Source: Klebsiella pneumoniae
GTDB lineage: Bacteria; Pseudomonadota; Gammaproteobacteria; Burkholderiales; UBA3065
Direction of reading: 5' to 3'
Length of the DNA: 54,865 nucleotides
NCBI GenBank assembly: GCA_945897555.1
Contig: CAMDGF010000001.1
Coordinates: 1 to 54,865, forward strand
Part shown: positions 1 to 54,865 of the stretch, in pieces
Layout of the letters: each line of letters opens with the position of its first letter
Numbering within the stretch: position 1 is the stretch's first letter
The notes under the pieces: model-generated
Seen by the model: the letters and a program-made list of their open reading frames with translations, nothing else
Database searches by the model: none
Told to the model about the DNA's origin: nothing
Position numbers and translations under genes: made by a program

Positions 1-322
1 GCTGGATGGCAGAGACCTTCTTTTTGTAAGCGATGTTGATGCTCTGCGCCTTGAGCGCGCCATCCCACTCGCCGAGGATGCCCTCACGCTTGCCCTCGGC
101 GAACTTCATGCCGCTGCGCAGCGGCAGGAAGCCCGGCTCAGCCATCACATGCTTGCCCTTCTGGTACTTGTAGATAGTGTCCGAAGCGTGGTCCTCGGCC
201 TCGAGCAACACATAGCGGTTGCCCCGCTCCTGAGCCCGCGACGCCGCCGAGAGGCCTGCCGGCCCCGACCCGACGATCACGATGTCGTATTCGGCCTCTA
301 CGTTCTCGAACATCATGCCCAT
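1..322 (-). CDS. FAD/NAD(P)-binding flavoprotein oxidoreductase, N-terminal part (runs off the window)
   Basis: Translating the minus strand from the ATG at 322 gives an open frame of 107 codons that continues past base 1. Near the start is a dinucleotide-binding fold, YDIVIVGSGPAGLSAA, with the GxGxxG pattern, followed at the expected distance by LLEAED, where the acidic end of strand 2 usually binds the ribose. This is typical of the thioredoxin-reductase/flavin monooxygenase superfamily. A GGAGAG sequence lies a few bases before the ATG. It is the last visible gene of the multiheme cytochrome run, 30 bases after the pentaheme gene, so it may move electrons between NAD(P)H and that chain. 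The C-terminal part, which would decide the subfamily, is not in the window. Confidence 0.75.
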   Translation of the reverse strand, partial: MGMMFENVEAEYDIVIVGSGPAGLSAASRAQERGNRYVLLEAEDHASDTIYKYQKGKHVMAEPGFLPLRSGMKFAEGKREGILGEWDGALKAQSINIAYKKKVSAIQ

Positions 323-352
323 ATTGACTCTCCGTGAAGCCTTGCTTGCGCC

Positions 353-1735
353 TTAACGCGCCTGTACCGCGACGACATTGCGTAACGCCACCAGACGGTT
401 GGCGAAAACATCGGGCTTGTACTTCTCATCGTTGGCGAGCGCCTTGAGCAACTCGCCCATGTTCTTGCGCAGGTCGTCGTTCATGGCCAAGGTGCCGGAC
501 TTGAGAAGGTCGTTGGCCACGTTGGTGATGGCCATATAAGCCTGCTCGGCGCCGGCGTAATCCGAATAACTCGATTCGCGCGACTCGTCGATCAGCGCCA
601 ACAAGACTTGGCGCATCGTAGCCGGCGGGAAGCTCTGCTTTTCCAGGCGAGGCAACATGGCACCAATGGTGGCAGACAGCTCTCGCACCATGTCGACCTC
701 GGTCTTGCCAGCCGGCTTCTTGCCCGTCGACACAGCCAGGTGCATGGCTCGCACCTGCGCGTCAAAAGCTGCCGACGCACCCGGATCGGTGGCGCGCACG
801 ATGGCTCGCAGCATCAGCAAGCTGCTGTCATTCACACGAACCACGCCGGGGCCGGTGCCGAGCCTGGCGTTCCAGCGCTTGTCGCTCATCGGGTGATGGC
901 AAGCATGGCAATCAAACGCGACCAACTCCGGGAACAGTCCATCACGCCGCTTGGGGTCACTCACCACGTCGAGGATCTGCTGAGCCGCGATGGCCTGACC
1001 GATGGCCCAGATGCGCAGCGGGTCATAGTTGCCCTTGCGCTGCACGTAGTCCGCATCGACCTTCCAGTGGGCTGGTTCGAGTGCAGTGAAGGTCTTGATC
1101 TCAAATGAGATGCGCGGATGACCCGCGCCCATGATGCGGTGCGTGACGAAACGCGAGTCATCGCCAAAGTGACAGGACAGGCAAAGCCGCGCTTGAGCCA
1201 CCGGGTTGGCGGTGTCGTAGAGCCCATCGGCCACGTTTTCGGCGTGAGTGCGGCCATCCACCGTGTGCTCGCCGATCCACTTACCCGAGGGGCCATGGCA
1301 GCCTTCGCAACCGACGCCCTCGCTCAGAATGAAGCGCTCGCCACGTGGCCCGCTCGGGTTATGGGCGTGGCAGTCGAGGCAGATCTTGGCCTTGTGCGCG
1401 CCCTCCTCAAGGCCCAGGTTCTTCGCGATGCGCTTGGAGTCGTCGTTCAGGAGCACCCGATAGGCGCTCGTGTGGCGATCCATGCGCACCCAAGTGGTGT
1501 ACTCGTTCTGCAATACGTTGCTGCCATCCCACGGCACGATCGAGCCATGACAGGTGCTGCTGGCGCAGTTCACAGTGCCTTCGGTCTTGTGTGCGGAGAG
1601 GTGGGGCATCAACGCCGTGGAGGGGCCGGCGGCGGTCACGACAGTCGCCAGCGCGATGGCGCCGAACAACACGCCCAATGCCTTGGCCACGGTGCCCCAC
1701 GGGCGACGCATCAGGGAGCGGATCGAGAGTTTCAT
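353..1735 (-). CDS. Pentaheme c-type cytochrome, cytochrome c554-like
   Basis: 460 residues with an N-terminal hydrophobic export segment at about 20-36. Five heme-attachment sites are visible: one CX4CH (CASSTCH, residues 57-63) and four CXXCH (CLDCH, CEGCH, CLSCH, CHACH). The arrangement CLDCHA...EGVGCEGCHG resembles the cytochrome c554 family of periplasmic multiheme electron carriers. All five sites lie in the first two thirds; the C-terminal third has no heme site and looks helical. Its ATG overlaps the stop of the upstream decaheme-LVIVD gene by four bases, so the two are probably translationally coupled. Likely a periplasmic carrier for the larger cytochromes; partner and direction of electron flow are inferred from position only. 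Confidence 0.85.
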   Translation of the reverse strand: MKLSIRSLMRRPWGTVAKALGVLFGAIALATVVTAAGPSTALMPHLSAHKTEGTVNCASSTCHGSIVPWDGSNVLQNEYTTWVRMDRHTSAYRVLLNDDSKRIAKNLGLEEGAHKAKICLDCHAHNPSGPRGERFILSEGVGCEGCHGPSGKWIGEHTVDGRTHAENVADGLYDTANPVAQARLCLSCHFGDDSRFVTHRIMGAGHPRISFEIKTFTALEPAHWKVDADYVQRKGNYDPLRIWAIGQAIAAQQILDVVSDPKRRDGLFPELVAFDCHACHHPMSDKRWNARLGTGPGVVRVNDSSLLMLRAIVRATDPGASAAFDAQVRAMHLAVSTGKKPAGKTEVDMVRELSATIGAMLPRLEKQSFPPATMRQVLLALIDESRESSYSDYAGAEQAYMAITNVANDLLKSGTLAMNDDLRKNMGELLKALANDEKYKPDVFANRLVALRNVVAVQAR

Positions 1736-4700
1736 GGCTTGTCCCGTTTGTTGCTGCCGGTCTGCTTGGCTACGTTCGCCGGCACCTTGCGTGACACGTA
1801 GTCACCCGACTGGCCGCGGTCTGTCACCGTCCAAAGGTCGCCCTTCGGGTTGAGGTACATCTTTTCCATCTCCTTGCGGGAGAAGGGCCGAGCACCGATC
1901 CGCCCAACGATGGCGATCTGCCCTCCGGTCTCATCCACCGCACGGTCCCGGTCGAGGCCCTTGCTCAGTGCGAGTGCCCGCGATGCCGTCTTGCGGGTCG
2001 CGATCAGCTCTGGCTTGGGCTCTGGCGAGAAGCCGTAGAAACCCGGCTGACTCTCAGGCGAGGTGAGCTGCAACACCTTCAGACCGTTGCGGCCGTCGGC
2101 GATGTAGGCGAACAGCGACGCATTGGTGCTACCCACCACCACATCCTGAGCGTCATTGATCTGACCATCCGCGTTGAACATCTGGTAGACCTTCGGCTGG
2201 TCTGCCTTTTCGATGTCAACGATGGCCAGACCTTCGCTGCCGGCCGCCACATAGGCATAGGTCCGAGCCAGATAAACGCGTCGGGCATCCTTGAGCGGCA
2301 CGATGGCCGGGAGCAAGCGCGGTTTCATGTTGGTGATATCGACCACCTGCAGACCCTCGGCCGTCGTCACATAGACGTAGCGGAACTGGACCGCACTCGC
2401 TCGCGCATCCTTGAGCGGGATCGACGCCAGCGACTTGGGCTTGAGCGGGTCGTCAAGATCGATGACCTCAAGCCCCTTGGGCGTGGTGACGTAGGCGTAG
2501 TGGCCCGCCACCACGATGTGACGCGCGCCCTTGAGCAGGCCACCCGGGTTCCACGTCATCTCACGCTTGAGGAAATTGTTGCGTGCCTCGCCGTCGGCCA
2601 AGGTATCGACATTGACAGCGTAGAGACCCTCTTCAGCATCCACCACAAAGGCATAGTGGTAGATGGGGTGGAAGGGCTGCTCCATATTCACTTTGCGCAT
2701 CAGGTCGCCTTGGTTGCGACCCGGGGCGATCGGCTGGTTGGTCGGCAAGGCCACGCAGGTGGCGTTCTTCGAAGCGACATGGGTGTCGTGTCCGAGCGGC
2801 GAATACGGCGCCGCGATGATGCGCTGACTCACACCCTTGTTGCCGTTACCGGCGATGTCGTAGACACGGAATCCGCCCCTACCCTCGGCCACGAACAGAT
2901 ACTCACCCCGCATCTGCAGACATTGCGCAGCGCCGCCCCCGGGCGTGCCCAAATGGTTGTGCGCTTCGCGGTGCGGCGCGTCGACGATCTCCCGGCCCGC
3001 CTTCTGGTGGTCGGCATACCAATCGGGGTAGGCATACTTTTGCAGATACGATCCGATGACCGCTTGCGGCTCATCCCACTCGGTCACGCCCACCGACTCG
3101 ACGTGCTTCTCCGAACCGACCCATGCGTACCGACCGACGAAGTTAACGAAGTTGGTGCCCTGCAACAACAGCTGCGCCATGATCGCGTTGTTGTCGTTGT
3201 CGCGCGAGACGTGGCAATCGCTGCAGGTCTTGGTCTCTTCCTTGCGCTCCGTGTGCGGATAGTGGGGGGCAAAGGCCTGACTCGAGTGTCCGCTCGCGGC
3301 GATCGGCGGCTGCTGGTAGTAGATGCGTTCGCGGTTGCTGTTCTGCGACGACAGCACCAGCGCAGAGCTGGAGCGGAACGGCGCGATGCGGCTGTTCTTG
3401 ACCGGGCCGTGCTTGCCAAGGAAGAACATGTCGTCGCGCGCGACCTGCACGTTGTAGGTCGCGTAGTTGCGCGTCTCGCCGCCTTCAAAGTGGTACCGCT
3501 CGGTCTTCCAATTGGCCTGGATCGGCAGGTGGCAACCCGCACAGCTGGTGGTCCAGCTCAGGTGGCAGGTGAAGCACAGCATGCGGTCATTGTCATGCGC
3601 GAGCTTGTCGACCCCTGGGCCCCACTTGCCCTGACGACCCTCCTCGCCGGCGGCCATCAACTTGGCCCGTGCCGATTTTTCGTTGTACTCGGGATGCTTG
3701 GGATTCACCGAATCCTTCACCAGGGACATCTTCCATTCCTTGGTGGGGTCGAGCGCCGCGCGCTGGTAGAGCACACCATCGATCCACTCAAAGCGCTTGC
3801 GCCCATCCTGGGTCTTGAGCGAGGTCAGGTCGAAGCCGCCCGGACGCGCTGCGGGCCCGCTGGTGTGCAGGGTCGGGTAATTCTTGGCCGTGCCGTGGCA
3901 ATCAGCGCAATCGATCTCCACCGCCGCCGCCACTTCGCCATAGATGTGGCCGTTGCCATGCATGTCCTGGGCAAAGTGGCAGTCGACACAGTGCATGCCG
4001 AGATCCATGTGGATCGAGGCCATGTGCACCGCTTTCTTGAACTTGTCCGGGTCGTCATCGCTGACGATATTGCCCGCCTTGTCCAGCAGATTGCCCTTGC
4101 GGTTGCGCTTGAACACCGCGCGGAACGCCCAGCCGTGGCCGTGGTAGTCGGCGAACTGGGTGTCCTTCATCTCGCCGTTCTTGAGCCAGAGGTCGTTGAG
4201 GAACGCCGGGTCACGCCAGTTGCCGCGGATCACCGCCTCTTCCGGGTTGCGCAAGTTGATCTCGCGGATCTCGGCGTCGGTGGGGTAATGCTGCTTGGCC
4301 GGGAACATGCGCGGCGCATCCGGCTCGTAGTCGTACTGGATGTAGCCGTAGAACGAATTGATATAGATGTTGGGTTGGTGCATGTGGCAATTCATGCACT
4401 GCGCGCTGGGAATGGCCCGCGTGAACTCGTGGCGGATCGGGTGCCCTGACTCGTCCTTGGGGATGGTCGGGTCCTTGGTCTGCGTGCGGCCCATATTGCC
4501 GAACTGTGCGTAGGCACCGCTGTGCTCCGGCTGGCGATCGTTGGCATAGATGACGTGGCAAGCCGTGCAGCCGGAAGAGCGGTAATCGCCCGGGTTGTCG
4601 TTGGTACCCAGGAACCACAGGTGCGGGTCGTTCAGACGCGTCTTGGTGAGGTTGATGACCGGCACCGAGATGCGGTTGCCGGTGCCCGGGCCGCGGTTGC

Positions 4701-5622
4701 TCTGCTTGATGTCCGGCCGGCCAGGCTCGTCGAGACGCTGCAGGATGCCGGTGCTGTTGGGCAGACCGATCTCAGGGAAACTGCTGTTGATGACACGCCC
4801 GCCACGCTCGAAGACGCGGAAGATATCGCCCGGCGGAATGGTCTCCCACGCGGGCAAGGGGTACAGCTTCTCCAGGACACCCTTGAAGACATAAAGGTCT
4901 TCGTCGGGCTTGACCGGGTTGACGATGGCCGCAGCGGTGCCGTCCTGCGCATAAGCCTCACCCAGCATGTAGCGCTTGAACGGCAGGATGCCGTTGTTGT
5001 AGGCCGCGCCCCCCCACAGCATGGAGGACGTGCTCATCAAGCTGCGCTCCTGCGCCTGGATGATGGGCAAATGGCAGGCACCGCAAGCCTCACGCGCCAC
5101 ACGCAGATCACCCGGGTTGATGAACCGCACAAAGGCCGCATGCTCCTTGTTCATGCGAGCGTACGCGCTCTCCGGATTGCGTGAACCCTGCCAGAGGTGC
5201 TCGTCGCGTGGCAGCACGTGGGAGAGCGCCATGGCCCGCTCATAAGCCGGGTGCTTGCGCTCAGCCTCAGGCCCCTTTTCGGCCCGGCGGATGCTGTTAT
5301 CGCCACCGTGGCAATCGGTACAGCCCAGCACCACACCCGGATTGGCGTGCATGGTGTGTTGGTCGGTCTCGGTGTGGCAGGTCATGCAGCCGTCAGACTT
5401 GGCGCGCGCCTCAGCCCAGGTCTGTGCCTTGGGGGCCGCAGGGGCCATCACGTAATTACGCTCGGTCAGCTTCTTCTCCGAAGCGACCGCATTGTCGAAG
5501 GCCAACAGAGCCACCGCCAAGGGCGCGAGCAGCGCCGCCAGAGTGGCGCCACGAGCGAGCCAAGAGCCGCCCACCAGGCGGCGCATCGTTTGAACAGGAC
5601 GGGTGAGAAAGGGCGATCGCAT
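1732..5622 (-). CDS. Decaheme c-type cytochrome with C-terminal LVIVD-repeat beta-propeller
   Basis: 1296 residues. A hydrophobic stretch at about 24-44 is an uncleaved anchor or signal peptide. Ten CXXCH sites are spread from residue 79 to about 800: CMTCH, CTDCH, CGACH, CTACH, CMNCH, CVDCH, CADCH, CFTCH, CAGCH, CSDCH. From about residue 880 on there are no heme sites. Instead, at least six copies of an aromatic-rich repeat follow, such as YAYVTTPKGLEVIDLDDP and YVYVTTAEGLQVVDITN, matching the LVIVD pattern of beta-propeller blades. The cytochrome half probably wires electrons and the propeller half binds a partner or surface. The gene starts seven bases after the barrel gene. I recognise the parts but not a characterised protein with this architecture. 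Confidence 0.88.
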   Translation of the reverse strand: MRSPFLTRPVQTMRRLVGGSWLARGATLAALLAPLAVALLAFDNAVASEKKLTERNYVMAPAAPKAQTWAEARAKSDGCMTCHTETDQHTMHANPGVVLGCTDCHGGDNSIRRAEKGPEAERKHPAYERAMALSHVLPRDEHLWQGSRNPESAYARMNKEHAAFVRFINPGDLRVAREACGACHLPIIQAQERSLMSTSSMLWGGAAYNNGILPFKRYMLGEAYAQDGTAAAIVNPVKPDEDLYVFKGVLEKLYPLPAWETIPPGDIFRVFERGGRVINSSFPEIGLPNSTGILQRLDEPGRPDIKQSNRGPGTGNRISVPVINLTKTRLNDPHLWFLGTNDNPGDYRSSGCTACHVIYANDRQPEHSGAYAQFGNMGRTQTKDPTIPKDESGHPIRHEFTRAIPSAQCMNCHMHQPNIYINSFYGYIQYDYEPDAPRMFPAKQHYPTDAEIREINLRNPEEAVIRGNWRDPAFLNDLWLKNGEMKDTQFADYHGHGWAFRAVFKRNRKGNLLDKAGNIVSDDDPDKFKKAVHMASIHMDLGMHCVDCHFAQDMHGNGHIYGEVAAAVEIDCADCHGTAKNYPTLHTSGPAARPGGFDLTSLKTQDGRKRFEWIDGVLYQRAALDPTKEWKMSLVKDSVNPKHPEYNEKSARAKLMAAGEEGRQGKWGPGVDKLAHDNDRMLCFTCHLSWTTSCAGCHLPIQANWKTERYHFEGGETRNYATYNVQVARDDMFFLGKHGPVKNSRIAPFRSSSALVLSSQNSNRERIYYQQPPIAASGHSSQAFAPHYPHTERKEETKTCSDCHVSRDNDNNAIMAQLLLQGTNFVNFVGRYAWVGSEKHVESVGVTEWDEPQAVIGSYLQKYAYPDWYADHQKAGREIVDAPHREAHNHLGTPGGGAAQCLQMRGEYLFVAEGRGGFRVYDIAGNGNKGVSQRIIAAPYSPLGHDTHVASKNATCVALPTNQPIAPGRNQGDLMRKVNMEQPFHPIYHYAFVVDAEEGLYAVNVDTLADGEARNNFLKREMTWNPGGLLKGARHIVVAGHYAYVTTPKGLEVIDLDDPLKPKSLASIPLKDARASAVQFRYVYVTTAEGLQVVDITNMKPRLLPAIVPLKDARRVYLARTYAYVAAGSEGLAIVDIEKADQPKVYQMFNADGQINDAQDVVVGSTNASLFAYIADGRNGLKVLQLTSPESQPGFYGFSPEPKPELIATRKTASRALALSKGLDRDRAVDETGGQIAIVGRIGARPFSRKEMEKMYLNPKGDLWTVTDRGQSGDYVSRKVPANVAKQTGSNKRDKP

Positions 5623-5629
5623 GTCCGGC

Positions 5630-7750
5630 TCAATAAGTCAGGATGGCATTGACGAAGCCAGAATAGAAAGGCTCTTTGCGGTCGCCGAACAAGTCCTTCA
5701 AGCCCTCGCCCAGCTTCAACATCGAGAACGACGCGTTGATGATGACGTTCTGGTTATAGAACGGCCGCCACTGAGCGCCAACCGCAAAATCAGTGCCGAG
5801 TTCACGCGCGGGGTTGCGCTCGTTACGCAGGGCCCCGAGCACCGCGGTCTCGTCGAACCGTAGATGAGAGACATTGGCGGTGAGTCGCAACTCGGGCTTG
5901 AGGTCGAAATCGGCTCCGACACCGATGAGCCAGAGCCCCGGATTGACAAAATTGGACTGGCCCTGCTCTTTGCTCGATCGCAGAGAGGGCAGCAGGCCAT
6001 TACGTCCGGACAGCGCCACACCACCGCCGCCGATCAGAGGGATGCCTTGGCGAATGAAATAAGCAGTGTCTGCACCGGCGAACTGCGGATTCTCGAAGAT
6101 GGCATCGAAGCCGGTGGCCTTGTCGTCGTAGGGGTCCCGGTCACCGCTGGCATACAGGAAGTTGCCGCGCAGGCGGATCCAGCTGAAGTCGCGGGAGAGT
6201 TCGGTGGCGTGGAAGAAGGCACGGATGTCCTGCTCTCGGCCCGCGATCGGGTTATGACTGTCGCGCCCGACGGCAAGGTAGGTGGAGCTGCTGAGGTTTA
6301 GCCGCGCCTTGGGCATCATGAAGCCAAGATGCCCGTCAAAGGTCGCCCCGAAATAGGTCACGTGGTAGCGATGAGGCTGGCCATCCCCGACCAGCGCGGG
6401 CCTCACAAGAAAGCCGTTGCGGTCGTATTCGTCGCGGGTGTCATCGCTGCGATTGTGCATGACCGTCGCCTGCGAGGTCATTGCAGTGAAGGGAAAGTCT
6501 TGGCGATAGATATTGGCGATGAAGGTGTCGTCGTTACGCCATTTCTGAAAGATGTCATTCAGACCGCTATTGGTGTCTTTCTCGACCCGCCGGAACCACG
6601 CGAGGTTGTACTGGTAGATGTTGTTGTTGCGATTACCGAACAAGCGAACGCCGAATTGGGTGTCCTGAAAGACAAAGCCACGAAAATCGCTGATAAAAGG
6701 CTGGATACCGACACGGATCGAATCGAAGTCATAGCGGTCCGAGACATTGCGCAAGTGATAGTCGACAAACGCTTCTTGGACACCGACGAACGATGTCTCA
6801 CGGTCCATACCAGTCTGCGGGTTGACGCGCAGGATGCCCGCCTCGTCGACGCGGGCATTCACATAGTTGATCACGGGCACAAACCGGAATTCCCAATCTG
6901 GCGGGCGGTACGTGGTGTTGCCCTTGACCAGACCAAAACTCATGATCAGGTTCTGCCCGAACACCCGCTGGTCGTAATTGCCGTAGATATTGTTGATGTC
7001 AGGCCTGAAGGCGATGGTCTGCGACACCGGCAAGGGTGTGGAGCGCAATTCGAGCAGCGAATCAGAGATACCCGTGAAGGTGAAGAACCAGTCTTTACCG
7101 AGCTCCTTGACCGGGATATCGCCCTTGAGAATGTTCTGGTTGTAGGGGTCGTACCAAGGGAACTTGAAGCCGAGCGCCTGCATCAGCCGCCAGCGATCGG
7201 GGATGGGAACCGATTCCCGCGGCAAATTGGCCTGTGGCGGCGGCAACTGGTCGGGATCGATCGGCGGCAGCGTGACCACCTTGGTCGGCTGGCCGCCCGG
7301 ACGGGCTTCGTCGATGGCGGGGACGGACAAGTCGCTCGCACCGATCGCCTCGCGCGCGAAACTGGTTTCGCCAGCGGCGTAGATCAGATCGACACTGAAC
7401 TCGCCATATTCTGCCGGTTCGCGCAGCACCCAAGCAAAGGTCTCCGGCTCGGTCTTGACACGCACCTTGAACCACTCACCCTGCTGCTCCATCACCGTCA
7501 AGAGCTGACCGCGATCGGAGCGCCCGACCGCCAGCGAAGACACGTCAGGCGCCTGGTAGAGGCGCACCTCTGGCGCAACAACCTGCAGCTGCGCAACGAC
7601 CTTTCGAGCCACGTAAGCGGGGTTGTGATCATGCGGGTCAGCAACTGGCGGCTGCTCGGCGGCTAGAGCGCACGGGCCCATGAGGCCAGCCATGGCCAAA
7701 ACGAGCCCCCGGATGGACTGCACAGCGATACCGCTAGAACGCACAGGCAT
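5630..7750 (-). CDS. Outer-membrane beta-barrel protein with N-terminal SH3-like domain
   Basis: 706 residues. A signal peptide ends near ALAAEQ at about residue 31. Residues of about 50-110 look like a bacterial SH3 domain (VRLYQAPDVSSLAVGRSDRG and GEWFKVRV). From about 230 onward the sequence alternates polar and aromatic/hydrophobic residues, with many Tyr, Phe and Arg-Asn turns, and ends in an aromatic residue (FVNAILTY). This is characteristic of a large outer-membrane barrel. It overlaps the end of the preceding GlcG-like gene by 17 bases and sits seven bases before the decaheme-LVIVD gene. Inference: it anchors, or forms the pore for, the neighbouring multiheme cytochromes, as porins do in known porin-cytochrome complexes. 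No sequence similarity to MtrB/MtoB could be tested. Confidence 0.75.
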   Translation of the reverse strand: MPVRSSGIAVQSIRGLVLAMAGLMGPCALAAEQPPVADPHDHNPAYVARKVVAQLQVVAPEVRLYQAPDVSSLAVGRSDRGQLLTVMEQQGEWFKVRVKTEPETFAWVLREPAEYGEFSVDLIYAAGETSFAREAIGASDLSVPAIDEARPGGQPTKVVTLPPIDPDQLPPPQANLPRESVPIPDRWRLMQALGFKFPWYDPYNQNILKGDIPVKELGKDWFFTFTGISDSLLELRSTPLPVSQTIAFRPDINNIYGNYDQRVFGQNLIMSFGLVKGNTTYRPPDWEFRFVPVINYVNARVDEAGILRVNPQTGMDRETSFVGVQEAFVDYHLRNVSDRYDFDSIRVGIQPFISDFRGFVFQDTQFGVRLFGNRNNNIYQYNLAWFRRVEKDTNSGLNDIFQKWRNDDTFIANIYRQDFPFTAMTSQATVMHNRSDDTRDEYDRNGFLVRPALVGDGQPHRYHVTYFGATFDGHLGFMMPKARLNLSSSTYLAVGRDSHNPIAGREQDIRAFFHATELSRDFSWIRLRGNFLYASGDRDPYDDKATGFDAIFENPQFAGADTAYFIRQGIPLIGGGGVALSGRNGLLPSLRSSKEQGQSNFVNPGLWLIGVGADFDLKPELRLTANVSHLRFDETAVLGALRNERNPARELGTDFAVGAQWRPFYNQNVIINASFSMLKLGEGLKDLFGDRKEPFYSGFVNAILTY

Positions 7751-9716
7751 TTTGGACCTGACTGCTCACAAAGGGTGTCTGGGGGCACTGAACATAGCGC
7801 AGACCGATTCGATCGCTGCGAAGGCTCGGAGTCGCGTGACGAACCGACATGCGTAGGGCGAGCGCGGCGCGGTGAAGCCCGAGAGCGGCGATCATGTCGT
7901 CCTGATCCACGCCATCGCCCGATACACCGATGGCGCCTAGCAGCGTTACACCATCTCTGTCGTAGATCGGAACGCCACCGGGGAAGATCTGAATCCCATT
8001 GGCGAACAGTTGGGAACCCGTACCACCGCCTGCCGCGTCGATCGCAACGGCTACCGCGGGCGCAACGCAACTGCTCGGCTTCACGTTGCCGACCAAGGCA
8101 GGAGCGGCCTCAAACACCAGGGCTGCGAGGGTCTGGAACTGCACGAGATCCAGTTGCAGGCCGACATTGAACGGGCTCCAACTGCCGCTTGGATTTGACA
8201 GCGGACCCGGTCCGCGACCATCAATGCCATCGGGGAAATTGGGTCGAGCAATGTTGCCGATGGCTCGGGCGGTGATCGCGCGGCCGGTGAACACATCGCC
8301 ACCAAAGAAGGCACTGCCAGCATCCATCCGCGCCCCGGCTCCGGGAATCACCGGGATGTTGCGGAAAGCCGAATTGAGAACACTATCGCCAGGGTTGGCG
8401 CGAATCAGCTCGCTGGCATCTGGCCGTGAAAAAAGAGCCGCTGTGCGTGCTTTTTGGAGGGATACATCAGTGCCGAAGATCGGCGCGTCGGGTGTACGTG
8501 CCACCCCGAGCACGTTGCCAGCCGCATCGACGATCGAGACAGTCACCTCTGCGGGTGAATTCAGCGGTTTTCGGATCTGAGCGCGCGCCTGGTTGGCGAC
8601 CCCGATCGCCTGCTGCAGTATCTCTGCCACCTCATCGGCCGCAAGCGGCGTGACGGTGGAGGAAACCACAGGAAAGCGGTTTCCACCCGACCCATCCTCC
8701 AAAACATAAGCGCGCCGCGCCACCAAGGCCGCTCCCGCATTGGCCGCATCAGCAGCCACATAGCCCGACCCGGTTTCACCATAAGCCACGCCATCGCGCG
8801 GGGCCTGAGACGTGAACCAGCCCGGCACCTGCAGCAAAGCCGCGGCAACAGGCTGCAACGGGGCGTTCGCAGTGTCAGGTACCGAACCATCCGAAGCCGA
8901 GTAAGGCAGTGTGATACCGCCCGCCGTAATACGGTTGGCTCGGATATCCAGCGGTGCCAAAAAGCCTCTCGACGCACCCAGAGCCACCCGCTCCTCGACA
9001 TCTGCGACGGGCCGCCGGGGATTCAGATCGAGACTGTACGTGGCAGCGGCACCCGCGATGACGCCCACACCGCCCACGACAACCCCGTTCTTGTACAGGG
9101 GGAAACCACCAGGGTCGGCGGACAGGCCCAGCGGCGAACGCCGCGGCCCGATCCCCACACCGGCAGGGGGTTCGGCCGTCTGCACCAGATCGCCGCATGG
9201 CAATTGGCTGAACTGAACCCCGAACAGAGGCCCGCCAGCCGTGAATCTCACCCCGGGAATGAAATGGTTCTGGACGATGAAGCTTGCAGTTCGAGTACTG
9301 AATGCATTGCCCGACGAGGAGAGATAGGCTCCCGTGACGGCCTTGGAGATAGCCGCCAAGGCCGCGAGGTCGAGCGGCACACCCAATTCAGCCGCCGCAC
9401 CCGGCGCCGGGGACAGCGAAGGATCGTTGAATATGCCCTCAAGCCCACCCGACACTGGGAGCCCACTCTGCAGGGTGGTGCGGCTGGCAGCTCCGCGACG
9501 GTAGACGGCAAGGACATTGCCGACGCGATCGACGACGGCGGCAGTGAAACGATCGTTACAGCCCGGCGTACGGCTACAAGCAAGCTCTGCTTGCGCGCCG
9601 ATCAGGGTCACCTCGACGGCAGAAAGCCGCTCCAATGCGGGCGCAGCGTCGGCAAAACTCGCCCACACGGGCAGCAGCGTGGCCAGCAACAAGCGCCACG
9701 ACCAGACAGCACTCAT
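7734..9716 (-). CDS. Exported protein with two GlcG/HbpS-like (DUF336) domains
   Basis: 660 residues from the ATG at 9716, which overlaps the stop of the upstream decaheme gene (ATGA) and is followed by a good signal peptide ending near SFADA. An open frame extends 39 codons further upstream, but that part lies inside the previous gene and lacks signal-peptide character. Two segments show the pattern of the GlcG/HbpS heme-binding family: FTAAVVDRVGNVLAVYRRGA near the start and VTVSIVDAAGNVLGVARTPD near the middle, each followed by Gly-rich PGGFPLYKNGVVVGGVGV-type strands. There is no CXXCH site. A role as a heme- or small-molecule-binding subunit of the cytochrome complex is plausible. Known HbpS-type proteins bind heme or cobalamin, but the operon context is the only direct clue here. 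Confidence 0.78.
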   Translation of the reverse strand: MSAVWSWRLLLATLLPVWASFADAAPALERLSAVEVTLIGAQAELACSRTPGCNDRFTAAVVDRVGNVLAVYRRGAASRTTLQSGLPVSGGLEGIFNDPSLSPAPGAAAELGVPLDLAALAAISKAVTGAYLSSSGNAFSTRTASFIVQNHFIPGVRFTAGGPLFGVQFSQLPCGDLVQTAEPPAGVGIGPRRSPLGLSADPGGFPLYKNGVVVGGVGVIAGAAATYSLDLNPRRPVADVEERVALGASRGFLAPLDIRANRITAGGITLPYSASDGSVPDTANAPLQPVAAALLQVPGWFTSQAPRDGVAYGETGSGYVAADAANAGAALVARRAYVLEDGSGGNRFPVVSSTVTPLAADEVAEILQQAIGVANQARAQIRKPLNSPAEVTVSIVDAAGNVLGVARTPDAPIFGTDVSLQKARTAALFSRPDASELIRANPGDSVLNSAFRNIPVIPGAGARMDAGSAFFGGDVFTGRAITARAIGNIARPNFPDGIDGRGPGPLSNPSGSWSPFNVGLQLDLVQFQTLAALVFEAAPALVGNVKPSSCVAPAVAVAIDAAGGGTGSQLFANGIQIFPGGVPIYDRDGVTLLGAIGVSGDGVDQDDMIAALGLHRAALALRMSVRHATPSLRSDRIGLRYVQCPQTPFVSSQVQNACAF

Positions 9717-11323
9717 CGGCTCGCCACCCTTTGCCCGGCCGCGGCCTTGGTCGCTGTCTTGAGATCCAGCGGCTTCGCCGGAACCGGCTCCGGCTTGGCC
9801 GTCGGCATGTGGAAGCCGTGGCACAGAGAACAATCCGAAACGATCTTGTCAGCCACCGGCTTGGAACCTGCATGGCAATCGCGACACCCATCGATGCCAG
9901 GCATCAACACGTCGCTGGCTTTGCTGGACTTGTCAGCCGCGTGGCAACTCTCGCATTTTGCGCTGGCATGCGACGCGTGGCTAAAGGTGGACTTGGGCAT
10001 CCAGGCGTGATCGGGCGCGATGGGCGCGACGCTCCACTGCGGCAGGTTGCGGCCCGGCGTGCCGACCTTGCCTGGCCCGGCGAGGCGCTTGACCTCGTGG
10101 CAGATGGCGCAAGACGTCTTCTCGAACAGCTCGATGGCCGCATTGCTGGCCCGGCTCATGTTGTTGCCAGGCGTGTTGACGAAGCTGCGCGGCGGCAGAT
10201 CCGGCTCGCCCGGCCGTTTGATGACGATGGTCTTGGTGAGCGGCTCGGGACCGCGTGGCACGCTGCCGACCGAACCGGCGAAGCTGTAGAACTCGGCCAA
10301 GGTGTCGAGCACCTCGGTGACCGAGCCATGCGGCACCTCGCGATTGGAGAGGTTAGGCTCCATCTTCAGCGCGTGGCAGCTCTGGCAATGGTCCTTCATG
10401 TTGACGGTTTGGAAATTGATGCCGTCGGGATCGGGCTGGTGGCAATTGGCGCACTTCATCACGACCTTGCCTTCGGGGCTGCCAACGCCCTGTTTGTCCA
10501 AGTGCACGTCGTGCGGGAACTTGAGGTTGGTCGGCTCCGAGAGCAGCGACTTCTCCGGCAAGCGGACGCGCTTGAGAGAGACACGCATGGCGTCGACCGT
10601 CGGCGCCGCCACCGCCATCTGCACACGGAAGTTCGGGTGGTCGTCGGCAAAATCGCGAACGTTCGCGGTCTCGGTCTTGGCGTAACTCTTCTTGATGTCG
10701 CCGTGGCAGTCGGCGCAGTCACGACCGACCGAGTGCTTATTCTGCTCAGCCAGCGCAAAACTGCCCTGGTGATCGAGGTGACACGTGGCACAGCGGACAT
10801 CGAGCCGCGCGTCGTGCACCGACTTGCGGTCGACGTGATCGGAGATCGCCTTGTGGCAGCTCAGACAATCGGCATCCTTGACCTGCGCGAACGCGCCGCT
10901 GTGGCAGACCCGGCAGTCGTTGGCCCATGGCTGATGCGCCGACGCGACCGGCCCCGGGTTCCACCAGCGGTCGAGCGCCATGATGGTCGGGGCCGCCGCC
11001 CGGTAGTTCGTCATGTCGGCCAACTGGTAGAAGCCAGCGGCCTCGCCCTTGGCGTAATCGGGAGTGGCCCGCGGATCGGGGCGCCGCCCCTCGAACTGCG
11101 AATGGCTCTCGGCTGCGTTCCCGGCGAGCAGCTCACCAATGACCGGCACCCTCGCCACGGCAGCCTCATCGCCGCTGTAGATCGAGGCGAACATCGGCGC
11201 GAGCAGAAAACCGACAAAGCCGACGAGGAAAAGCAGCCATGACATCAGCCGTCGGCCAGCCATGGGGCGCTGCAGCCGGCGGATCTCGGCGGTGATCGGA
11301 TCGTCTGGTGTATGACCGCTCAT
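9713..11323 (-). CDS. Membrane-anchored decaheme c-type cytochrome
   Basis: 536 residues. A single N-terminal transmembrane helix (about 27-49, LMSWLLFLVGFVGFLLAPM) is followed by a periplasmic domain. Ten CXXCH sites run from residue 137 to about 500: CRVCH, CLSCH, CATCH, CADCH, CANCH, CQSCH, CAICH, CESCH, CRDCH, CSLCH. Many additional His residues could act as distal ligands. The design resembles quinol-dehydrogenase-linked cytochromes of the NapC/CymA type in position only; it has far more hemes and I see no family-level match. It starts 16 bases after the cytochrome b gene, so it is the natural electron partner of that membrane protein. An AGAAGG sequence lies before the ATG. Confidence 0.88.
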   Translation of the reverse strand: MSGHTPDDPITAEIRRLQRPMAGRRLMSWLLFLVGFVGFLLAPMFASIYSGDEAAVARVPVIGELLAGNAAESHSQFEGRRPDPRATPDYAKGEAAGFYQLADMTNYRAAAPTIMALDRWWNPGPVASAHQPWANDCRVCHSGAFAQVKDADCLSCHKAISDHVDRKSVHDARLDVRCATCHLDHQGSFALAEQNKHSVGRDCADCHGDIKKSYAKTETANVRDFADDHPNFRVQMAVAAPTVDAMRVSLKRVRLPEKSLLSEPTNLKFPHDVHLDKQGVGSPEGKVVMKCANCHQPDPDGINFQTVNMKDHCQSCHALKMEPNLSNREVPHGSVTEVLDTLAEFYSFAGSVGSVPRGPEPLTKTIVIKRPGEPDLPPRSFVNTPGNNMSRASNAAIELFEKTSCAICHEVKRLAGPGKVGTPGRNLPQWSVAPIAPDHAWMPKSTFSHASHASAKCESCHAADKSSKASDVLMPGIDGCRDCHAGSKPVADKIVSDCSLCHGFHMPTAKPEPVPAKPLDLKTATKAAAGQRVASR

Positions 11324-11339
11324 CTGTTGGGCCTTCTCA

Positions 11340-12203
11340 TCAACCGCGGCTGTAGATCAGCCCGGTGCCGTCGAACAACACGTTGCCGTTGTAGTAGAAC
11401 AGCACCGACAGGACGTGCGCCGCGAGCACCGCGAGCAGCCCGATCGAGATCGGCACGTGAATCATCAGCCAGACATCGGTCCAGGCTTTGATGCGCAGGA
11501 AACCCCGCATACGTTGCAATTGCGCCTGACGCCTGACCTGCACCGCGTAGAGGTCGCGGATCGCCTTGTCGCCCTGCAGACCCATGTCGTGCAGGGCCAG
11601 CACGGCCACCTCCGTAGGGCAGCCCCCGGGCCCACCGAAGCGACCAAACAGGCCGTTGACGATGCGCCCATGGGCCGAGGCCTCGACCAGACGCTGGACC
11701 TCATCGCCCAAGCCCTTGGCGAGATTGCGAGACTCGGCGTCGAGTTCCTTGAGCAGGTCGCCATGCTGCTGGAGCGACTTGCCGCCCACGAGACCACTCA
11801 TGAGGGATGGGTTGCGCATGTACACGGTGACGCCCCAGATGCCGCTGAGGATGACCACCACCATGAGCGCGTAGGCGAGCGTGTGGATATTGATGCCGAA
11901 CTGGAAGCCCGTGTGGAGCGTGGCCACCACCAGCAGAGAAAGACCCAGCCAGATGTGCGCCGACAACCACCCCCGAACGGTGCCAAGGTTCGAGCGGTAG
12001 GCGCGCTTGCGCATGCCAAAGAGGATCAACCAGACGATGAGCAGTGCGCCCAGGATGCCGAGCGTGTAGCCGAGCCAAGTGCCGCCGTTGGGAACGGTGC
12101 GCGGTTCATCGATGACATAAGCCACGATGCTGCCGATCGCCAGGATCAGACTCCACTTGAGGTAGCGGAACCCGCCAAGGCTCAGGATGCTTTCCTGCGA
12201 CAT
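11340..12203 (-). CDS. Di-heme cytochrome b-type inner-membrane protein
   Basis: 287 residues with five predicted membrane helices at about 14-31, 42-64, 79-100, 105-129 and 244-270. Helix 3 carries His83 and His97, and helix 5 carries His249 and His263. Each pair is separated by 13 residues, the spacing expected for two b hemes stacked across a membrane. A charged loop of more than 100 residues lies between helices 4 and 5. The pattern suggests a quinol- or quinone-reactive cytochrome b passing electrons to or from the periplasmic hemes encoded next. It is the first gene of the minus-strand run and diverges from ccmI. I do not recognise a named family, and the heme ligation is inferred from spacing only. 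Confidence 0.78.
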   Translation of the reverse strand: MSQESILSLGGFRYLKWSLILAIGSIVAYVIDEPRTVPNGGTWLGYTLGILGALLIVWLILFGMRKRAYRSNLGTVRGWLSAHIWLGLSLLVVATLHTGFQFGINIHTLAYALMVVVILSGIWGVTVYMRNPSLMSGLVGGKSLQQHGDLLKELDAESRNLAKGLGDEVQRLVEASAHGRIVNGLFGRFGGPGGCPTEVAVLALHDMGLQGDKAIRDLYAVQVRRQAQLQRMRGFLRIKAWTDVWLMIHVPISIGLLAVLAAHVLSVLFYYNGNVLFDGTGLIYSRG

Positions 12204-12457
12204 TCAATAACCCGTTCAAGAGATCACTGCTTGCGTGCCCCGGGCCTGCAACTCTGCCGCCCGCGACCACCCCACAAACCACTCGACCGGGCCGAACTTC
12301 CCCGGCTTGGCGCAGACGAAACGCCTTTGGACGACATGTAATGTAACTCAAGGGCTGGACAGATTTTGTTACACGAACAAAAAAATCGCTCGCATGGACA
12401 TCGGCGGTTCGAGTCCCTAGAGTGCAGGCTCCTTGGAACACGAGGCCTTGGTCCCGG
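12204..12457. promoter_or_regulatory. Divergent control region between the cytochrome and ccm operons
   Basis: These 254 bases separate the first genes of the two divergent cytochrome-related operons, so promoters for both must lie here or be absent. The stretch 12337-12385 is AT-rich compared with its surroundings and contains a perfect inverted repeat. I could not find a convincing -35/-10 pair with 16-18 base spacing on either strand. The assignment rests on position. Confidence 0.5.
12364..12382. repeat. Perfect 7-bp inverted repeat, possible operator
   Basis: TTTTGTT at 12364-12370 and AACAAAA at 12376-12382 are exact reverse complements around a five-base spacer, ACACG. It lies about 160 bases before the cytochrome b start and 75 bases before the ccmI start. 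The dyad could bind a dimeric regulator of either operon. A weak hairpin without function is the alternative. Confidence 0.45.
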
Positions 12458-13762
12458 ATGACCATCTTTATTCTATTTGCCGCCCTCGCCACCTTGCTGG
12501 TGGCCGCACTGCTCTGGTTCGCCCAGCGCGCCCGCGAGACCCGCTTGCCCGACGATGCCGAGGCCGGGTGGGCGGTGATGATCGCGCGTCGGCGAGAGAT
12601 CGAGGACGACCCGGCCATCGACCCGGCCTTGCGCGAAGCGTTGATCGCAGAGTGGCAGGAGCAGGCTGCTGCCATGCCGCAGAGCAGCGGCCAGACAAGC
12701 ACGCCGATGACGAGCCGTCGCCACCTGTTGTTGCCACTCGGTGTCGTCGCAGTGGCGGTGGCAGCCTATGCGCTGGTCGGCGACGTGAGTGAGCCGGCCA
12801 TGCGCGTCAACCTGACGAATGTGGGTGCGCCATCGGCACTGGTCCGTGAAACGCCGCCGCGTCCGGGCGAGAACCATCCGGGCGGCCAGGGCAGCATCGA
12901 GGAACGCATCGCGGCGCTCGAGAAGAAACTCGAGGCCGAGCCGGACAACCTCGAAGGCTGGGTCATCCTGGCCCGCTCGCGAGGCCTGCAGCGCGACTAT
13001 CCGGCGGCGGTCCAAGCCCTCGAACAATCGCTGCGGCTGGCGCCCGGCCACCCCGACCTGCTGGCCGACTTGGCCGATGCCGTGGCCATGACACAAGGCG
13101 AGAAGATGGCCGGACGCCCCCTCACGCTGGTGTCCGAAGCGCTCAAGTCGGACCCGAAACACCAGAAGTCGCTGGCGCTCGCCGCCACTGCGGCGATGCA
13201 GGCCAACGACCGCGAGAGCGCCGTCAAACTGTGGCGCAGCCTGCAGAGCCAGTTCCTGCCCGGCGATCCAGACTACCTCCAGATCGGCAACATCCTCGCG
13301 CAGCTCGGCGAGCCCGCGCCCGCTGCCGTGGCGACTCCACCCGCTGCCGCGGGCGCACAAACGCCGGCGGCGACCCCGACCAGCGGCGCGGTGATCCGCG
13401 GCCAGGTGGCGCTGAGCCCGAGCGCCGTCGCGCAGCTGCGCAAGTCGCCACCACCCGCGAGCGCAGTGCTCTACGTGCTCGCCAAGGCGGTCGATGGCCC
13501 ACCCATGCCGCTCGCCGTCCTGCGCCTGCCGCTCAAGGACCTGGCAGAGGGCCGCATCGTGCCCTTCCAACTCGACGACACGCAGGCGATGAGCCCCCAA
13601 CTGACCCTTTCGGGATTCAAACAGGTGAGCGTGGAGGCGCGGGTGTCGATGAGCGGCAATGCCATCCGGCAGCCCGGCGACTGGTCGGTGGTGCGCTCGC
13701 CGGTGGCCGTCGGCACCGAGGGCCTGCCGCTGCAGATCGACCCGGCGGCCGGCAGCCGCTAA
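12458..13762 (+). CDS. ccmI: Cytochrome c maturation protein CcmI (CycH)
   Basis: 434 residues from the ATG at 12458 (MTIFILFAALATLLVAALLW). An in-frame ATG 12 codons upstream is less likely because it would put a polar tail before the first helix. There are two membrane helices, at about 2-20 and 89-108, with a soluble loop between them. A TPR region follows at about 150-270 (DNLEGWVILARSRGLQRDY, LEQSLRLAPGHPDLLADLAD). The C-terminal domain of about 320-434 resembles the CcmI periplasmic domain. CcmI holds apocytochrome c and presents it to the CcmF/H heme ligase. Here it is the first gene of the ccm operon; usually it is last. Confidence 0.9.
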   Translation: MTIFILFAALATLLVAALLWFAQRARETRLPDDAEAGWAVMIARRREIEDDPAIDPALREALIAEWQEQAAAMPQSSGQTSTPMTSRRHLLLPLGVVAVAVAAYALVGDVSEPAMRVNLTNVGAPSALVRETPPRPGENHPGGQGSIEERIAALEKKLEAEPDNLEGWVILARSRGLQRDYPAAVQALEQSLRLAPGHPDLLADLADAVAMTQGEKMAGRPLTLVSEALKSDPKHQKSLALAATAAMQANDRESAVKLWRSLQSQFLPGDPDYLQIGNILAQLGEPAPAAVATPPAAAGAQTPAATPTSGAVIRGQVALSPSAVAQLRKSPPPASAVLYVLAKAVDGPPMPLAVLRLPLKDLAEGRIVPFQLDDTQAMSPQLTLSGFKQVSVEARVSMSGNAIRQPGDWSVVRSPVAVGTEGLPLQIDPAAGSR

Positions 13763-13772
13763 GCCGCCCGAC

Positions 13773-15155
13773 ATGCCCGCATCAACCGGCAGCGCCGATC
13801 GCGCGGCTCCTCTGCGACTGGCGGGTGTGCGCCTGGAGCGCGGCAGTACGACCCTCGCCGAATCGGTCTCGTTCGACATGCCGAACGGACGCTATATCGA
13901 GTTGGCCGGCCCCAACGGCAGCGGCAAGAGCACCTTGCTGCGGACGCTCGCCGGCCTGCAGCCGCGCGTATCCCTGCACTCGCGCTGGCCCGAGCCCGGC
14001 GAGGTTTTCCTGTTCGAGCAGAACCCGGCCCTGCGCGTCGAGCCCACCGCCGCCGCCCACCTCGATTGGGCACTTGAGCCGCTCGGCATCCGCCTGAGCC
14101 CGGCGGAGCGCAGCATCGCCCTGCAGCGCGTCGGGCTGGAACGCTCGGCAGGCAAGCGTGTCGGCCAGCTCTCCGAAGGCCAGAGAAGGCGCCTCGTGCT
14201 TGCCTTGATGAGCGCCAGCCAGCGGCGGGTCTGGCTGGTCGATGAGCCGATCAACGCGCTCGACGCCAGCGGCATCCAGCTCTTCCTCGAGCTGCTGCGA
14301 GAGCACCTCGCGAGCGGTGGCATCGCCGTCATCGCCACACACCGCCCCCTCACCGAGCTGGCACCAGACCTTGAGCCGCTCTGTCAGGCACAGGTCCGCC
14401 TGAGCGGGCGAGCGGCCTCAGTGACGCAGCGCGAGCCCGAAGGCGCCGGAGCGCCGCTGCAGACCGGCGCATTCCGCCACTCGGTCTGCGCGCACCCGCT
14501 CGCTTGGGCGTTGCGACGCGAGATCGCGCTGGCCATGGCTTCGCCGCGCGAACTGGTGTGGCCAGGGGTGTTCCACTGGATGATCCTCAGCCTGATCCCC
14601 TTTGGCGTGGGCACCGACCCGCAGCAGCTTGCGCGCATCGCCCCCGGCATGATCTGGGTCAGCGCCCTGCTGGTGACCCTGCTTTCGTCCAGCCGCCACC
14701 TCGAAGCCGACTTCCGCAGCGGCATCTTGTCGCAGCTTGCGGCGGGCGGCTTTCCGCTCGGCAGCCTGGTGGCCGGCAAGGCCCTTGCGCACTGGCTCTT
14801 GTTCGGGCTGCCCATGGCGCTCTACAGCATCCCGCTCGCGCTCGTCTACAACCTCGACGCCACCGGCATCGGAGCACTCGCGTTGTCGCTGGCAGCAGGC
14901 ACGCTGGCGCTGGGGGCGCTCACCCTCCTGTTCGGAGCACTTGGCCTGATGGCGCGGCAAGCGCAGGTGCTGGTGAGCCTGATGAGCTTCCCGGTGTTCG
15001 TGCCGGTGCTGGTGTTCGGCGTCACCACCGTCTCCGCGGCACAGGCTGGGCAAGCGCTCGACGGTCCGTTGCTCACGCTGGCTGGCGTCAGCGTGCTCGC
15101 GCTGCTGCTGGTGCCCGTGGCAGCGCGACGCGTGCTCGACCTCGCCATCGAATGA
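13773..15155 (+). CDS. ccmA-ccmB: Fused heme-exporter ABC protein CcmA-CcmB
   Basis: 460 residues in one uninterrupted frame, starting 10 bases after ccmI. Residues 1-212 are a CcmA ATPase: Walker A GPNGSGKST (46-54), signature LSEGQ (133-137), Walker B VWLVDEP (153-159) and the switch His190. After a linker of about 30 residues, residues 244-460 are CcmB, beginning WALRREIALAMASPRELVWP and carrying about six membrane helices with RIAPGMIWVSALLVTLLSS and GKALAHWLLFGLP. CcmA (about 200 residues) and CcmB (about 220) are normally separate overlapping genes, so the length equals both together. I saw no ATG or ribosome-binding site at the junction. With CcmC and CcmD this complex releases holo-CcmE. 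Confidence 0.88.
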   Translation: MPASTGSADRAAPLRLAGVRLERGSTTLAESVSFDMPNGRYIELAGPNGSGKSTLLRTLAGLQPRVSLHSRWPEPGEVFLFEQNPALRVEPTAAAHLDWALEPLGIRLSPAERSIALQRVGLERSAGKRVGQLSEGQRRRLVLALMSASQRRVWLVDEPINALDASGIQLFLELLREHLASGGIAVIATHRPLTELAPDLEPLCQAQVRLSGRAASVTQREPEGAGAPLQTGAFRHSVCAHPLAWALRREIALAMASPRELVWPGVFHWMILSLIPFGVGTDPQQLARIAPGMIWVSALLVTLLSSSRHLEADFRSGILSQLAAGGFPLGSLVAGKALAHWLLFGLPMALYSIPLALVYNLDATGIGALALSLAAGTLALGALTLLFGALGLMARQAQVLVSLMSFPVFVPVLVFGVTTVSAAQAGQALDGPLLTLAGVSVLALLLVPVAARRVLDLAIE

Positions 15156-15166
15156 TCGCAGTGGCT

Positions 15167-15189
15167 GCCGGCTTGCCGCCCAAGCCGGC
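15167..15189 (+). promoter_or_regulatory. Hairpin followed by a -10-like hexamer before ccmC
   Basis: GCCGGCTTG (15167-15175) and CAAGCCGGC (15181-15189) form a perfect nine-pair stem with a five-base loop, just after the ccmAB stop. TAGAAT follows directly at 15190-15195. There is no T-run, so this is not a normal terminator. It may tune message stability, or mark an internal promoter for ccmC onward. Confidence 0.35.
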
Positions 15190-15201
15190 TAGAATGTGAC
15201 C

Positions 15202-15963
15202 ATGTTGACGTTCCTCAAGCAGCTCGGGTCGCCGCCACGGTTCTTTGCGGTGAGCGGCCCGCTGGTGCGCTGGCTCGCGCTTTCCGCCCTCCTGCTCGGC
15301 CTGCCCGGCATCTGGCTGGCGCTCGTCGGCACTCCCACCGACGCGCAGCAGGGCGAGGTCTACCGGATCATCTACCTGCATGTTCCAGCGGCCTGGATGT
15401 CGATGCTGCTCTACACGGTCGCCACCGGCTACGCGCTGCTCTACTGGATCTGGCGCAGCCCGGTTTCGGCGGTGATGATGCGCGCACTCCTGCCAACGGG
15501 CGCCTGGATGACGCTGCTCGCACTGATCACCGGCTCGCTCTGGGGCAAACCGACCTGGGGTACCTACTGGGTTTGGGACGCTCGCCTCACCTCGGAACTC
15601 ATGCTGCTCTTCATCTATTTCGGCCTGATGGCGCTCTCCAACCTGGTCGAGGACGAGACCAAGACCGATCGGGCACTCGCGCTGTTCACAGTGATCGGCA
15701 TGGTCAACATCCCTCTCATCTACTTCTCGGTGGTGTTCTGGAACACCTTGCATCAGGGCATGTCCATCGGCGCCCCGGGGGCCGCACGGATGGCCCCTGA
15801 GATGAAGGCCGCCCTGCTCATCTGCACATTCGCCCTGTGGTTCGCCTGCGCCGCCATCGTTCTCGTTCGCGGCCGCTGGCTGCTGGTGATGCGGGAGGCG
15901 CGTTCGCGCTGGGTGCGCGACATCCCGGAACTTGCAGCCGGTCCAGGCGCTCCACAGGTATGA
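15202..15963 (+). CDS. ccmC: Heme exporter/heme handling protein CcmC
   Basis: 253 residues, six membrane helices. The tryptophan-rich WWD segment is at about 116-131 (KPTWGTYWVWDARLTS) and the two conserved heme-ligating histidines fall at His60 and His184, the same numbers as in the E. coli protein. CcmC binds heme in the WWD domain and loads it onto CcmE. I used the ATG at 15202; a GTG two codons upstream (15196) is equally open. Neither has a strong Shine-Dalgarno sequence. The gene is separated from ccmAB by 46 bases containing a hairpin. Confidence 0.95.
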   Translation: MLTFLKQLGSPPRFFAVSGPLVRWLALSALLLGLPGIWLALVGTPTDAQQGEVYRIIYLHVPAAWMSMLLYTVATGYALLYWIWRSPVSAVMMRALLPTGAWMTLLALITGSLWGKPTWGTYWVWDARLTSELMLLFIYFGLMALSNLVEDETKTDRALALFTVIGMVNIPLIYFSVVFWNTLHQGMSIGAPGAARMAPEMKAALLICTFALWFACAAIVLVRGRWLLVMREARSRWVRDIPELAAGPGAPQV

Positions 15964-15991
15964 CGCCGCCACCCTCCGGAGTGCTTTCAAC

Positions 15992-16123
15992 ATGACCGCT
16001 GCCGACGCCATCCTGCTCAGTTACCTGCTGGGCGCTGCTGCGCTCGGATTCGACGCCTGGCGCGCACGTGCGGCGCGCGCGTCCGCTCGCGCCCGCTTTA
16101 CGGAGGCGGCTGACAACCCATGA
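15992..16123 (+). CDS. ccmD: Heme exporter accessory protein CcmD
   Basis: A 43-residue protein that starts at an ATG preceded by GGAG ten bases earlier and overlaps ccmE by four bases (ATGA). It has one membrane helix (AILLSYLLGAAALGFDAWRA) followed by a basic, Arg- and Ala-rich tail. Size, topology and location between ccmC and ccmE fit CcmD, the small protein that helps release holo-CcmE from CcmABC. Sequence conservation in this family is low, so the call relies mainly on context. Confidence 0.85.
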   Translation: MTAADAILLSYLLGAAALGFDAWRARAARASARARFTEAADNP

Positions 16124-16530
16124 TGAGATCCCCCGTCCGTCGCCGTCGGCTGCTTTGGATCGCTGCCATTTCGCTCGCCGTGAGCGGCACCGCCTACGGC
16201 GTGATCCGCGCCTTCAACGACAACATGGTGTTCTTCTACACGCCGACCCAACTGCTCGCCGGCGAGGCGCCTGCAGAGCGGTCGCTGCGCATCGGTGGCA
16301 TGGTCGAGGCCGGCAGCATCGAGCGCGAACCCGGTACCCTCGAGATCCGTTTCCGCATCACCGACGAGGCGAAGTCGATCCCGGTGACCTATACCGGAGT
16401 GGTGCCTGACCTGTTCCGCGAGGGCAAGGGTGCAGTGGCACAGGGCGAGATGCGCGACGGTGTCTTTGTCGCCAGCGAGATCCTCGCCAAGCACGACGAG
16501 AACTACATGCCACCCAAACTCAAGAACTGA
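16120..16530 (+). CDS. ccmE: Cytochrome c-type biogenesis heme chaperone CcmE
   Basis: 136 residues. One N-terminal membrane helix (about 11-28) is followed by a small beta-barrel domain. The family's heme-binding signature is present near the C terminus as AKHDENYMPP, with His125 as the covalent heme ligand and Tyr129 as the axial ligand. This is the usual HxxxY form. CcmE receives heme from CcmC in the periplasm and hands it to CcmF. The ATG overlaps the ccmD stop. The short C-terminal tail after the motif is typical of the family. Confidence 0.96.
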   Translation: MMRSPVRRRRLLWIAAISLAVSGTAYGVIRAFNDNMVFFYTPTQLLAGEAPAERSLRIGGMVEAGSIEREPGTLEIRFRITDEAKSIPVTYTGVVPDLFREGKGAVAQGEMRDGVFVASEILAKHDENYMPPKLKN

Positions 16531-16605
16531 GACACGTCACGCTTTTGCCCGTGCCGACGTGCATCGTCCACCGCCTGCCCTAGAGACCACCGGAAAACCC
16601 ACACC

Positions 16606-18651
16606 ATGCTCGCCGAACTCGGACAGATCCTGCTCGCGCTCGCGCTCGCCACCACCCTGCTGGTTGGCGCACAACAGTTGTTTGCGTTGCAACGCGGGGG
16701 GTTCGACGCCAATGCTGCCAACCGCCTGCTATCTGCCACCGCCTACACCAGCTTCGGGCTCACGCTTGGAGCCTTCGCGCTGTTGGCTGCGTTGTTCCTC
16801 ACCAGCGATTTCTCGGTGCTCAACGTGGCCGAGAACTCCAACACCCTGCTGCCGCTACCGTACAAGTTCGCCGCGAGTTGGGGCTCGCATGAAGGATCCT
16901 TCCTGCTCTGGAATCTCATGTTGTGCGGCTGGACCGCCGCGCTCGCGGTGGCGTCGCAGGGTCTCGCCGCCGGTTATCGGGCCCGCGTGCTGACCATCCT
17001 GCTGCTGCTGCAGGCACTGTTCCTGCTGTTCATGATCACCAGTTCCAACCCGTTCGAGCGCTTGCTGCCTGCGGTGCCCGAGGGGCGTGACCTCAACCCG
17101 TTGCTGCAAGACCCGTTCATGGTCATCCACCCACCCATGCTCTACATGGGCTATGTCGGCTTCGCGGTGGCCTTCGCGTTTGCTGTTGCAGCGCTGATGG
17201 AGCGGCGCCTCGACCCCACGTGGGCGCGCTGGAGCCGGCCCTGGGCCAACGCGGCGTGGTCCTTCCTGACCATCGGCATCCTGCTCGGCTCGTGGTGGGC
17301 TTACCGCGAACTGGGCTGGGGCGGCTGGTGGTTCTGGGACCCGGTCGAGAACGCCTCCCTGATGCCTTGGCTGGCCGGCACCGCGCTGATCCACTCGCTC
17401 GCCGTGACGGACAAGCGCGACGCGCTCAAAAGCTGGACGGTGTTGCTGTCGATCATCACCTTCGCGCTGTCCCTGCTTGGTACCTTCCTGGTTCGTTCAG
17501 GCGTGCTGACTTCGGTGCATGCGTTTGCCACCGACCCGCAACGCGGCATCTTCATCCTCTCGATGCTGATGCTGATCGTCGGCGCGGCACTCGTGCTCTA
17601 CGCCATGCGGACCCGCGACATCGGCCTCGGCGGCGGATTCGGCAAGGTGTCACGCGAGTCCTTTCTGCTCGCCAATAACGTGCTCATGAGCGCTGCGCTC
17701 GGCGCGGTGATGCTCGGCACGCTCTACCCCCTGTTTGCCGAGGTGATCAGCGGCCGCAAGATGTCGGTCGGGCCACCCTATTTCGAAGCGGTCTTTGTGC
17801 CGCTCCTGCTGCCAGCCGCCTACTTGATGGCCGCTGCACCGAACCTGCGCTGGAAGGAGCACACGCTGGCCAGCCTGCTGCGGCCCATGGTGATCGCAAG
17901 CCTTGTCAGCCTTGCCATCGCCACGGTCTGGGTGCTGCTGATCGGCCCGTTCAAGTGGCTCACTGCATTGGGTCTGGCGGGTGGCCTGCTGCTCACGTGG
18001 GGCACGCTCGATCACGCTCGCACACAACTGCGCAAACTGGCGGGCAGCGGAGAGCCTGTGGCCTTGACGGCTCGCATGCGCCGACTTGGCGCGAGTTACT
18101 GGGCCATGGTCATGGCGCACATGGGCGTCGCGGTCTTCGTCATCGGCGTCACCATGGTCAAGTCGTATGAGACCGAGCAGGACATCGTCATGAAACAGGG
18201 GCAGACCGTGGAGGTCGGCAACGGCTGGCGGCTCACCTTCGTCGGCGTCGACCGCGTCAACGGCGTGAACTACGTGGCACAGCATGGCGTCTTTGAGTTG
18301 ACCGAAGGCGCCGGCCGGGTCATCTATCTGCTCGAACCGCAGAAGCGGATGTATCAGGCGGGCCGTCAGGTCATGACCGAGGCTTCGGTCAATTACGGCA
18401 TCTTCCGTGACATCTATGTGTCGCTGGGTGACCCGGTCGAAAACAAGGCCACCGATGCGACAAGCGACCTCTCCTGGGGCGTACGCATCTACGTCAAGCC
18501 CTTCATGGTCTGGGTCTGGCTGGGCTGCGTCATGATGGCGCTGGGCGGCTTCCTCACCCTCGCCGACCGCCGCTACCGGCTGCGCCAGTCGGCAGGCAGC
18601 AAGGCTGCACGAACGCCGGTTGCGGTCGGCACCAACCCGCAGGGCGCCTGA
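16606..18651 (+). CDS. ccmF: Heme lyase subunit CcmF
   Basis: 681 residues with about 14-15 membrane helices, matching the usual length near 650. The WWD domain is at about 239-258 (WGGWWFWDPVENASLMPWL), with conserved heme-region motifs on both sides (HPPMLYMGYVGF and GVLTSVHAFATDP). CcmF takes heme from CcmE and attaches it to the CXXCH sites presented by CcmH and CcmI. It starts 75 bases after ccmE. This machinery would be needed for the 25 c-type heme sites encoded divergently upstream. Confidence 0.96.
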   Translation: MLAELGQILLALALATTLLVGAQQLFALQRGGFDANAANRLLSATAYTSFGLTLGAFALLAALFLTSDFSVLNVAENSNTLLPLPYKFAASWGSHEGSFLLWNLMLCGWTAALAVASQGLAAGYRARVLTILLLLQALFLLFMITSSNPFERLLPAVPEGRDLNPLLQDPFMVIHPPMLYMGYVGFAVAFAFAVAALMERRLDPTWARWSRPWANAAWSFLTIGILLGSWWAYRELGWGGWWFWDPVENASLMPWLAGTALIHSLAVTDKRDALKSWTVLLSIITFALSLLGTFLVRSGVLTSVHAFATDPQRGIFILSMLMLIVGAALVLYAMRTRDIGLGGGFGKVSRESFLLANNVLMSAALGAVMLGTLYPLFAEVISGRKMSVGPPYFEAVFVPLLLPAAYLMAAAPNLRWKEHTLASLLRPMVIASLVSLAIATVWVLLIGPFKWLTALGLAGGLLLTWGTLDHARTQLRKLAGSGEPVALTARMRRLGASYWAMVMAHMGVAVFVIGVTMVKSYETEQDIVMKQGQTVEVGNGWRLTFVGVDRVNGVNYVAQHGVFELTEGAGRVIYLLEPQKRMYQAGRQVMTEASVNYGIFRDIYVSLGDPVENKATDATSDLSWGVRIYVKPFMVWVWLGCVMMALGGFLTLADRRYRLRQSAGSKAARTPVAVGTNPQGA

Positions 18652-18653
18652 CC

Positions 18654-19187
18654 ATGCCGTCGAACCTGCGCATCGTGTTGCCGCTGCTGGTGCTCGTAGC
18701 GCTGGCGGTGGTGTTCGTCATCGGCCTACAGGGCGATCCGCGCAAGCTGCCATCGGTGTTCATCGACAAGCCGGCGCCCGCATTCAGCTTGCCCGAACTC
18801 GCCGAAGGACAGCCGATGATCACCCCGGAATCCCTGCGCGGACGCGTCTGGGTGCTCAACGTGTTTGCAAGCTGGTGTGGCGCCTGTGTCACCGAGCATC
18901 CTCACCTGCTTGATGTGGCGCGGTTGCAGCGTGTCGAACTGGTGGGGCTGGCTTACAAGGATGAGCCGAGCGATACCCGCGCCTGGCTGGAAGCGCGCGG
19001 CAACCCCTACAGCCACATCGCCGTTGACCGCAACGGGCTGGTCGGTATCGATTACGGCGTCTACGGTGTGCCCGAGACTTTCGTCATCGACGCCGAAGGC
19101 ATCATCCGCTACAAGCACGTCGGCCCGGTCGACCGCGATTTCTTCCGTCAGCACGTCGAGCCACTGCTGACCAAGGGCGTGAGCTGA
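18654..19187 (+). CDS. ccmG: Thiol:disulfide interchange protein CcmG (DsbE)
   Basis: 177 residues. An N-terminal membrane anchor (about 8-24) is followed by a periplasmic thioredoxin fold with the active site FASWCGACVTEHP (Cys75, Cys78), and the cis-Pro segment GVYGVPETFVID. CcmG reduces the cysteines of apocytochrome c before heme attachment. The start lies two bases after the ccmF stop, and the stop overlaps the ccmH ATG by one base. All features are ordinary for the family. Confidence 0.95.
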   Translation: MPSNLRIVLPLLVLVALAVVFVIGLQGDPRKLPSVFIDKPAPAFSLPELAEGQPMITPESLRGRVWVLNVFASWCGACVTEHPHLLDVARLQRVELVGLAYKDEPSDTRAWLEARGNPYSHIAVDRNGLVGIDYGVYGVPETFVIDAEGIIRYKHVGPVDRDFFRQHVEPLLTKGVS

Positions 19188-19699
19188 TGGGCCCGCGTAC
19201 ACGCGAGCGGATGGCCCGCGCGGGCATCGCAGCCTTCCTGGTGCTTACCACCCTGCTGCCTGCCGGCCCTGTGGATGCCGACGAGGGCGTCGCGCCCGCC
19301 GGTGTGCCAGCCGGCACCGATCTGGTTCGCTTGCGCGAGATCTCCGCCGACCTGCGCTGCCTCGTTTGTCAGAACCAGTCGATCGCCGATTCGCATGCCG
19401 GGCTCGCCATCGATCTGCGCAATCAGGTCGTGAAATTGATGGCCGAGGGCAAGTCGGACGACGACATCAAACAATACATGGTGGACCGCTACGGCGAGTT
19501 CGTGCTCTACGACCCGCCCTTCTCAGTCAGCAACGCCGCCCTCTGGATAGGCCCCTTTGCGTTGGTGCTTCTGGGCGTCTGGGTGGCGCGCCGCGCCATC
19601 GCCGCGCGCGCCGCAGCGGCGCCGACCACGGCGCTGAGTGTGGCCGAGCGCGACGCGCTCGAGGCGCGTTACCGAAACGCCACCAGCGACGAAACGTAG
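19187..19699 (+). CDS. ccmH: Cytochrome c maturation thiol oxidoreductase CcmH
   Basis: 170 residues. A signal sequence is followed by the signature LRCLVCQNQSIADS, with Cys58 and Cys61, then a three-helix domain and a single membrane anchor at about 120-140. CcmH works with CcmG to keep the CXXCH cysteines reduced and forms part of the CcmFHI ligase. It is the short form without a CcmI-type TPR extension, consistent with a separate ccmI at the head of this operon. It is the last gene before the convergent rng. Confidence 0.95.
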   Translation: MGPRTRERMARAGIAAFLVLTTLLPAGPVDADEGVAPAGVPAGTDLVRLREISADLRCLVCQNQSIADSHAGLAIDLRNQVVKLMAEGKSDDDIKQYMVDRYGEFVLYDPPFSVSNAALWIGPFALVLLGVWVARRAIAARAAAAPTTALSVAERDALEARYRNATSDET

Positions 19700-19702
19700 C
19701 GA

Positions 19703-19748
19703 GGATGTCCCGTTGCGAAGCGTATGGCACTGGACGCCCGGGACATCC
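19703..19748. repeat. 10-bp inverted repeat between convergent ccmH and rng
   Basis: GGATGTCCCG (19703-19712) and CGGGACATCC (19739-19748) are perfect reverse complements with a 26-base loop. It begins three bases after the ccmH stop, in the 113-base gap between two convergent genes. There is no T-run, so a rho-independent terminator is not supported. A processing or stability hairpin, or a protein site, is possible. Confidence 0.4.
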
Positions 19749-19812
19749 CTGAGGGTCGGCAGATGAGCAGGCACCCAACAACGACGCAGAGGCCCGACGC
19801 AGTGGTTTCGTC

Positions 19813-21306
19813 CTACAGGAGCACGATGTCGTAGGCTTCCTGGGAGTAGTTGGCCTCCACCTGCAACGAGACCGGGCGCTGCACGAATTCCTCCAGTAGC
19901 GCCAAGTTCGTCGACTCCTCATCGAGGAACAGATCGACCACCTGCTGGCTGGCGACGATCCTGAACTCGCGCGGCTTGAACTGCCGCAGTTCGCGCACCA
20001 CCTCGCGCATGATCTCGTAACACACCGTCTGCGCCGTCTTGATCTCGCCCCGCCCCTGACAGGCCGGACACGGCTCGCAAAGCACGTGTGCCAGAGACTC
20101 GCGGGTTCGCTTGCGGGTGATCTCGACCAGGCCCTGCGGCGTGAAATCGTTGACGGCGATGCGCATGCGGTCGCGGCTCACCGCACGCCGCAATTCAGTA
20201 AGGACTGCTTCACGGTGCTCCGGCAGGTCCATGTCGATGAAGTCGATGATGATGATGCCGCCGAGGTTGCGCAGTCGCAGCTGCCGGGCGATAACCTGTG
20301 CCGCCTCGAGATTGGTCTTGAACACCGTCTCATCAAAGTTCTTGTGGCCGACGAAGCCACCGGTGTTCACGTCTACCGTGGTGAGCGCCTCGGTCTGATC
20401 GATGATGACGTAGCCACCGCTCTTCAGATCGACGCGCCGGCCCAGAGCGCGCTCGATCTCTTCCTCGATGCGGTAGAGGTCGAACAGGGGGCGGTCGGCA
20501 CTGTAGTGCTCGATGTGGCCCAGCGCTGCCGGCGTGTAGAGCTCGGCAAAACCGATCATGCGCTGGTGCGTCTCACGCGAATCGACGACGATTCGGCAGG
20601 TCTCCTCCCACACCATGTCACGCAGCGCGCGCAGCGGCAAGCGCAGGTCGTGGTGCAGCCATTCGATGCCTGTGGCAGCGAGCGAGCGTCGCTCCACCTC
20701 GGCCCAAAGGCGCTGCAGATAATCGACGTCAGTGGCGAGATCGCTGTCGCTGGCCTGCTCGGCGTTGGTCCGGATGATGTAGCCACCACCGACCCCAGTG
20801 CGACCCGATACCGCCTCTGACACCGCACGCCCGTCGAGGATGCCCTGCAAGCGCAACCGTTGGGCCTCGCGCGCCGCCTCGCCCTCGATGCGCTGGGACA
20901 CGCCGATGTGGTCGTCGTCGGGTATGTAGACAAGAAAGCGCCCGGCCAGACTGATCTGCGTGGTCAATCGGGCGCCCTTGGTGCCGATCGGGTCCTTCAT
21001 GACCTGCACCACAAGACGCTCGCCCTCTTGCAGCAGTTGCTCGATGGGCACACTGGCAGGCACCAAGCCGGGCCGACGGATATCGGCCACATGTAGAAAG
21101 GCCGCGCGATCGAGACCGATATCGATGAAGGCCGACTGCATGCCAGGAAGCACCCGCCGCACCAGCCCGGCGTAAACGTTGCCGACCAGCCCGACATGGC
21201 TGGTCCGCTCGATGTGGATCTCTTGCACCACACCGTTCTCGGTCACCGCCACGCGCGTCTCCTGCGGCGTGACGTTGATGAGGATCTCCTCGTGCACCAG
21301 ACCCAT
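19813..21306 (-). CDS. rng: Ribonuclease G
   Basis: 497 residues from the ATG at 21306, which overlaps the maf stop by one base. The N-terminal half carries an S1-like RNA-binding domain (VGLVGNVYAGLVRRVLPGMQ, SAFIDIGLDRAAFLHVADI). The catalytic magnesium-binding aspartates are in VDVNTGGFVG and IIIIDFIDMD, and the zinc-link cysteines are in CEPCPACQGRG. The length fits RNase G rather than the longer RNase E. It processes 16S rRNA 5' ends and degrades some mRNAs. It is the last gene of the proA-nadD-rsfS-rlmH-maf-rng run. Confidence 0.95.
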   Translation of the reverse strand: MGLVHEEILINVTPQETRVAVTENGVVQEIHIERTSHVGLVGNVYAGLVRRVLPGMQSAFIDIGLDRAAFLHVADIRRPGLVPASVPIEQLLQEGERLVVQVMKDPIGTKGARLTTQISLAGRFLVYIPDDDHIGVSQRIEGEAAREAQRLRLQGILDGRAVSEAVSGRTGVGGGYIIRTNAEQASDSDLATDVDYLQRLWAEVERRSLAATGIEWLHHDLRLPLRALRDMVWEETCRIVVDSRETHQRMIGFAELYTPAALGHIEHYSADRPLFDLYRIEEEIERALGRRVDLKSGGYVIIDQTEALTTVDVNTGGFVGHKNFDETVFKTNLEAAQVIARQLRLRNLGGIIIIDFIDMDLPEHREAVLTELRRAVSRDRMRIAVNDFTPQGLVEITRKRTRESLAHVLCEPCPACQGRGEIKTAQTVCYEIMREVVRELRQFKPREFRIVASQQVVDLFLDEESTNLALLEEFVQRPVSLQVEANYSQEAYDIVLL

Positions 21307-21920
21307 CAGACAGCCCCGCTGGCCACGATGATCCCGGCCTCGGCCAGCAGGTCGGCGGTCTCGAACAGTGGCAGGCCCATCACACCACTGTAGCTGCCCT
21401 CGAGATGTTCGACGAAGCAAGCTGCCCGACCCTGGATGCCATAGGCACCGGCCTTGTCGAAAGCCTCACCGCTGGCCACGTAATCGCGGATCTGCGAGTC
21501 GGTGAGACGGGCGAATCGCACTCGGCTCACCGAGATGCGCAGGTCGACGTGATCGCCCTCGGCGAGCGCCACAGCGGTGAGCACCTGGTGCTCGCGGCCG
21601 GAGAGTCGGCCGAGGATGGCGATGGCGTCGTCGGCATCGACAGCCTTGCCAAAGATCTCGCCGGCCAGCGCCACGGTGGTGTCTGCTCCGAGCACCGGCG
21701 CCGGAGCCTCCGCCCGGGCTGACAGCTCGGCGACCCCAGCCAGGGCCTTGTCACGAGCAAGACGCTTGACATAGACCAGTGGCGGCTCGCCTGGCACGGG
21801 TGTCTCATCCACCACCCGCTCGGCAGACAGCCGCAACACGACCGGCGTGTAGCCGGCCTGGGCGAGCAGTTCGTGCCGGCGCGGGCTGGCCGAGGCGATG
21901 TAGAAGGATCGATGGTTCAC
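21306..21920 (-). CDS. maf: Maf-family nucleoside triphosphate pyrophosphatase
   Basis: 204 residues starting with the family motif IASASPRRHELLAQAG. GADTTVAL and the EAFDKAGAYGIQG segment, which line the active site, are also present. Maf proteins hydrolyse non-canonical or UTP/dTTP-type nucleotides and limit septum formation in some bacteria. The gene overlaps rng by one base and follows rlmH after 57 bases. The exact substrate class (YhdE or YceF type) cannot be fixed by eye. Confidence 0.92.
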   Translation of the reverse strand: MNHRSFYIASASPRRHELLAQAGYTPVVLRLSAERVVDETPVPGEPPLVYVKRLARDKALAGVAELSARAEAPAPVLGADTTVALAGEIFGKAVDADDAIAILGRLSGREHQVLTAVALAEGDHVDLRISVSRVRFARLTDSQIRDYVASGEAFDKAGAYGIQGRAACFVEHLEGSYSGVMGLPLFETADLLAEAGIIVASGAV

Positions 21921-21977
21921 GTCGACTCAGAGGTTAGCGCGAAAACGCCAGCGGCGAAGCACCCCGCTGCCGGCGGT

Positions 21978-22448
21978 TCACTCGCGATGATAGGGGTGCC
22001 CGGCGAGGATGGTGGTGGCGCGGTACAGCTGTTCGAGCAGCAGCACCCGCGCCAGACCATGCGGCAGCGTCATCGGCGACAACGCCAGCAGCAGATCGGC
22101 ACTTTCCCGCAACGCTTTCGAGTGTCCGTCTGGCCCGCCGAGCAGGTAAGCGACGTCGCCACCCTCAGCCTGCCAATCGCGCAGATGGTCGGCCAACTGC
22201 CGGGTGCTGAGGCCACGGCCGCGCTCATCCAGAACCACCCGGCGCGCCCCCCGCGGCACGGCGGCCAGCAGTCGCTCACCCTCGCTGGCGGCCATGCGCT
22301 CGACCGGTCTGCCCTCGCTGCGCGGCTCAGCCCGCAGCGCCACGACGTCGACCGACCACGGCCGGGTGAAGCGACGCGAATAGTCGTCGCAGGCAAGTTG
22401 TTGCCAATCGGCCAGGCGGTCACCGATGGCGAGAACATGCAGCCGCAT
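21978..22448 (-). CDS. rlmH: 23S rRNA pseudouridine-1915 N3-methyltransferase RlmH
   Basis: 156 residues, the standard length. The SPOUT methyltransferase knot is visible as DVAYLLGGPDGHS and LPHGLARVLLLEQLYRA, ending GHPYHRE as in other RlmH proteins. I chose the ATG at 22448 because it begins MRLHVLAIGDR, the conserved N terminus. An open frame upstream is out-of-family sequence overlapping rsfS. RlmH modifies helix 69 of the assembled ribosome and is usually next to rsfS, as here. Confidence 0.95.
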   Translation of the reverse strand: MRLHVLAIGDRLADWQQLACDDYSRRFTRPWSVDVVALRAEPRSEGRPVERMAASEGERLLAAVPRGARRVVLDERGRGLSTRQLADHLRDWQAEGGDVAYLLGGPDGHSKALRESADLLLALSPMTLPHGLARVLLLEQLYRATTILAGHPYHRE

Positions 22449-22479
22449 CGGCAGTCCTTCTGCGGCCGGCAGCGCGGCC

Positions 22480-22926
22480 TCAGCCCTGTCGTGTCGGCAG
22501 GCCGGGCAGCGGCCCGGCACGACCCGATCGGGACCCTGGCCCAAGGGCCTCGGTGGAACCGGCAAAGGTACCCGTGGCTTTGAGTTGCCGCGCCACGCGC
22601 GAGGCATCGCCACCCCAGAGTTCGTCGATGTTGTAGTACTCGCGCACTTGCGCCTGCATGACATGCACGACCACGTCGCCGAGGTCGATGAGGACCCACT
22701 CGCCCGCCTGTTCGCCCTCTACGCCGATCACCTCGCCAGCGGCCGCTTTGACCTTCTCCTGTACCTCGTCAGCCAGCGAACGCACGTGGCGATTCGATGT
22801 GCCGGTAGCGATGACCATGTAATCGGTCAAAGACGTGAGGTGACGCACCGGTAATACCGCGAGGTCCTGCGCCTTGACGTCCTCGAGTGCGTCGACCACC
22901 GTGTCTTTGAGTTGCTCGCTGTTCAT
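22480..22926 (-). CDS. rsfS: Ribosomal silencing factor RsfS
   Basis: 148 residues. The core of about 115 residues has the family features (LTDYMVIATGTSNRHVRSLA, GEWVLIDLGDVVVHVM, REYYNIDELWG). It binds ribosomal protein L14 and blocks subunit joining in starvation. The last 30 or so residues are a Gly/Pro/Arg-rich tail with no counterpart that I recall; this may be natural extension caused by a lost stop codon. The ATG overlaps the nadD stop by four bases. Confidence 0.93.
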   Translation of the reverse strand: MNSEQLKDTVVDALEDVKAQDLAVLPVRHLTSLTDYMVIATGTSNRHVRSLADEVQEKVKAAAGEVIGVEGEQAGEWVLIDLGDVVVHVMQAQVREYYNIDELWGGDASRVARQLKATGTFAGSTEALGPGSRSGRAGPLPGLPTRQG

Positions 22927-23633
22927 TGTGGAGAGATCTCCTGGGAACCTGTGATGCCATTGCCGGCGTCTTGGGTCGAGTAGAGGCCGTGCCGGTGGAT
23001 GTACTCAAGAACCGCATCCGGCAGGAGGTAGCGTGGCGACACGCCCGAGCGCAGCTGGCTGCGCAGCAGCGAGGCCGAGATGTCAAGTGCGGTCATGGTG
23101 TGAATGGCGATACGGCCGCCGGGCGCGCGCCCCAGCGGCGCCATATTGACCACGGAGCGGCTGGCAAAAGCCTCCCAAAGTTCTGCGCCAAGTGCCGACT
23201 CCCAGCTGGTGACACCATAGCCCGGGCGTTGTGCGACAACGATGTGGCAGATCTCCAGAAGCTCACGCCAGCGGTGCCAGTCTGGCAGGGACAAGAAAGC
23301 ATCGGCCCCCATCATCAGGACCACCGGAGTGCGCGGTGGCAGCGTGGCTCGCAGCTCGGTGACGGTATCGAAGGAATAGGATTGGCCAGCACGGATGAGC
23401 TCACGCTCATCCATGACAAAGCGCGGGTTGCCAGCAATGGCCAGACGCACCATCTCGGCGCGGTGCGCGTTGCTCGCCGCCGGCTGTGCGCGGTGGGGTG
23501 GCGTACCGGTGGGGATGAAGCGGATCTGGGCGAGATCGAGCAAACCTGCGACCTCCTCAGCGAGGCGCAGGTGACCGTTGTGGATAGGGTCGAAGGTACC
23601 GCCGAGGATGCCGACCGGTGTCAGTGTCGCCAA
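22923..23633 (-). CDS. nadD: Nicotinate-nucleotide adenylyltransferase NadD
   Basis: 236 residues. The nucleotidyltransferase motif GILGGTFDPIHNGHL is near the N terminus and the second motif DISASLLRSQLRSG near the C terminus. NadD converts nicotinate mononucleotide to deamido-NAD in NAD synthesis. The C-terminal tail after the family core is about 15 residues longer than usual. It begins nine bases after the proA stop and overlaps rsfS by four bases. Confidence 0.95.
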   Translation of the reverse strand: MATLTPVGILGGTFDPIHNGHLRLAEEVAGLLDLAQIRFIPTGTPPHRAQPAASNAHRAEMVRLAIAGNPRFVMDERELIRAGQSYSFDTVTELRATLPPRTPVVLMMGADAFLSLPDWHRWRELLEICHIVVAQRPGYGVTSWESALGAELWEAFASRSVVNMAPLGRAPGGRIAIHTMTALDISASLLRSQLRSGVSPRYLLPDAVLEYIHRHGLYSTQDAGNGITGSQEISPQ

Positions 23634-23642
23634 TGCCGCCGC

Positions 23643-24935
23643 CTAGGTCCGGATCTGACCGTCACCCAGCACCACCCATTTGAGCGTGGTGAGGCCCTCG
23701 AGGCCCACCGGGCCACGGGCATGGAGCTTGTCAGTGGAGATACCGATCTCGGCCCCGAGCCCGTACTCGAAACCATCGGCAAAGCGGGTGCTGGCGTTGA
23801 CCATGACCGAACTCGAATCGACCTCGCGCAAGAAACGCCGGGCCCGGCTGTAGTCCTCGGTGACGATGCTGTCGGTGTGCTGGCTGCCGTAGGTGTTGAT
23901 ATGTTCGATGGCTTGATCCAGCCCGTCGACGAGGCGGATGCTGAGGATGGCGGCGAGATACTCGGTGCGCCAGTCGTCTTCGGTGGCGGCCTTGATGCCT
24001 GGCAAGAGGGCGCAGGTGCGCTCGCAACCGCGCAATTCGATGCCCTTGTCGGCGTAGATACGAGCCAGCAGCGGCAGCACGGTGGGTGCGATGACGACGT
24101 GCACCAGCAAGGTCTCCATGGTGTTGCAAGTGCCCAGACGCTGGGTCTTGGCGTTGTCGGCGATGCGCACGGCCTTCTCGACATCTGCACCCGCGTCGAT
24201 GTAGACGTGGCAGATGCCGTCGAGATGCTTGATAACCGGGATGCGCGCCTCGCGGTCGATGCGTTCGACCAGACTCTTGCCACCGCGCGGCACGATGACG
24301 TCGACGTACGGCTTCATGGTGATGAGTTCGCCCACCGCGGCACGATCAGTGGTCTCGACCACCTGCACCGCCGACTCGGGCAGGCCGGCCTCGCGCAGGC
24401 CCTCGCTGACGCAACGTGCGATGGCGCGGTTGGCGCGGATCGCCTCGGAACCGCCGCGCAGGATGCAGGCATTGCCGCTCTTGAGGCACAGGCCGGCAGC
24501 GTCCGCGGTCACATTGGGCCGCGCTTCGTAGATGATGCCGATGACGCCCAGCGGCACGCGCATGCGGCCGACCTGGATGCCGGACGGCCGGTACGCGAAG
24601 CCGCCCATCTCGCCTACCGGGTCCGGCAGGGCGGCGATCTGCTCGAGGCCGGCCGCCATCGATTCGACGCTCTTTGCCGTCATGGCCAGGCGGTCGAGCA
24701 TGGCGTCGTCCAGACCGGCGGCACGGGCGGCTGCCACATCTTCAGCGTTGGCCTCAAGCAACGCAGCGGTGTCGCGACGGATGGCAGCGGCCATCACCGC
24801 GAGCGCCCGGTTCTTGGCTCGTGTGTCGGCGCACGCCAGCGCCCGGCTGGCGGCGCGGGCGGCGCGCCCAAGGCCGTGCATGTAGCTGGCGATGTCGATG
24901 GCGTCGGCCGCGCTGCGGTCGGTGGGAGCGTTCAT
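23643..24935 (-). CDS. proA: Gamma-glutamyl phosphate reductase ProA
   Basis: 430 residues from the ATG at 24935 (MNAPTDRS); a longer open frame upstream runs into rph and is not family-like. The aldehyde-dehydrogenase fold shows the catalytic cysteine in [14 protein letters not shown] and the nucleotide-binding region [15 protein letters not shown]. ProA reduces gamma-glutamyl phosphate to glutamate semialdehyde in proline synthesis. proB is not in the window. It lies 46 bases after the rph stop. Confidence 0.95.
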
Positions 24936-24981
24936 GACCACAAGTCTCGCATGTCGCGGTGGGGTAGACCAGACCGCGGGC

Positions 24982-25710
24982 TCAGCCGGCGCGAGCCGCC
25001 CGTTGCGCGGCCGCAAGATGGACGATGCCATGCTCGGCCAGATCCATCAGCTGGCGCAACTCGTCTCGCGTGAAAGCGTTGCCCTCCGCGGTACCCTGCA
25101 CCTCGATGATGCCGCCATTGCCGGTCATGACGATGTTCATGTCGGTGTCGCAGGCGGAATCCTCCGGGTAATCCAGATCGAGGATGGCGCGGCCTTCGTA
25201 GATGCCGACCGACACTGCAGCGACGCTGTCGTGCACCGGGCTGGCCACCAGCAGGCCCTTGGCCACCAGCCAGTCGCCGGCGTCTGCCAACGCCACCCAG
25301 GCACCGGTGATGGCAGCAGTGCGCGTGCCGCCATCGGCCTGCAACACATCGCAGTCGATGTGGATGCTGCGCTCGCCAAGCGCCACGAGGTCGGTGACGG
25401 CACGCAGGCTACGGCCGATGAGTCGCTGGATCTCTTGCGTACGGCCGCTCTGCTTGCCACGGGCGGCTTCGCGGTCGCTGCGGGTGTGGGTGGCACGCGG
25501 CAACATGCCGTACTCGGCCGTCACCCAGCCCTGCCCCTTGCCGCGCAAGAAACCGGGTACCCGCTCCTCGACGCTGGCCGTACACAGCACCCGCGTGTCG
25601 CCGAACTCCACCAGCACCGAGCCCTCGGCATGACGGGTAAAGTGGCGGGTCAGGCGGATCGGGCGCAGCTGGTCGGGCTGGCGGCCATCGTGGCGGACGG
25701 ACGAAGTCAT
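24982..25710 (-). CDS. rph: Ribonuclease PH
   Basis: 242 residues, the normal size. Family motifs include [20 protein letters not shown], the phosphate-binding basic stretch around [16 protein letters not shown], and [19 protein letters not shown]. It trims tRNA 3' ends phosphorolytically. The start ATG at 25710 gives the conserved [14 protein letters not shown] terminus. A much longer open frame that extends upstream lies antisense to bioA and was ignored. It diverges from bioA. Confidence 0.95.
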
Positions 25711-25787
25711 GTGGGCGAGGTCTCGAGAGGGGCGCGGCGAGTATACGTGGACGAGCAAGGTCACGATCCACGCGCGCCAAGGCTGAC

Positions 25788-25793
25788 TAGAAT
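25788..25793 (+). promoter_or_regulatory. -10-like hexamer before bioA
   Basis: TAGAAT matches five of six bases of the sigma-70 -10 consensus and lies 22 bases before the bioA ATG. I found no good -35 at 16-18 bases upstream, so support is weak. Confidence 0.3.
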
Positions 25794-25815
25794 CGAGCGT
25801 GACCAGGAGCCGACC

Positions 25816-27180
25816 ATGAGCAGCCCCCTTCCCCACGACGCGTCCGGCCGAGCCGCCAGCGACCTCGCCACGCGCTCGCTGCGCGCGGTGTGGCACCCCT
25901 GCACGCAGATGAAGCTGCACGAGGATGCGCCACCGCTGGCCATCCGAGCCGGCCACGGCCCGTGGCTCGAGGCCGAGGATGGCACGCGTTACCTCGATGC
26001 CATCAGTTCGTGGTGGGTCAACCTGTTCGGCCATGGCCACCCACACATCCGCGCCGCCATCCACTCGCAACTCGACACGCTCGAGCACGTCATGCTGGCC
26101 GGTTTCACCCACGAGCCCGTCGTACGACTCTCGGAGCGACTCGGAGTCCTCACCGGGCTCGGCCATGCGCACTATGGCTCCGATGGCGCGTCGGCGGTCG
26201 AGGTGGCGCTCAAGATGAGCGCGCACTTCTGGCGCAATCGCGGCCAAGCCGGCAAGACCCGGGTCGTTGCACTGGCTGGCGGCTACCACGGGGAGACCCT
26301 GGGTGCGCTCGCTGTCACCGACATCCCCTTGTTCCGGGAAACCTACGCGCCTCTGCTCAGAGATTGCACCATCCTGCCAAGCCCGGATTGGCGGCAGGCA
26401 TCCGCCGGGGAGGATGCGCTGGCCTTCGCGCGACGGCAGGCGCTGCTGCTCGAGGCCCATCTGGCGCAACACCATGTCAGCACGGCCGCGCTCATCATCG
26501 AACCCTTGATCCAGTGCGCCGGCGGCATGGCCATGCACCACCCCGAGTATCTGCGCGTGGCACGCGAGCTCTGCACGCTCTACGGGGTGCACCTGATCTG
26601 CGACGAGATCGCAGTCGGCTTCGGCCGCAGCGGATCGGTGTTCGCACACCAGCAGGCCGGCGTCCGGCCTGACTTTTTGTGCCTGTCAAAAGGCCTGAGC
26701 GGCGGTTTCCTGCCCCTCGCGGTGACGCTGACGACCGATGACATCTACTCGGCCTTCTACCACCATGACGTGAAGCGCGGCTTCCTGCACAGCCACAGCT
26801 ACACGGGCAACCCTTTGGCCTGCGCCGCCGCCAATGCCGTGCTCGACCTGTTCGCAGCCAGTGACGTGATCGCGACGAATGCGGCGCTGGCAGCGCGCGT
26901 CGATGCCGCGGCCGCGGCCCTGCGACGCCACCCGCGAGTCCGCCATTGGCGTCGCACTGGCATGATCTGGGCGTTTGATGTGGTGCCGCCTGCGGGTGAG
27001 GTGGAACGCCCGGGCCAGACACCTGGCGCACGGATCGCTCGCGCAGCGGTGGCGCACGGTCTGGTGTTACGGCCGATCGGCAACACGGTGTACTGGATGC
27101 CGCCTTACTGCCTCGACGACGATGCCGTGCGAGTGATGGTCGATGGCACCCTGCGCGCGCTGGAGGAGGCGGTCGGGTGA
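25816..27180 (+). CDS. bioA: Adenosylmethionine-8-amino-7-oxononanoate aminotransferase BioA
   Basis: 454 residues from the ATG at 25816, preceded by AGGAG six bases earlier. A class III aminotransferase: [20 protein letters not shown] and [18 protein letters not shown] are BioA-type substrate and fold motifs. [14 protein letters not shown] precedes the PLP lysine in [10 protein letters not shown] (Lys292 by my count). It makes 7,8-diaminopelargonate in biotin synthesis. No other bio gene is in the window. Its stop overlaps the GTG start of dacB by three bases. Confidence 0.95.
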
Positions 27181-28871
27181 GGGGCGCGCTTGCCGTCTTG
27201 ATCGCCTTGTTGTCGTTGCCAGTGGTGGCAGGAGGCGCATCAGAACCAGCAGGGGGCGGCCCACTACCTCGGGTGGGGTGGGAGGCGGCCCAACACCTCG
27301 GGTGTCGTTTGTTCTCGCTCCCGCTCGCTGCGCTCGAGGGTCGCTTTGAAAAGGGCACCCGACGGGGGCCACCTGTGACTGCGAATGGCGTTGCGCTGAC
27401 AGTCGCCGTCGCGCCAAGTACGCAACCGGGCGGGGCGCATCGGGAGAGCGGTTTATCCGGGCTTGCCCCGGAAAACCGCGTCCCGATGGAAGACCCGCCA
27501 GCGCAGGTCGGTAGCGGCCTCCCCGCCGACTTCGCAGCCGCGCTGGAGCGTGCGGGCGTCAAGCCGCAGCAGATCAGCATCTGGTTCGGTGAGGCCGACA
27601 GCACCGAGGCACGCTTCCACTGGCTGCCGGAGACGCCGCGCAACCCGGCGTCGGTGCTCAAGATCGTGACCACGGCACAGGCGCTCGAGCAACTGGGCCC
27701 CGTCCACCGCTGGACCACGCGAGCCTGGGCAGAAGGCCCGGTGCGCCGCGGGACGCTGCAAGGGCGGCTCGTGATCGAGGGCGCTGGCGACCCGCGACTG
27801 CGTCGCAGCGACCTGCGCTCTCTGCTGGCGCAGGTGCGCGCTGCCGGTATCCGCCGCATCGATGGCGACCTTGTGATCGACCGCAACGCCTTCGATCTGC
27901 CAACACACGACCCTGGCGCCTTTGATGGCCAGCCCAAACGGGCATACAACGTCGGCGCCGATGCTTTGCTGGTGGATCTCGCGGCGCAATCGGTGAATAC
28001 CCGCGTCGACACCGTCGATGGCCGAGTGCACGCCTGGCTGGAACCGATGCTCGACGGCGTACGCCTCGACAACCGGCTGCGCAGCGTTGCCGGAGATTGC
28101 AAGGACTGGCGCTTGCGCCCACTGATGCAGGTCATCGACACCACCGCCGCGCAGACGGTCGTACGCGTCGAGGGCGAGGTGCCGGACGCCTGCGAGACGG
28201 CCAGCATCGACATCGCGCCGGTCGCCGGGCCCGAATACACCCGGCGTGTGCTGCTACAAACCTGGCGTGAGCTGGGTGGTGAACTGTCCGGGCAAGTGGC
28301 CGACGGGCGTCTGGGTTATGGCATGCGAGTGGTGGGAGAACTGCAGTCGGCACCTCTGGCCGACCTCATCCGCGACATCAACCGGTTCAGCAACAACGTG
28401 ATGGCCGATCTGGTCTGGCTCACCGCCGGCGCTCAGACCTCCGGCTGGCCGGCCACTCGCACCAAGGCCACCGAAGCGACACAGGCATGGCTGGCTGCGC
28501 TGGGTGGGGACGATGCCGAGACGATCATCGACTCTGGATCTGGCCTGTCGCGGCGCACGCGCATCAGCGCTGAACAGTTGCATGCGGTGCTGCGCCGCAT
28601 GGCACGCTCGCCCCTGTTTCCGGAGTTCGCCGCATCGCTCCCTATAGCCGGCCATGACGGCACCGCGGCACGCACCCGCGTGCAAAGCCACGCCCGTCTC
28701 AAGACGGGCAGCCTGAATGGCGTACGCGCTGCCGCCGGCTATGTGCGCGACCGCAGCGGACGCTGGCTCAGCTTGGTGGTGCTGGTCGAGGCAGCGCCCG
28801 ACGCCGGCTGGCGCGACCTGCTGGCCTGGCTGGCCGACCGGGCTGCTGCGACGGATGGGCCAGTGCCCTAG
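27177..28871 (+). CDS. dacB: D-alanyl-D-alanine carboxypeptidase/endopeptidase DacB (PBP4 family) with an N-terminal insertion
   Basis: 564 residues starting at a GTG that overlaps the bioA stop. A signal peptide (about 1-20, [16 protein letters not shown]) precedes the enzyme. The three active-site motifs of class C penicillin-binding proteins are present: SVLK (Ser159-Lys162), SNN (405-407) and KTG (509-511). The enzyme trims or cuts peptidoglycan cross-links in the periplasm. Residues of about 22-115 are unlike the family. They are encoded by DNA with a 22-base direct repeat and a 51-base hairpin, and look like a tolerated in-frame insertion. A start after the insertion (ATG at 27486) would lose the signal peptide. 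Confidence 0.9.
27255..27305. repeat. Imperfect 22-bp direct repeat inside the dacB insertion
   Basis: The unit at 27255-27276 and the unit at 27284-27305 agree at 19 of 22 positions (both begin GGCGGCCCA and share ACCTCGGGTG), with a period of 29 bases. They lie in the part of dacB that has no counterpart in the family and suggest repetitive, formerly noncoding DNA. Confidence 0.65.
27438..27488. repeat. Large imperfect palindrome inside dacB
   Basis: A hairpin of about 20 pairs: CATCGGGA (27438-27445) with TCCCGATG (27481-27488), GCGGTTT (27448-27454) with AAACCGC (27473-27479), and CCGGG (27457-27461) with CCCGG (27467-27471). Two small internal loops and a five-base terminal loop separate them. 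The size and structure resemble REP-like or protein-coding palindromic elements. Confidence 0.7.
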
Positions 28872-29656
28872 CCGCGGAGACTACCGGCGCTGCTGCGGCG
28901 CCACAGCCAGATGCCAGCCAGCAGCATGGGCACACACAGCCACTGCCCCATGCTCAGCCCAAGCCCAAGCAGGCCAAGGTGCGCATCGGGCTCGCGGAAG
29001 AACTCCACCGTGAACCGCGCCGCGCCATACCCCAGCAGGAAAAGTGCCGACACCTGCCCCAGCGGCCGTGGGCGCCGCGCGAACCACCACAACAGAACGA
29101 ACAGCACCACGCCCTCCAGCCCGGCCTGATACAGCTGCGACGGATGCCGCGGCAGCGCATCGGCCAAGGGGAACACCATCGCCCACGGCACCTCGGCGGG
29201 GCGCCCCCAGAGTTCACCGTTGATGAAGTTGCCCACCCGGCCCAGCGCCAAGCCGAGCGGCACCAGCGGCGCGATGAAGTCGGTGATCTGCAGCCAGCGC
29301 AAACCTCGCCGCTGCGCCAGCCACGCCACCGCCCCCAGCACGCCGATAAAGCCTCCGTGGAAACTCATCCCCCCCTGCCAGACGGCGAAGATGCTGAGCG
29401 GGTCGGCCATGAAGTCGAGCGGCTTGTAGAACAGCACATAGCCCATGCGGCCACCGAGAATCACCCCCACCACGCCCCAGAACATCAGATCATCGACCAA
29501 GGCGGGGCTCAAGGCGATGTCTCGCCGACGCGCCAGATGCAAGCGCCCCAGCCAGACGAACTGCAGAAAAGCCAACACATACATCAGCCCGTACCAATGG
29601 ATGGCGAGCGGGCCGAGCCGCAAGGCAACGGGGTCGAAACCAGGATGGATCAACAT
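28868..29656 (-). CDS. lgt: Prolipoprotein diacylglyceryl transferase Lgt
   Basis: 262 residues and about seven membrane helices. The family signature [14 protein letters not shown] and the essential segment [11 protein letters not shown] are both present. I used the ATG at 29656 ([20 protein letters not shown]); the longer open frame upstream overlaps the divergent GlcG-like gene. Lgt adds diacylglycerol to the lipobox cysteine of prolipoproteins in the inner membrane. Its stop overlaps the dacB stop on the other strand by four bases. Confidence 0.95.
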
Positions 29657-29746
29657 CGGGGCAGGCAGCTCCAGCAGCGTCACCGGCTGATTGCCGGTGC
29701 GGTTAACATGGCGCGCCCATTCTACGCCTGTCCCTTGGAGCCTCCC

Positions 29747-30160
29747 ATGAAGCAACGTCCCGCCCTCACTCTTGCCGATGTGCAGACCATCGGTGCTGCC
29801 GCCCTCGCCCATGCGCAGAGCAACCATTGGAACGTCTCGATCGCCATTTGCGACGATGGCGGGCACCTGCTGTGGTTTGCGCGCATGGATGGCGCACCGC
29901 CGATGAGCGCCGAGATCGCTCCGGGCAAAGCCGATTGCGCCGCGCGCGCGCGCAAGGCCAGCGGCGTGCTGGAGAAGGTCATCAACGATGGCCGCACCGC
30001 GGCGCTCAAGATGCCGGTGCTGGCCCTCGAGGGTGGCGAGATGATCGTGGTCGAGGGTGTCTGCGTCGGTGCCGTAGGGGTCTCGGGCGTCAAATCCACC
30101 GAGGATGCCGAGATCGCCCGCGCTGGCATCTCAGCCATCGGAGCGGTGACGGCTTTTTGA
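29747..30160 (+). CDS. GlcG/HbpS-like (DUF336) single-domain protein
   Basis: 137 residues from the ATG at 29747, with GGAG six bases upstream. The family core is clear: [40 protein letters not shown], and the glycine-rich end [19 protein letters not shown]. There is no signal peptide, so the product is cytoplasmic. Members bind heme or other small cofactors, or accompany glycolate and other oxidation genes; the role here is unknown. It is probably monocistronic, with a terminator 110 bases after the stop. It shares its domain type with the large exported protein at 7734-9716. Confidence 0.88.
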
Positions 30161-30231
30161 GTGCTGCCCGACGCTCTAGACAGCCTCTAAATTCAGCAGC
30201 TTACGCGGCCCTCGCCGTACGAGCGCCGGCA

Positions 30232-30260
30232 TTGTGAAGTGTTACCGGCGTGTGTATCCT
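30232..30260 (+). promoter_or_regulatory. Candidate sigma-70 promoter upstream of the pnt operon
   Basis: TTGTGA (30232-30237) and TATCCT (30255-30260) each match four of six consensus bases and are spaced 17 bases apart. Transcription would begin near 30267, only a few bases before the hairpin at 30270. That arrangement could mean an attenuated leader, or that the match is fortuitous. Confidence 0.3.
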
Positions 30261-30269
30261 CTCGCCCTC

Positions 30270-30302
30270 CGCCGACGTGAACCCGTCGGCGCGACCTTTT
30301 TT
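30270..30302 (+). terminator. Rho-independent terminator between the GlcG-like gene and pntAA
   Basis: CGCCGACG (30270-30277) and CGTCGGCG (30284-30291) form a perfect eight-pair stem with a six-base loop. CGACC and a run of six T follow. It lies 110 bases after the GlcG-like stop and 85 bases before pntAA. It most simply ends the GlcG-like transcript. Confidence 0.75.
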
Positions 30303-30386
30303 GTAACACCTGTAGCAGATGCCACCGTGGCGCCGCCCCTGACTTGACAAGCAGGACCGGCCGGCCGCCCAACTCAGGGAGATACC

Positions 30387-31508
30387 ATGGCCATCACCAT
30401 CGGTGCGATCACCGAATCGACACCGGGCGAAAAGCGCGTTGCGCTCGTACCGGATGTCGCCAAAAAGTACCAGGCGCTCGGCGCCCACATCGCCTTCGAA
30501 GCGGGCTTTGCCGATGCGGCCAATGTGGCCGACGGTGACTTTGGCGATGCCACTGCGACCACCCGCGACCAGGTGCTGGCCTCGGCCGACATCCTGCTGC
30601 ATGTGCAGCCGCTGGCGGCGCAGGACCTCGCCAAGCTCAAGCCGGGCTGCGTATTGGTCGGCTATCAGGCCCCCTACGCTGGCAAAGAGCGCATCGATGC
30701 CCTCAACGCCGCCAAGGCCACCTCGCTGAGTTTCGAGTTGCTCCCGCGCATCTCGCGCGCACAGAGCATGGACGCGCTCTCCAGCCAGGCCGCCGTAGCC
30801 GGCTATGCCTGCGTGCTCATCGGCGCCGACAACTGCCCCAAGTTCTTCCCCATGATGACCTACGCCGCTGGCACCATCCGCCCGGCCAAGGTGCTGGTGA
30901 TCGGTGCTGGCGTGGCCGGGCTGCAGGCCATCGCAACTGCGCGTCGGCTTGGCGCCATGGTCGAGGGCTACGACGTGCGCCCCGAAGTGCGCGAGCAGAT
31001 CGAGTCGCTGGGCGCCAAGTTCGTCGACACCGGGGTGTCGGCGGTGGGTACCGGCGGCTATGCGCGCGAGCTGACCGATGCCGAAAAGGCCCAACAGGCC
31101 GAGAAGCTGGGCAAGGCGGTCGCCAACTGCGACGTCCTCATCACCACCGCATCGGTGCCGGGCAAGAAGGCGCCACAGATCATCAGCGAAACCATGGTGG
31201 CACGCATGAAGCCAGGCGCCGTGGTGGTCGACCTCGCCGCCGAGACCGGGGGCAACGTCGCTGGCACGACGGCCGGGCAGTCTGTGAAAGCAGGGCCAGC
31301 GCTGCTCATCGGCCCGACCCACATCGCCAGCCGCATGCCGGTGCATGCGTCGGAGATGTTGGCCAAGAACGCATTCAACCTGATCTCACCCTTCGTCAAA
31401 GACGGTGCACTGGCGCTGGACTGGGCAGACGAGGTGATCGCCGGGTCGGCTTTGACCCACGATGGTCAACTCAGGTCGGGAGCGGTCAAGACCGCCCTCG
31501 GCCTGTAA
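30387..31508 (+). CDS. pntAA: NAD(P) transhydrogenase subunit alpha part 1 (dI domain)
   Basis: 373 residues, AGGGAG five bases before the ATG. The alanine-dehydrogenase/transhydrogenase N-terminal fold is followed by an NAD-binding motif VIGAGVAGLQAIATARRLGA at about 172-190, and KPGAVVVDLAAETGGNVAGT. This soluble domain binds NAD(H) and passes hydride to the NADP(H) domain of PntB, driven by proton flow. The alpha chain is split into two genes, the three-subunit form known from Rhodospirillum rubrum. pntAB follows after 11 bases. Confidence 0.95.
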   Translation: MAITIGAITESTPGEKRVALVPDVAKKYQALGAHIAFEAGFADAANVADGDFGDATATTRDQVLASADILLHVQPLAAQDLAKLKPGCVLVGYQAPYAGKERIDALNAAKATSLSFELLPRISRAQSMDALSSQAAVAGYACVLIGADNCPKFFPMMTYAAGTIRPAKVLVIGAGVAGLQAIATARRLGAMVEGYDVRPEVREQIESLGAKFVDTGVSAVGTGGYARELTDAEKAQQAEKLGKAVANCDVLITTASVPGKKAPQIISETMVARMKPGAVVVDLAAETGGNVAGTTAGQSVKAGPALLIGPTHIASRMPVHASEMLAKNAFNLISPFVKDGALALDWADEVIAGSALTHDGQLRSGAVKTALGL

Positions 31509-31519
31509 AGGAGCTCGCC

Positions 31520-31816
31520 ATGGAAGGCTTTCTGTATCTGTATATCTTCATGCTCTCGGCCTTCACCGGCTACGAGGTGATCTCGCGTGTGCCGGTGATC
31601 CTGCACACGCCGCTGATGTCCGGCTCCAACTTCATCCACGGGGTCGTGCTGGTGGGCGCCATGGTGGCACTGGGTGCGGCCGACCCGGAAGACCCGCTGC
31701 AGCTGGCGATCGGCTTCTTTGCCGTGCTGTTGGGCGCAGCCAATGCCGCTGGCGGCTATGTGGTGACCGAACGCATGCTCGGCATGTTCCAGTCCAAGAA
31801 GAAGGAGGCCGCGTAA
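31520..31816 (+). CDS. pntAB: NAD(P) transhydrogenase subunit alpha part 2 (membrane)
   Basis: 98 residues with three predicted membrane helices (LYIFMLSAFTGYEVISRVP, FIHGVVLVGAMVALGAA, AIGFFAVLLGAANAAGGYVV). A GGAG element lies seven bases before the ATG. It is the small membrane part of the alpha subunit in the split form of the enzyme and forms half of the proton channel with PntB. Its stop is adjacent to the pntB ATG with no gap. Confidence 0.94.
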   Translation: MEGFLYLYIFMLSAFTGYEVISRVPVILHTPLMSGSNFIHGVVLVGAMVALGAADPEDPLQLAIGFFAVLLGAANAAGGYVVTERMLGMFQSKKKEAA

Positions 31817-33196
31817 ATGGACGCCAAGGCCCTCGTCAACGCCGCCTATTTCGCGGTCGCGGTCGTCTTCATCCTCGGCCTTAAGGCCATGAGCTCGCCG
31901 CTCACAGCGCGCAAGGGCATCGTCTGGGCCGGCTACGCCATGGTGGCTGCCACTGTGGTGACCTTCGCCTGGCCCGGCATGGCCAACTACGGCCTGATGG
32001 CAGTGGCCATCGCCATCGGTGGCGCAGCAGCCTGGTGGTCCGGCAAGAAAGTAGCCATGACCGACATGCCGCAGATGGTCGCCATCTACAACGGCATGGG
32101 CGGCGGTGCAGCAGCAGCCATCGCCGCGCTCGAGTTCGCCCGCGGCGAGGTGCACAGCCCGCTGGTCACCACACTGGCAGTGATCGGATCACTGATCGGC
32201 TCGGTGGCGTTCTCCGGCTCCTGCATCGCCTTTGCCAAGCTGCAGGGCATCATGGAGAAGACCTACCGTCTGCCGGCGCAGAACGCTGTCAACGTCGTGC
32301 TGGCAGTGGTGGCGGTGGCACTCGGTGCGTTCATCGTCGCCCATCCCGACCACACCGGCGCGCTTCTGGCTTTCTTCGCTCTGGCATTGTTCCTCGGCAT
32401 CATCCTCACCACCCCCATCGGTGGTGCCGACATGCCGGTCGTCATTTCGCTGCTGAACGCCTTCACAGGCCTGGCGGTGGGCTTTGAGGGCTTTGTGCTC
32501 GGCAACCCGGCGCTCATCGTGGCCGGCATCGTGGTCGGTGCTTCCGGCACGCTGCTCACCCAGCTGATGGCCAAGGCCATGAACCGCCCGATCGCCAACG
32601 TCATCTTCACGCCCATGACGGGTGCTGCTGCGGGCGGTGGCGAAGCGGTGAGCGGCTCCATGAAGGAGACGTCGGCGCTGGACGCCGCCTCGATGATGCG
32701 TTTCGGCAGCAAGGTCATCGTCATCCCGGGCTATGGCATGGCTGTGGCCGGTGCTCAGCACAAGGTCTGGGAGATGGCGCAACTGCTCGAGGAGGCCGGT
32801 GTGGAATGCGTATTCGCCATCCACCCGGTGGCTGGCCGCATGCCGGGCCACATGAACGTGCTGCTGGCCGAGGCCGGTGTGCCCTACGACAAGATCCTCG
32901 ACCTCGACGAGATCAATGCCGACTTCCCGCAAGCCGATGTGGCGCTGGTGATCGGCGCCAACGACGTGGTCAACCCGGTGGCCCGTACCGACAAGAGCAG
33001 CCCGATCTACGGCATGCCCATTCTCGATGCCGATCGCGCGCAGAACTGCATCGTCATCAAGCGCGGCAAGGGCGCAGGCTACTCGGGCATCGAGAACGCG
33101 CTGTTCTACACCGACAACTGCCGCATGCTGTACGGCAGCGCGCAACAGGCCATCGCCGAGATCATCCATCACATCAAGACGATGGAAGAAGCTTGA
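31817..33196 (+). CDS. pntB: NAD(P) transhydrogenase subunit beta
   Basis: 459 residues. The first half has about nine membrane helices, including TDMPQMVAIYNGMGGGAAA, and the C-terminal third is the soluble NADP-binding domain (VIVIPGYGMAVAGAQHKVW, HPVAGRMPGHMNVLLAEAGV, VIGANDVVNPVART). With PntAA and PntAB it uses the proton gradient to make NADPH from NADH. A strong terminator lies 48 bases after the stop. Confidence 0.96.
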   Translation: MDAKALVNAAYFAVAVVFILGLKAMSSPLTARKGIVWAGYAMVAATVVTFAWPGMANYGLMAVAIAIGGAAAWWSGKKVAMTDMPQMVAIYNGMGGGAAAAIAALEFARGEVHSPLVTTLAVIGSLIGSVAFSGSCIAFAKLQGIMEKTYRLPAQNAVNVVLAVVAVALGAFIVAHPDHTGALLAFFALALFLGIILTTPIGGADMPVVISLLNAFTGLAVGFEGFVLGNPALIVAGIVVGASGTLLTQLMAKAMNRPIANVIFTPMTGAAAGGGEAVSGSMKETSALDAASMMRFGSKVIVIPGYGMAVAGAQHKVWEMAQLLEEAGVECVFAIHPVAGRMPGHMNVLLAEAGVPYDKILDLDEINADFPQADVALVIGANDVVNPVARTDKSSPIYGMPILDADRAQNCIVIKRGKGAGYSGIENALFYTDNCRMLYGSAQQAIAEIIHHIKTMEEA

Positions 33197-33244
33197 AGAC
33201 CACGACCGGCACCGCGTGAATGCGGTTGCTGGCAACCCTGCGCC

Positions 33245-33278
33245 AACAAAAAAGCCACCCGAAGGTGGCTTTTTTGTT
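33245..33278. terminator. Bidirectional rho-independent terminator
   Basis: A perfect 15-pair palindrome with a CGAA loop: the GCCACC/GGTGGC core is flanked by six A on the left and six T on the right. It can therefore stop transcription of pntB (plus) and of pqqA (minus), which point toward it. Confidence 0.9.
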
Positions 33279-33293
33279 TACAGCGCGGCTCGC

Positions 33294-33365
33294 TTAGCGG
33301 GCGGCGATGTACATCGTGACTTCGAAACCGAAACGAAGGTCAGCGGCAGCGGGCTTGGTCCACAT
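33294..33365 (-). CDS. pqqA: PQQ precursor peptide PqqA
   Basis: A 23-codon gene. The peptide starts MWTKPAAADLRFGFEVTMY and ends IAAR. It matches the PqqA family pattern MW.KP...DLR.GFEVTMY, including the Glu15 and Tyr19 (spacing E-x3-Y) that are cross-linked by PqqE to build pyrroloquinoline quinone. AAGGAG lies seven bases before the ATG, and a strong bidirectional terminator follows the stop. No pqqB, pqqC, pqqD or pqqE is found in the window; the upstream gene is typA, 120 bases away. The peptide is ribosomally made and its two residues become PQQ, a cofactor of periplasmic dehydrogenases. Confidence 0.92.
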   Translation of the reverse strand: MWTKPAAADLRFGFEVTMYIAAR

Positions 33366-33466
33366 GGTGAGGCTCCTTGAGTGAGGTTGTGCTACGGAAT
33401 GAATACTGGACTCGCGGCAGCGCCGCCGCAGCCGCTGCGTAACGCAATCTCGCCTACGTAAATTCA

Positions 33467-33485
33467 TGAGCCCGACGCATCGGGC

Positions 33486-33488
<3 letters not shown>
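33467..33488 (-). terminator. Hairpin overlapping the typA stop codon
   Basis: TGAGCCCGA (33467-33475) and TCGGGCTCA (33480-33488) form a nine-pair stem with a four-base loop. The right arm contains the typA stop codon on the minus strand. The following sequence has only a short T stretch, so termination is possible but not certain. Confidence 0.45.
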
Positions 33489-35303
<1,815 letters not shown>

Positions 35304-35435
35304 GGAAGACCTTGATTTTTTGGGGCGCTGAAGGGCGCGGATGGTAGCACGGCGCGGTTGCGCTGTCGCAGCGCAGCAAGATTCACGCCGGGCGCCAGAG
35401 GGGGCTGCTAAAATGTTGGCCAATCAGGGGTTTCC

Positions 35436-36332
35436 ATGCGTCCGATCGACTTTCACTGCCACTCCACCGTGTCCGACGGCATGCTGCCCCCAGCGGCATT
35501 GGCAGCGCGCGCGGCGAACAATGGCTGTCGGTGGCTGGCACTGACCGATCACGACGACCTCGACGGGCTCGCCATCGCCGCCCAGACGGCAGCCGACGTC
35601 GGCATGGGCTTCGTACCCGGGGTCGAGATCTCGGTCAGCTGGCGCGATGTCACCCTGCACGTGGTCGGGCTGGCGATCGATCCGGCCTGCCCCACCCTTC
35701 GTGAGGGCCTCACGCAGGTCCGCAGTGGCCGCGCCGAGCGCGCCGAGCAGATGGCCGATGGCCTTGCGCGTGCCGGTATCGGCGGCGCCTTGCAGGGCGC
35801 CTATCGCTACGCCAGCAACCCGGCACTCATCAGCCGGGCGCACTTTGCCAGGTACCTCGTGGAGCAGGGCCATGCGCGCGACACCGGTGCTGTGTTCAAG
35901 CGCTTCCTGGTGCGTGGAAAACCCGGTTACGTGCGGCATGAATGGGCCACACTCGGTGCCGCAGTGGAATGGATCCATGCCGCTGGCGGACTCGCCATCA
36001 TCGCCCACCCGGGCCGCTATCGCGTCAATGGTGCGGGCATGCAGGACCTCCTGCGCGAGTTCCGCGACCTTGGCGGCGATGGCATCGAAGTCATCACCAG
36101 CAGCCACAGCACCGAAGACTATCGGCGTTTCAACGTGCTGGCACACGAGGCCGGTCTGCTGGCCTCGGTCGGTTCCGACTTCCACGCACCCGAGGAATCG
36201 TGGATGGACGTGGGTGGGGTGCCCGACCTCCCGCTCGCCGCCACACCGGTATGGGAAGCCTTGGGCTTGCATTGGCAGCCCGAGCCCGACAGGGCTGGAT
36301 CAGATGCGGAGGCGGTCGCCGGTTCCGCGTGA
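35436..36332 (+). CDS. PHP-domain phosphoesterase, RNase AM/YciV family
   Basis: 298 residues with the metal-binding motifs of the PHP superfamily in order: FHCHSTVSDG, LTDHDD, VPGVEIS, IAHPGRY and GSDFHAP. Enzymes of this branch act as 5'-3' exonucleases on small RNAs or hydrolyse 3',5'-nucleoside bisphosphates. A TAAAAT -10-like hexamer at 35409-35414 lies 22 bases before the ATG. It begins a conserved block with yciO, the M50 protease and trpS. Confidence 0.88.
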   Translation: MRPIDFHCHSTVSDGMLPPAALAARAANNGCRWLALTDHDDLDGLAIAAQTAADVGMGFVPGVEISVSWRDVTLHVVGLAIDPACPTLREGLTQVRSGRAERAEQMADGLARAGIGGALQGAYRYASNPALISRAHFARYLVEQGHARDTGAVFKRFLVRGKPGYVRHEWATLGAAVEWIHAAGGLAIIAHPGRYRVNGAGMQDLLREFRDLGGDGIEVITSSHSTEDYRRFNVLAHEAGLLASVGSDFHAPEESWMDVGGVPDLPLAATPVWEALGLHWQPEPDRAGSDAEAVAGSA

Positions 36333-36438
36333 CGCCATCCGCTTGACCCTTGCCGACCCGTACGCAGGGGGCCCGACGGGGCCCGATGCAGGGTTGCCGG
36401 CCCACAGCCTCTGCATCAGTCCTCAGGCCTCGCTCCGC

Positions 36439-37068
36439 ATGTCGCAATATTTCAATGTCCACCCCGACAACCCGCAGCCTCGCTTGCTGCGACAGGCCGC
36501 CGAGATCATGCGTGCCGGGGGCATCGCGGCCTACCCCACCGACAGCTGCTATGCGCTGGGCTGCCACATCGGCGACAAGACCGCCGCCGACCGTATCCGG
36601 GACATCCGGGGCCTGCCCGAGGACCGCTGGCTCACCCTGCTCTGCCGCGACCTCTCCGAGATCGCTCGCTACGCCAAAGTCGACAATGTGCAATATCGCC
36701 TGCTCAAGTCCTGCTTGCCCGGGCCTTACACCTTCATCCTGCAGGCCAGCCGCGAAGTGCCCCGACGGCTCGTACACCCCAAGCGCCTGCACCTGGGCTT
36801 GCGCATCCCGGACCACCCGGTGGTGCTCGGCCTGCTCGAAGAGCTGGGTGAGCCGATCGTCTCGACCTCGCTCATCCTGCCCGGTGAGCAGGACCCGATG
36901 ACTGCCGGCTGGACCATCCGTGAAGCGCTCGAGCACCAGGTCGACGTGATCCTGGATGACGGCACTGAGGCAGCCCACCTGTCCACCGTGGTCGACCTGA
37001 CCAGCGACACGCCGCAGATCATTCGGCAGGGCCTCGGTTGTGCTGCGCGACTCGGCATCGAGGCTTAG
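36439..37068 (+). CDS. Sua5/YciO/YrdC family protein (YciO type)
   Basis: 209 residues from the ATG at 36439 (MSQYFNVHPDNPQPRLL), the conserved YciO N terminus. The nucleotide-binding fold shows GGIAAYPTDSCYALGC, and the segment KSCLPGPYTFIL matches the family. True TsaC/Sua5 proteins make threonylcarbamoyl-AMP for the t6A tRNA modification. YciO members share the fold, but their role is less certain. It lies 106 bases after the PHP gene stop. Confidence 0.87.
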   Translation: MSQYFNVHPDNPQPRLLRQAAEIMRAGGIAAYPTDSCYALGCHIGDKTAADRIRDIRGLPEDRWLTLLCRDLSEIARYAKVDNVQYRLLKSCLPGPYTFILQASREVPRRLVHPKRLHLGLRIPDHPVVLGLLEELGEPIVSTSLILPGEQDPMTAGWTIREALEHQVDVILDDGTEAAHLSTVVDLTSDTPQIIRQGLGCAARLGIEA

Positions 37069-37081
37069 GGCACAATCGGCC

Positions 37082-37807
37082 ATGGATTCCGTCAGCGAAC
37101 TGATCCGCGCCGTTAGCATATTCGCCATCCCGGTGCTGTTTGCCATCACCCTGCACGAAGCTGCACACGGCTACGTGGCGCGCCACTTTGGCGACACCAC
37201 AGCGGCGGCGATGGGCCGCATCAGCCTCAACCCGGCGCGCCACATCGACCCGGTCGGCACGTTGCTGGTCCCCATACTGCTGCTCACCCTCAGCGGCGGT
37301 AGCTTGCTGTTCGGCTGGGCCAAGCCGGTGCCCGTCAATTTCAGCGCGCTGCGTCGGCCCAAGCAGGACATGCTCTGGGTGGCCGCCGCCGGCCCTGCCG
37401 CCAATCTGCTGCAAGCACTGCTGTGGGGGCTGGTACTGCGCCTCGGCCTGTGGGCAGGGGGAGACACCGACCCGGTCGGTCTGGGCGATGGACTGCACGC
37501 TCTCACAGTACCCATGGTGTTGATGGGTGCCGCGGGCATCATCGTCAATCTGGCCCTGATGGTGCTCAACCTACTGCCGCTACCGCCGTTGGACGGCGGG
37601 CGCATGGTGGTGAGCCTGCTGCCTGACCGTCAGGCGTGGCAGTTCGCGCAGCTCGAGCGCTGGGGCTTTCTGATCCTCATCGTCCTGCTTGTCACTGGCC
37701 TGCTGGGCAGCCTCATCTGGCCACTGGTGGCCGGCTCGGCGGCGCTGGTCGGCAAGTTGTTCGGCGTCTCGCTGCAGCAGTTGATCGGCCTGATCAACGC
37801 CATCTGA
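37082..37807 (+). CDS. Site-2 protease family (M50) membrane metalloprotease
   Basis: 241 residues, about six membrane helices. The zinc motif is HEAAH (His25, Glu26, His29) and the third metal ligand is in LLPLPPLDGGRM. This is the small rhomboid-like S2P type without a PDZ domain, common in this gene neighbourhood. It would cleave membrane-embedded substrates, but no partner is identifiable here. It starts 13 bases after the YciO gene stop. Confidence 0.9.
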   Translation: MDSVSELIRAVSIFAIPVLFAITLHEAAHGYVARHFGDTTAAAMGRISLNPARHIDPVGTLLVPILLLTLSGGSLLFGWAKPVPVNFSALRRPKQDMLWVAAAGPAANLLQALLWGLVLRLGLWAGGDTDPVGLGDGLHALTVPMVLMGAAGIIVNLALMVLNLLPLPPLDGGRMVVSLLPDRQAWQFAQLERWGFLILIVLLVTGLLGSLIWPLVAGSAALVGKLFGVSLQQLIGLINAI

Positions 37808-37863
37808 GCGTGGCCTCCCTGCTAATCTCACGCCAAGCCGCCCTGCCCCACTCGGAATAGAAC

Positions 37864-39066
37864 ATGTTCGTCGACCGCGTCCTCTCCGGCATGCGCCCCA
37901 CCGGCATGCTCCACCTCGGCCACTATCAGGGGGTGCTCAAGAACTGGGTGCGGCTGCAGCACGAGCACGAGTGCCTGTTCTTTGTTGCCGACTGGCACGC
38001 GCTCACCACCCATTACGACGATGTGGCGGTGATCGAGCAGAACGTCTGGGACATGGTGATCGACTGGATCGCCGCCGGCGTCGATCCCTCGAACGCAGCG
38101 ATGTTCATTCAGAGCCAGGTGCCGGAGCACGCCGAATTGCACCTGTTGCTGAGCATGATGACGCCGCTGGGTTGGCTCGAACGCGTACCGACCTACAAGG
38201 ACCAGCAAGAGAAGTTGAGCGAGAAGGACCTCTCCACCTACGGCTTTCTCGGCTACCCGTTGCTGCAAAGCGCTGACATCCTCATCTACCGGGCCAACCA
38301 CGTGCCGGTGGGGGAAGACCAGGTGCCGCACATCGAATTCACCCGCGAGATCGCGCGCCGCTTCAACCACCTGTACGGCAAAGAGCCGGGCTTTGAGCAA
38401 AAGGCCGAGGCCGCCATCAAGAAATTGGGCAGCAAGCGGGCGAAGCTCTACGAGGAACTGCGCGACAAGTATCAGGAGCAAGGTGACGACGATGCACTCG
38501 AAGCTGCGCGCGCCCTCATCCTGGAGAGTCAGAACATCGCGCTGGGTGATCGCGAGCGCCTGTTCGGCTACCTCGAGGGCGGCGGCAAGGTGATCTTGCC
38601 GGAGCCGCAAGCGCTGCTCACCGAGGCCTCCAAGATGCCCGGCCTCGACGGCAACAAGATGAGCAAGAGCTACAACAACACCATCGCCATGCGCGACGAC
38701 GCCGACACGGTGAGCAAGAAGATCCGCACCATGCCCACCGACCCGGCACGCGTGCGCCGCACCGACCCGGGCGATCCGGCCAACTGTCCGGTGTGGCAGT
38801 TCCACCTGGTGTACTCAGACGACGGCCGTCGCAACTGGGTGACCGAGGGCTGCAAGAGCGCCGGCATCGGCTGCCTCGAGTGCAAGCAGCCGGTCATCGA
38901 CGCGGTGCTCGCCGAGCAAGGCCCGATGCGCGAGCGTGCCGAGCCGTATCTCGAAGACCCGACGCTGGTGCGCAACATCGTTGCAGATGGCTGCGAGAAG
39001 GCGCGCGATCTGGCGCGCGAGACCATGCGCGACGTGCGCGAGGCGATGGGGCTCGGCTACACCTGA
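37864..39066 (+). CDS. trpS: Tryptophanyl-tRNA synthetase
   Basis: 400 residues. The class I HIGH motif appears as HLGHY (17-21) and the second signature is KMSKS (265-269). Additional family motifs are SGMRPTGMLHLGHY and NHVPVGEDQVPHIEFTREI. The protein charges tRNA-Trp in the cytoplasm. It is about 60 residues longer than the E. coli enzyme, with a longer insert before the KMSKS loop. The 3' end overlaps the convergent carrier gene by 10 bases. Confidence 0.96.
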   Translation: MFVDRVLSGMRPTGMLHLGHYQGVLKNWVRLQHEHECLFFVADWHALTTHYDDVAVIEQNVWDMVIDWIAAGVDPSNAAMFIQSQVPEHAELHLLLSMMTPLGWLERVPTYKDQQEKLSEKDLSTYGFLGYPLLQSADILIYRANHVPVGEDQVPHIEFTREIARRFNHLYGKEPGFEQKAEAAIKKLGSKRAKLYEELRDKYQEQGDDDALEAARALILESQNIALGDRERLFGYLEGGGKVILPEPQALLTEASKMPGLDGNKMSKSYNNTIAMRDDADTVSKKIRTMPTDPARVRRTDPGDPANCPVWQFHLVYSDDGRRNWVTEGCKSAGIGCLECKQPVIDAVLAEQGPMRERAEPYLEDPTLVRNIVADGCEKARDLARETMRDVREAMGLGYT

Positions 39067-40349
39067 GAGGGTGCCAACGCGCCCACGCGGCTGCGCCACA
39101 GCCACCAGGCCATCGGCAGTTGGCCCATGGTGAACACGGTGATCACGGTGATGACGCCATAGCCGACGGCGAACACAGCCGCGCCGGCGCCCGCCGCAGC
39201 CACCATTGCGGCAGCATTGACGACGTTGTTGGCGGCCACTGCGCGACCCCGCCGTTCCGGCGCTGGCAGCCGTTGCAGGGCGGTGTACAGCGGTACGCAA
39301 TAGGCTCCACCCGCGGCGGCCAACCCGAGCAAGGTGAGCATGATGGCGGTGCTGCCCGGCACTTCCAACCAACCGGCCAGCCCTTGCACGGGCGCCACCG
39401 TGTCTGCGGTGGGCAGCAGCCAGACCAGCAATAGCCCCAACAGCGCCATATCGACGGCCGCCGCCGGCACCACAGGCAGGCCCGGCTGCCGACGCAGGGC
39501 TGCGGCGGCAAGTGCCGAGCCGAGGCCCACACCCAGCGAGAACACCGCCAGCAGCAGGCTGACCACGGTGGCATCGCCGCGAAGGTGGTCACGCACCATG
39601 ACCGGCAACTGCGTCAGCACTGTGGCACCAAACGCCCAGAACCAGGCGATGCCGAGCATCACTGGCCACACCGGCTCGCGTCGGGCTGCGCCGATCAGCT
39701 CCGCGGTGGCGCGGAAGGGGTTTCGGGCCAGCGGCGATGTCGCTGCACCCCCCGCATGCGCAAAGGGTGGCGCTGCCGGCATCGCGTGCACCGCCGCAAG
39801 CCCAGCCAATGCCACGAGCAGCGTCAAGCCGCTGACGCGCCAGGCCGCGTCTGCACCTGCCACCAGCCACCCCGCCACCAGCGTACCGAGCAGGATGGCC
39901 AGAAAAGTGGCCGCTTCGATCCAGGCGTTGCCTGCAAGCAGCTCATCGGCAGCCAGATGCTGCGGCAGCACGCTGTACTTGACTGGCCCGAACACCGCCG
40001 ACTGCGCGCCAAGCAGTGTGAGCGCCAGCAGCGACAAGCCGAGGCTGCCGGCGAGCAAGCCTCCCGCACCGAGCAGCACGACCAGCATCTCGAGCCACTT
40101 GGAGAGCCGCGCGATGCGCGACTTGTCGCCTCTGTCGGCCCACTCACCGGCACTGGCCGACAGCAGAAGGAAGGGCAGGATGAACAGCCCTGCGGCGAGG
40201 TTGACCAGCAAACCCGGCGACGCCACCGCGCCGAAGCCTTGGTACAACACCAACAGCACCAGCGCGTTCTTGAACAGGTTGTCGTTGAAAGCGCCGAGGA
40301 ACTGGGTGGCGAACAGCGGCCCGAAGCGTCGAGATGTGAGCAGACTCAT
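39057..40349 (-). CDS. MFS carrier, LplT-like lysophospholipid transporter
   Basis: 430 residues, about 12 membrane helices, from the ATG at 40349. The N terminus RRFGPLFATQFLGAFNDNLFKNALV is characteristic of the LplT/AAS-linked MFS group, as is FGPVKYSVLPQHL. LplT flips lysophospholipids across the inner membrane for re-acylation. No acyltransferase gene is next to it, so the substrate is by family only. It is inserted on the opposite strand in an otherwise plus-strand housekeeping block, between trpS and scpA. Confidence 0.82.
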   Translation of the reverse strand: MSLLTSRRFGPLFATQFLGAFNDNLFKNALVLLVLYQGFGAVASPGLLVNLAAGLFILPFLLLSASAGEWADRGDKSRIARLSKWLEMLVVLLGAGGLLAGSLGLSLLALTLLGAQSAVFGPVKYSVLPQHLAADELLAGNAWIEAATFLAILLGTLVAGWLVAGADAAWRVSGLTLLVALAGLAAVHAMPAAPPFAHAGGAATSPLARNPFRATAELIGAARREPVWPVMLGIAWFWAFGATVLTQLPVMVRDHLRGDATVVSLLLAVFSLGVGLGSALAAAALRRQPGLPVVPAAAVDMALLGLLLVWLLPTADTVAPVQGLAGWLEVPGSTAIMLTLLGLAAAGGAYCVPLYTALQRLPAPERRGRAVAANNVVNAAAMVAAAGAGAAVFAVGYGVITVITVFTMGQLPMAWWLWRSRVGALAPSQV

Positions 40350-40420
40350 GCGATGACTATAGCCGGAGCGGACTGCTGGCCGGCCGGGAGCCGTCCCCCC
40401 GGGTGGTAGACTGCTTCGCC

Positions 40421-41257
40421 ATGCAGATCGAAGCGGACATCGAGGCCGAGCAAGGCAGATCCGGCGCAGCCGGTGTTGCCGGAGGGGCGCCACTCGCCCG
40501 CCTTTACGGCGAGCCGCTCAGCACACTGCCTCGCGACCTGTTCATCCCGCCCGAAGCTCTTGAGGTGGTGCTGCAAGCCTTTGAGGGGCCGCTCGATCTG
40601 TTGCTCTACCTCATCCGCAAGCAGAACCTGGACATCCTTGACATCCCGATGGCCGAGCTGACCCGCCAGTACATCGCCTACATCGATGCGCTGCAGGCCG
40701 GCCGGCTCGAATTGGCCGCCGACTATCTGCTCATGGCCGCCATGCTGATCGACATCAAGTCACGCATGCTGCTGCCGCGCCCAGCCTCGGCCACTGCCGA
40801 TGAAGCCGAGGACCCGCGTGCCGAACTGGTGCGACGCTTGCTCGAATACGAGCAGATGCGTGCCGCAGCCGCCGGCATCGATGCGCTGCCACAGGCGGGT
40901 CGCGACTTCGAATGGGTGCAGGCGGCATTCGAGGCCAGCGCACCCCCAGCACCGGGCATCGCCGCTGTCGAGCTGATGGAGGCCTGGCGTAGCATCCTCG
41001 CCCGCGCCCGCGCCAACACGCACCATCGCATCAGCCGCGAGACACTCTCGGTAAGCGAGCATATGACCCGGGTCCTGCGGATCTTGCGTGAGCAGGGCAT
41101 GCGGCGCTTCACCGACTTGTTCGATGCCGCCGATGGCGTACCGCATCTGGTGGTCACCCTGCTCGCCATCCTCGAACTGGTGCGCGAGGGTCTGGCACAA
41201 CTGACGCAGACCGAAGCGCTGGCGCCGATCTACGTCACCCTGCCAGACGGCGCCTGA
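40421..41257 (+). CDS. scpA: Segregation and condensation protein A
   Basis: 278 residues from the ATG at 40421 (a GTG at 40403 is also in frame). The kleisin core is clear: [38 protein letters not shown], and the C-terminal winged-helix region [20 protein letters not shown]. ScpA bridges SMC heads in chromosome condensation and segregation. An N-terminal extension of about 40 residues precedes the core. scpB follows after four bases. Confidence 0.93.
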
Positions 41258-41261
41258 CGCG

Positions 41262-41885
41262 ATGAGCGCCCCCGCGGAACTGAGCCCCGCGCAGGCACTG
41301 CGCATCCTCGAGGCGGCGTTGCTGACTGCCAGCGAACCGCTGCCGATCGCCGCGCTGCGACAACTGTTCGACGACACACTGTCCGCCGAGACGCTGCGAC
41401 GCCTACTCGAAGAACTGCGCGAAACCTGGACCGAGCGGCCGATCGAGTTGGTTCAGCTGGCAGGGGGCTGGCGCTTCCGTGCGCGCGCCGAGATGCAGCC
41501 TTGGCTCGACCGGCTCAAGACCGAGCGGCCGGCACGCTATTCGCGTGCGGTGTTGGAGACGCTGGCGATCATCGCCTACCGGCAACCGGTGACCCGTGGC
41601 GAGATCGAGGAGATACGCGGCGTGGCAGTCGCCACCACTGTGATCCGCACGCTCGAGGCGCGTGGCTGGGTGGAGACGGTGGGCCACCGGGACGTACCCG
41701 GCAAGCCCGCGCTGCTTGCCACCACCCGCCGATTTCTCGACGACCTCGGTCTGCGCAGCCTCGCCGAGCTGCCCCCACTGGTCGCACTCGAGCAGACCTT
41801 GCTGGTCGCGCACGAGCCCACCGCAACCCACCCGCCGGAGGCCCATGGCCCGCAAGAACACACCCTTTCGACCGCCAGCGAGTAA
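41262..41885 (+). CDS. scpB: Segregation and condensation protein B
   Basis: 207 residues. Winged-helix repeats with the family motifs [30 protein letters not shown], and [20 protein letters not shown] are visible. ScpB forms a dimer that binds ScpA in the SMC complex. The 3' end overlaps the rluB start by 41 bases in a different frame. Confidence 0.94.
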
Positions 41886-42897
41886 AGCGCCGCGGCGTGG
41901 CCGGCAGACCGCTGTCGGGTCTACGCCGACGCATCCCGCTGCCAGCCGACACACTGCCGGGGAAGAGCCCGATGCGGCGTTGGTGAGCGGTGCCGACGCA
42001 GCCGCCGAGGCTGGGCCGTCAGCCGCACCCAGCGGCGACCGCCTGCAGAAGTTCCTGGCCGACCAAGGGGTCGGTTCGCGTCGCGACATCGAGACACGCA
42101 TCGCGGCTGGACAGGTCTCGGTGAATGGCACCACCGCGATGCTGGGAGCGCGCGTGCGCCCCGGCGACGTGGTGCGCATCGGCGGACGCGGCTACAAGGT
42201 AGAAGCCACCTTGCGCCTGCCGCGCGTGCTGCTCTACCACAAGCCGGAGGGCGAGATCTCCAGCCGCGAGGATGCCAAAGGCCGGCCGACCGTATTCGAG
42301 CGGCTGCCGCGCATCCGAGGGGGCAAATGGGTGGCGGTGGGTCGACTCGACATCAACAGTTGCGGACTGATGCTCCTCACCAGCTCAGGCGACCTCGCCA
42401 ACCGGCTGATGCACCCGCGGTTCGAGGTCGAACGCGAGTATGCGGTGCGCACGCTCGGTCGGCTCGACAGTCTGCAGGCCGGCCGGCTGCTCAAAGGCAT
42501 CGAGCTCGAAGACGGCATGGCGCGCTTCGCCAGCGTACTCGACGCTGGTGGCGAAGGCAGCAACCACTGGTATCGGGTGGTCATCTGTGAGGGGCGCAAG
42601 CGCGAGGTGCGGCGCATGTTCGAAGCGGTCGGGCTGATGGTCAGCCGGCTGATGCGTGTGCGCTTTGGTCCGGTCGAGCTGCCCTCGCACCTCAAACGCG
42701 GGACCTTGCACGAGGTGGCGCCGGAGGAAGTGGCCAAGCTCATGCACTGGGCCGGGCTGCCCGCCGAGATGCCGGTGCCCGTGCAGAAGCGGCCCGGCGC
42801 GCCGCGCAAGCCACGCAGCGTACTCACCGGACTTGCCGATGCACCCGCCGCTAAACCTGCCCGGCCGCGCGCGCCGCGGCGAGGCTCGACTCGCTGA
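41845..42897 (+). CDS. rluB: 23S rRNA pseudouridine-2605 synthase RluB
   Basis: 350 residues from the ATG at 41845, which has GGAGG three bases upstream and lies inside scpB. A low-complexity N terminus of about 60 residues is followed by an S4 RNA-binding domain ([18 protein letters not shown]), then the RsuA-type catalytic domain with [19 protein letters not shown], where Asp169 is the nucleophile. A Pro/Arg-rich tail ends the protein. It modifies the ribosomal peptidyl-transferase region. Its end overlaps prmB on the other strand by 47 bases. Confidence 0.92.
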
Positions 42898-43795
42898 CGG
42901 CGAACACCACGCCATCCCCGGCCGAAGTGAGCGGCCAGCTCAGTTCCAACTCAGGCCACAGCGCTTCGACGACCTCGCGCCGTTCGCCGACCTCCACTAA
43001 CAGCCAACCGCCGGGCTCGAGGTGATCGGGTGCTGCTTGCAGGATGCGCCGCACGAAATCCATCCCGTCCTCACCCGCCGCCAGCGCCAAGGCCGGCTCA
43101 TGGCGGAACTCTTCCGGCAGTTCGCTCATGGCCGTTGCGTCGACGTAGGGCGGGTTGCAGAGGATGCGCTCGTAGCGGCGGCCGGCAACAGCAGCGAACA
43201 GATCCCCCTGCAGCAACTCGATGCACGCCTCGAGGCCATAATCAGCCACATTGAGCGCTGCCACCTCGAGCGCATCTGCGCTGATGTCGGTGGCGTCGAC
43301 GCGAGCGTTGAGGTAGACGTGTGCCGCGACGATGGCCAGACAACCGGAGCCGGTGCACAGGTCAAGCACGCTGTCCACGGCATCTGGGTCGGCCAGCCAC
43401 GGTGCCGGTTGCACCTCGTCGTCGCGCAGCAACTCGGCGATGAACGAGCGCGGAATGAGCACGCGACGATCGACCCGGAAGGCAAAATCGCCCAGCCAGG
43501 CCTCGCCGGTGATGTAGGCCGAGGGCACATGCTCTTCGGTGCGTTGCTCGATGACCCAAGCCAAGGTGCGGCACTCGTCGGCCGTCAGGGCTGCACCCAG
43601 AAACGCTTCAAGCCGCTCGCTGGGCAAGGCCAAAGTGTCGCAGATGAGGTAGACCGCTTCGTCGAAAGGGTCTAGAAAACCTTGCCCATGGGCCAGACCG
43701 GCCTGACCAAAGCGGCTCATCGCGTAGCGCAGCCAGTCGCGCACAGTGAACAACTCGGGGGGAGCGATGCGGGCGTTGTGAAAAGGGTTGCTCAT
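42851..43795 (-). CDS. prmB: Ribosomal protein uL3 glutamine methyltransferase PrmB
   Basis: 314 residues from the ATG at 43795; the longer frame upstream overlaps uup antisense and is not family-like. The SAM-binding motif VLDLCTGSGCLAIVAA and the catalytic motif NPPY (in ILCNPPYVDATAM) are present. The N-terminal helical region (WLRYAMSRFGQAGLAHGQG) matches PrmB rather than PrmC. It methylates a glutamine of ribosomal protein L3. It is divergent from uup. Confidence 0.92.
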   Translation of the reverse strand: MSNPFHNARIAPPELFTVRDWLRYAMSRFGQAGLAHGQGFLDPFDEAVYLICDTLALPSERLEAFLGAALTADECRTLAWVIEQRTEEHVPSAYITGEAWLGDFAFRVDRRVLIPRSFIAELLRDDEVQPAPWLADPDAVDSVLDLCTGSGCLAIVAAHVYLNARVDATDISADALEVAALNVADYGLEACIELLQGDLFAAVAGRRYERILCNPPYVDATAMSELPEEFRHEPALALAAGEDGMDFVRRILQAAPDHLEPGGWLLVEVGERREVVEALWPELELSWPLTSAGDGVVFAVSESSLAAARAAGQV

Positions 43796-43884
43796 GGTCG
43801 GGCCTCGCCGTTTGGGGTCGGGGCGATGCTGACACGCTAAGATGCCTCCCCGCAATTCCCTGCCTGCACGGCACCCGGCCCACC

Positions 43885-45900
43885 ATGCCCGTCCTCCAGG
43901 TCTCCAATGCATGCCTCGCCTATGGCGACGTGGCGCTGCTCGACCGCGCCGAAGTGGTGCTCGAGGCTGGCGAGAAGGTCGCGCTGATCGGCCGCAATGG
44001 CGAGGGCAAGTCGAGCCTGATGCGCGCGCTGGCCGGCCTGCAGCCGCTCGACGACGGCGAGGTCTGGCGGGCACCGGGGTCGGCATTCGCCTACGTGGCG
44101 CAGGAGCCCGACTTTGCCTTGCAAGGCAGCGTGTTCGACACCGTCGCCGCCGGTCTGGGTGGCCAGGCCACCGCGCTCAAGGATTACCACCACTGTGCGC
44201 AGGCGGTGGCGGGCGGTGATGCTTCACGGCTGGATGAGCTGGCTCGGCTGCAGCAGGCGCTCGAGGACAATGGCGGCTGGACCGTGCACCACCGGGTCGA
44301 GGCAGTCTTGGAGCGGCTGCACCTGGACGGCGATGCCGACGTCGCCGCGCTTTCCGGCGGCGGGATCAAACGCGTTGCGCTCGCCAGAGCACTGGTCGGT
44401 CAGCCCGAGGTGCTGCTGCTCGACGAACCGACCAACCACCTCGACATCGACGGCATCCTCTGGCTCGAGAGCCTGATCCGCGAGTTTCCCGGCAGCGTGG
44501 TGGTGATCACCCACGACCGCGCCTTTCTCGATGCAGTGGCGACGCGCGTCATCGAGCTCGACCGGGGCCGGCTGATGAGCTTCCCCGGCAACTTCGCCAC
44601 CTATCTCGAGCGCAAGGCTGGCTGGCTGGAGAACGAGGCCAAGCAGGCGGCGGAGTTCGACAAGTTCCTTGCGCAGGAAGAAGCCTGGATCCGTAAGGGC
44701 GTGGAGGCCCGGCGTACCCGCTCGGCAGGGCGGGTCAAGCGCCTCGAAGACCTGCGGGTGGCTCGCGCACAGCGCCGCGAACGCATGGGCCAGGTGCGCA
44801 TGGGTGTGGACGAAGGAGAACAGAGTGGGCGCCTGATCGCCGAGCTCGAGCACGTCACGCTGACCTTTTCGGCGCCAGCCAACGGCGAGAAGACAGGCTC
44901 AAAGGCCGCAAAGACCGTCATCCGCGACTTTTCCTGCCGGCTGATGCGTGGCGACCGCGTCGGCATCATCGGCGCCAACGGAGCGGGCAAGACCAGCCTG
45001 CTGCGGCTCATCCTAGGTCTGGCCGAGCCGACCGAGGGCCGCGTGCGGCGCGGCACCAAGCAGGAGGTGGCTTATTTCGACCAGTTCCGCGCCGCGCTCG
45101 ACCCGGAGGCGCAGCTCACCGACGTCATCTCGCCCGGCTCGGAGTTCGTCGAGGTCAACGGCACACGCAAACACGTCATCGGCTATCTGGGCGATTTCCT
45201 GTTCAGCCCACAGCGGGCACGGTCGCCGGTCAAGAGCCTGTCAGGCGGTGAGCGCAACCGGCTGCTGCTGGCGCGGCTGTTCGCGCGGCCAGCCAACATC
45301 CTGGTGCTGGACGAGCCGACCAACGACCTCGACATCGAGACCCTCGAACTACTGGAGACGCTGCTCGCCGATTACGCCGGGACGCTGTTCCTGGTGAGCC
45401 ACGACCGCGCCTTTCTCGACAACGTGGTCACGCAAGTGATCGCGGCCGACGGCGAAGGCGTGTGGAAGGAATACGTCGGCGGCTACGCAGAATGGGTCAA
45501 GCAGCGGCCGGCGAGGACGGGAGTGGCGACGGCGGCGCTCGCATCGAACAGCGGCACGAACCGGACCGGAGCGGCAAGAGACGCTGTGTCAAACGCTCAA
45601 GCAAACAGCATGGATGGGGGCGCCAGGGGGCTTGCGGCGGCAGGCGGAGGATCGACAACGCGCAAAGCGAAGCTCAGCTTCAACGAAAAACGCGAGCTTG
45701 AGCGCCTGCCTGGCCACATCGCCGCGCTCGAGGCTGAACAAGCGTCTCTCGAGGCACGCCTCGCCGACCCGGCCACCTATCAGCCTGGCGCTGCCGATAT
45801 CGCTCAACTGACCGCCCGCCGCGAGACCATCGAGGCCGAGCTGTTGGCCTTGCTGGAGCGCTGGGAACAGCTCGAGCAGATGCAGCCGCCGTCCAGCTGA
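43885..45900 (+). CDS. uup: ABC-F ATPase Uup
   Basis: 671 residues with two ATPase modules. Module 1 has Walker A LIGRNGEGKSS, signature LSGGGIKRVALARAL and Walker B VLLLDEP; module 2 has IIGANGAGKTS, LSGGERNRLLLARL and ILVLDEP. An Arg-rich linker lies between them and a coiled-coil C-terminal domain (about 600-670) binds nucleic acid. A Gly/Ala/Ser-rich spacer of about 45 residues before the coiled coil is longer than I would expect. Uup affects ribosome function and transposon excision in E. coli. Confidence 0.9.
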   Translation: MPVLQVSNACLAYGDVALLDRAEVVLEAGEKVALIGRNGEGKSSLMRALAGLQPLDDGEVWRAPGSAFAYVAQEPDFALQGSVFDTVAAGLGGQATALKDYHHCAQAVAGGDASRLDELARLQQALEDNGGWTVHHRVEAVLERLHLDGDADVAALSGGGIKRVALARALVGQPEVLLLDEPTNHLDIDGILWLESLIREFPGSVVVITHDRAFLDAVATRVIELDRGRLMSFPGNFATYLERKAGWLENEAKQAAEFDKFLAQEEAWIRKGVEARRTRSAGRVKRLEDLRVARAQRRERMGQVRMGVDEGEQSGRLIAELEHVTLTFSAPANGEKTGSKAAKTVIRDFSCRLMRGDRVGIIGANGAGKTSLLRLILGLAEPTEGRVRRGTKQEVAYFDQFRAALDPEAQLTDVISPGSEFVEVNGTRKHVIGYLGDFLFSPQRARSPVKSLSGGERNRLLLARLFARPANILVLDEPTNDLDIETLELLETLLADYAGTLFLVSHDRAFLDNVVTQVIAADGEGVWKEYVGGYAEWVKQRPARTGVATAALASNSGTNRTGAARDAVSNAQANSMDGGARGLAAAGGGSTTRKAKLSFNEKRELERLPGHIAALEAEQASLEARLADPATYQPGAADIAQLTARRETIEAELLALLERWEQLEQMQPPSS

Positions 45901-46004
45901 ACCGACCTCGCGCCCCTCTGCATCGCCCGTCGTTCAGCCCTCTTCGCTGGCCAAGCCCCTGAGTACGCGCCTCTGGGATAGGCAGCCAGCACCGCCTCTT
46001 AAAC

Positions 46005-46020
46005 AATAACGATTCGCATT
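46005..46020. promoter_or_regulatory. Candidate Fur box A
   Basis: Read on the minus strand, the site is AATGCGAATCGTTATT, 14 of 16 positions like the common AATGAGAATCATTATT form of the Fur box. It lies 68 bases before the TonB receptor ATG. Confidence 0.6.
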
Positions 46021-46045
46021 ACGATTGACGTAAGGCCTCCTGTAG

Positions 46046-46062
46046 TTGATAATCGTTCTCAC
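46046..46062. promoter_or_regulatory. Candidate Fur box B
   Basis: The core TGATAATCGTTCTCA agrees at 12 of 14 informative positions with the 7-1-7 Fur pattern. It lies about 25 bases before the TonB receptor ATG and near box A, so iron-loaded Fur would likely block transcription. Confidence 0.6.
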
Positions 46063-46087
46063 TACGAACTCGGCCAGGAGACCGAAG

Positions 46088-48298
46088 ATGCCCCAGCAGA
46101 ACCCCCTACGTGCCCGCCCCATGGTCTGTCTTGCACTCGCCAGCGGCTTGGCCGGAGCCACGCCCAGCAGCCTCGCCGCGGACGCGGCCATCGAGCGCGT
46201 CACAACGGCCCGTGAAGGCACGCCGCGCCTCGCCGCACCCCGCGTGGATGTGATCGGGGCAGAGCAGAACCTGCCGCTGCTCGGCGGCGCAGCCAGCACA
46301 GTCACCGCAGAGGAATTGCGCGACTCCAAGGTGTTCACCACCGCCGAGGCACTGCGCAAAGTCCCCGGCGTCAACGTGCGCGACGAGGAGGGTTTCGGCC
46401 TGCGTCCCAATATCGGCATCCGCGGCCTCAACCCGACACGCTCGACCAAGGTCACCCTCCTCGAGGACGGCATCCCGCTCGCCTACTCACCTTATGGCGA
46501 CAATGCCAGCTACTACCACCCGGCGATCGACCGCTTCGAGCGCATCGAGGTGCTCAAGGGCGCCAACGCCCTGCAATTCGGCCCGCAGACCATCGGCGGC
46601 GTGATCAACTACATCACGCCCGACCCGCCGCGCGCATCCGGCGGCTACGTGCGGGGAACCGTCGGAAACCGGGATTACTTCAACGGCAAGATCAACCTGG
46701 GTGGCAATGGCTTTTTGCTCGACTACACGCGCAAGCAGGGCGAAGGCGCGCGACAGAACCTGAAGCACGAGATCGACGACCTCAACCTCAAGTGGGTCGG
46801 ACAGATCAGCGACCGCCAAGCCATCACCCTGCGCAGCAACTATTACAAGGAAGACTCGCAGCTCTCCTACTCTGGCCTCACCCAGGCCGAGTTCCGGAAC
46901 TTCGGCGCGCGCTACAACCCGTTCCGCAACGACACCTTCAATGCCGAGCGCTTCGGCGCCTCCGCCACCCACGACTTTGATTTCGGCAACGGTGCGGTGC
47001 TCACCACCAACCTGTACTACTCGTACTTCACCCGCGACTGGGTGCGACAGTCGAGCAGCAGCACCGATGGCCAACACGCAGGTTGCAACACGAGTTTTAG
47101 CGTCGACGGGGTGAATGCCACTTTCACGGCACACCGGCTCGCCGGCCGCGCAGTGGACCCGTCGACGCAATTCGGCTGCTCGCAAGGCCGGCTGCGCGAT
47201 TACACCACCTACGGCATCGAGCCGCGCCTGCTGGTGGCAAACCTGCTCGGTGAGTTCCAGATGGGCGTCAAGGCGCATTTTGAGGAGCAGGACCGGCTGC
47301 AACTGAATGCCACCGCCAGCAGCTTCGACCCCAAGTCGCCGAACGCCAGCGGTGCGATCATCAACCCGCCTGCGGAGGACCAGGTCCGCAAGGTCGACGC
47401 CTACTCGGGCTTTGTGGCGCAGCGCTTCGATCTAGGCCCCTTTGCCATCACCCCCATCGTCCGCTACGAGTCGATCGAGTCGCGCCGCAGCAACCGCCTC
47501 AATGGCGCATCGGGATCGGCCAGGGTCACCGAGACCAGCCCCGGCATCGGCGCCACCTGGAACCCGAACAAGGACTGGACCCTCTTCACCAGCCTCTACG
47601 AGGGCTTTGCCCCGCCACGGGTCGAGGATCTCATCGGTGGCAGCGGCACCGTGGCCGATGTCGACCCCGAGCGCTCGACCAATTTCGAATTCGGTCTGCG
47701 TGCCAAGCCGGCCGAGTCCGTCTCTCTTCAGGCCGCCTATTTCCGCAACGACTTCAAGAACCTCATCGCGGTGGGCAGCATCGCTGGCGGCAACACCCCG
47801 CTGTCGCAGGGCAAGGCACTGTTCGAGGGCTTTGAACTGGCAGGACGGGCAGAAATCGGTGGTGGCTTGTTCGGCCGCCTTGCCTGGACCTGGCTGCCGA
47901 CCGCCGAACAGGAGACGCCGTTCTTTGAGGTGGCCAACCCAGCGAACACGCGCGGCGCAGCGGGCAACCGGCTGGCCTACGCGCCCGAGCACACCGCCAC
48001 CGCGGGCCTCGGCTACCGGGTTGGCGGATTCCGCGCCGAGGTCGAACTGCAGCACGTCGGCGAGCAGTTCGCCGACTTCAACGAGACACGGGCCGCATCG
48101 GCCGACGGCCGGATCGGGCAGATCGCCAGCTACACCGTGGTCAACGCCACCGCCTCGTACCAGCTGGCACCCAAAGGCGCGACGCTGTTCATCACCGCCA
48201 AGAACCTGACCGACCGCACCTACATCGTCGACCGCACGCGCGGCATCCAGGTCGGCATGCCGCTGCTGGTGCAGGCCGGAGTGCGCTACGATTTCTGA
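46088..48298 (+). CDS. TonB-dependent siderophore/ferric-chelate receptor (FecA-like)
   Basis: 736 residues from the ATG at 46088, AGGAG seven bases upstream. A signal peptide is followed by a plug domain at about 60-190 (TVTAEELRDSKVFTTAEAL, LRPNIGIRGLNPTRS, VTLLEDGIPLAYSPYGD, EVLKGANALQFGPQTIGG) and a 22-strand barrel ending in Phe. The plug motifs resemble the FecA/ferric-citrate and related siderophore receptors, but the substrate cannot be read from sequence. Two Fur boxes precede the gene, so iron regulation is likely. The next gene begins at the base after its stop. Confidence 0.92.
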   Translation: MPQQNPLRARPMVCLALASGLAGATPSSLAADAAIERVTTAREGTPRLAAPRVDVIGAEQNLPLLGGAASTVTAEELRDSKVFTTAEALRKVPGVNVRDEEGFGLRPNIGIRGLNPTRSTKVTLLEDGIPLAYSPYGDNASYYHPAIDRFERIEVLKGANALQFGPQTIGGVINYITPDPPRASGGYVRGTVGNRDYFNGKINLGGNGFLLDYTRKQGEGARQNLKHEIDDLNLKWVGQISDRQAITLRSNYYKEDSQLSYSGLTQAEFRNFGARYNPFRNDTFNAERFGASATHDFDFGNGAVLTTNLYYSYFTRDWVRQSSSSTDGQHAGCNTSFSVDGVNATFTAHRLAGRAVDPSTQFGCSQGRLRDYTTYGIEPRLLVANLLGEFQMGVKAHFEEQDRLQLNATASSFDPKSPNASGAIINPPAEDQVRKVDAYSGFVAQRFDLGPFAITPIVRYESIESRRSNRLNGASGSARVTETSPGIGATWNPNKDWTLFTSLYEGFAPPRVEDLIGGSGTVADVDPERSTNFEFGLRAKPAESVSLQAAYFRNDFKNLIAVGSIAGGNTPLSQGKALFEGFELAGRAEIGGGLFGRLAWTWLPTAEQETPFFEVANPANTRGAAGNRLAYAPEHTATAGLGYRVGGFRAEVELQHVGEQFADFNETRAASADGRIGQIASYTVVNATASYQLAPKGATLFITAKNLTDRTYIVDRTRGIQVGMPLLVQAGVRYDF

Positions 48299-49351
48299 AT
48301 GCGCTACCGCCTGCTTGGCCGCACCGGCCTCTACGTCTCCGAGATCTGCCTCGGCACCATGACCTTCGGCGCCCAGGGCTTCTGGAAGGTCATGGGCGGC
48401 CTCGGGCAGCGCGAGAGCACCGCGATGGTGGCGCAGGCCTGGGACGCCGGCGTCAACTTCATCGACACCGCCAACGTCTACTCGCTCGGAGAGTCGGAGA
48501 CCTTCCTCGGCCACGCGCTCAAGCACCTCAAGCTGCCACGCGACCAGGTCATCGTCGCCACCAAATCCACCGGCGTGATGGGCGAAGAGCCCAACCGCCG
48601 CGGCCAAAGCCGTCACCACATCGTCAACGAGGTCGAAGCCAGCCTGCGCCGACTGCAGCTCGACCACATCGACCTCTACCAGCTGCACGGCTTCGACCCG
48701 CTCACGCCCTTCGACGAGTCGCTGCGCGCGCTTGATGATCTGGTGACCGCGGGCAAGATCCGCACCATCGGCATCTGCAACATGGCCGCCTGGCAGGTGA
48801 TGAAGGCACTGGCGCTGTCGGACAAGCGCGGCTGGGCGCGCTTCGAGAGCGTGCAGGCCTACTACACCATCGCCGGCCGGGACCTCGAGCGCGAACTGGT
48901 GCCGCTGATGCAGGACCAGGGGCTCGGCTGCCTGGTCTGGAGCCCGCTCGCGGGCGGCTTGCTGTCCGGCAAGTTCAGCAGCGACGGCAGCGGCCCCGAG
49001 GGCGCGCGGCGTAGCCAATACGATTTCCCGGTGGTCGATAAGGCGCGCGCCTTCAAGTGCGTCGAGGCGATGCGGCCGGTCGCCGCAGCGCATGGCGTCT
49101 CGGTGGCACAGGTGGCCATCGCCTGGGTGCTGGCCAAACGGTGGGTGAGCAGCGTCATCATCGGCGCCAAGACCCCGGCGCAACTGGCCGACAACCTTGC
49201 TGCGGCACAACTATTGCTCTCGACAGAAGAGGTTGCCGCGCTGGATGCGGCGAGCGAACTGCCGCGCGAATACCCGGGCTGGATGCTCGCCCTGCAAGGT
49301 GGCTATCGCGCCCAGCCGCCAGAACGCGGACCGGGCAGCGACAACGCCTGA
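48299..49351 (+). CDS. Aldo/keto reductase
   Basis: 350 residues in a TIM-barrel arrangement. The catalytic residues are Asp56 and Tyr61 (FIDTANVYSLGESE), the lysine in VIVATKS, and the histidine in LYQLHGFD. NADPH-binding residues occur near the C terminus (VIIGAKTPAQLADNL). Members reduce sugar or ketone carbonyls. It starts immediately after the TonB receptor stop (TGAATG), so it is cotranscribed with a Fur-controlled gene; a link to siderophore or iron-stress chemistry is inferred only. Confidence 0.9.
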   Translation: MRYRLLGRTGLYVSEICLGTMTFGAQGFWKVMGGLGQRESTAMVAQAWDAGVNFIDTANVYSLGESETFLGHALKHLKLPRDQVIVATKSTGVMGEEPNRRGQSRHHIVNEVEASLRRLQLDHIDLYQLHGFDPLTPFDESLRALDDLVTAGKIRTIGICNMAAWQVMKALALSDKRGWARFESVQAYYTIAGRDLERELVPLMQDQGLGCLVWSPLAGGLLSGKFSSDGSGPEGARRSQYDFPVVDKARAFKCVEAMRPVAAAHGVSVAQVAIAWVLAKRWVSSVIIGAKTPAQLADNLAAAQLLLSTEEVAALDAASELPREYPGWMLALQGGYRAQPPERGPGSDNA

Positions 49352-49366
49352 GTTCTCTAAGCCGCC

Positions 49367-49855
49367 TCAGAACCAGCGCTGCGGGTAATGCACCCCCGGC
49401 CGCAAGCGGTTGAAGGCCACCGCCACCGCCACGACGACGGCAGCACCCGCCATCACCGGCATGAGTACGAACCCCCAGCCCGGCGCCCCGAACGGGCTGA
49501 GCATGACGAGCAGTGGGTCGGACGCGGCCGGCGGGTGGTTGGTCTGCGTCAAGCGCATGGCGACGATGGCCAGGCCCACCCCCAGCCCCATGGCCCACCA
49601 GGCACTGCCGAACAGGGTCATCACGGTCATGCCAACGAGTGCCGACACCCCATGGCCGCCGATGACATTGCGTGGCTGCGCCACGGGATTGTCTGGCACC
49701 ACGAACATGAGGAAGCACGAAGCGCCCAGCGGCGCCATCAGCAGAGCTTGACCCGTCGCCATGGAGAGCCACGCGGCGAGAGCGATGGCCAGCATGGCAC
49801 CCACCCCCGAGACGAGGATGTCGCGGATGCCGGTGAGGGGCTTGAGAGGGCTCAT
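49367..49855 (-). CDS. HPP-family membrane protein
   Basis: 162 residues and about four membrane helices (MLAIALAAWLSMATGQALLM, GVSALVGMTVMTLFGSAWWA, LGVGLAIVAMRLTQ, GFVLMPVMAGAAVVVAVAVA). The family name motif is visible in RLTQTNHPPAASDPLLVM, together with MAPLGASCFLMFVVPDNPVAQPRNVIGGH. HPP proteins are proposed nitrite or anion carriers in some organisms; the substrate here is unknown. I took the ATG at 49855. The 163 bases between it and the next gene show no clear feature. It is convergent with the aldo/keto reductase. Confidence 0.82.
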   Translation of the reverse strand: MSPLKPLTGIRDILVSGVGAMLAIALAAWLSMATGQALLMAPLGASCFLMFVVPDNPVAQPRNVIGGHGVSALVGMTVMTLFGSAWWAMGLGVGLAIVAMRLTQTNHPPAASDPLLVMLSPFGAPGWGFVLMPVMAGAAVVVAVAVAFNRLRPGVHYPQRWF

Positions 49856-50018
49856 GAGGGCGAGTGCCGTACGGGACCAGGGCGAGTCTGCCGCGGCGCA
49901 AGGTGGATGTGCAAACGCCGCTGCATGCGCTGAACCGATGGTGCGCATCACCGAGCCGACCGGGTCGGGCGTGCGGGCCTGCCCCACGGTGTGGGACACA
50001 CGCGGGCGGCTGCGCCGC

Positions 50019-52748
50019 TCAGAGCCGCAGCGAGATCGACAGCAGGTCGGGGTTGTTCGGCACGGGCACCACACTGAAACCCAGCGTCTGCGCCAGCGCC
50101 AGCATCGGGTGGTTGCTCGCCAGCACCTCGCCGCCGATGCGCCTTAGACCGCGCATCCGCGCCACCTCGATGAGCGTAGCGAGGAGCTTCTGGCCAAGCC
50201 CCTTGCCCGTGACATGGTCGGCCAGAACGATTGCGAATTCGCACGACTCGCCATCGGGGTTCACCGAGAAACGTGCCACGCCCAGCTCGGTCTCGGGCGA
50301 AGCAGCCGTCACCGCGAGCAGCGCGATCTCCTTGCTGTAATCGAGCTGGGTCAAGCGCACCAGCAGTGGCCCACTGAGTTCCTGCAAAGCGTTCATGAAG
50401 CGGAAGAAGCGGGCCTCTTCGCTCAGACCCGCCACGAAGTCCCGCACCAGATCCGCATCCTCGGGCCGGATCGGCCGGATCAGCACATCCGTCCCGTCGG
50501 GGAGTTGCCATGGGCTCACCAGATACGCCGGGTATGGGTGGATGGCCATGTGTGCATAGCGGTCGGCACCCGCCGGACGGTACTCGACCACCACCCGCGC
50601 ATCGGCTGCCACTGCGCCATGCTCGTCAACAATCAGCGGGTTGATGTCCATCTCGCGCAGTTCCGGCAATTCGCAGACCATCTCGGAGACGCGTAGCAGC
50701 ACCGCTTCAAGCGCTGCGACATCCGCCGCCGGCAGGTTGCGGAACGGCCCGAGCATGCGCGAGACGCGCGTCCCGGCGATCAGGTCACGCACCAACACGG
50801 CGTTGAGCGGGGGCAAGGCGACCGCTCGGTCGGCCTGCACCTCGACGGTGGTGCCACCGCTGCCGAAGGTGATGACCGGCCCGAACACCTGGTCACTGGT
50901 CACACCGACCAGCAGCTCGCGACCGTTGGGCTTGACCACCATCGACTCGACGCAGACGCCATCCATCACCGCCGCCGGCCGGTTGCGGGCGATGTTGTCG
51001 ATGATGCGCTGGTAGGCACTGCGCACCTCGGACGCGGTGCCAAGGTTGAGGAAGACGCCACCGGCGTCCGTCTTGTGCGTGATGCCCTCGGCATTGACCT
51101 TCATCGCCACCGGGAACCCCAGTTGCTCGGCGATGAGCAGCGCCTCTCCGGGCGAGCGCGCGATCATGGTGCGCGCCACCGGGATGCGAAAAGCCGCCAG
51201 CAACGCCTTGGATTCCATCTCGGTGAGGATCTTGCGCTGCGCCTGCAGCGCGCCCTCGATGATGACGCGGGCGGTCTCGAGGTCCGGCTGACCGGGGTGG
51301 CCACACAACGGCCCCGGGACCTGAAGCAATTGGCGCTGGTTGCGGTAGTAGGCCGAGAGGTGGGCGAACACCTCCACCGCCGGCTCCGGCGTGCGGAAAT
51401 GCGGCCGTCGCGCGGCTTCGAAGGCTGCGCGCGCCTCCGCCACCTGGGCCTCCCCCATCCAGCAGGTGAGCAGCGGCTTGCTGCTGGTCTCCGCGAGCGC
51501 GAGCACCTCGCGCGCCACCTCGAGCGGCCGGGTCATGGCCTGAGGCGTGAGTATGGCGAGCACGCCATCCACCGCCTCATCCTCCAGACATGCACTGACT
51601 GCGGCGCGATAGCGCTCCGCGCTGGCGTCGCCGATGATGTCCACCGGGTTGCCGCGCGACCAGTTGGCTGGCAGCGCCGCGTCGAGCGCTGTCAGGGTAG
51701 CGGGCGAGAGTTGCGCGAGGGGCACCTCGAGGTCGGCCGCACGATCGGCCGCCATCGCGCCGGGCCCACCCCCGTTGGTGACGATGGCCAGCCTGTCGCC
51801 GACCGGCCTGAAGCCGCAGGCGAGCGCCTTGGCAGCGCTGAACAGCTGGCTCACGGTCTGCACCCGCACCACCCCGGCGCGACTCACGGCAGCGTCGAAG
51901 GCGTCATCGGCGCCGACCAGCGATGCCGTGTGCGCCACTGCTGCCTGCCGGCCACTGGCATGCCGGCCGACTTTGACGAGCAGCACCGGCTTGATCCGCG
52001 CCGCCGCTCGCAGCGCGCTCATGAAGCTGCGCGCGTGGCGGATGCCCTCGATGTAGAGCAGGATGCTATGCGTATCGGGGTCGAGCGCAAGGTAGTCGAG
52101 GATCTCGCCGAAATCGACATCGGTCGATGACCCCATCGACACCACGCTGGAGAAGCCGACGTCGTTGCCCTGCGCCCAGTCGAGGATGGCGGTGCACAGC
52201 GCCCCGGATTGCGAGACGAAAGCGATGCGCCCCGGACGGGCGCCACCCGGCACGCCTGCGCCGGCCCTGTAGAAGGTGGCGTTGAGGCCGATCCCCGGGC
52301 GCATCAACCCCAGACAATTGGGCCCGATCAGGCGGATGCCATAACGGTGCGCCACCTCGAGCAGGCGTTGCTCAAGGGCAGCGCCAGCCTCACCTGCTTC
52401 GCCGAAACCGGCCGTGATGACCACCGCTGCCGGCACTCCATGCAAGCCGCAGTCTTCCAGCACGGACGGCACGGTCTCGGCGGGCGTGGCGATGATGACA
52501 AGGTCCACCGGCTCACCGATCGCCCCGACCGAGGGCCAGGCTTTACGACCCTGCACCGTGGCATGACGCAAGTTGACCGGGTAGAGGCCACCGTCAAACC
52601 CAGCGCCGATCATGTTGCACAGCACGATGCCGCCCACCGCATCCGGCCGGTCGCTGGCACCCACCACGGCCACTGAGCGTGGCTCGAACAGTCGCGAGAG
52701 GTAATGAGTGGCAGCGCGGCTGGCGGGCTGCGGTGTCTTGTCAGTCAT
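50019..52748 (-). CDS. Acyl-CoA synthetase (ADP-forming type)/GNAT acetyltransferase fusion, Pat-like
   Basis: 909 residues. Residues of about 15-480 form the alpha-type CoA-binding and ligase part (SVAVVGASDRPDAVGG, GPNCLGLMRPGIGLNATF, AFVSQSGALCTAIL), with an HTASLVG segment (His273) where the phosphorylated histidine lies in ADP-forming acetyl-CoA synthetases. Residues of about 500-720 form the ATP-grasp-type beta part. The C-terminal 170 residues are a GNAT acetyltransferase (EFAIVLADHVTGKGLGQKLL). In E. coli and Salmonella the counterpart, Pat/YfiQ, acetylates protein lysines. Retention of the histidine suggests ligase activity may persist. Confidence 0.88.
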   Translation of the reverse strand: MTDKTPQPASRAATHYLSRLFEPRSVAVVGASDRPDAVGGIVLCNMIGAGFDGGLYPVNLRHATVQGRKAWPSVGAIGEPVDLVIIATPAETVPSVLEDCGLHGVPAAVVITAGFGEAGEAGAALEQRLLEVAHRYGIRLIGPNCLGLMRPGIGLNATFYRAGAGVPGGARPGRIAFVSQSGALCTAILDWAQGNDVGFSSVVSMGSSTDVDFGEILDYLALDPDTHSILLYIEGIRHARSFMSALRAAARIKPVLLVKVGRHASGRQAAVAHTASLVGADDAFDAAVSRAGVVRVQTVSQLFSAAKALACGFRPVGDRLAIVTNGGGPGAMAADRAADLEVPLAQLSPATLTALDAALPANWSRGNPVDIIGDASAERYRAAVSACLEDEAVDGVLAILTPQAMTRPLEVAREVLALAETSSKPLLTCWMGEAQVAEARAAFEAARRPHFRTPEPAVEVFAHLSAYYRNQRQLLQVPGPLCGHPGQPDLETARVIIEGALQAQRKILTEMESKALLAAFRIPVARTMIARSPGEALLIAEQLGFPVAMKVNAEGITHKTDAGGVFLNLGTASEVRSAYQRIIDNIARNRPAAVMDGVCVESMVVKPNGRELLVGVTSDQVFGPVITFGSGGTTVEVQADRAVALPPLNAVLVRDLIAGTRVSRMLGPFRNLPAADVAALEAVLLRVSEMVCELPELREMDINPLIVDEHGAVAADARVVVEYRPAGADRYAHMAIHPYPAYLVSPWQLPDGTDVLIRPIRPEDADLVRDFVAGLSEEARFFRFMNALQELSGPLLVRLTQLDYSKEIALLAVTAASPETELGVARFSVNPDGESCEFAIVLADHVTGKGLGQKLLATLIEVARMRGLRRIGGEVLASNHPMLALAQTLGFSVVPVPNNPDLLSISLRL

Positions 52749-52807
52749 GCCATGCGTATATCAGCCGCGGATGATCGCCAGACTGTCCTGGATCAGGCAC
52801 ATCCATG

Positions 52808-52844
52808 GACTATGCGAATAGTCTTATCGACTACTTAAATAGTG
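52808..52844. promoter_or_regulatory. Two phased palindromes, candidate tandem operator
   Basis: GACTATGCGAATAGTC (52808-52823) is an exact 6-4-6 palindrome. GACTACTTAAATAGTG (52829-52844) is a near copy. Their centres are 21 bases apart, two helical turns. Both lie between the divergent Pat-like gene and a small unknown gene, in AT-rich DNA within a GC-rich window. This is the layout expected for cooperative binding of a dimeric regulator. Confidence 0.6.
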
Positions 52845-52958
52845 GCGGCGTGGCGGAGATGGCGCACAATGCTGCTGTGCACAAATAAGGGCCGACGCCA
52901 GAATCGGACCGGTAGTGCACGCAACCTGGGGGACAGGCGCTGCATGGGAGCGGTCGCG

Positions 52959-53252
52959 ATGCCCGAACATTTCTTCCATCGCTTCGCCATCGAGGTAGCT
53001 GGCAGGCGTGTCCCGATCGCCTTGCACCAGGAGCAGATGGACGCCATCCTCTCCGGCGAGCGACGCGTGGTCGAGGGCATGCCGCAGCGCATCGCCAACG
53101 AGACGGCGTTCGTCTGGTGGTACTTCAACGACACCGGCCTCGGCCTGCTGCGTGTCGAGATGGGCAGCGACCCGGATCACGCGGCCGTCGTCTGGGAGGG
53201 CCGCCTGCACGATGCCTACGTCGGTCGGCTCTGCTCCGTATTGACGCTCTGA
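52959..53252 (+). CDS. Small protein of unknown function
   Basis: 97 residues from the ATG at 52959, with GGGAG eight bases upstream. Two other in-frame ATGs lie upstream, at 52944 and 52842, and the longer versions have an unconvincing Arg-rich start. The sequence includes HRFAIEVAGRRVPIALHQEQ and ETAFVWWYFNDTGLGLLRVE. There is no signal peptide, membrane helix or metal-binding motif. I recognise no family. It is preceded by the phased palindromes and followed by yicC on the opposite strand. Confidence 0.65.
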   Translation: MPEHFFHRFAIEVAGRRVPIALHQEQMDAILSGERRVVEGMPQRIANETAFVWWYFNDTGLGLLRVEMGSDPDHAAVVWEGRLHDAYVGRLCSVLTL

Positions 53253-53265
53253 GCTGCGCAGCGGG

Positions 53266-54132
53266 TCATTCGACGTTCTGCGCCTGCTCGCGCACCTGCT
53301 CGATGAGCACCTTGAGCGCCATCGAGGTGCGGCTGGTCTCCACCGCGACCGACTTGGAACCGAGCGTATTGGCTTCGCGCTGCAACTCCTGCAACAGAAA
53401 ATCGAGTCGCTTGCCCACCGTCCCACCTTGGTTCAACAAGCGCTCGAGTTCATCCAGATGGGTGCGCAGGCGGCCGACCTCCTCGTCGATGTCGATGCGA
53501 TTGGCAAACAGGGCGAACTCCTGCGCCAGGCGCGCCGGGTCGGCTTCGATCGCCGCCTCGCGCAGACGCGCTGCCAGCCGCTCGCGATAGTTCGCCACCA
53601 GCCCCGGGATCAGCGGCTCGACCGCCGCCACCTCGGTGCGCATGGCCGCAACGCGCTCCAGCATGAGTGCGGCGAGGCGCGCGCCCTCCCGCATCCGCGT
53701 CGCATCCAGCTCGTCGAGTGCACCAGCGAGCGCCGCCAGCACCTCGTCGCGCAGCGTCTCGACGTCGGGCTGGACGCCATCGAGCACACCGGGCCAGCGC
53801 AACACGTCGGCCACGCGCAGTGGCGGGGCGTCCGGCATCATCGCCAGCACATCACGCTGCCACACCTGCAGCGACGAGAGCGTGCCACGATCGGGCCTCA
53901 AGCCGGTGGCGGCCCCAGCCTCTGGCTGCCATGTGGCGCGCAGATCCACCTTGCCGCGGCCGAGCCGGGCGGCAACGGCCTCGCGCATGGCCGGCTCAGC
54001 TGCCCGCAGTTCGTCCGGCAGGCGCAAGGTCTGCTCGAGGTAGCGATGGTTGACGCTGCGGATATCGATGCTCAGGCGGCCACCAGGGCACTGGCGCTGG
54101 ACACTGGCAAAACCAGTCATGCTGCGGATCAT
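53266..54132 (-). CDS. YicC-family endoribonuclease
   Basis: 288 residues. The family's N-terminal motif MIRSMTGFASVQRQ, the segment DIRSVNHRYLEQTLRLPDE and the C-terminal segment GKRLDFLLQELQREANTLGSKS are all present. YicC members are recently described as endoribonucleases acting on small RNAs; the domain organisation is ordinary. Its ATG overlaps the rnfH stop by four bases. Confidence 0.94.
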   Translation of the reverse strand: MIRSMTGFASVQRQCPGGRLSIDIRSVNHRYLEQTLRLPDELRAAEPAMREAVAARLGRGKVDLRATWQPEAGAATGLRPDRGTLSSLQVWQRDVLAMMPDAPPLRVADVLRWPGVLDGVQPDVETLRDEVLAALAGALDELDATRMREGARLAALMLERVAAMRTEVAAVEPLIPGLVANYRERLAARLREAAIEADPARLAQEFALFANRIDIDEEVGRLRTHLDELERLLNQGGTVGKRLDFLLQELQREANTLGSKSVAVETSRTSMALKVLIEQVREQAQNVE

Positions 54133-54455
54133 GTCGACGCTCTCTTGCTCACGTTCTTCTGCCGCGCAGCACGCTGCCGGCGCGCAGTCTTGGGGTCGGC
54201 CAACAGCGGCCGGTAGACCTCGACCCGGTCACCAGCAGCCAGCGCGGTGTCGACGGCCACCTTGCGACTCCACACACCGAGCTGCCAGCCGCCCCTCTGC
54301 AGTTCCGGGCACTCGGCCAGCAAGCCGGAGGCGACCAGTGCGTCACCTGCGCTGGCACCCTCAGGCAGCTCCAGAGCCGCCAGCCATTGGCGATCCGGGC
54401 GCGCATACGCCACCTCCACACCGATGGTACGCAATCCCGCATTGTTCGCGCCCAT
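54129..54455 (-). CDS. rnfH: RnfH-family protein (UPF0125)
   Basis: 108 residues from the ATG at 54455. The ubiquitin-like fold pattern is seen in IGVEVAYARPDRQWLAALEL, LGVWSRKVAVDTALAAGDRV and EVYRPLLADPKTARRQRA. RnfH is usually found beside ratA, as here; its biochemical role is unresolved. Its ATG overlaps the ratA stop by one base. Confidence 0.92.
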   Translation of the reverse strand: MGANNAGLRTIGVEVAYARPDRQWLAALELPEGASAGDALVASGLLAECPELQRGGWQLGVWSRKVAVDTALAAGDRVEVYRPLLADPKTARRQRAARQKNVSKRAST

Positions 54456-54865
54456 CAGTCGCCCTCGCCGAACAGTTCGTCGGCGCGCCGCTCGAACGAC
54501 TGCACAAAGGTACTGGCGATGCGGTTGAAGACCGGACCGATCACCCCCTCGAGCAGGCGCGTCGAGAACTCCCAGTGCAGTCGCAACTCCACCTTGCACG
54601 CGTCCTCACGCAGAGGCGTGAACACCCATTCCCCCTCGAAGCGCTTGAACGGCCCGTCAACGAGGGCGATGAGCATGCGGTCGGGCGACTTGATGTTGCG
54701 CGTATGAAAGTGTGCCTTGACGCCGTGGAAATTGATGTTGATGCGGGCCTCGGTGACCGCCGACGTGCGCTCGCGCACCTCCACTCCGCCACACCAGGGC
54801 AGAAACTCGGGATACGCCTCCACGCCGTCCACAAGATTGAACATGCGATGCGCCGGATGCATCAC
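54455..54865 (-). CDS. ratA: RatA-like START/coenzyme Q-binding protein, C-terminal part (cut by window)
   Basis: About 136 residues are visible; the N terminus lies beyond base 54865. The visible part begins at HPAHRMFNLVDGVEAYPEF, which in complete proteins follows a short beta strand and a first helix. LPWCGGVEVRERT and GPFKRFEGEWVFTPL are family motifs. RatA binds the 50S subunit and blocks joining in E. coli, while the related Coq10 group binds ubiquinone. The apparent start at the window edge is a GTG, not a true start. Confidence 0.88.
   Translation of the reverse strand: MMHPAHRMFNLVDGVEAYPEFLPWCGGVEVRERTSAVTEARININFHGVKAHFHTRNIKSPDRMLIALVDGPFKRFEGEWVFTPLREDACKVELRLHWEFSTRLLEGVIGPVFNRIASTFVQSFERRADELFGEGD

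Follow-up and report, generated by a model that had tools for sequence, protein, structure and literature searches.

A conserved seven-gene multiheme cytochrome operon as a candidate electron-export chain of aerobic Pseudomonadota

The operon at the start of the window, which is the whole 54,865-nucleotide stretch of DNA analyzed here, encodes multiheme cytochromes together with an outer-membrane barrel, and it raises the question of what kind of electron chain these proteins form and in which direction it would work. Most work on multiheme conduits concerns anaerobes that reduce metals and organisms that oxidise iron. What we describe here is a strongly conserved, conduit-like set of seven genes with signal-sensing domains, in bacteria that have O2 oxidases. 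The reading that we prefer, to which we assign a probability of about one half on the basis of the sequences, is that the set is a nucleotide-gated, NAD(P)H-driven chain exporting electrons across both membranes of aerobic Pseudomonadota. If the chain does carry electrons out of the cell, many aerobes would have extracellular electron transfer as a regulated trait, and the idea is testable in cultured hosts such as Parahaliea, Steroidobacter agaridevorans and Sphingobium herbicidovorans.

The operon and its products

Seven close-packed genes occupy positions 12203 to 1 of the minus strand in the order g7-g6-g5-g4-g3-g2-g1, with gaps of +16 (g7-g6), -4 (g6-g5), -17 (g5-g4), +7 (g4-g3), -4 (g3-g2) and +30 (g2-g1). 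The g6-g5 value assumes an ATG start of g5 at 9716; the TTG start listed for it, at 9833, is spurious. An earlier note on this DNA had reported gaps of -17 to +30 and considered a single transcription unit of seven genes very likely; the gaps were confirmed and the single unit is supported. The open reading frames are also as it described them, with the correction that only the N-terminal part of g1 lies in the window. A divergent intergenic region (12204..12421) separates the operon from ccm genes on the plus strand (12422..19699), which begin with CcmI/CycH, recognised by its CycH domains, and continue with CcmA/B, C, E, F, G and H-like genes, names that we assigned from the order and size of the reading frames. 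The ccm genes are divergent to the operon in other betaproteobacterial loci as well.

Gene g1 (1..322, minus strand) encodes the N-terminal part of an FAD/NAD(P) oxidoreductase. It is cut by the contig end; the genome carries the remainder on its contig C36, where it shares 90% identity with the intact gene of a sister genome. Intact homologs of about 810-825 aa are present in that sister genome (L013) and on a Sphingobium plasmid (L003), and the gene is also intact in a relative of the same order (L015). The full-length protein combines thioredoxin-reductase-like (Pyr_redox) FAD/NAD(P) domains with a pair of cNMP-binding domains, and its C-terminus is of the ferredoxin type: there, four conserved Cys clusters of the intact homologs correspond to ferredoxin-type [4Fe-4S] motifs. 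As no signal peptide was evident, g1 is presumably cytosolic. Because of this domain content, electrons would probably enter from NAD(P)H and not from quinone. The quinone-linked entry proposed before was therefore rejected, since full-length g1 argues for NAD(P)H and the operon has no quinol-type subunit, although a quinone might still take part.

The product of g7 (11340..12203, minus strand) is a membrane cytochrome b of the di-heme type with four transmembrane helices. It has two His pairs whose partners lie 14 residues apart (His83/97 and a C-terminal pair) and one further His, all of them invariant in 54 homologs. This is the arrangement by which NOX and ferric reductases are recognised, namely two His pairs spaced 13-14 in transmembrane helices; the match to Ferric_reduct (PF01794) reached 20.4 bits, under the cut-off of 28. 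Gene g6 (9713..11323, minus strand) encodes a decaheme c cytochrome with 10 CXXCH motifs and one N-terminal membrane anchor (residues 24-51), and an FHA-type domain is found in its homologs in L003 and L102, being N-terminal in several g6 homologs. Gene g2 (353..1735, minus strand) encodes an exported pentaheme cytochrome that matches cytochrome c554, with four CXXCH motifs and a fifth site of the CX4CH type (CASSTCH), whose two Cys and one His do not vary among 19 aligned homologs. Together with the 10 CXXCH motifs of g3, the motif counts give 25 c hemes, and the His pattern of g7 is that expected for two b hemes, in agreement with the inventory first proposed.

The remaining three genes form what we consider the outer module. 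Gene g3 (1732..5622, minus strand) encodes a decaheme cytochrome fused to a C-terminal LVIVD beta-propeller (59.9 bits in Pfam, over the cut-off). Its model is reliable for the propeller only, with pLDDT below 50 over long stretches of the heme part, and since that part is poorly modelled, the fold search listed essentially beta-propellers. Gene g5 (7734..9716, minus strand) encodes an exported repeat protein of the GlcG/HbpS-like type (PF03928; 71.7 bits in three stretches, cut-off 25), and a lipobox-like site was found in 39 of 67 homologs. Gene g4 (5630..7750, minus strand) encodes an outer-membrane beta-barrel, whose AlphaFold2 model (pLDDT 81.6) has 18 long strands. Its best fold match is AlgE, with Z 29.1 and an rmsd of 3.0 for 364 residues, and OprD-type porins rank behind it; the fold matches also include OprD/Occ and sugar porins. 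MtrB was absent among the fold matches listed, a list that does not settle the 26-strand fold. Sequence profiles of g3 and g4 found no useful match in the PDB. Of the "SH3-barrel porin" described before, the barrel is borne out by the model; the SH3 domain scored 23.2 bits in Pfam, below the cut-off of 27, and the model does contain a separate N-terminal beta domain. The match of g4 to the Sphingobium and Sphingopyxis barrels begins at residue 170 and leaves this SH3-like part outside.

Distribution, conservation and neighbours

At least 576 genome-contig stretches carry g3, and 80 g3 loci were retrieved and compared. All seven genes were present in 34 of these loci, and individually g4 was found in 78, g5 in 67, g1 in 66, g6 in 63, g7 in 60 and g2 in 56, many of the absences falling at short or cut contigs. 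In an even sampling, g3 was detected in 10 of 370 genomes of the class and 13 of 397 of the phylum, that is, in about 3% of sampled Pseudomonadota. All 10 g3-positive genomes of the class also contained g4 and g7, and two further ones have g4 without g3, on contigs that end at g4. In the genus of the window, four of five genomes carry g3, one of them in fragments.

The order in betaproteobacteria is g7-g6-g5-g4-g3-g2-g1, and in most gamma- and alphaproteobacterial loci it is g1-g7-g6-g5-g4-g3(-g2); on Sphingobium plasmids the set is split into two opposed operons. Alpha-, Beta- and Gammaproteobacteria thus have homologs of the seven genes together and in a conserved order, as was found on running the co-occurrence search that the earlier note had suggested. 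The refuting condition named there, homologs that never occur together, does not hold. The g3 tree largely follows these three groups, with exceptions that may reflect transfer or mis-binned MAGs. Four loci labelled Klebsiella pneumoniae, Bordetella parapertussis or Marinimicrobia (L021, L039, L045 and L085) cluster with betas or alphas in this tree, and their MAG names are probably wrong. From the distribution across the sampled genomes and the g3 tree, the system looks old and patchily kept.

In the 34 complete loci, conservation is highest by a wide margin in g3, with a mean pairwise identity of 67.7%, followed by g4 (56.3%), g5 (54.6%), g1 (53.9%), g2 (45.0%), g7 (44.5%) and g6 (35.1%). 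This 68% is the opposite of the rapid change that has been reported for Geobacter and Shewanella multihemes, among fast-evolving surface cytochromes (PMC12977616).

Hosts include freshwater Burkholderiales, Halieaceae and sphingomonads with megaplasmid copies; they are often planktonic or soil forms, and some are cultured. All 25 g3-positive genomes tested have heme-copper oxidases (COX1-type), and 22 of the 25 gave no match to an MtrB/PioB barrel. The window comes from a 1.8-Mb betaproteobacterium with a sister MAG from Lake Lanier. Its genome carries pufL/pufM-type reaction-centre genes on the same contig, outside the window (G000:C1:249713-251383), which makes it probable that this organism combines anoxygenic phototrophy with a heme-copper oxidase. 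A link between the set and phototrophy was considered and rejected: pufLM occurs in only six of the 25 g3 genomes, three of them from the genus of the window, and one member of this genus (G004) has pufLM with no g3 match.

Another aspect to mention is the genomic neighbourhood. Type II secretion genes adjoin several alphaproteobacterial loci, and this system exports surface cytochromes in Shewanella. Its GspD component was over the cut-off in 16 of 25 g3-positive genomes, and no match over the cut-off was obtained in the genome of the window. A PP2C phosphatase gene adjoins g2 in eight gammaproteobacterial loci (L054, L058, L073, L076, L077, L083, L086 and L095), with FHA genes in seven of the eight; these neighbours suggest a phospho-control of the chain. 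In three loci (L003, L004 and L005) the cluster lies on large Sphingobium or Sphingopyxis plasmids. A metallophosphoesterase gene adjoins g6 in Sphingobium, called CpdA, a cAMP phosphodiesterase, in L005, and would be compatible with control by cyclic nucleotides. Altogether, the control domains suggest that the chain could be switched on and off. In nine mostly alphaproteobacterial loci, among them L050 (5265-6200), a gene between g6 and g5 encodes a small protein, of about 150 aa, that weakly matches a biotinyl/lipoyl domain. Regarding the promoters, no conserved FNR/CRP-type site was found in 49 upstream regions, and the palindrome TTGTT-N5-AACAA of the window was discarded as a regulatory site because it is not kept in sister genomes.

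Proposed electron path and competing explanations

In the chain that we propose, cytosolic NAD(P)H would reduce the FAD of g1 and, from there, its four [4Fe-4S] clusters, as its domains suggest, and the two cyclic-nucleotide domains would gate this step. The g7 protein would then move electrons over the inner membrane through its two b hemes, as in NOX and ferric-reductase enzymes, and the membrane-anchored g6 and the pentaheme g2 would constitute the periplasmic relay. Finally, an outer-membrane complex may be formed by the barrel (g4), the decaheme-propeller (g3) and the lipoprotein-type g5, and it would hand the electrons to an acceptor located on the cell surface or beyond it. What the sequences show directly is the gene and domain content, its conservation, synteny and modularity, the heme motifs, the barrel model and the oxidase genes of the hosts; the direction, the gating, the location of g3, the outer step and the acceptor we infer. 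In favour of this reading are the synteny and co-occurrence of the set, the domains of full-length g1, the invariant His pattern of g7, the separate occurrence of the input module, the neighbouring ccm, type II secretion, PP2C and FHA genes and the heme-copper oxidases of the hosts; the incomplete GspD record, the high conservation of g3 and its poorly modelled heme part speak against it. The chain would likely let bacteria whose usual respiration uses O2 shed excess reductant or, under oxygen shortage, reduce an acceptor outside the cell. It should be noted that a barrel of 18 strands, as modelled, would probably lack the width to enclose a decaheme. How electrons would cross it, and whether g3 is a specific enzyme instead, are the main doubts about this reading; from the barrel-exit logic proposed before, the conduit-like layout stands, and an exit like that of MtrAB is uncertain.

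The strongest competing explanation makes the outer module an enzyme system: the AlgE-like g4 would let one specific compound or polymer through, and g3, together with g5 and g2, would reduce or oxidise it in a reaction fed from NAD(P)H. We consider this less likely than export, yet a serious rival. The best matches of g4 are to AlgE, OprD/Occ and sugar porins, GlcG-type proteins bind ligands, and g3 has many invariant residues beyond its heme ligands, its high identity being also what a substrate-specific enzyme would show. However, no catalytic domain was recognised, there are no consistent substrate-metabolism neighbours, and the same input module is paired elsewhere with an unrelated outer module. 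Two genomes (G108 and G056) hold g1-g7-g6 and g2-type pentahemes without g3 or g4. In contig C41 of G108 (L102/L104), this input part stands beside a 593-aa cytochrome with five CXXCH, a 542-aa exported protein with no detectable similarity to g4, and two tandem g2-type pentahemes; the second case is contig C17 of G056 (L103). The g1-g7-g6 part is therefore modular, and its separate occurrence is as expected of an electron-feeding module.

A reversed chain is clearly less probable. It would take up electrons from reduced iron, a mineral or another cell and, in the organism of the window, possibly pass them into photosynthetic electron transport or use them to make NAD(P)H. Mtr-type chains can be reversible (PMC10734462), the genome of the window carries pufLM, and one relative (L067) is labelled a biocathode MAG; against uptake, the other 19 of the 25 g3 genomes tested are without reaction-centre genes, and no quinone or cytochrome c2 link is encoded. 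FeS/FAD proteins are capable of running in reverse. Since the entry protein is of the NAD(P)H/FAD/FeS type, electrons taken up would have to go uphill to reach NAD(P)+. Lithotrophic metal oxidation, an option listed in the earlier note, is likewise not favoured by the domain content. Least probable of all, the set would be a NOX-like enzyme spanning two membranes that makes extracellular superoxide or peroxide, or a ferric reductase for iron acquisition, for which the NAD(P)H-FAD to di-heme b topology, the sub-threshold Ferric_reduct match of g7 and the nucleotide and phospho-signalling domains speak, but such enzymes need no decaheme relay and siderophore-type neighbours do not recur.

Returning to export, a wider proposal can be advanced tentatively, at clearly less than even odds: the set would represent an old and previously undescribed class of electron export in aerobes that is gated by signals. 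A NAD(P)H-FAD-FeS protein in the cytosol, carrying two sensors of cyclic nucleotides, would drive a NOX-like cytochrome b and a modular c-heme chain, and this chain would lead to outer-membrane exits that can replace one another, the AlgE-type barrel with its decaheme-propeller being one such exit.

Comparison with known systems

No published account of the seven-gene set was found in the open-access literature, with subscription papers and supplements outside that search, and this agrees with the earlier note, to which no characterised system with this unusual mix was known. The MHCscan survey scanned about 60,000 genomes, and its supplement may list such loci (PMC11475568); a paper on extracellular electron transfer in Idiomarina proved unrelated to the set.

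With MtrCAB, MtoAB and PioAB the set shares an inner-membrane input, a periplasmic multiheme relay, an outer-membrane barrel and an outer multiheme protein. Their barrel has 26 strands, and 18 are modelled for the AlgE-like g4; the NAD(P)H-type input, the LVIVD and GlcG proteins and the hosts with O2 oxidases set the present genes apart. The MtrB/PioB family (PF11854) matched neither g4 nor any other protein of the window's genome. For the DmsE/MtrA decaheme family (TIGR03508, cut-off 192.2), g6 reached 30.3 bits and g2 19.4, with no listed match for g3; for the MtrC/MtrF type (PF22113, cut-off 30), g6 reached 23.7 bits and g3 had no match, and one Sphingobium g6 homolog scored 38.5.

The Geobacter extHIJKLMNOPQS cluster similarly joins a porin, several multihemes and a cytochrome b in one operon, but its rhodanese, Rieske protein and selenoprotein ExtKL (PMC5877670) were not seen here. 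The similarity of g3 to ExtM (NF040943) amounted to 64.5 bits over short stretches (cut-off 800), and the ExtN model (NF040967) gave 19.4 bits (cut-off 200).

The Uet complex of Tenderiales and Gallionella also has a barrel, several periplasmic multihemes and propeller-type (NHL-repeat) proteins. It comprises the undecaheme UetJ, the triheme UetDEG, tetrahemes and the PPIase UetB, and no FAD/cNMP/FeS input protein is listed in its description, unlike the present set (PMC10734462). By motif count and Pfam, the operon proteins include no 11- or 3-heme protein and no PPIase match.

Membership in Mtr, ext or Uet was thus rejected, as the sequence tests of each failed. With NOX/FRE enzymes the set shares the path from NAD(P)H through FAD to two b hemes on His pairs about 14 residues apart, and it differs from them in its separate thioredoxin-reductase-like flavoprotein with four FeS clusters and its long c-heme relay. 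The closest kinds are therefore the Mtr, PCC and Uet conduits on the one hand and NOX-like transmembrane reductases on the other, and in its working the set would resemble a conduit of the porin-cytochrome type to which an inner-membrane reductase of the NOX type is coupled.

Follow-up and report, generated by a model that had tools for sequence, protein, structure and literature searches.

Six genes of the minus strand are arranged head to tail at one end of the window, by which we mean the whole stretch of 54,865 nucleotides analysed here, and their stop and start codons either overlap or are separated by gaps of at most 16 bases. Their order in this operon is cytochrome b, anchored decaheme cytochrome, HbpS-like protein, SH3 domain plus barrel, a cytochrome-propeller fusion and a pentaheme c554-like cytochrome. 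The first gene (11340-12203) encodes a membrane cytochrome b of 287 amino acids with weak similarity to ferric reductases, and the second (9713-11323) a periplasmic decaheme cytochrome of 536 amino acids, anchored in the membrane by a transmembrane segment near residue 25. This decaheme protein keeps the same number of hemes in 52 of 54 relatives, and its score against the MtrA/DmsE family (30.3 bits) is below the cut-off of 192.2. In most relatives an FHA-like cytosolic domain precedes the anchor (for example L108:16805-18742 and L088:20856-22655), recognized by Pfam in two of them and in the others from a motif and the length of the N-terminus; the window's protein lacks the domain, as do a few relatives that are about equally short. 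The third gene (7734-9716) encodes a secreted HbpS-like protein of the haem-degrading family (660 amino acids), likely starting at an ATG at position 9716 that overlaps the preceding stop codon. A lipobox-like motif is found in 32 of 55 HbpS-like relatives, many of which are likely lipoproteins, a feature that is uninformative on the side of the membrane. The fourth gene (5630-7750, 706 amino acids) combines an SH3-like domain with an AlgE-like outer-membrane beta-barrel, modeled with 18 strands and with AlgE as its best match (Z 27.9, rmsd 3.0, 363 aligned); by predicted structure it is also AlgE/OprD-like.

The fusion gene (1732-5622) overlaps by four bases the gene for the c554-like protein (353-1735), which carries four CXXCH motifs and one CX4CH motif. 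Beyond it, at positions 1-217 of the same strand, there is the N-terminal fragment of a seventh gene, truncated at the contig end, encoding a protein with NAD(P)H-flavin, cyclic-nucleotide-binding and 4Fe-4S parts (hereafter CNB-FeS). In this genome the gene is split, with residues 1-71 encoded at C1:5-217 and the remainder at C36:8972-11038. In relatives the protein joins a flavin domain resembling YpdA/thioredoxin reductase to a pair of cNMP domains and a multi-[4Fe-4S] tail that is HycB/NrfC-like, and both the nucleotide-binding glycine motifs and the tail cysteines are conserved. This domain mix (L088:23554-26031 and relatives) is unusual and possibly provides a ligand-gated entry of electrons.

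Divergently oriented on the plus strand are cytochrome c maturation genes (12446-19699), three of which were tested and encode CcmF (16606-18651), a CcmG-like protein (18654-19187) and CcmH (19187-19699), while 12446-16500 presumably holds further ccm genes. Minus-strand reading frames at 12106-15053 were considered as upstream genes and rejected as shadow frames, since Pfam recognizes nothing in them and they lie over the divergent genes, with which the ccm cluster seems to begin. In some alphaproteobacteria the cluster is adjoined by two-partner secretion genes of the ShlB/FhaB type (L088:1503-9656, and near the cluster in L078 and L080), a possible alternative export route.

The fusion gene is open throughout and encodes 1296 amino acids, beginning with a putative Sec-type signal peptide (residues about 1-47, positions 5482-5622), read from the sequence with the boundary between DNAVA and SEKK, in which inspection of the window's copy revealed no lipobox. 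A ten-heme region follows (residues 70-830, positions 3133-5415), defined by CXXCH motifs and by homology of the ExtM type. The motifs are located at residues 79, 101, 180, 352, 409, 545, 572, 683, 694 and 800, and none was found past residue 804 when the whole protein was scanned, as the preliminary description of this DNA had stated in placing ten sites in the first 800 residues and none later. About 0.01 such motifs would be expected by chance from the 22 cysteines and 48 histidines of the protein. All ten sites are invariant in an alignment of 64 homologs, as are twelve histidines outside the motifs. These histidines could be enough to provide distal ligands for bis-His coordination of all ten hemes; the pattern would suit an all-bis-His wire and an enzyme equally and does not single out an open catalytic heme, and no heme without a candidate distal histidine was identified from conservation across the 64 sequences.

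In the heme region the Pfam scan returned cytochrome families only as weak, sub-threshold matches. The ExtM model (NF040943) matched in three stretches (E 5.8e-18, 64.5 bits, the equivalog cut-off being 800). ExtM is the 12-heme protein of the Geobacter extHIJKLMNOPQS cluster (PMC5877670), and the ten invariant motifs of the fusion fall short of that number. Propeller-less proteins with 10 to 12 hemes from other Proteobacteria score 169-238 bits against the same model. When the fusion family (residues 69-807) was aligned by hhalign with these ExtM-like 10- to 12-heme proteins, the probability was 100 and the E-value 9e-40, and the profile alignment therefore indicates that the fusion is an ExtM-type cytochrome to which a propeller has been added. 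Propeller-less ExtM-like proteins are encoded at L103:4044-6425, L104:5539-7827, L105:4209-6560 and L106:4177-6741, and the few kilobases inspected around them contained no further multiheme gene.

The C-terminal third of the fusion, comprising a linker and the repeats (residues about 832-1246, positions 1885-3129), models as a seven-bladed beta-propeller. Pfam LVIVD (PF08309) matches it with an E-value of 1.5e-16 and 59.9 bits, above the gathering cut-off of 20.2, and matched in all 27 sampled homologs. By eye there are six clear repeats and a degenerate seventh at about residues 1212-1246. An AlphaFold model of residues 48-1245, built with a 64-sequence alignment, has a pTM of 0.81 and a pLDDT of 74.7, the propeller being mostly at 90-97. 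The top structural matches to residues 830-1224 are 7bid, a designed seven-bladed propeller (Z 21.5, rmsd 2.2, 268 aligned), and 1l0q, an archaeal surface-layer YVTN propeller (Z 21.2, rmsd 2.2, 275 aligned). An LVIVD propeller of six or more repeats, as previously suggested, is thus confirmed at seven predicted blades, the seventh divergent, and the model did not show the region as anything other than a propeller. Of the 64 sequences, 63 have both Cys901 and Cys956, and the exception, the homolog L077, has neither; because the two are nearly invariant and are lost together, they likely form a disulfide, as in an oxidising compartment. The choice-of-anchor B model (TIGR04312) scored 21.7 bits, the curated cut-off being 100, and a search of PDB chains with the family profile at E 0.1 found no solved structure matching the fusion by sequence. 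Mirror-tree analysis singled out no propeller partner, the correlations tracking shared descent.

A scan of contigs representing one genome per species revealed at least 586 genome stretches encoding a relative of the fusion, so that the two-part architecture is common and no exception. We retained 80 loci, in which the alignment is nearly full-length with 57-89% identity in the best segment, and which by record title belong to Alpha-, Beta- and Gammaproteobacteria, a few titles being clearly wrong (e.g. Klebsiella, Marinimicrobia). Among 398 Pseudomonadota genomes drawn evenly, 11 have a full-length member, roughly 3% of the sampled species. Given that Sphingobium plasmids bear the gene and that one of four other genomes of the window's genus is without it, the distribution is patchy and at least sometimes plasmid-borne. 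In annotated records, those of the Sphingobium plasmids included, the protein is called hypothetical or a multiheme (c-type) cytochrome.

The genes surrounding the fusion are largely maintained with it. Among the retained loci, the barrel gene was present in all 66 with enough upstream sequence and the HbpS gene in 55 of 58 testable ones. The other cluster genes were counted in 32 loci with 9 kb on both sides, where we found the decaheme gene in 30, cytochrome b in 29, CNB-FeS in 29 and c554 in 21. Since no c554-like gene is nearby in the other 11, the pentaheme protein may not be an obligatory relay. Of all the proteins of the module, the fusion varies least: at the 25 loci where every component is present, mean pairwise identity is 68% in its heme part and 65% in its propeller, compared with 53% for the barrel, 52% for HbpS, 50% for CNB-FeS, 42% for cytochrome b, 40% for c554 and 32% for the decaheme protein.

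From these observations of gene content, conservation, heme motifs, predicted folds and ExtM homology, we tentatively favour the view that seven conserved genes encode a trans-envelope redox module fed with electrons from NAD(P)H, in which the fusion serves as the terminal subunit for electron exchange. The tight spacing of the operon and the co-occurrence of its genes in relatives point to such a module, as do the domains of the CNB-FeS protein, the constant heme number of the decaheme protein, the homology to ExtM and the adjacent ccm genes, together with the position of the fusion as the most conserved subunit and its twelve invariant histidines. We infer in what order and direction the electrons move, on which side of the membrane the protein lies and what roles the propeller, barrel and HbpS-like protein play, and likewise that the acceptor would be a specific compound rather than bulk mineral. 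The cytosolic flavin/4Fe-4S protein, with its two cyclic-nucleotide-binding domains, would take electrons from NAD(P)H, and these would cross the inner membrane via cytochrome b and the anchored decaheme cytochrome and then enter, possibly by way of the c554-like pentaheme, the ten-heme chain of the fusion at the outer membrane. The propeller would hold a specific partner or substrate beside the end of this chain, and the barrel and the HbpS-like protein could give a small acceptor access to the complex or anchor it. A bolder reading, which we hold with somewhat more doubt, is that the chain is not only NAD(P)H-fed but gated by cyclic nucleotides and FHA, ending in the ExtM-type decaheme with the fused propeller as substrate or partner site; it would then represent an undescribed class of trans-envelope oxidoreductase spread across aerobic Proteobacteria, including a probable phototroph.

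The same genes could also be arranged as an Mtr/Pcc-like surface conduit, with barrel and pentaheme crossing the outer membrane and the decaheme-propeller protein located outside, where its redox partners would be minerals, electrodes, humics or partner cells. Porin and multiheme genes are adjacent in every testable locus, so that the broad definition of a porin-cytochrome system, a barrel gene beside multiheme genes, applies in 66 of 66 loci; the record of one relative, L039, is labelled as a biocathode community, and the type II secretion pseudopilin GspG is encoded in the window's genome and in most carriers tested. Nevertheless, GspG is absent from four complete cluster-bearing genomes (G145, G183, G312 and G402) and, type II secretion being a known export route of surface cytochromes, such export of the fusion cannot, judging from these genomes, be a general property. 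The MtrB barrel has 26-28 strands, and by standard barrel geometry the 18 strands predicted here would be too narrow to enclose a multiheme cytochrome in the same manner; nor did the barrel match MtrB/PioB in Pfam at E 0.1. In Geobacter and Shewanella, mutation rates are highest in outer-surface cytochromes and lowest in inner-membrane ones (PMC12977616), an order opposite to the one found here, which argues for a fixed partner or substrate over loose mineral contact. The preliminary description had envisaged an electron donor placed directly at a binding surface for a mineral, partner protein or polymer. The architecture behind this idea stands and docking by the propeller is plausible, but an external mineral or polymer surface, or a mineral-binding wire, is not supported in view of the high conservation of the fusion, its signal peptide without a lipobox in the window's copy, the genomes lacking GspG and the narrow barrel, and we regard a surface conduit as unlikely.

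With about the same low probability, the fusion could be an enzyme of the periplasm that reduces or oxidises a soluble compound entering through the AlgE-like barrel, as was proposed for ExtI with selenite and tellurite. The propeller would then have a structural role or form part of the active site, as it does in other heme-propeller enzymes. The homology to ExtM, a narrow barrel resembling a solute channel, the absence of GspG from the four complete genomes and an enzyme-like conservation pattern are all consistent with this possibility, and hydrazine synthase likewise pairs propellers with heme subunits, some of its homologs having c554 domains (PMC12758564); a candidate distal histidine for each heme speaks against it. 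The enzyme and the surface conduit differ from the NAD(P)H-fed module mainly in where the protein sits and what it acts on, two points that sequence does not decide.

The direction of flow in that module could also be inward, with an external donor reducing the decaheme-propeller protein and electrons reaching NAD(P)+ or the photosynthetic or respiratory chain. The window's genome (1.8 Mb, Burkholderiales) carries pufL/pufM-type reaction-centre genes outside the window (G000 contig C1:249713-251383). It also encodes one heme-copper oxidase and no RuBisCO was found in it, and therefore the organism is probably an aerobic anoxygenic phototroph living as a photoheterotroph, for which extra electrons would be usable in the light. 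Reaction-centre genes were found in 4 of 11 carriers and in 27 of 387 other genomes, a weak link (p 0.03 when the window's genome is left out, with no correction for kinship) that leaves seven of the carriers without a reaction centre. Moreover, driving electrons up to NAD(P)H along the chain would cost energy, and we see no site of coupling, so that we consider inward uptake very improbable.

The genera that carry a full-length fusion, such as Limnobacter, Silanimonas, Haliea, Phenylobacterium and Sphingobium, have mostly been studied as aerobic heterotrophs, in which envelope-spanning electron export is rarely considered. If the proposed module is real, it would give them a testable and possibly signal-gated means of discarding or acquiring electrons at the outer membrane, and cultured carriers exist, among them Silanimonas lenta, Limnobacter alexandrii and Sphingobium herbicidovorans.

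Heme-propeller combinations and porin-cytochrome clusters are already known. In the open-access literature we found no description of the fusion, common as it is, or of the seven-gene set, which does not prove their absence from print, and no published assay of any member of the family. Searches of the same literature for multiheme cytochromes with LVIVD, porin-cytochrome systems in Haliea or multiheme proteins in Sphingobium, for cyclic nucleotide-binding proteins linked to multiheme proteins, porins and extracellular electron transfer, and for multiheme proteins and extracellular electrons in aerobic anoxygenic bacteria also retrieved no papers, while work on LVIVD together with cytochromes in general came down to two unrelated papers.

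Several known systems resemble parts of the cluster. The LVIVD/YVTN surface propellers (PF08309; 1l0q) share its seven blades and LVIVD score above the gathering cut-off, whereas they carry PKD or anchor domains in place of a ten-heme cytochrome. Hydrazine synthase and other heme-propeller enzymes likewise join a propeller to c-type hemes, with c554 domains in some homologs (PMC12758564), but their heme number and gene context differ; the family profile retrieved no hydrazine synthase subunit or any other PDB chain at E 0.1, and the fold search lists many propellers. Like MtrCAB and other porin-cytochrome complexes, the cluster encodes an outer-membrane barrel beside multiheme cytochromes, although this barrel is AlgE-like with 18 strands and without an MtrB/PioB match, no decaheme scores above the MtrA-family cut-off, and a propeller and a cytosolic NAD(P)H-type protein are added. 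The ext cluster, a porin plus cytochromes tied to selenite and tellurite reduction, for which the porin ExtI is required (PMC5877670), shares the homologous heme region and likewise combines several multiheme cytochromes with an outer-membrane barrel and a membrane-bound cytochrome b. However, ExtM, with its 12 hemes and a mass of 68 kDa, leaves no space for a propeller, and a Rieske protein, a rhodanese and a selenoprotein belong to the ext cluster, for which neither a CNB-flavin-FeS protein nor an HbpS-like gene is described. Finally, the domains of the seventh gene are those of DmsB/NrfC/HycB-type Fe-S proteins and YpdA-type flavin reductases, to which it adds tandem cyclic-nucleotide-binding domains and the company of a multiheme outer-membrane module.
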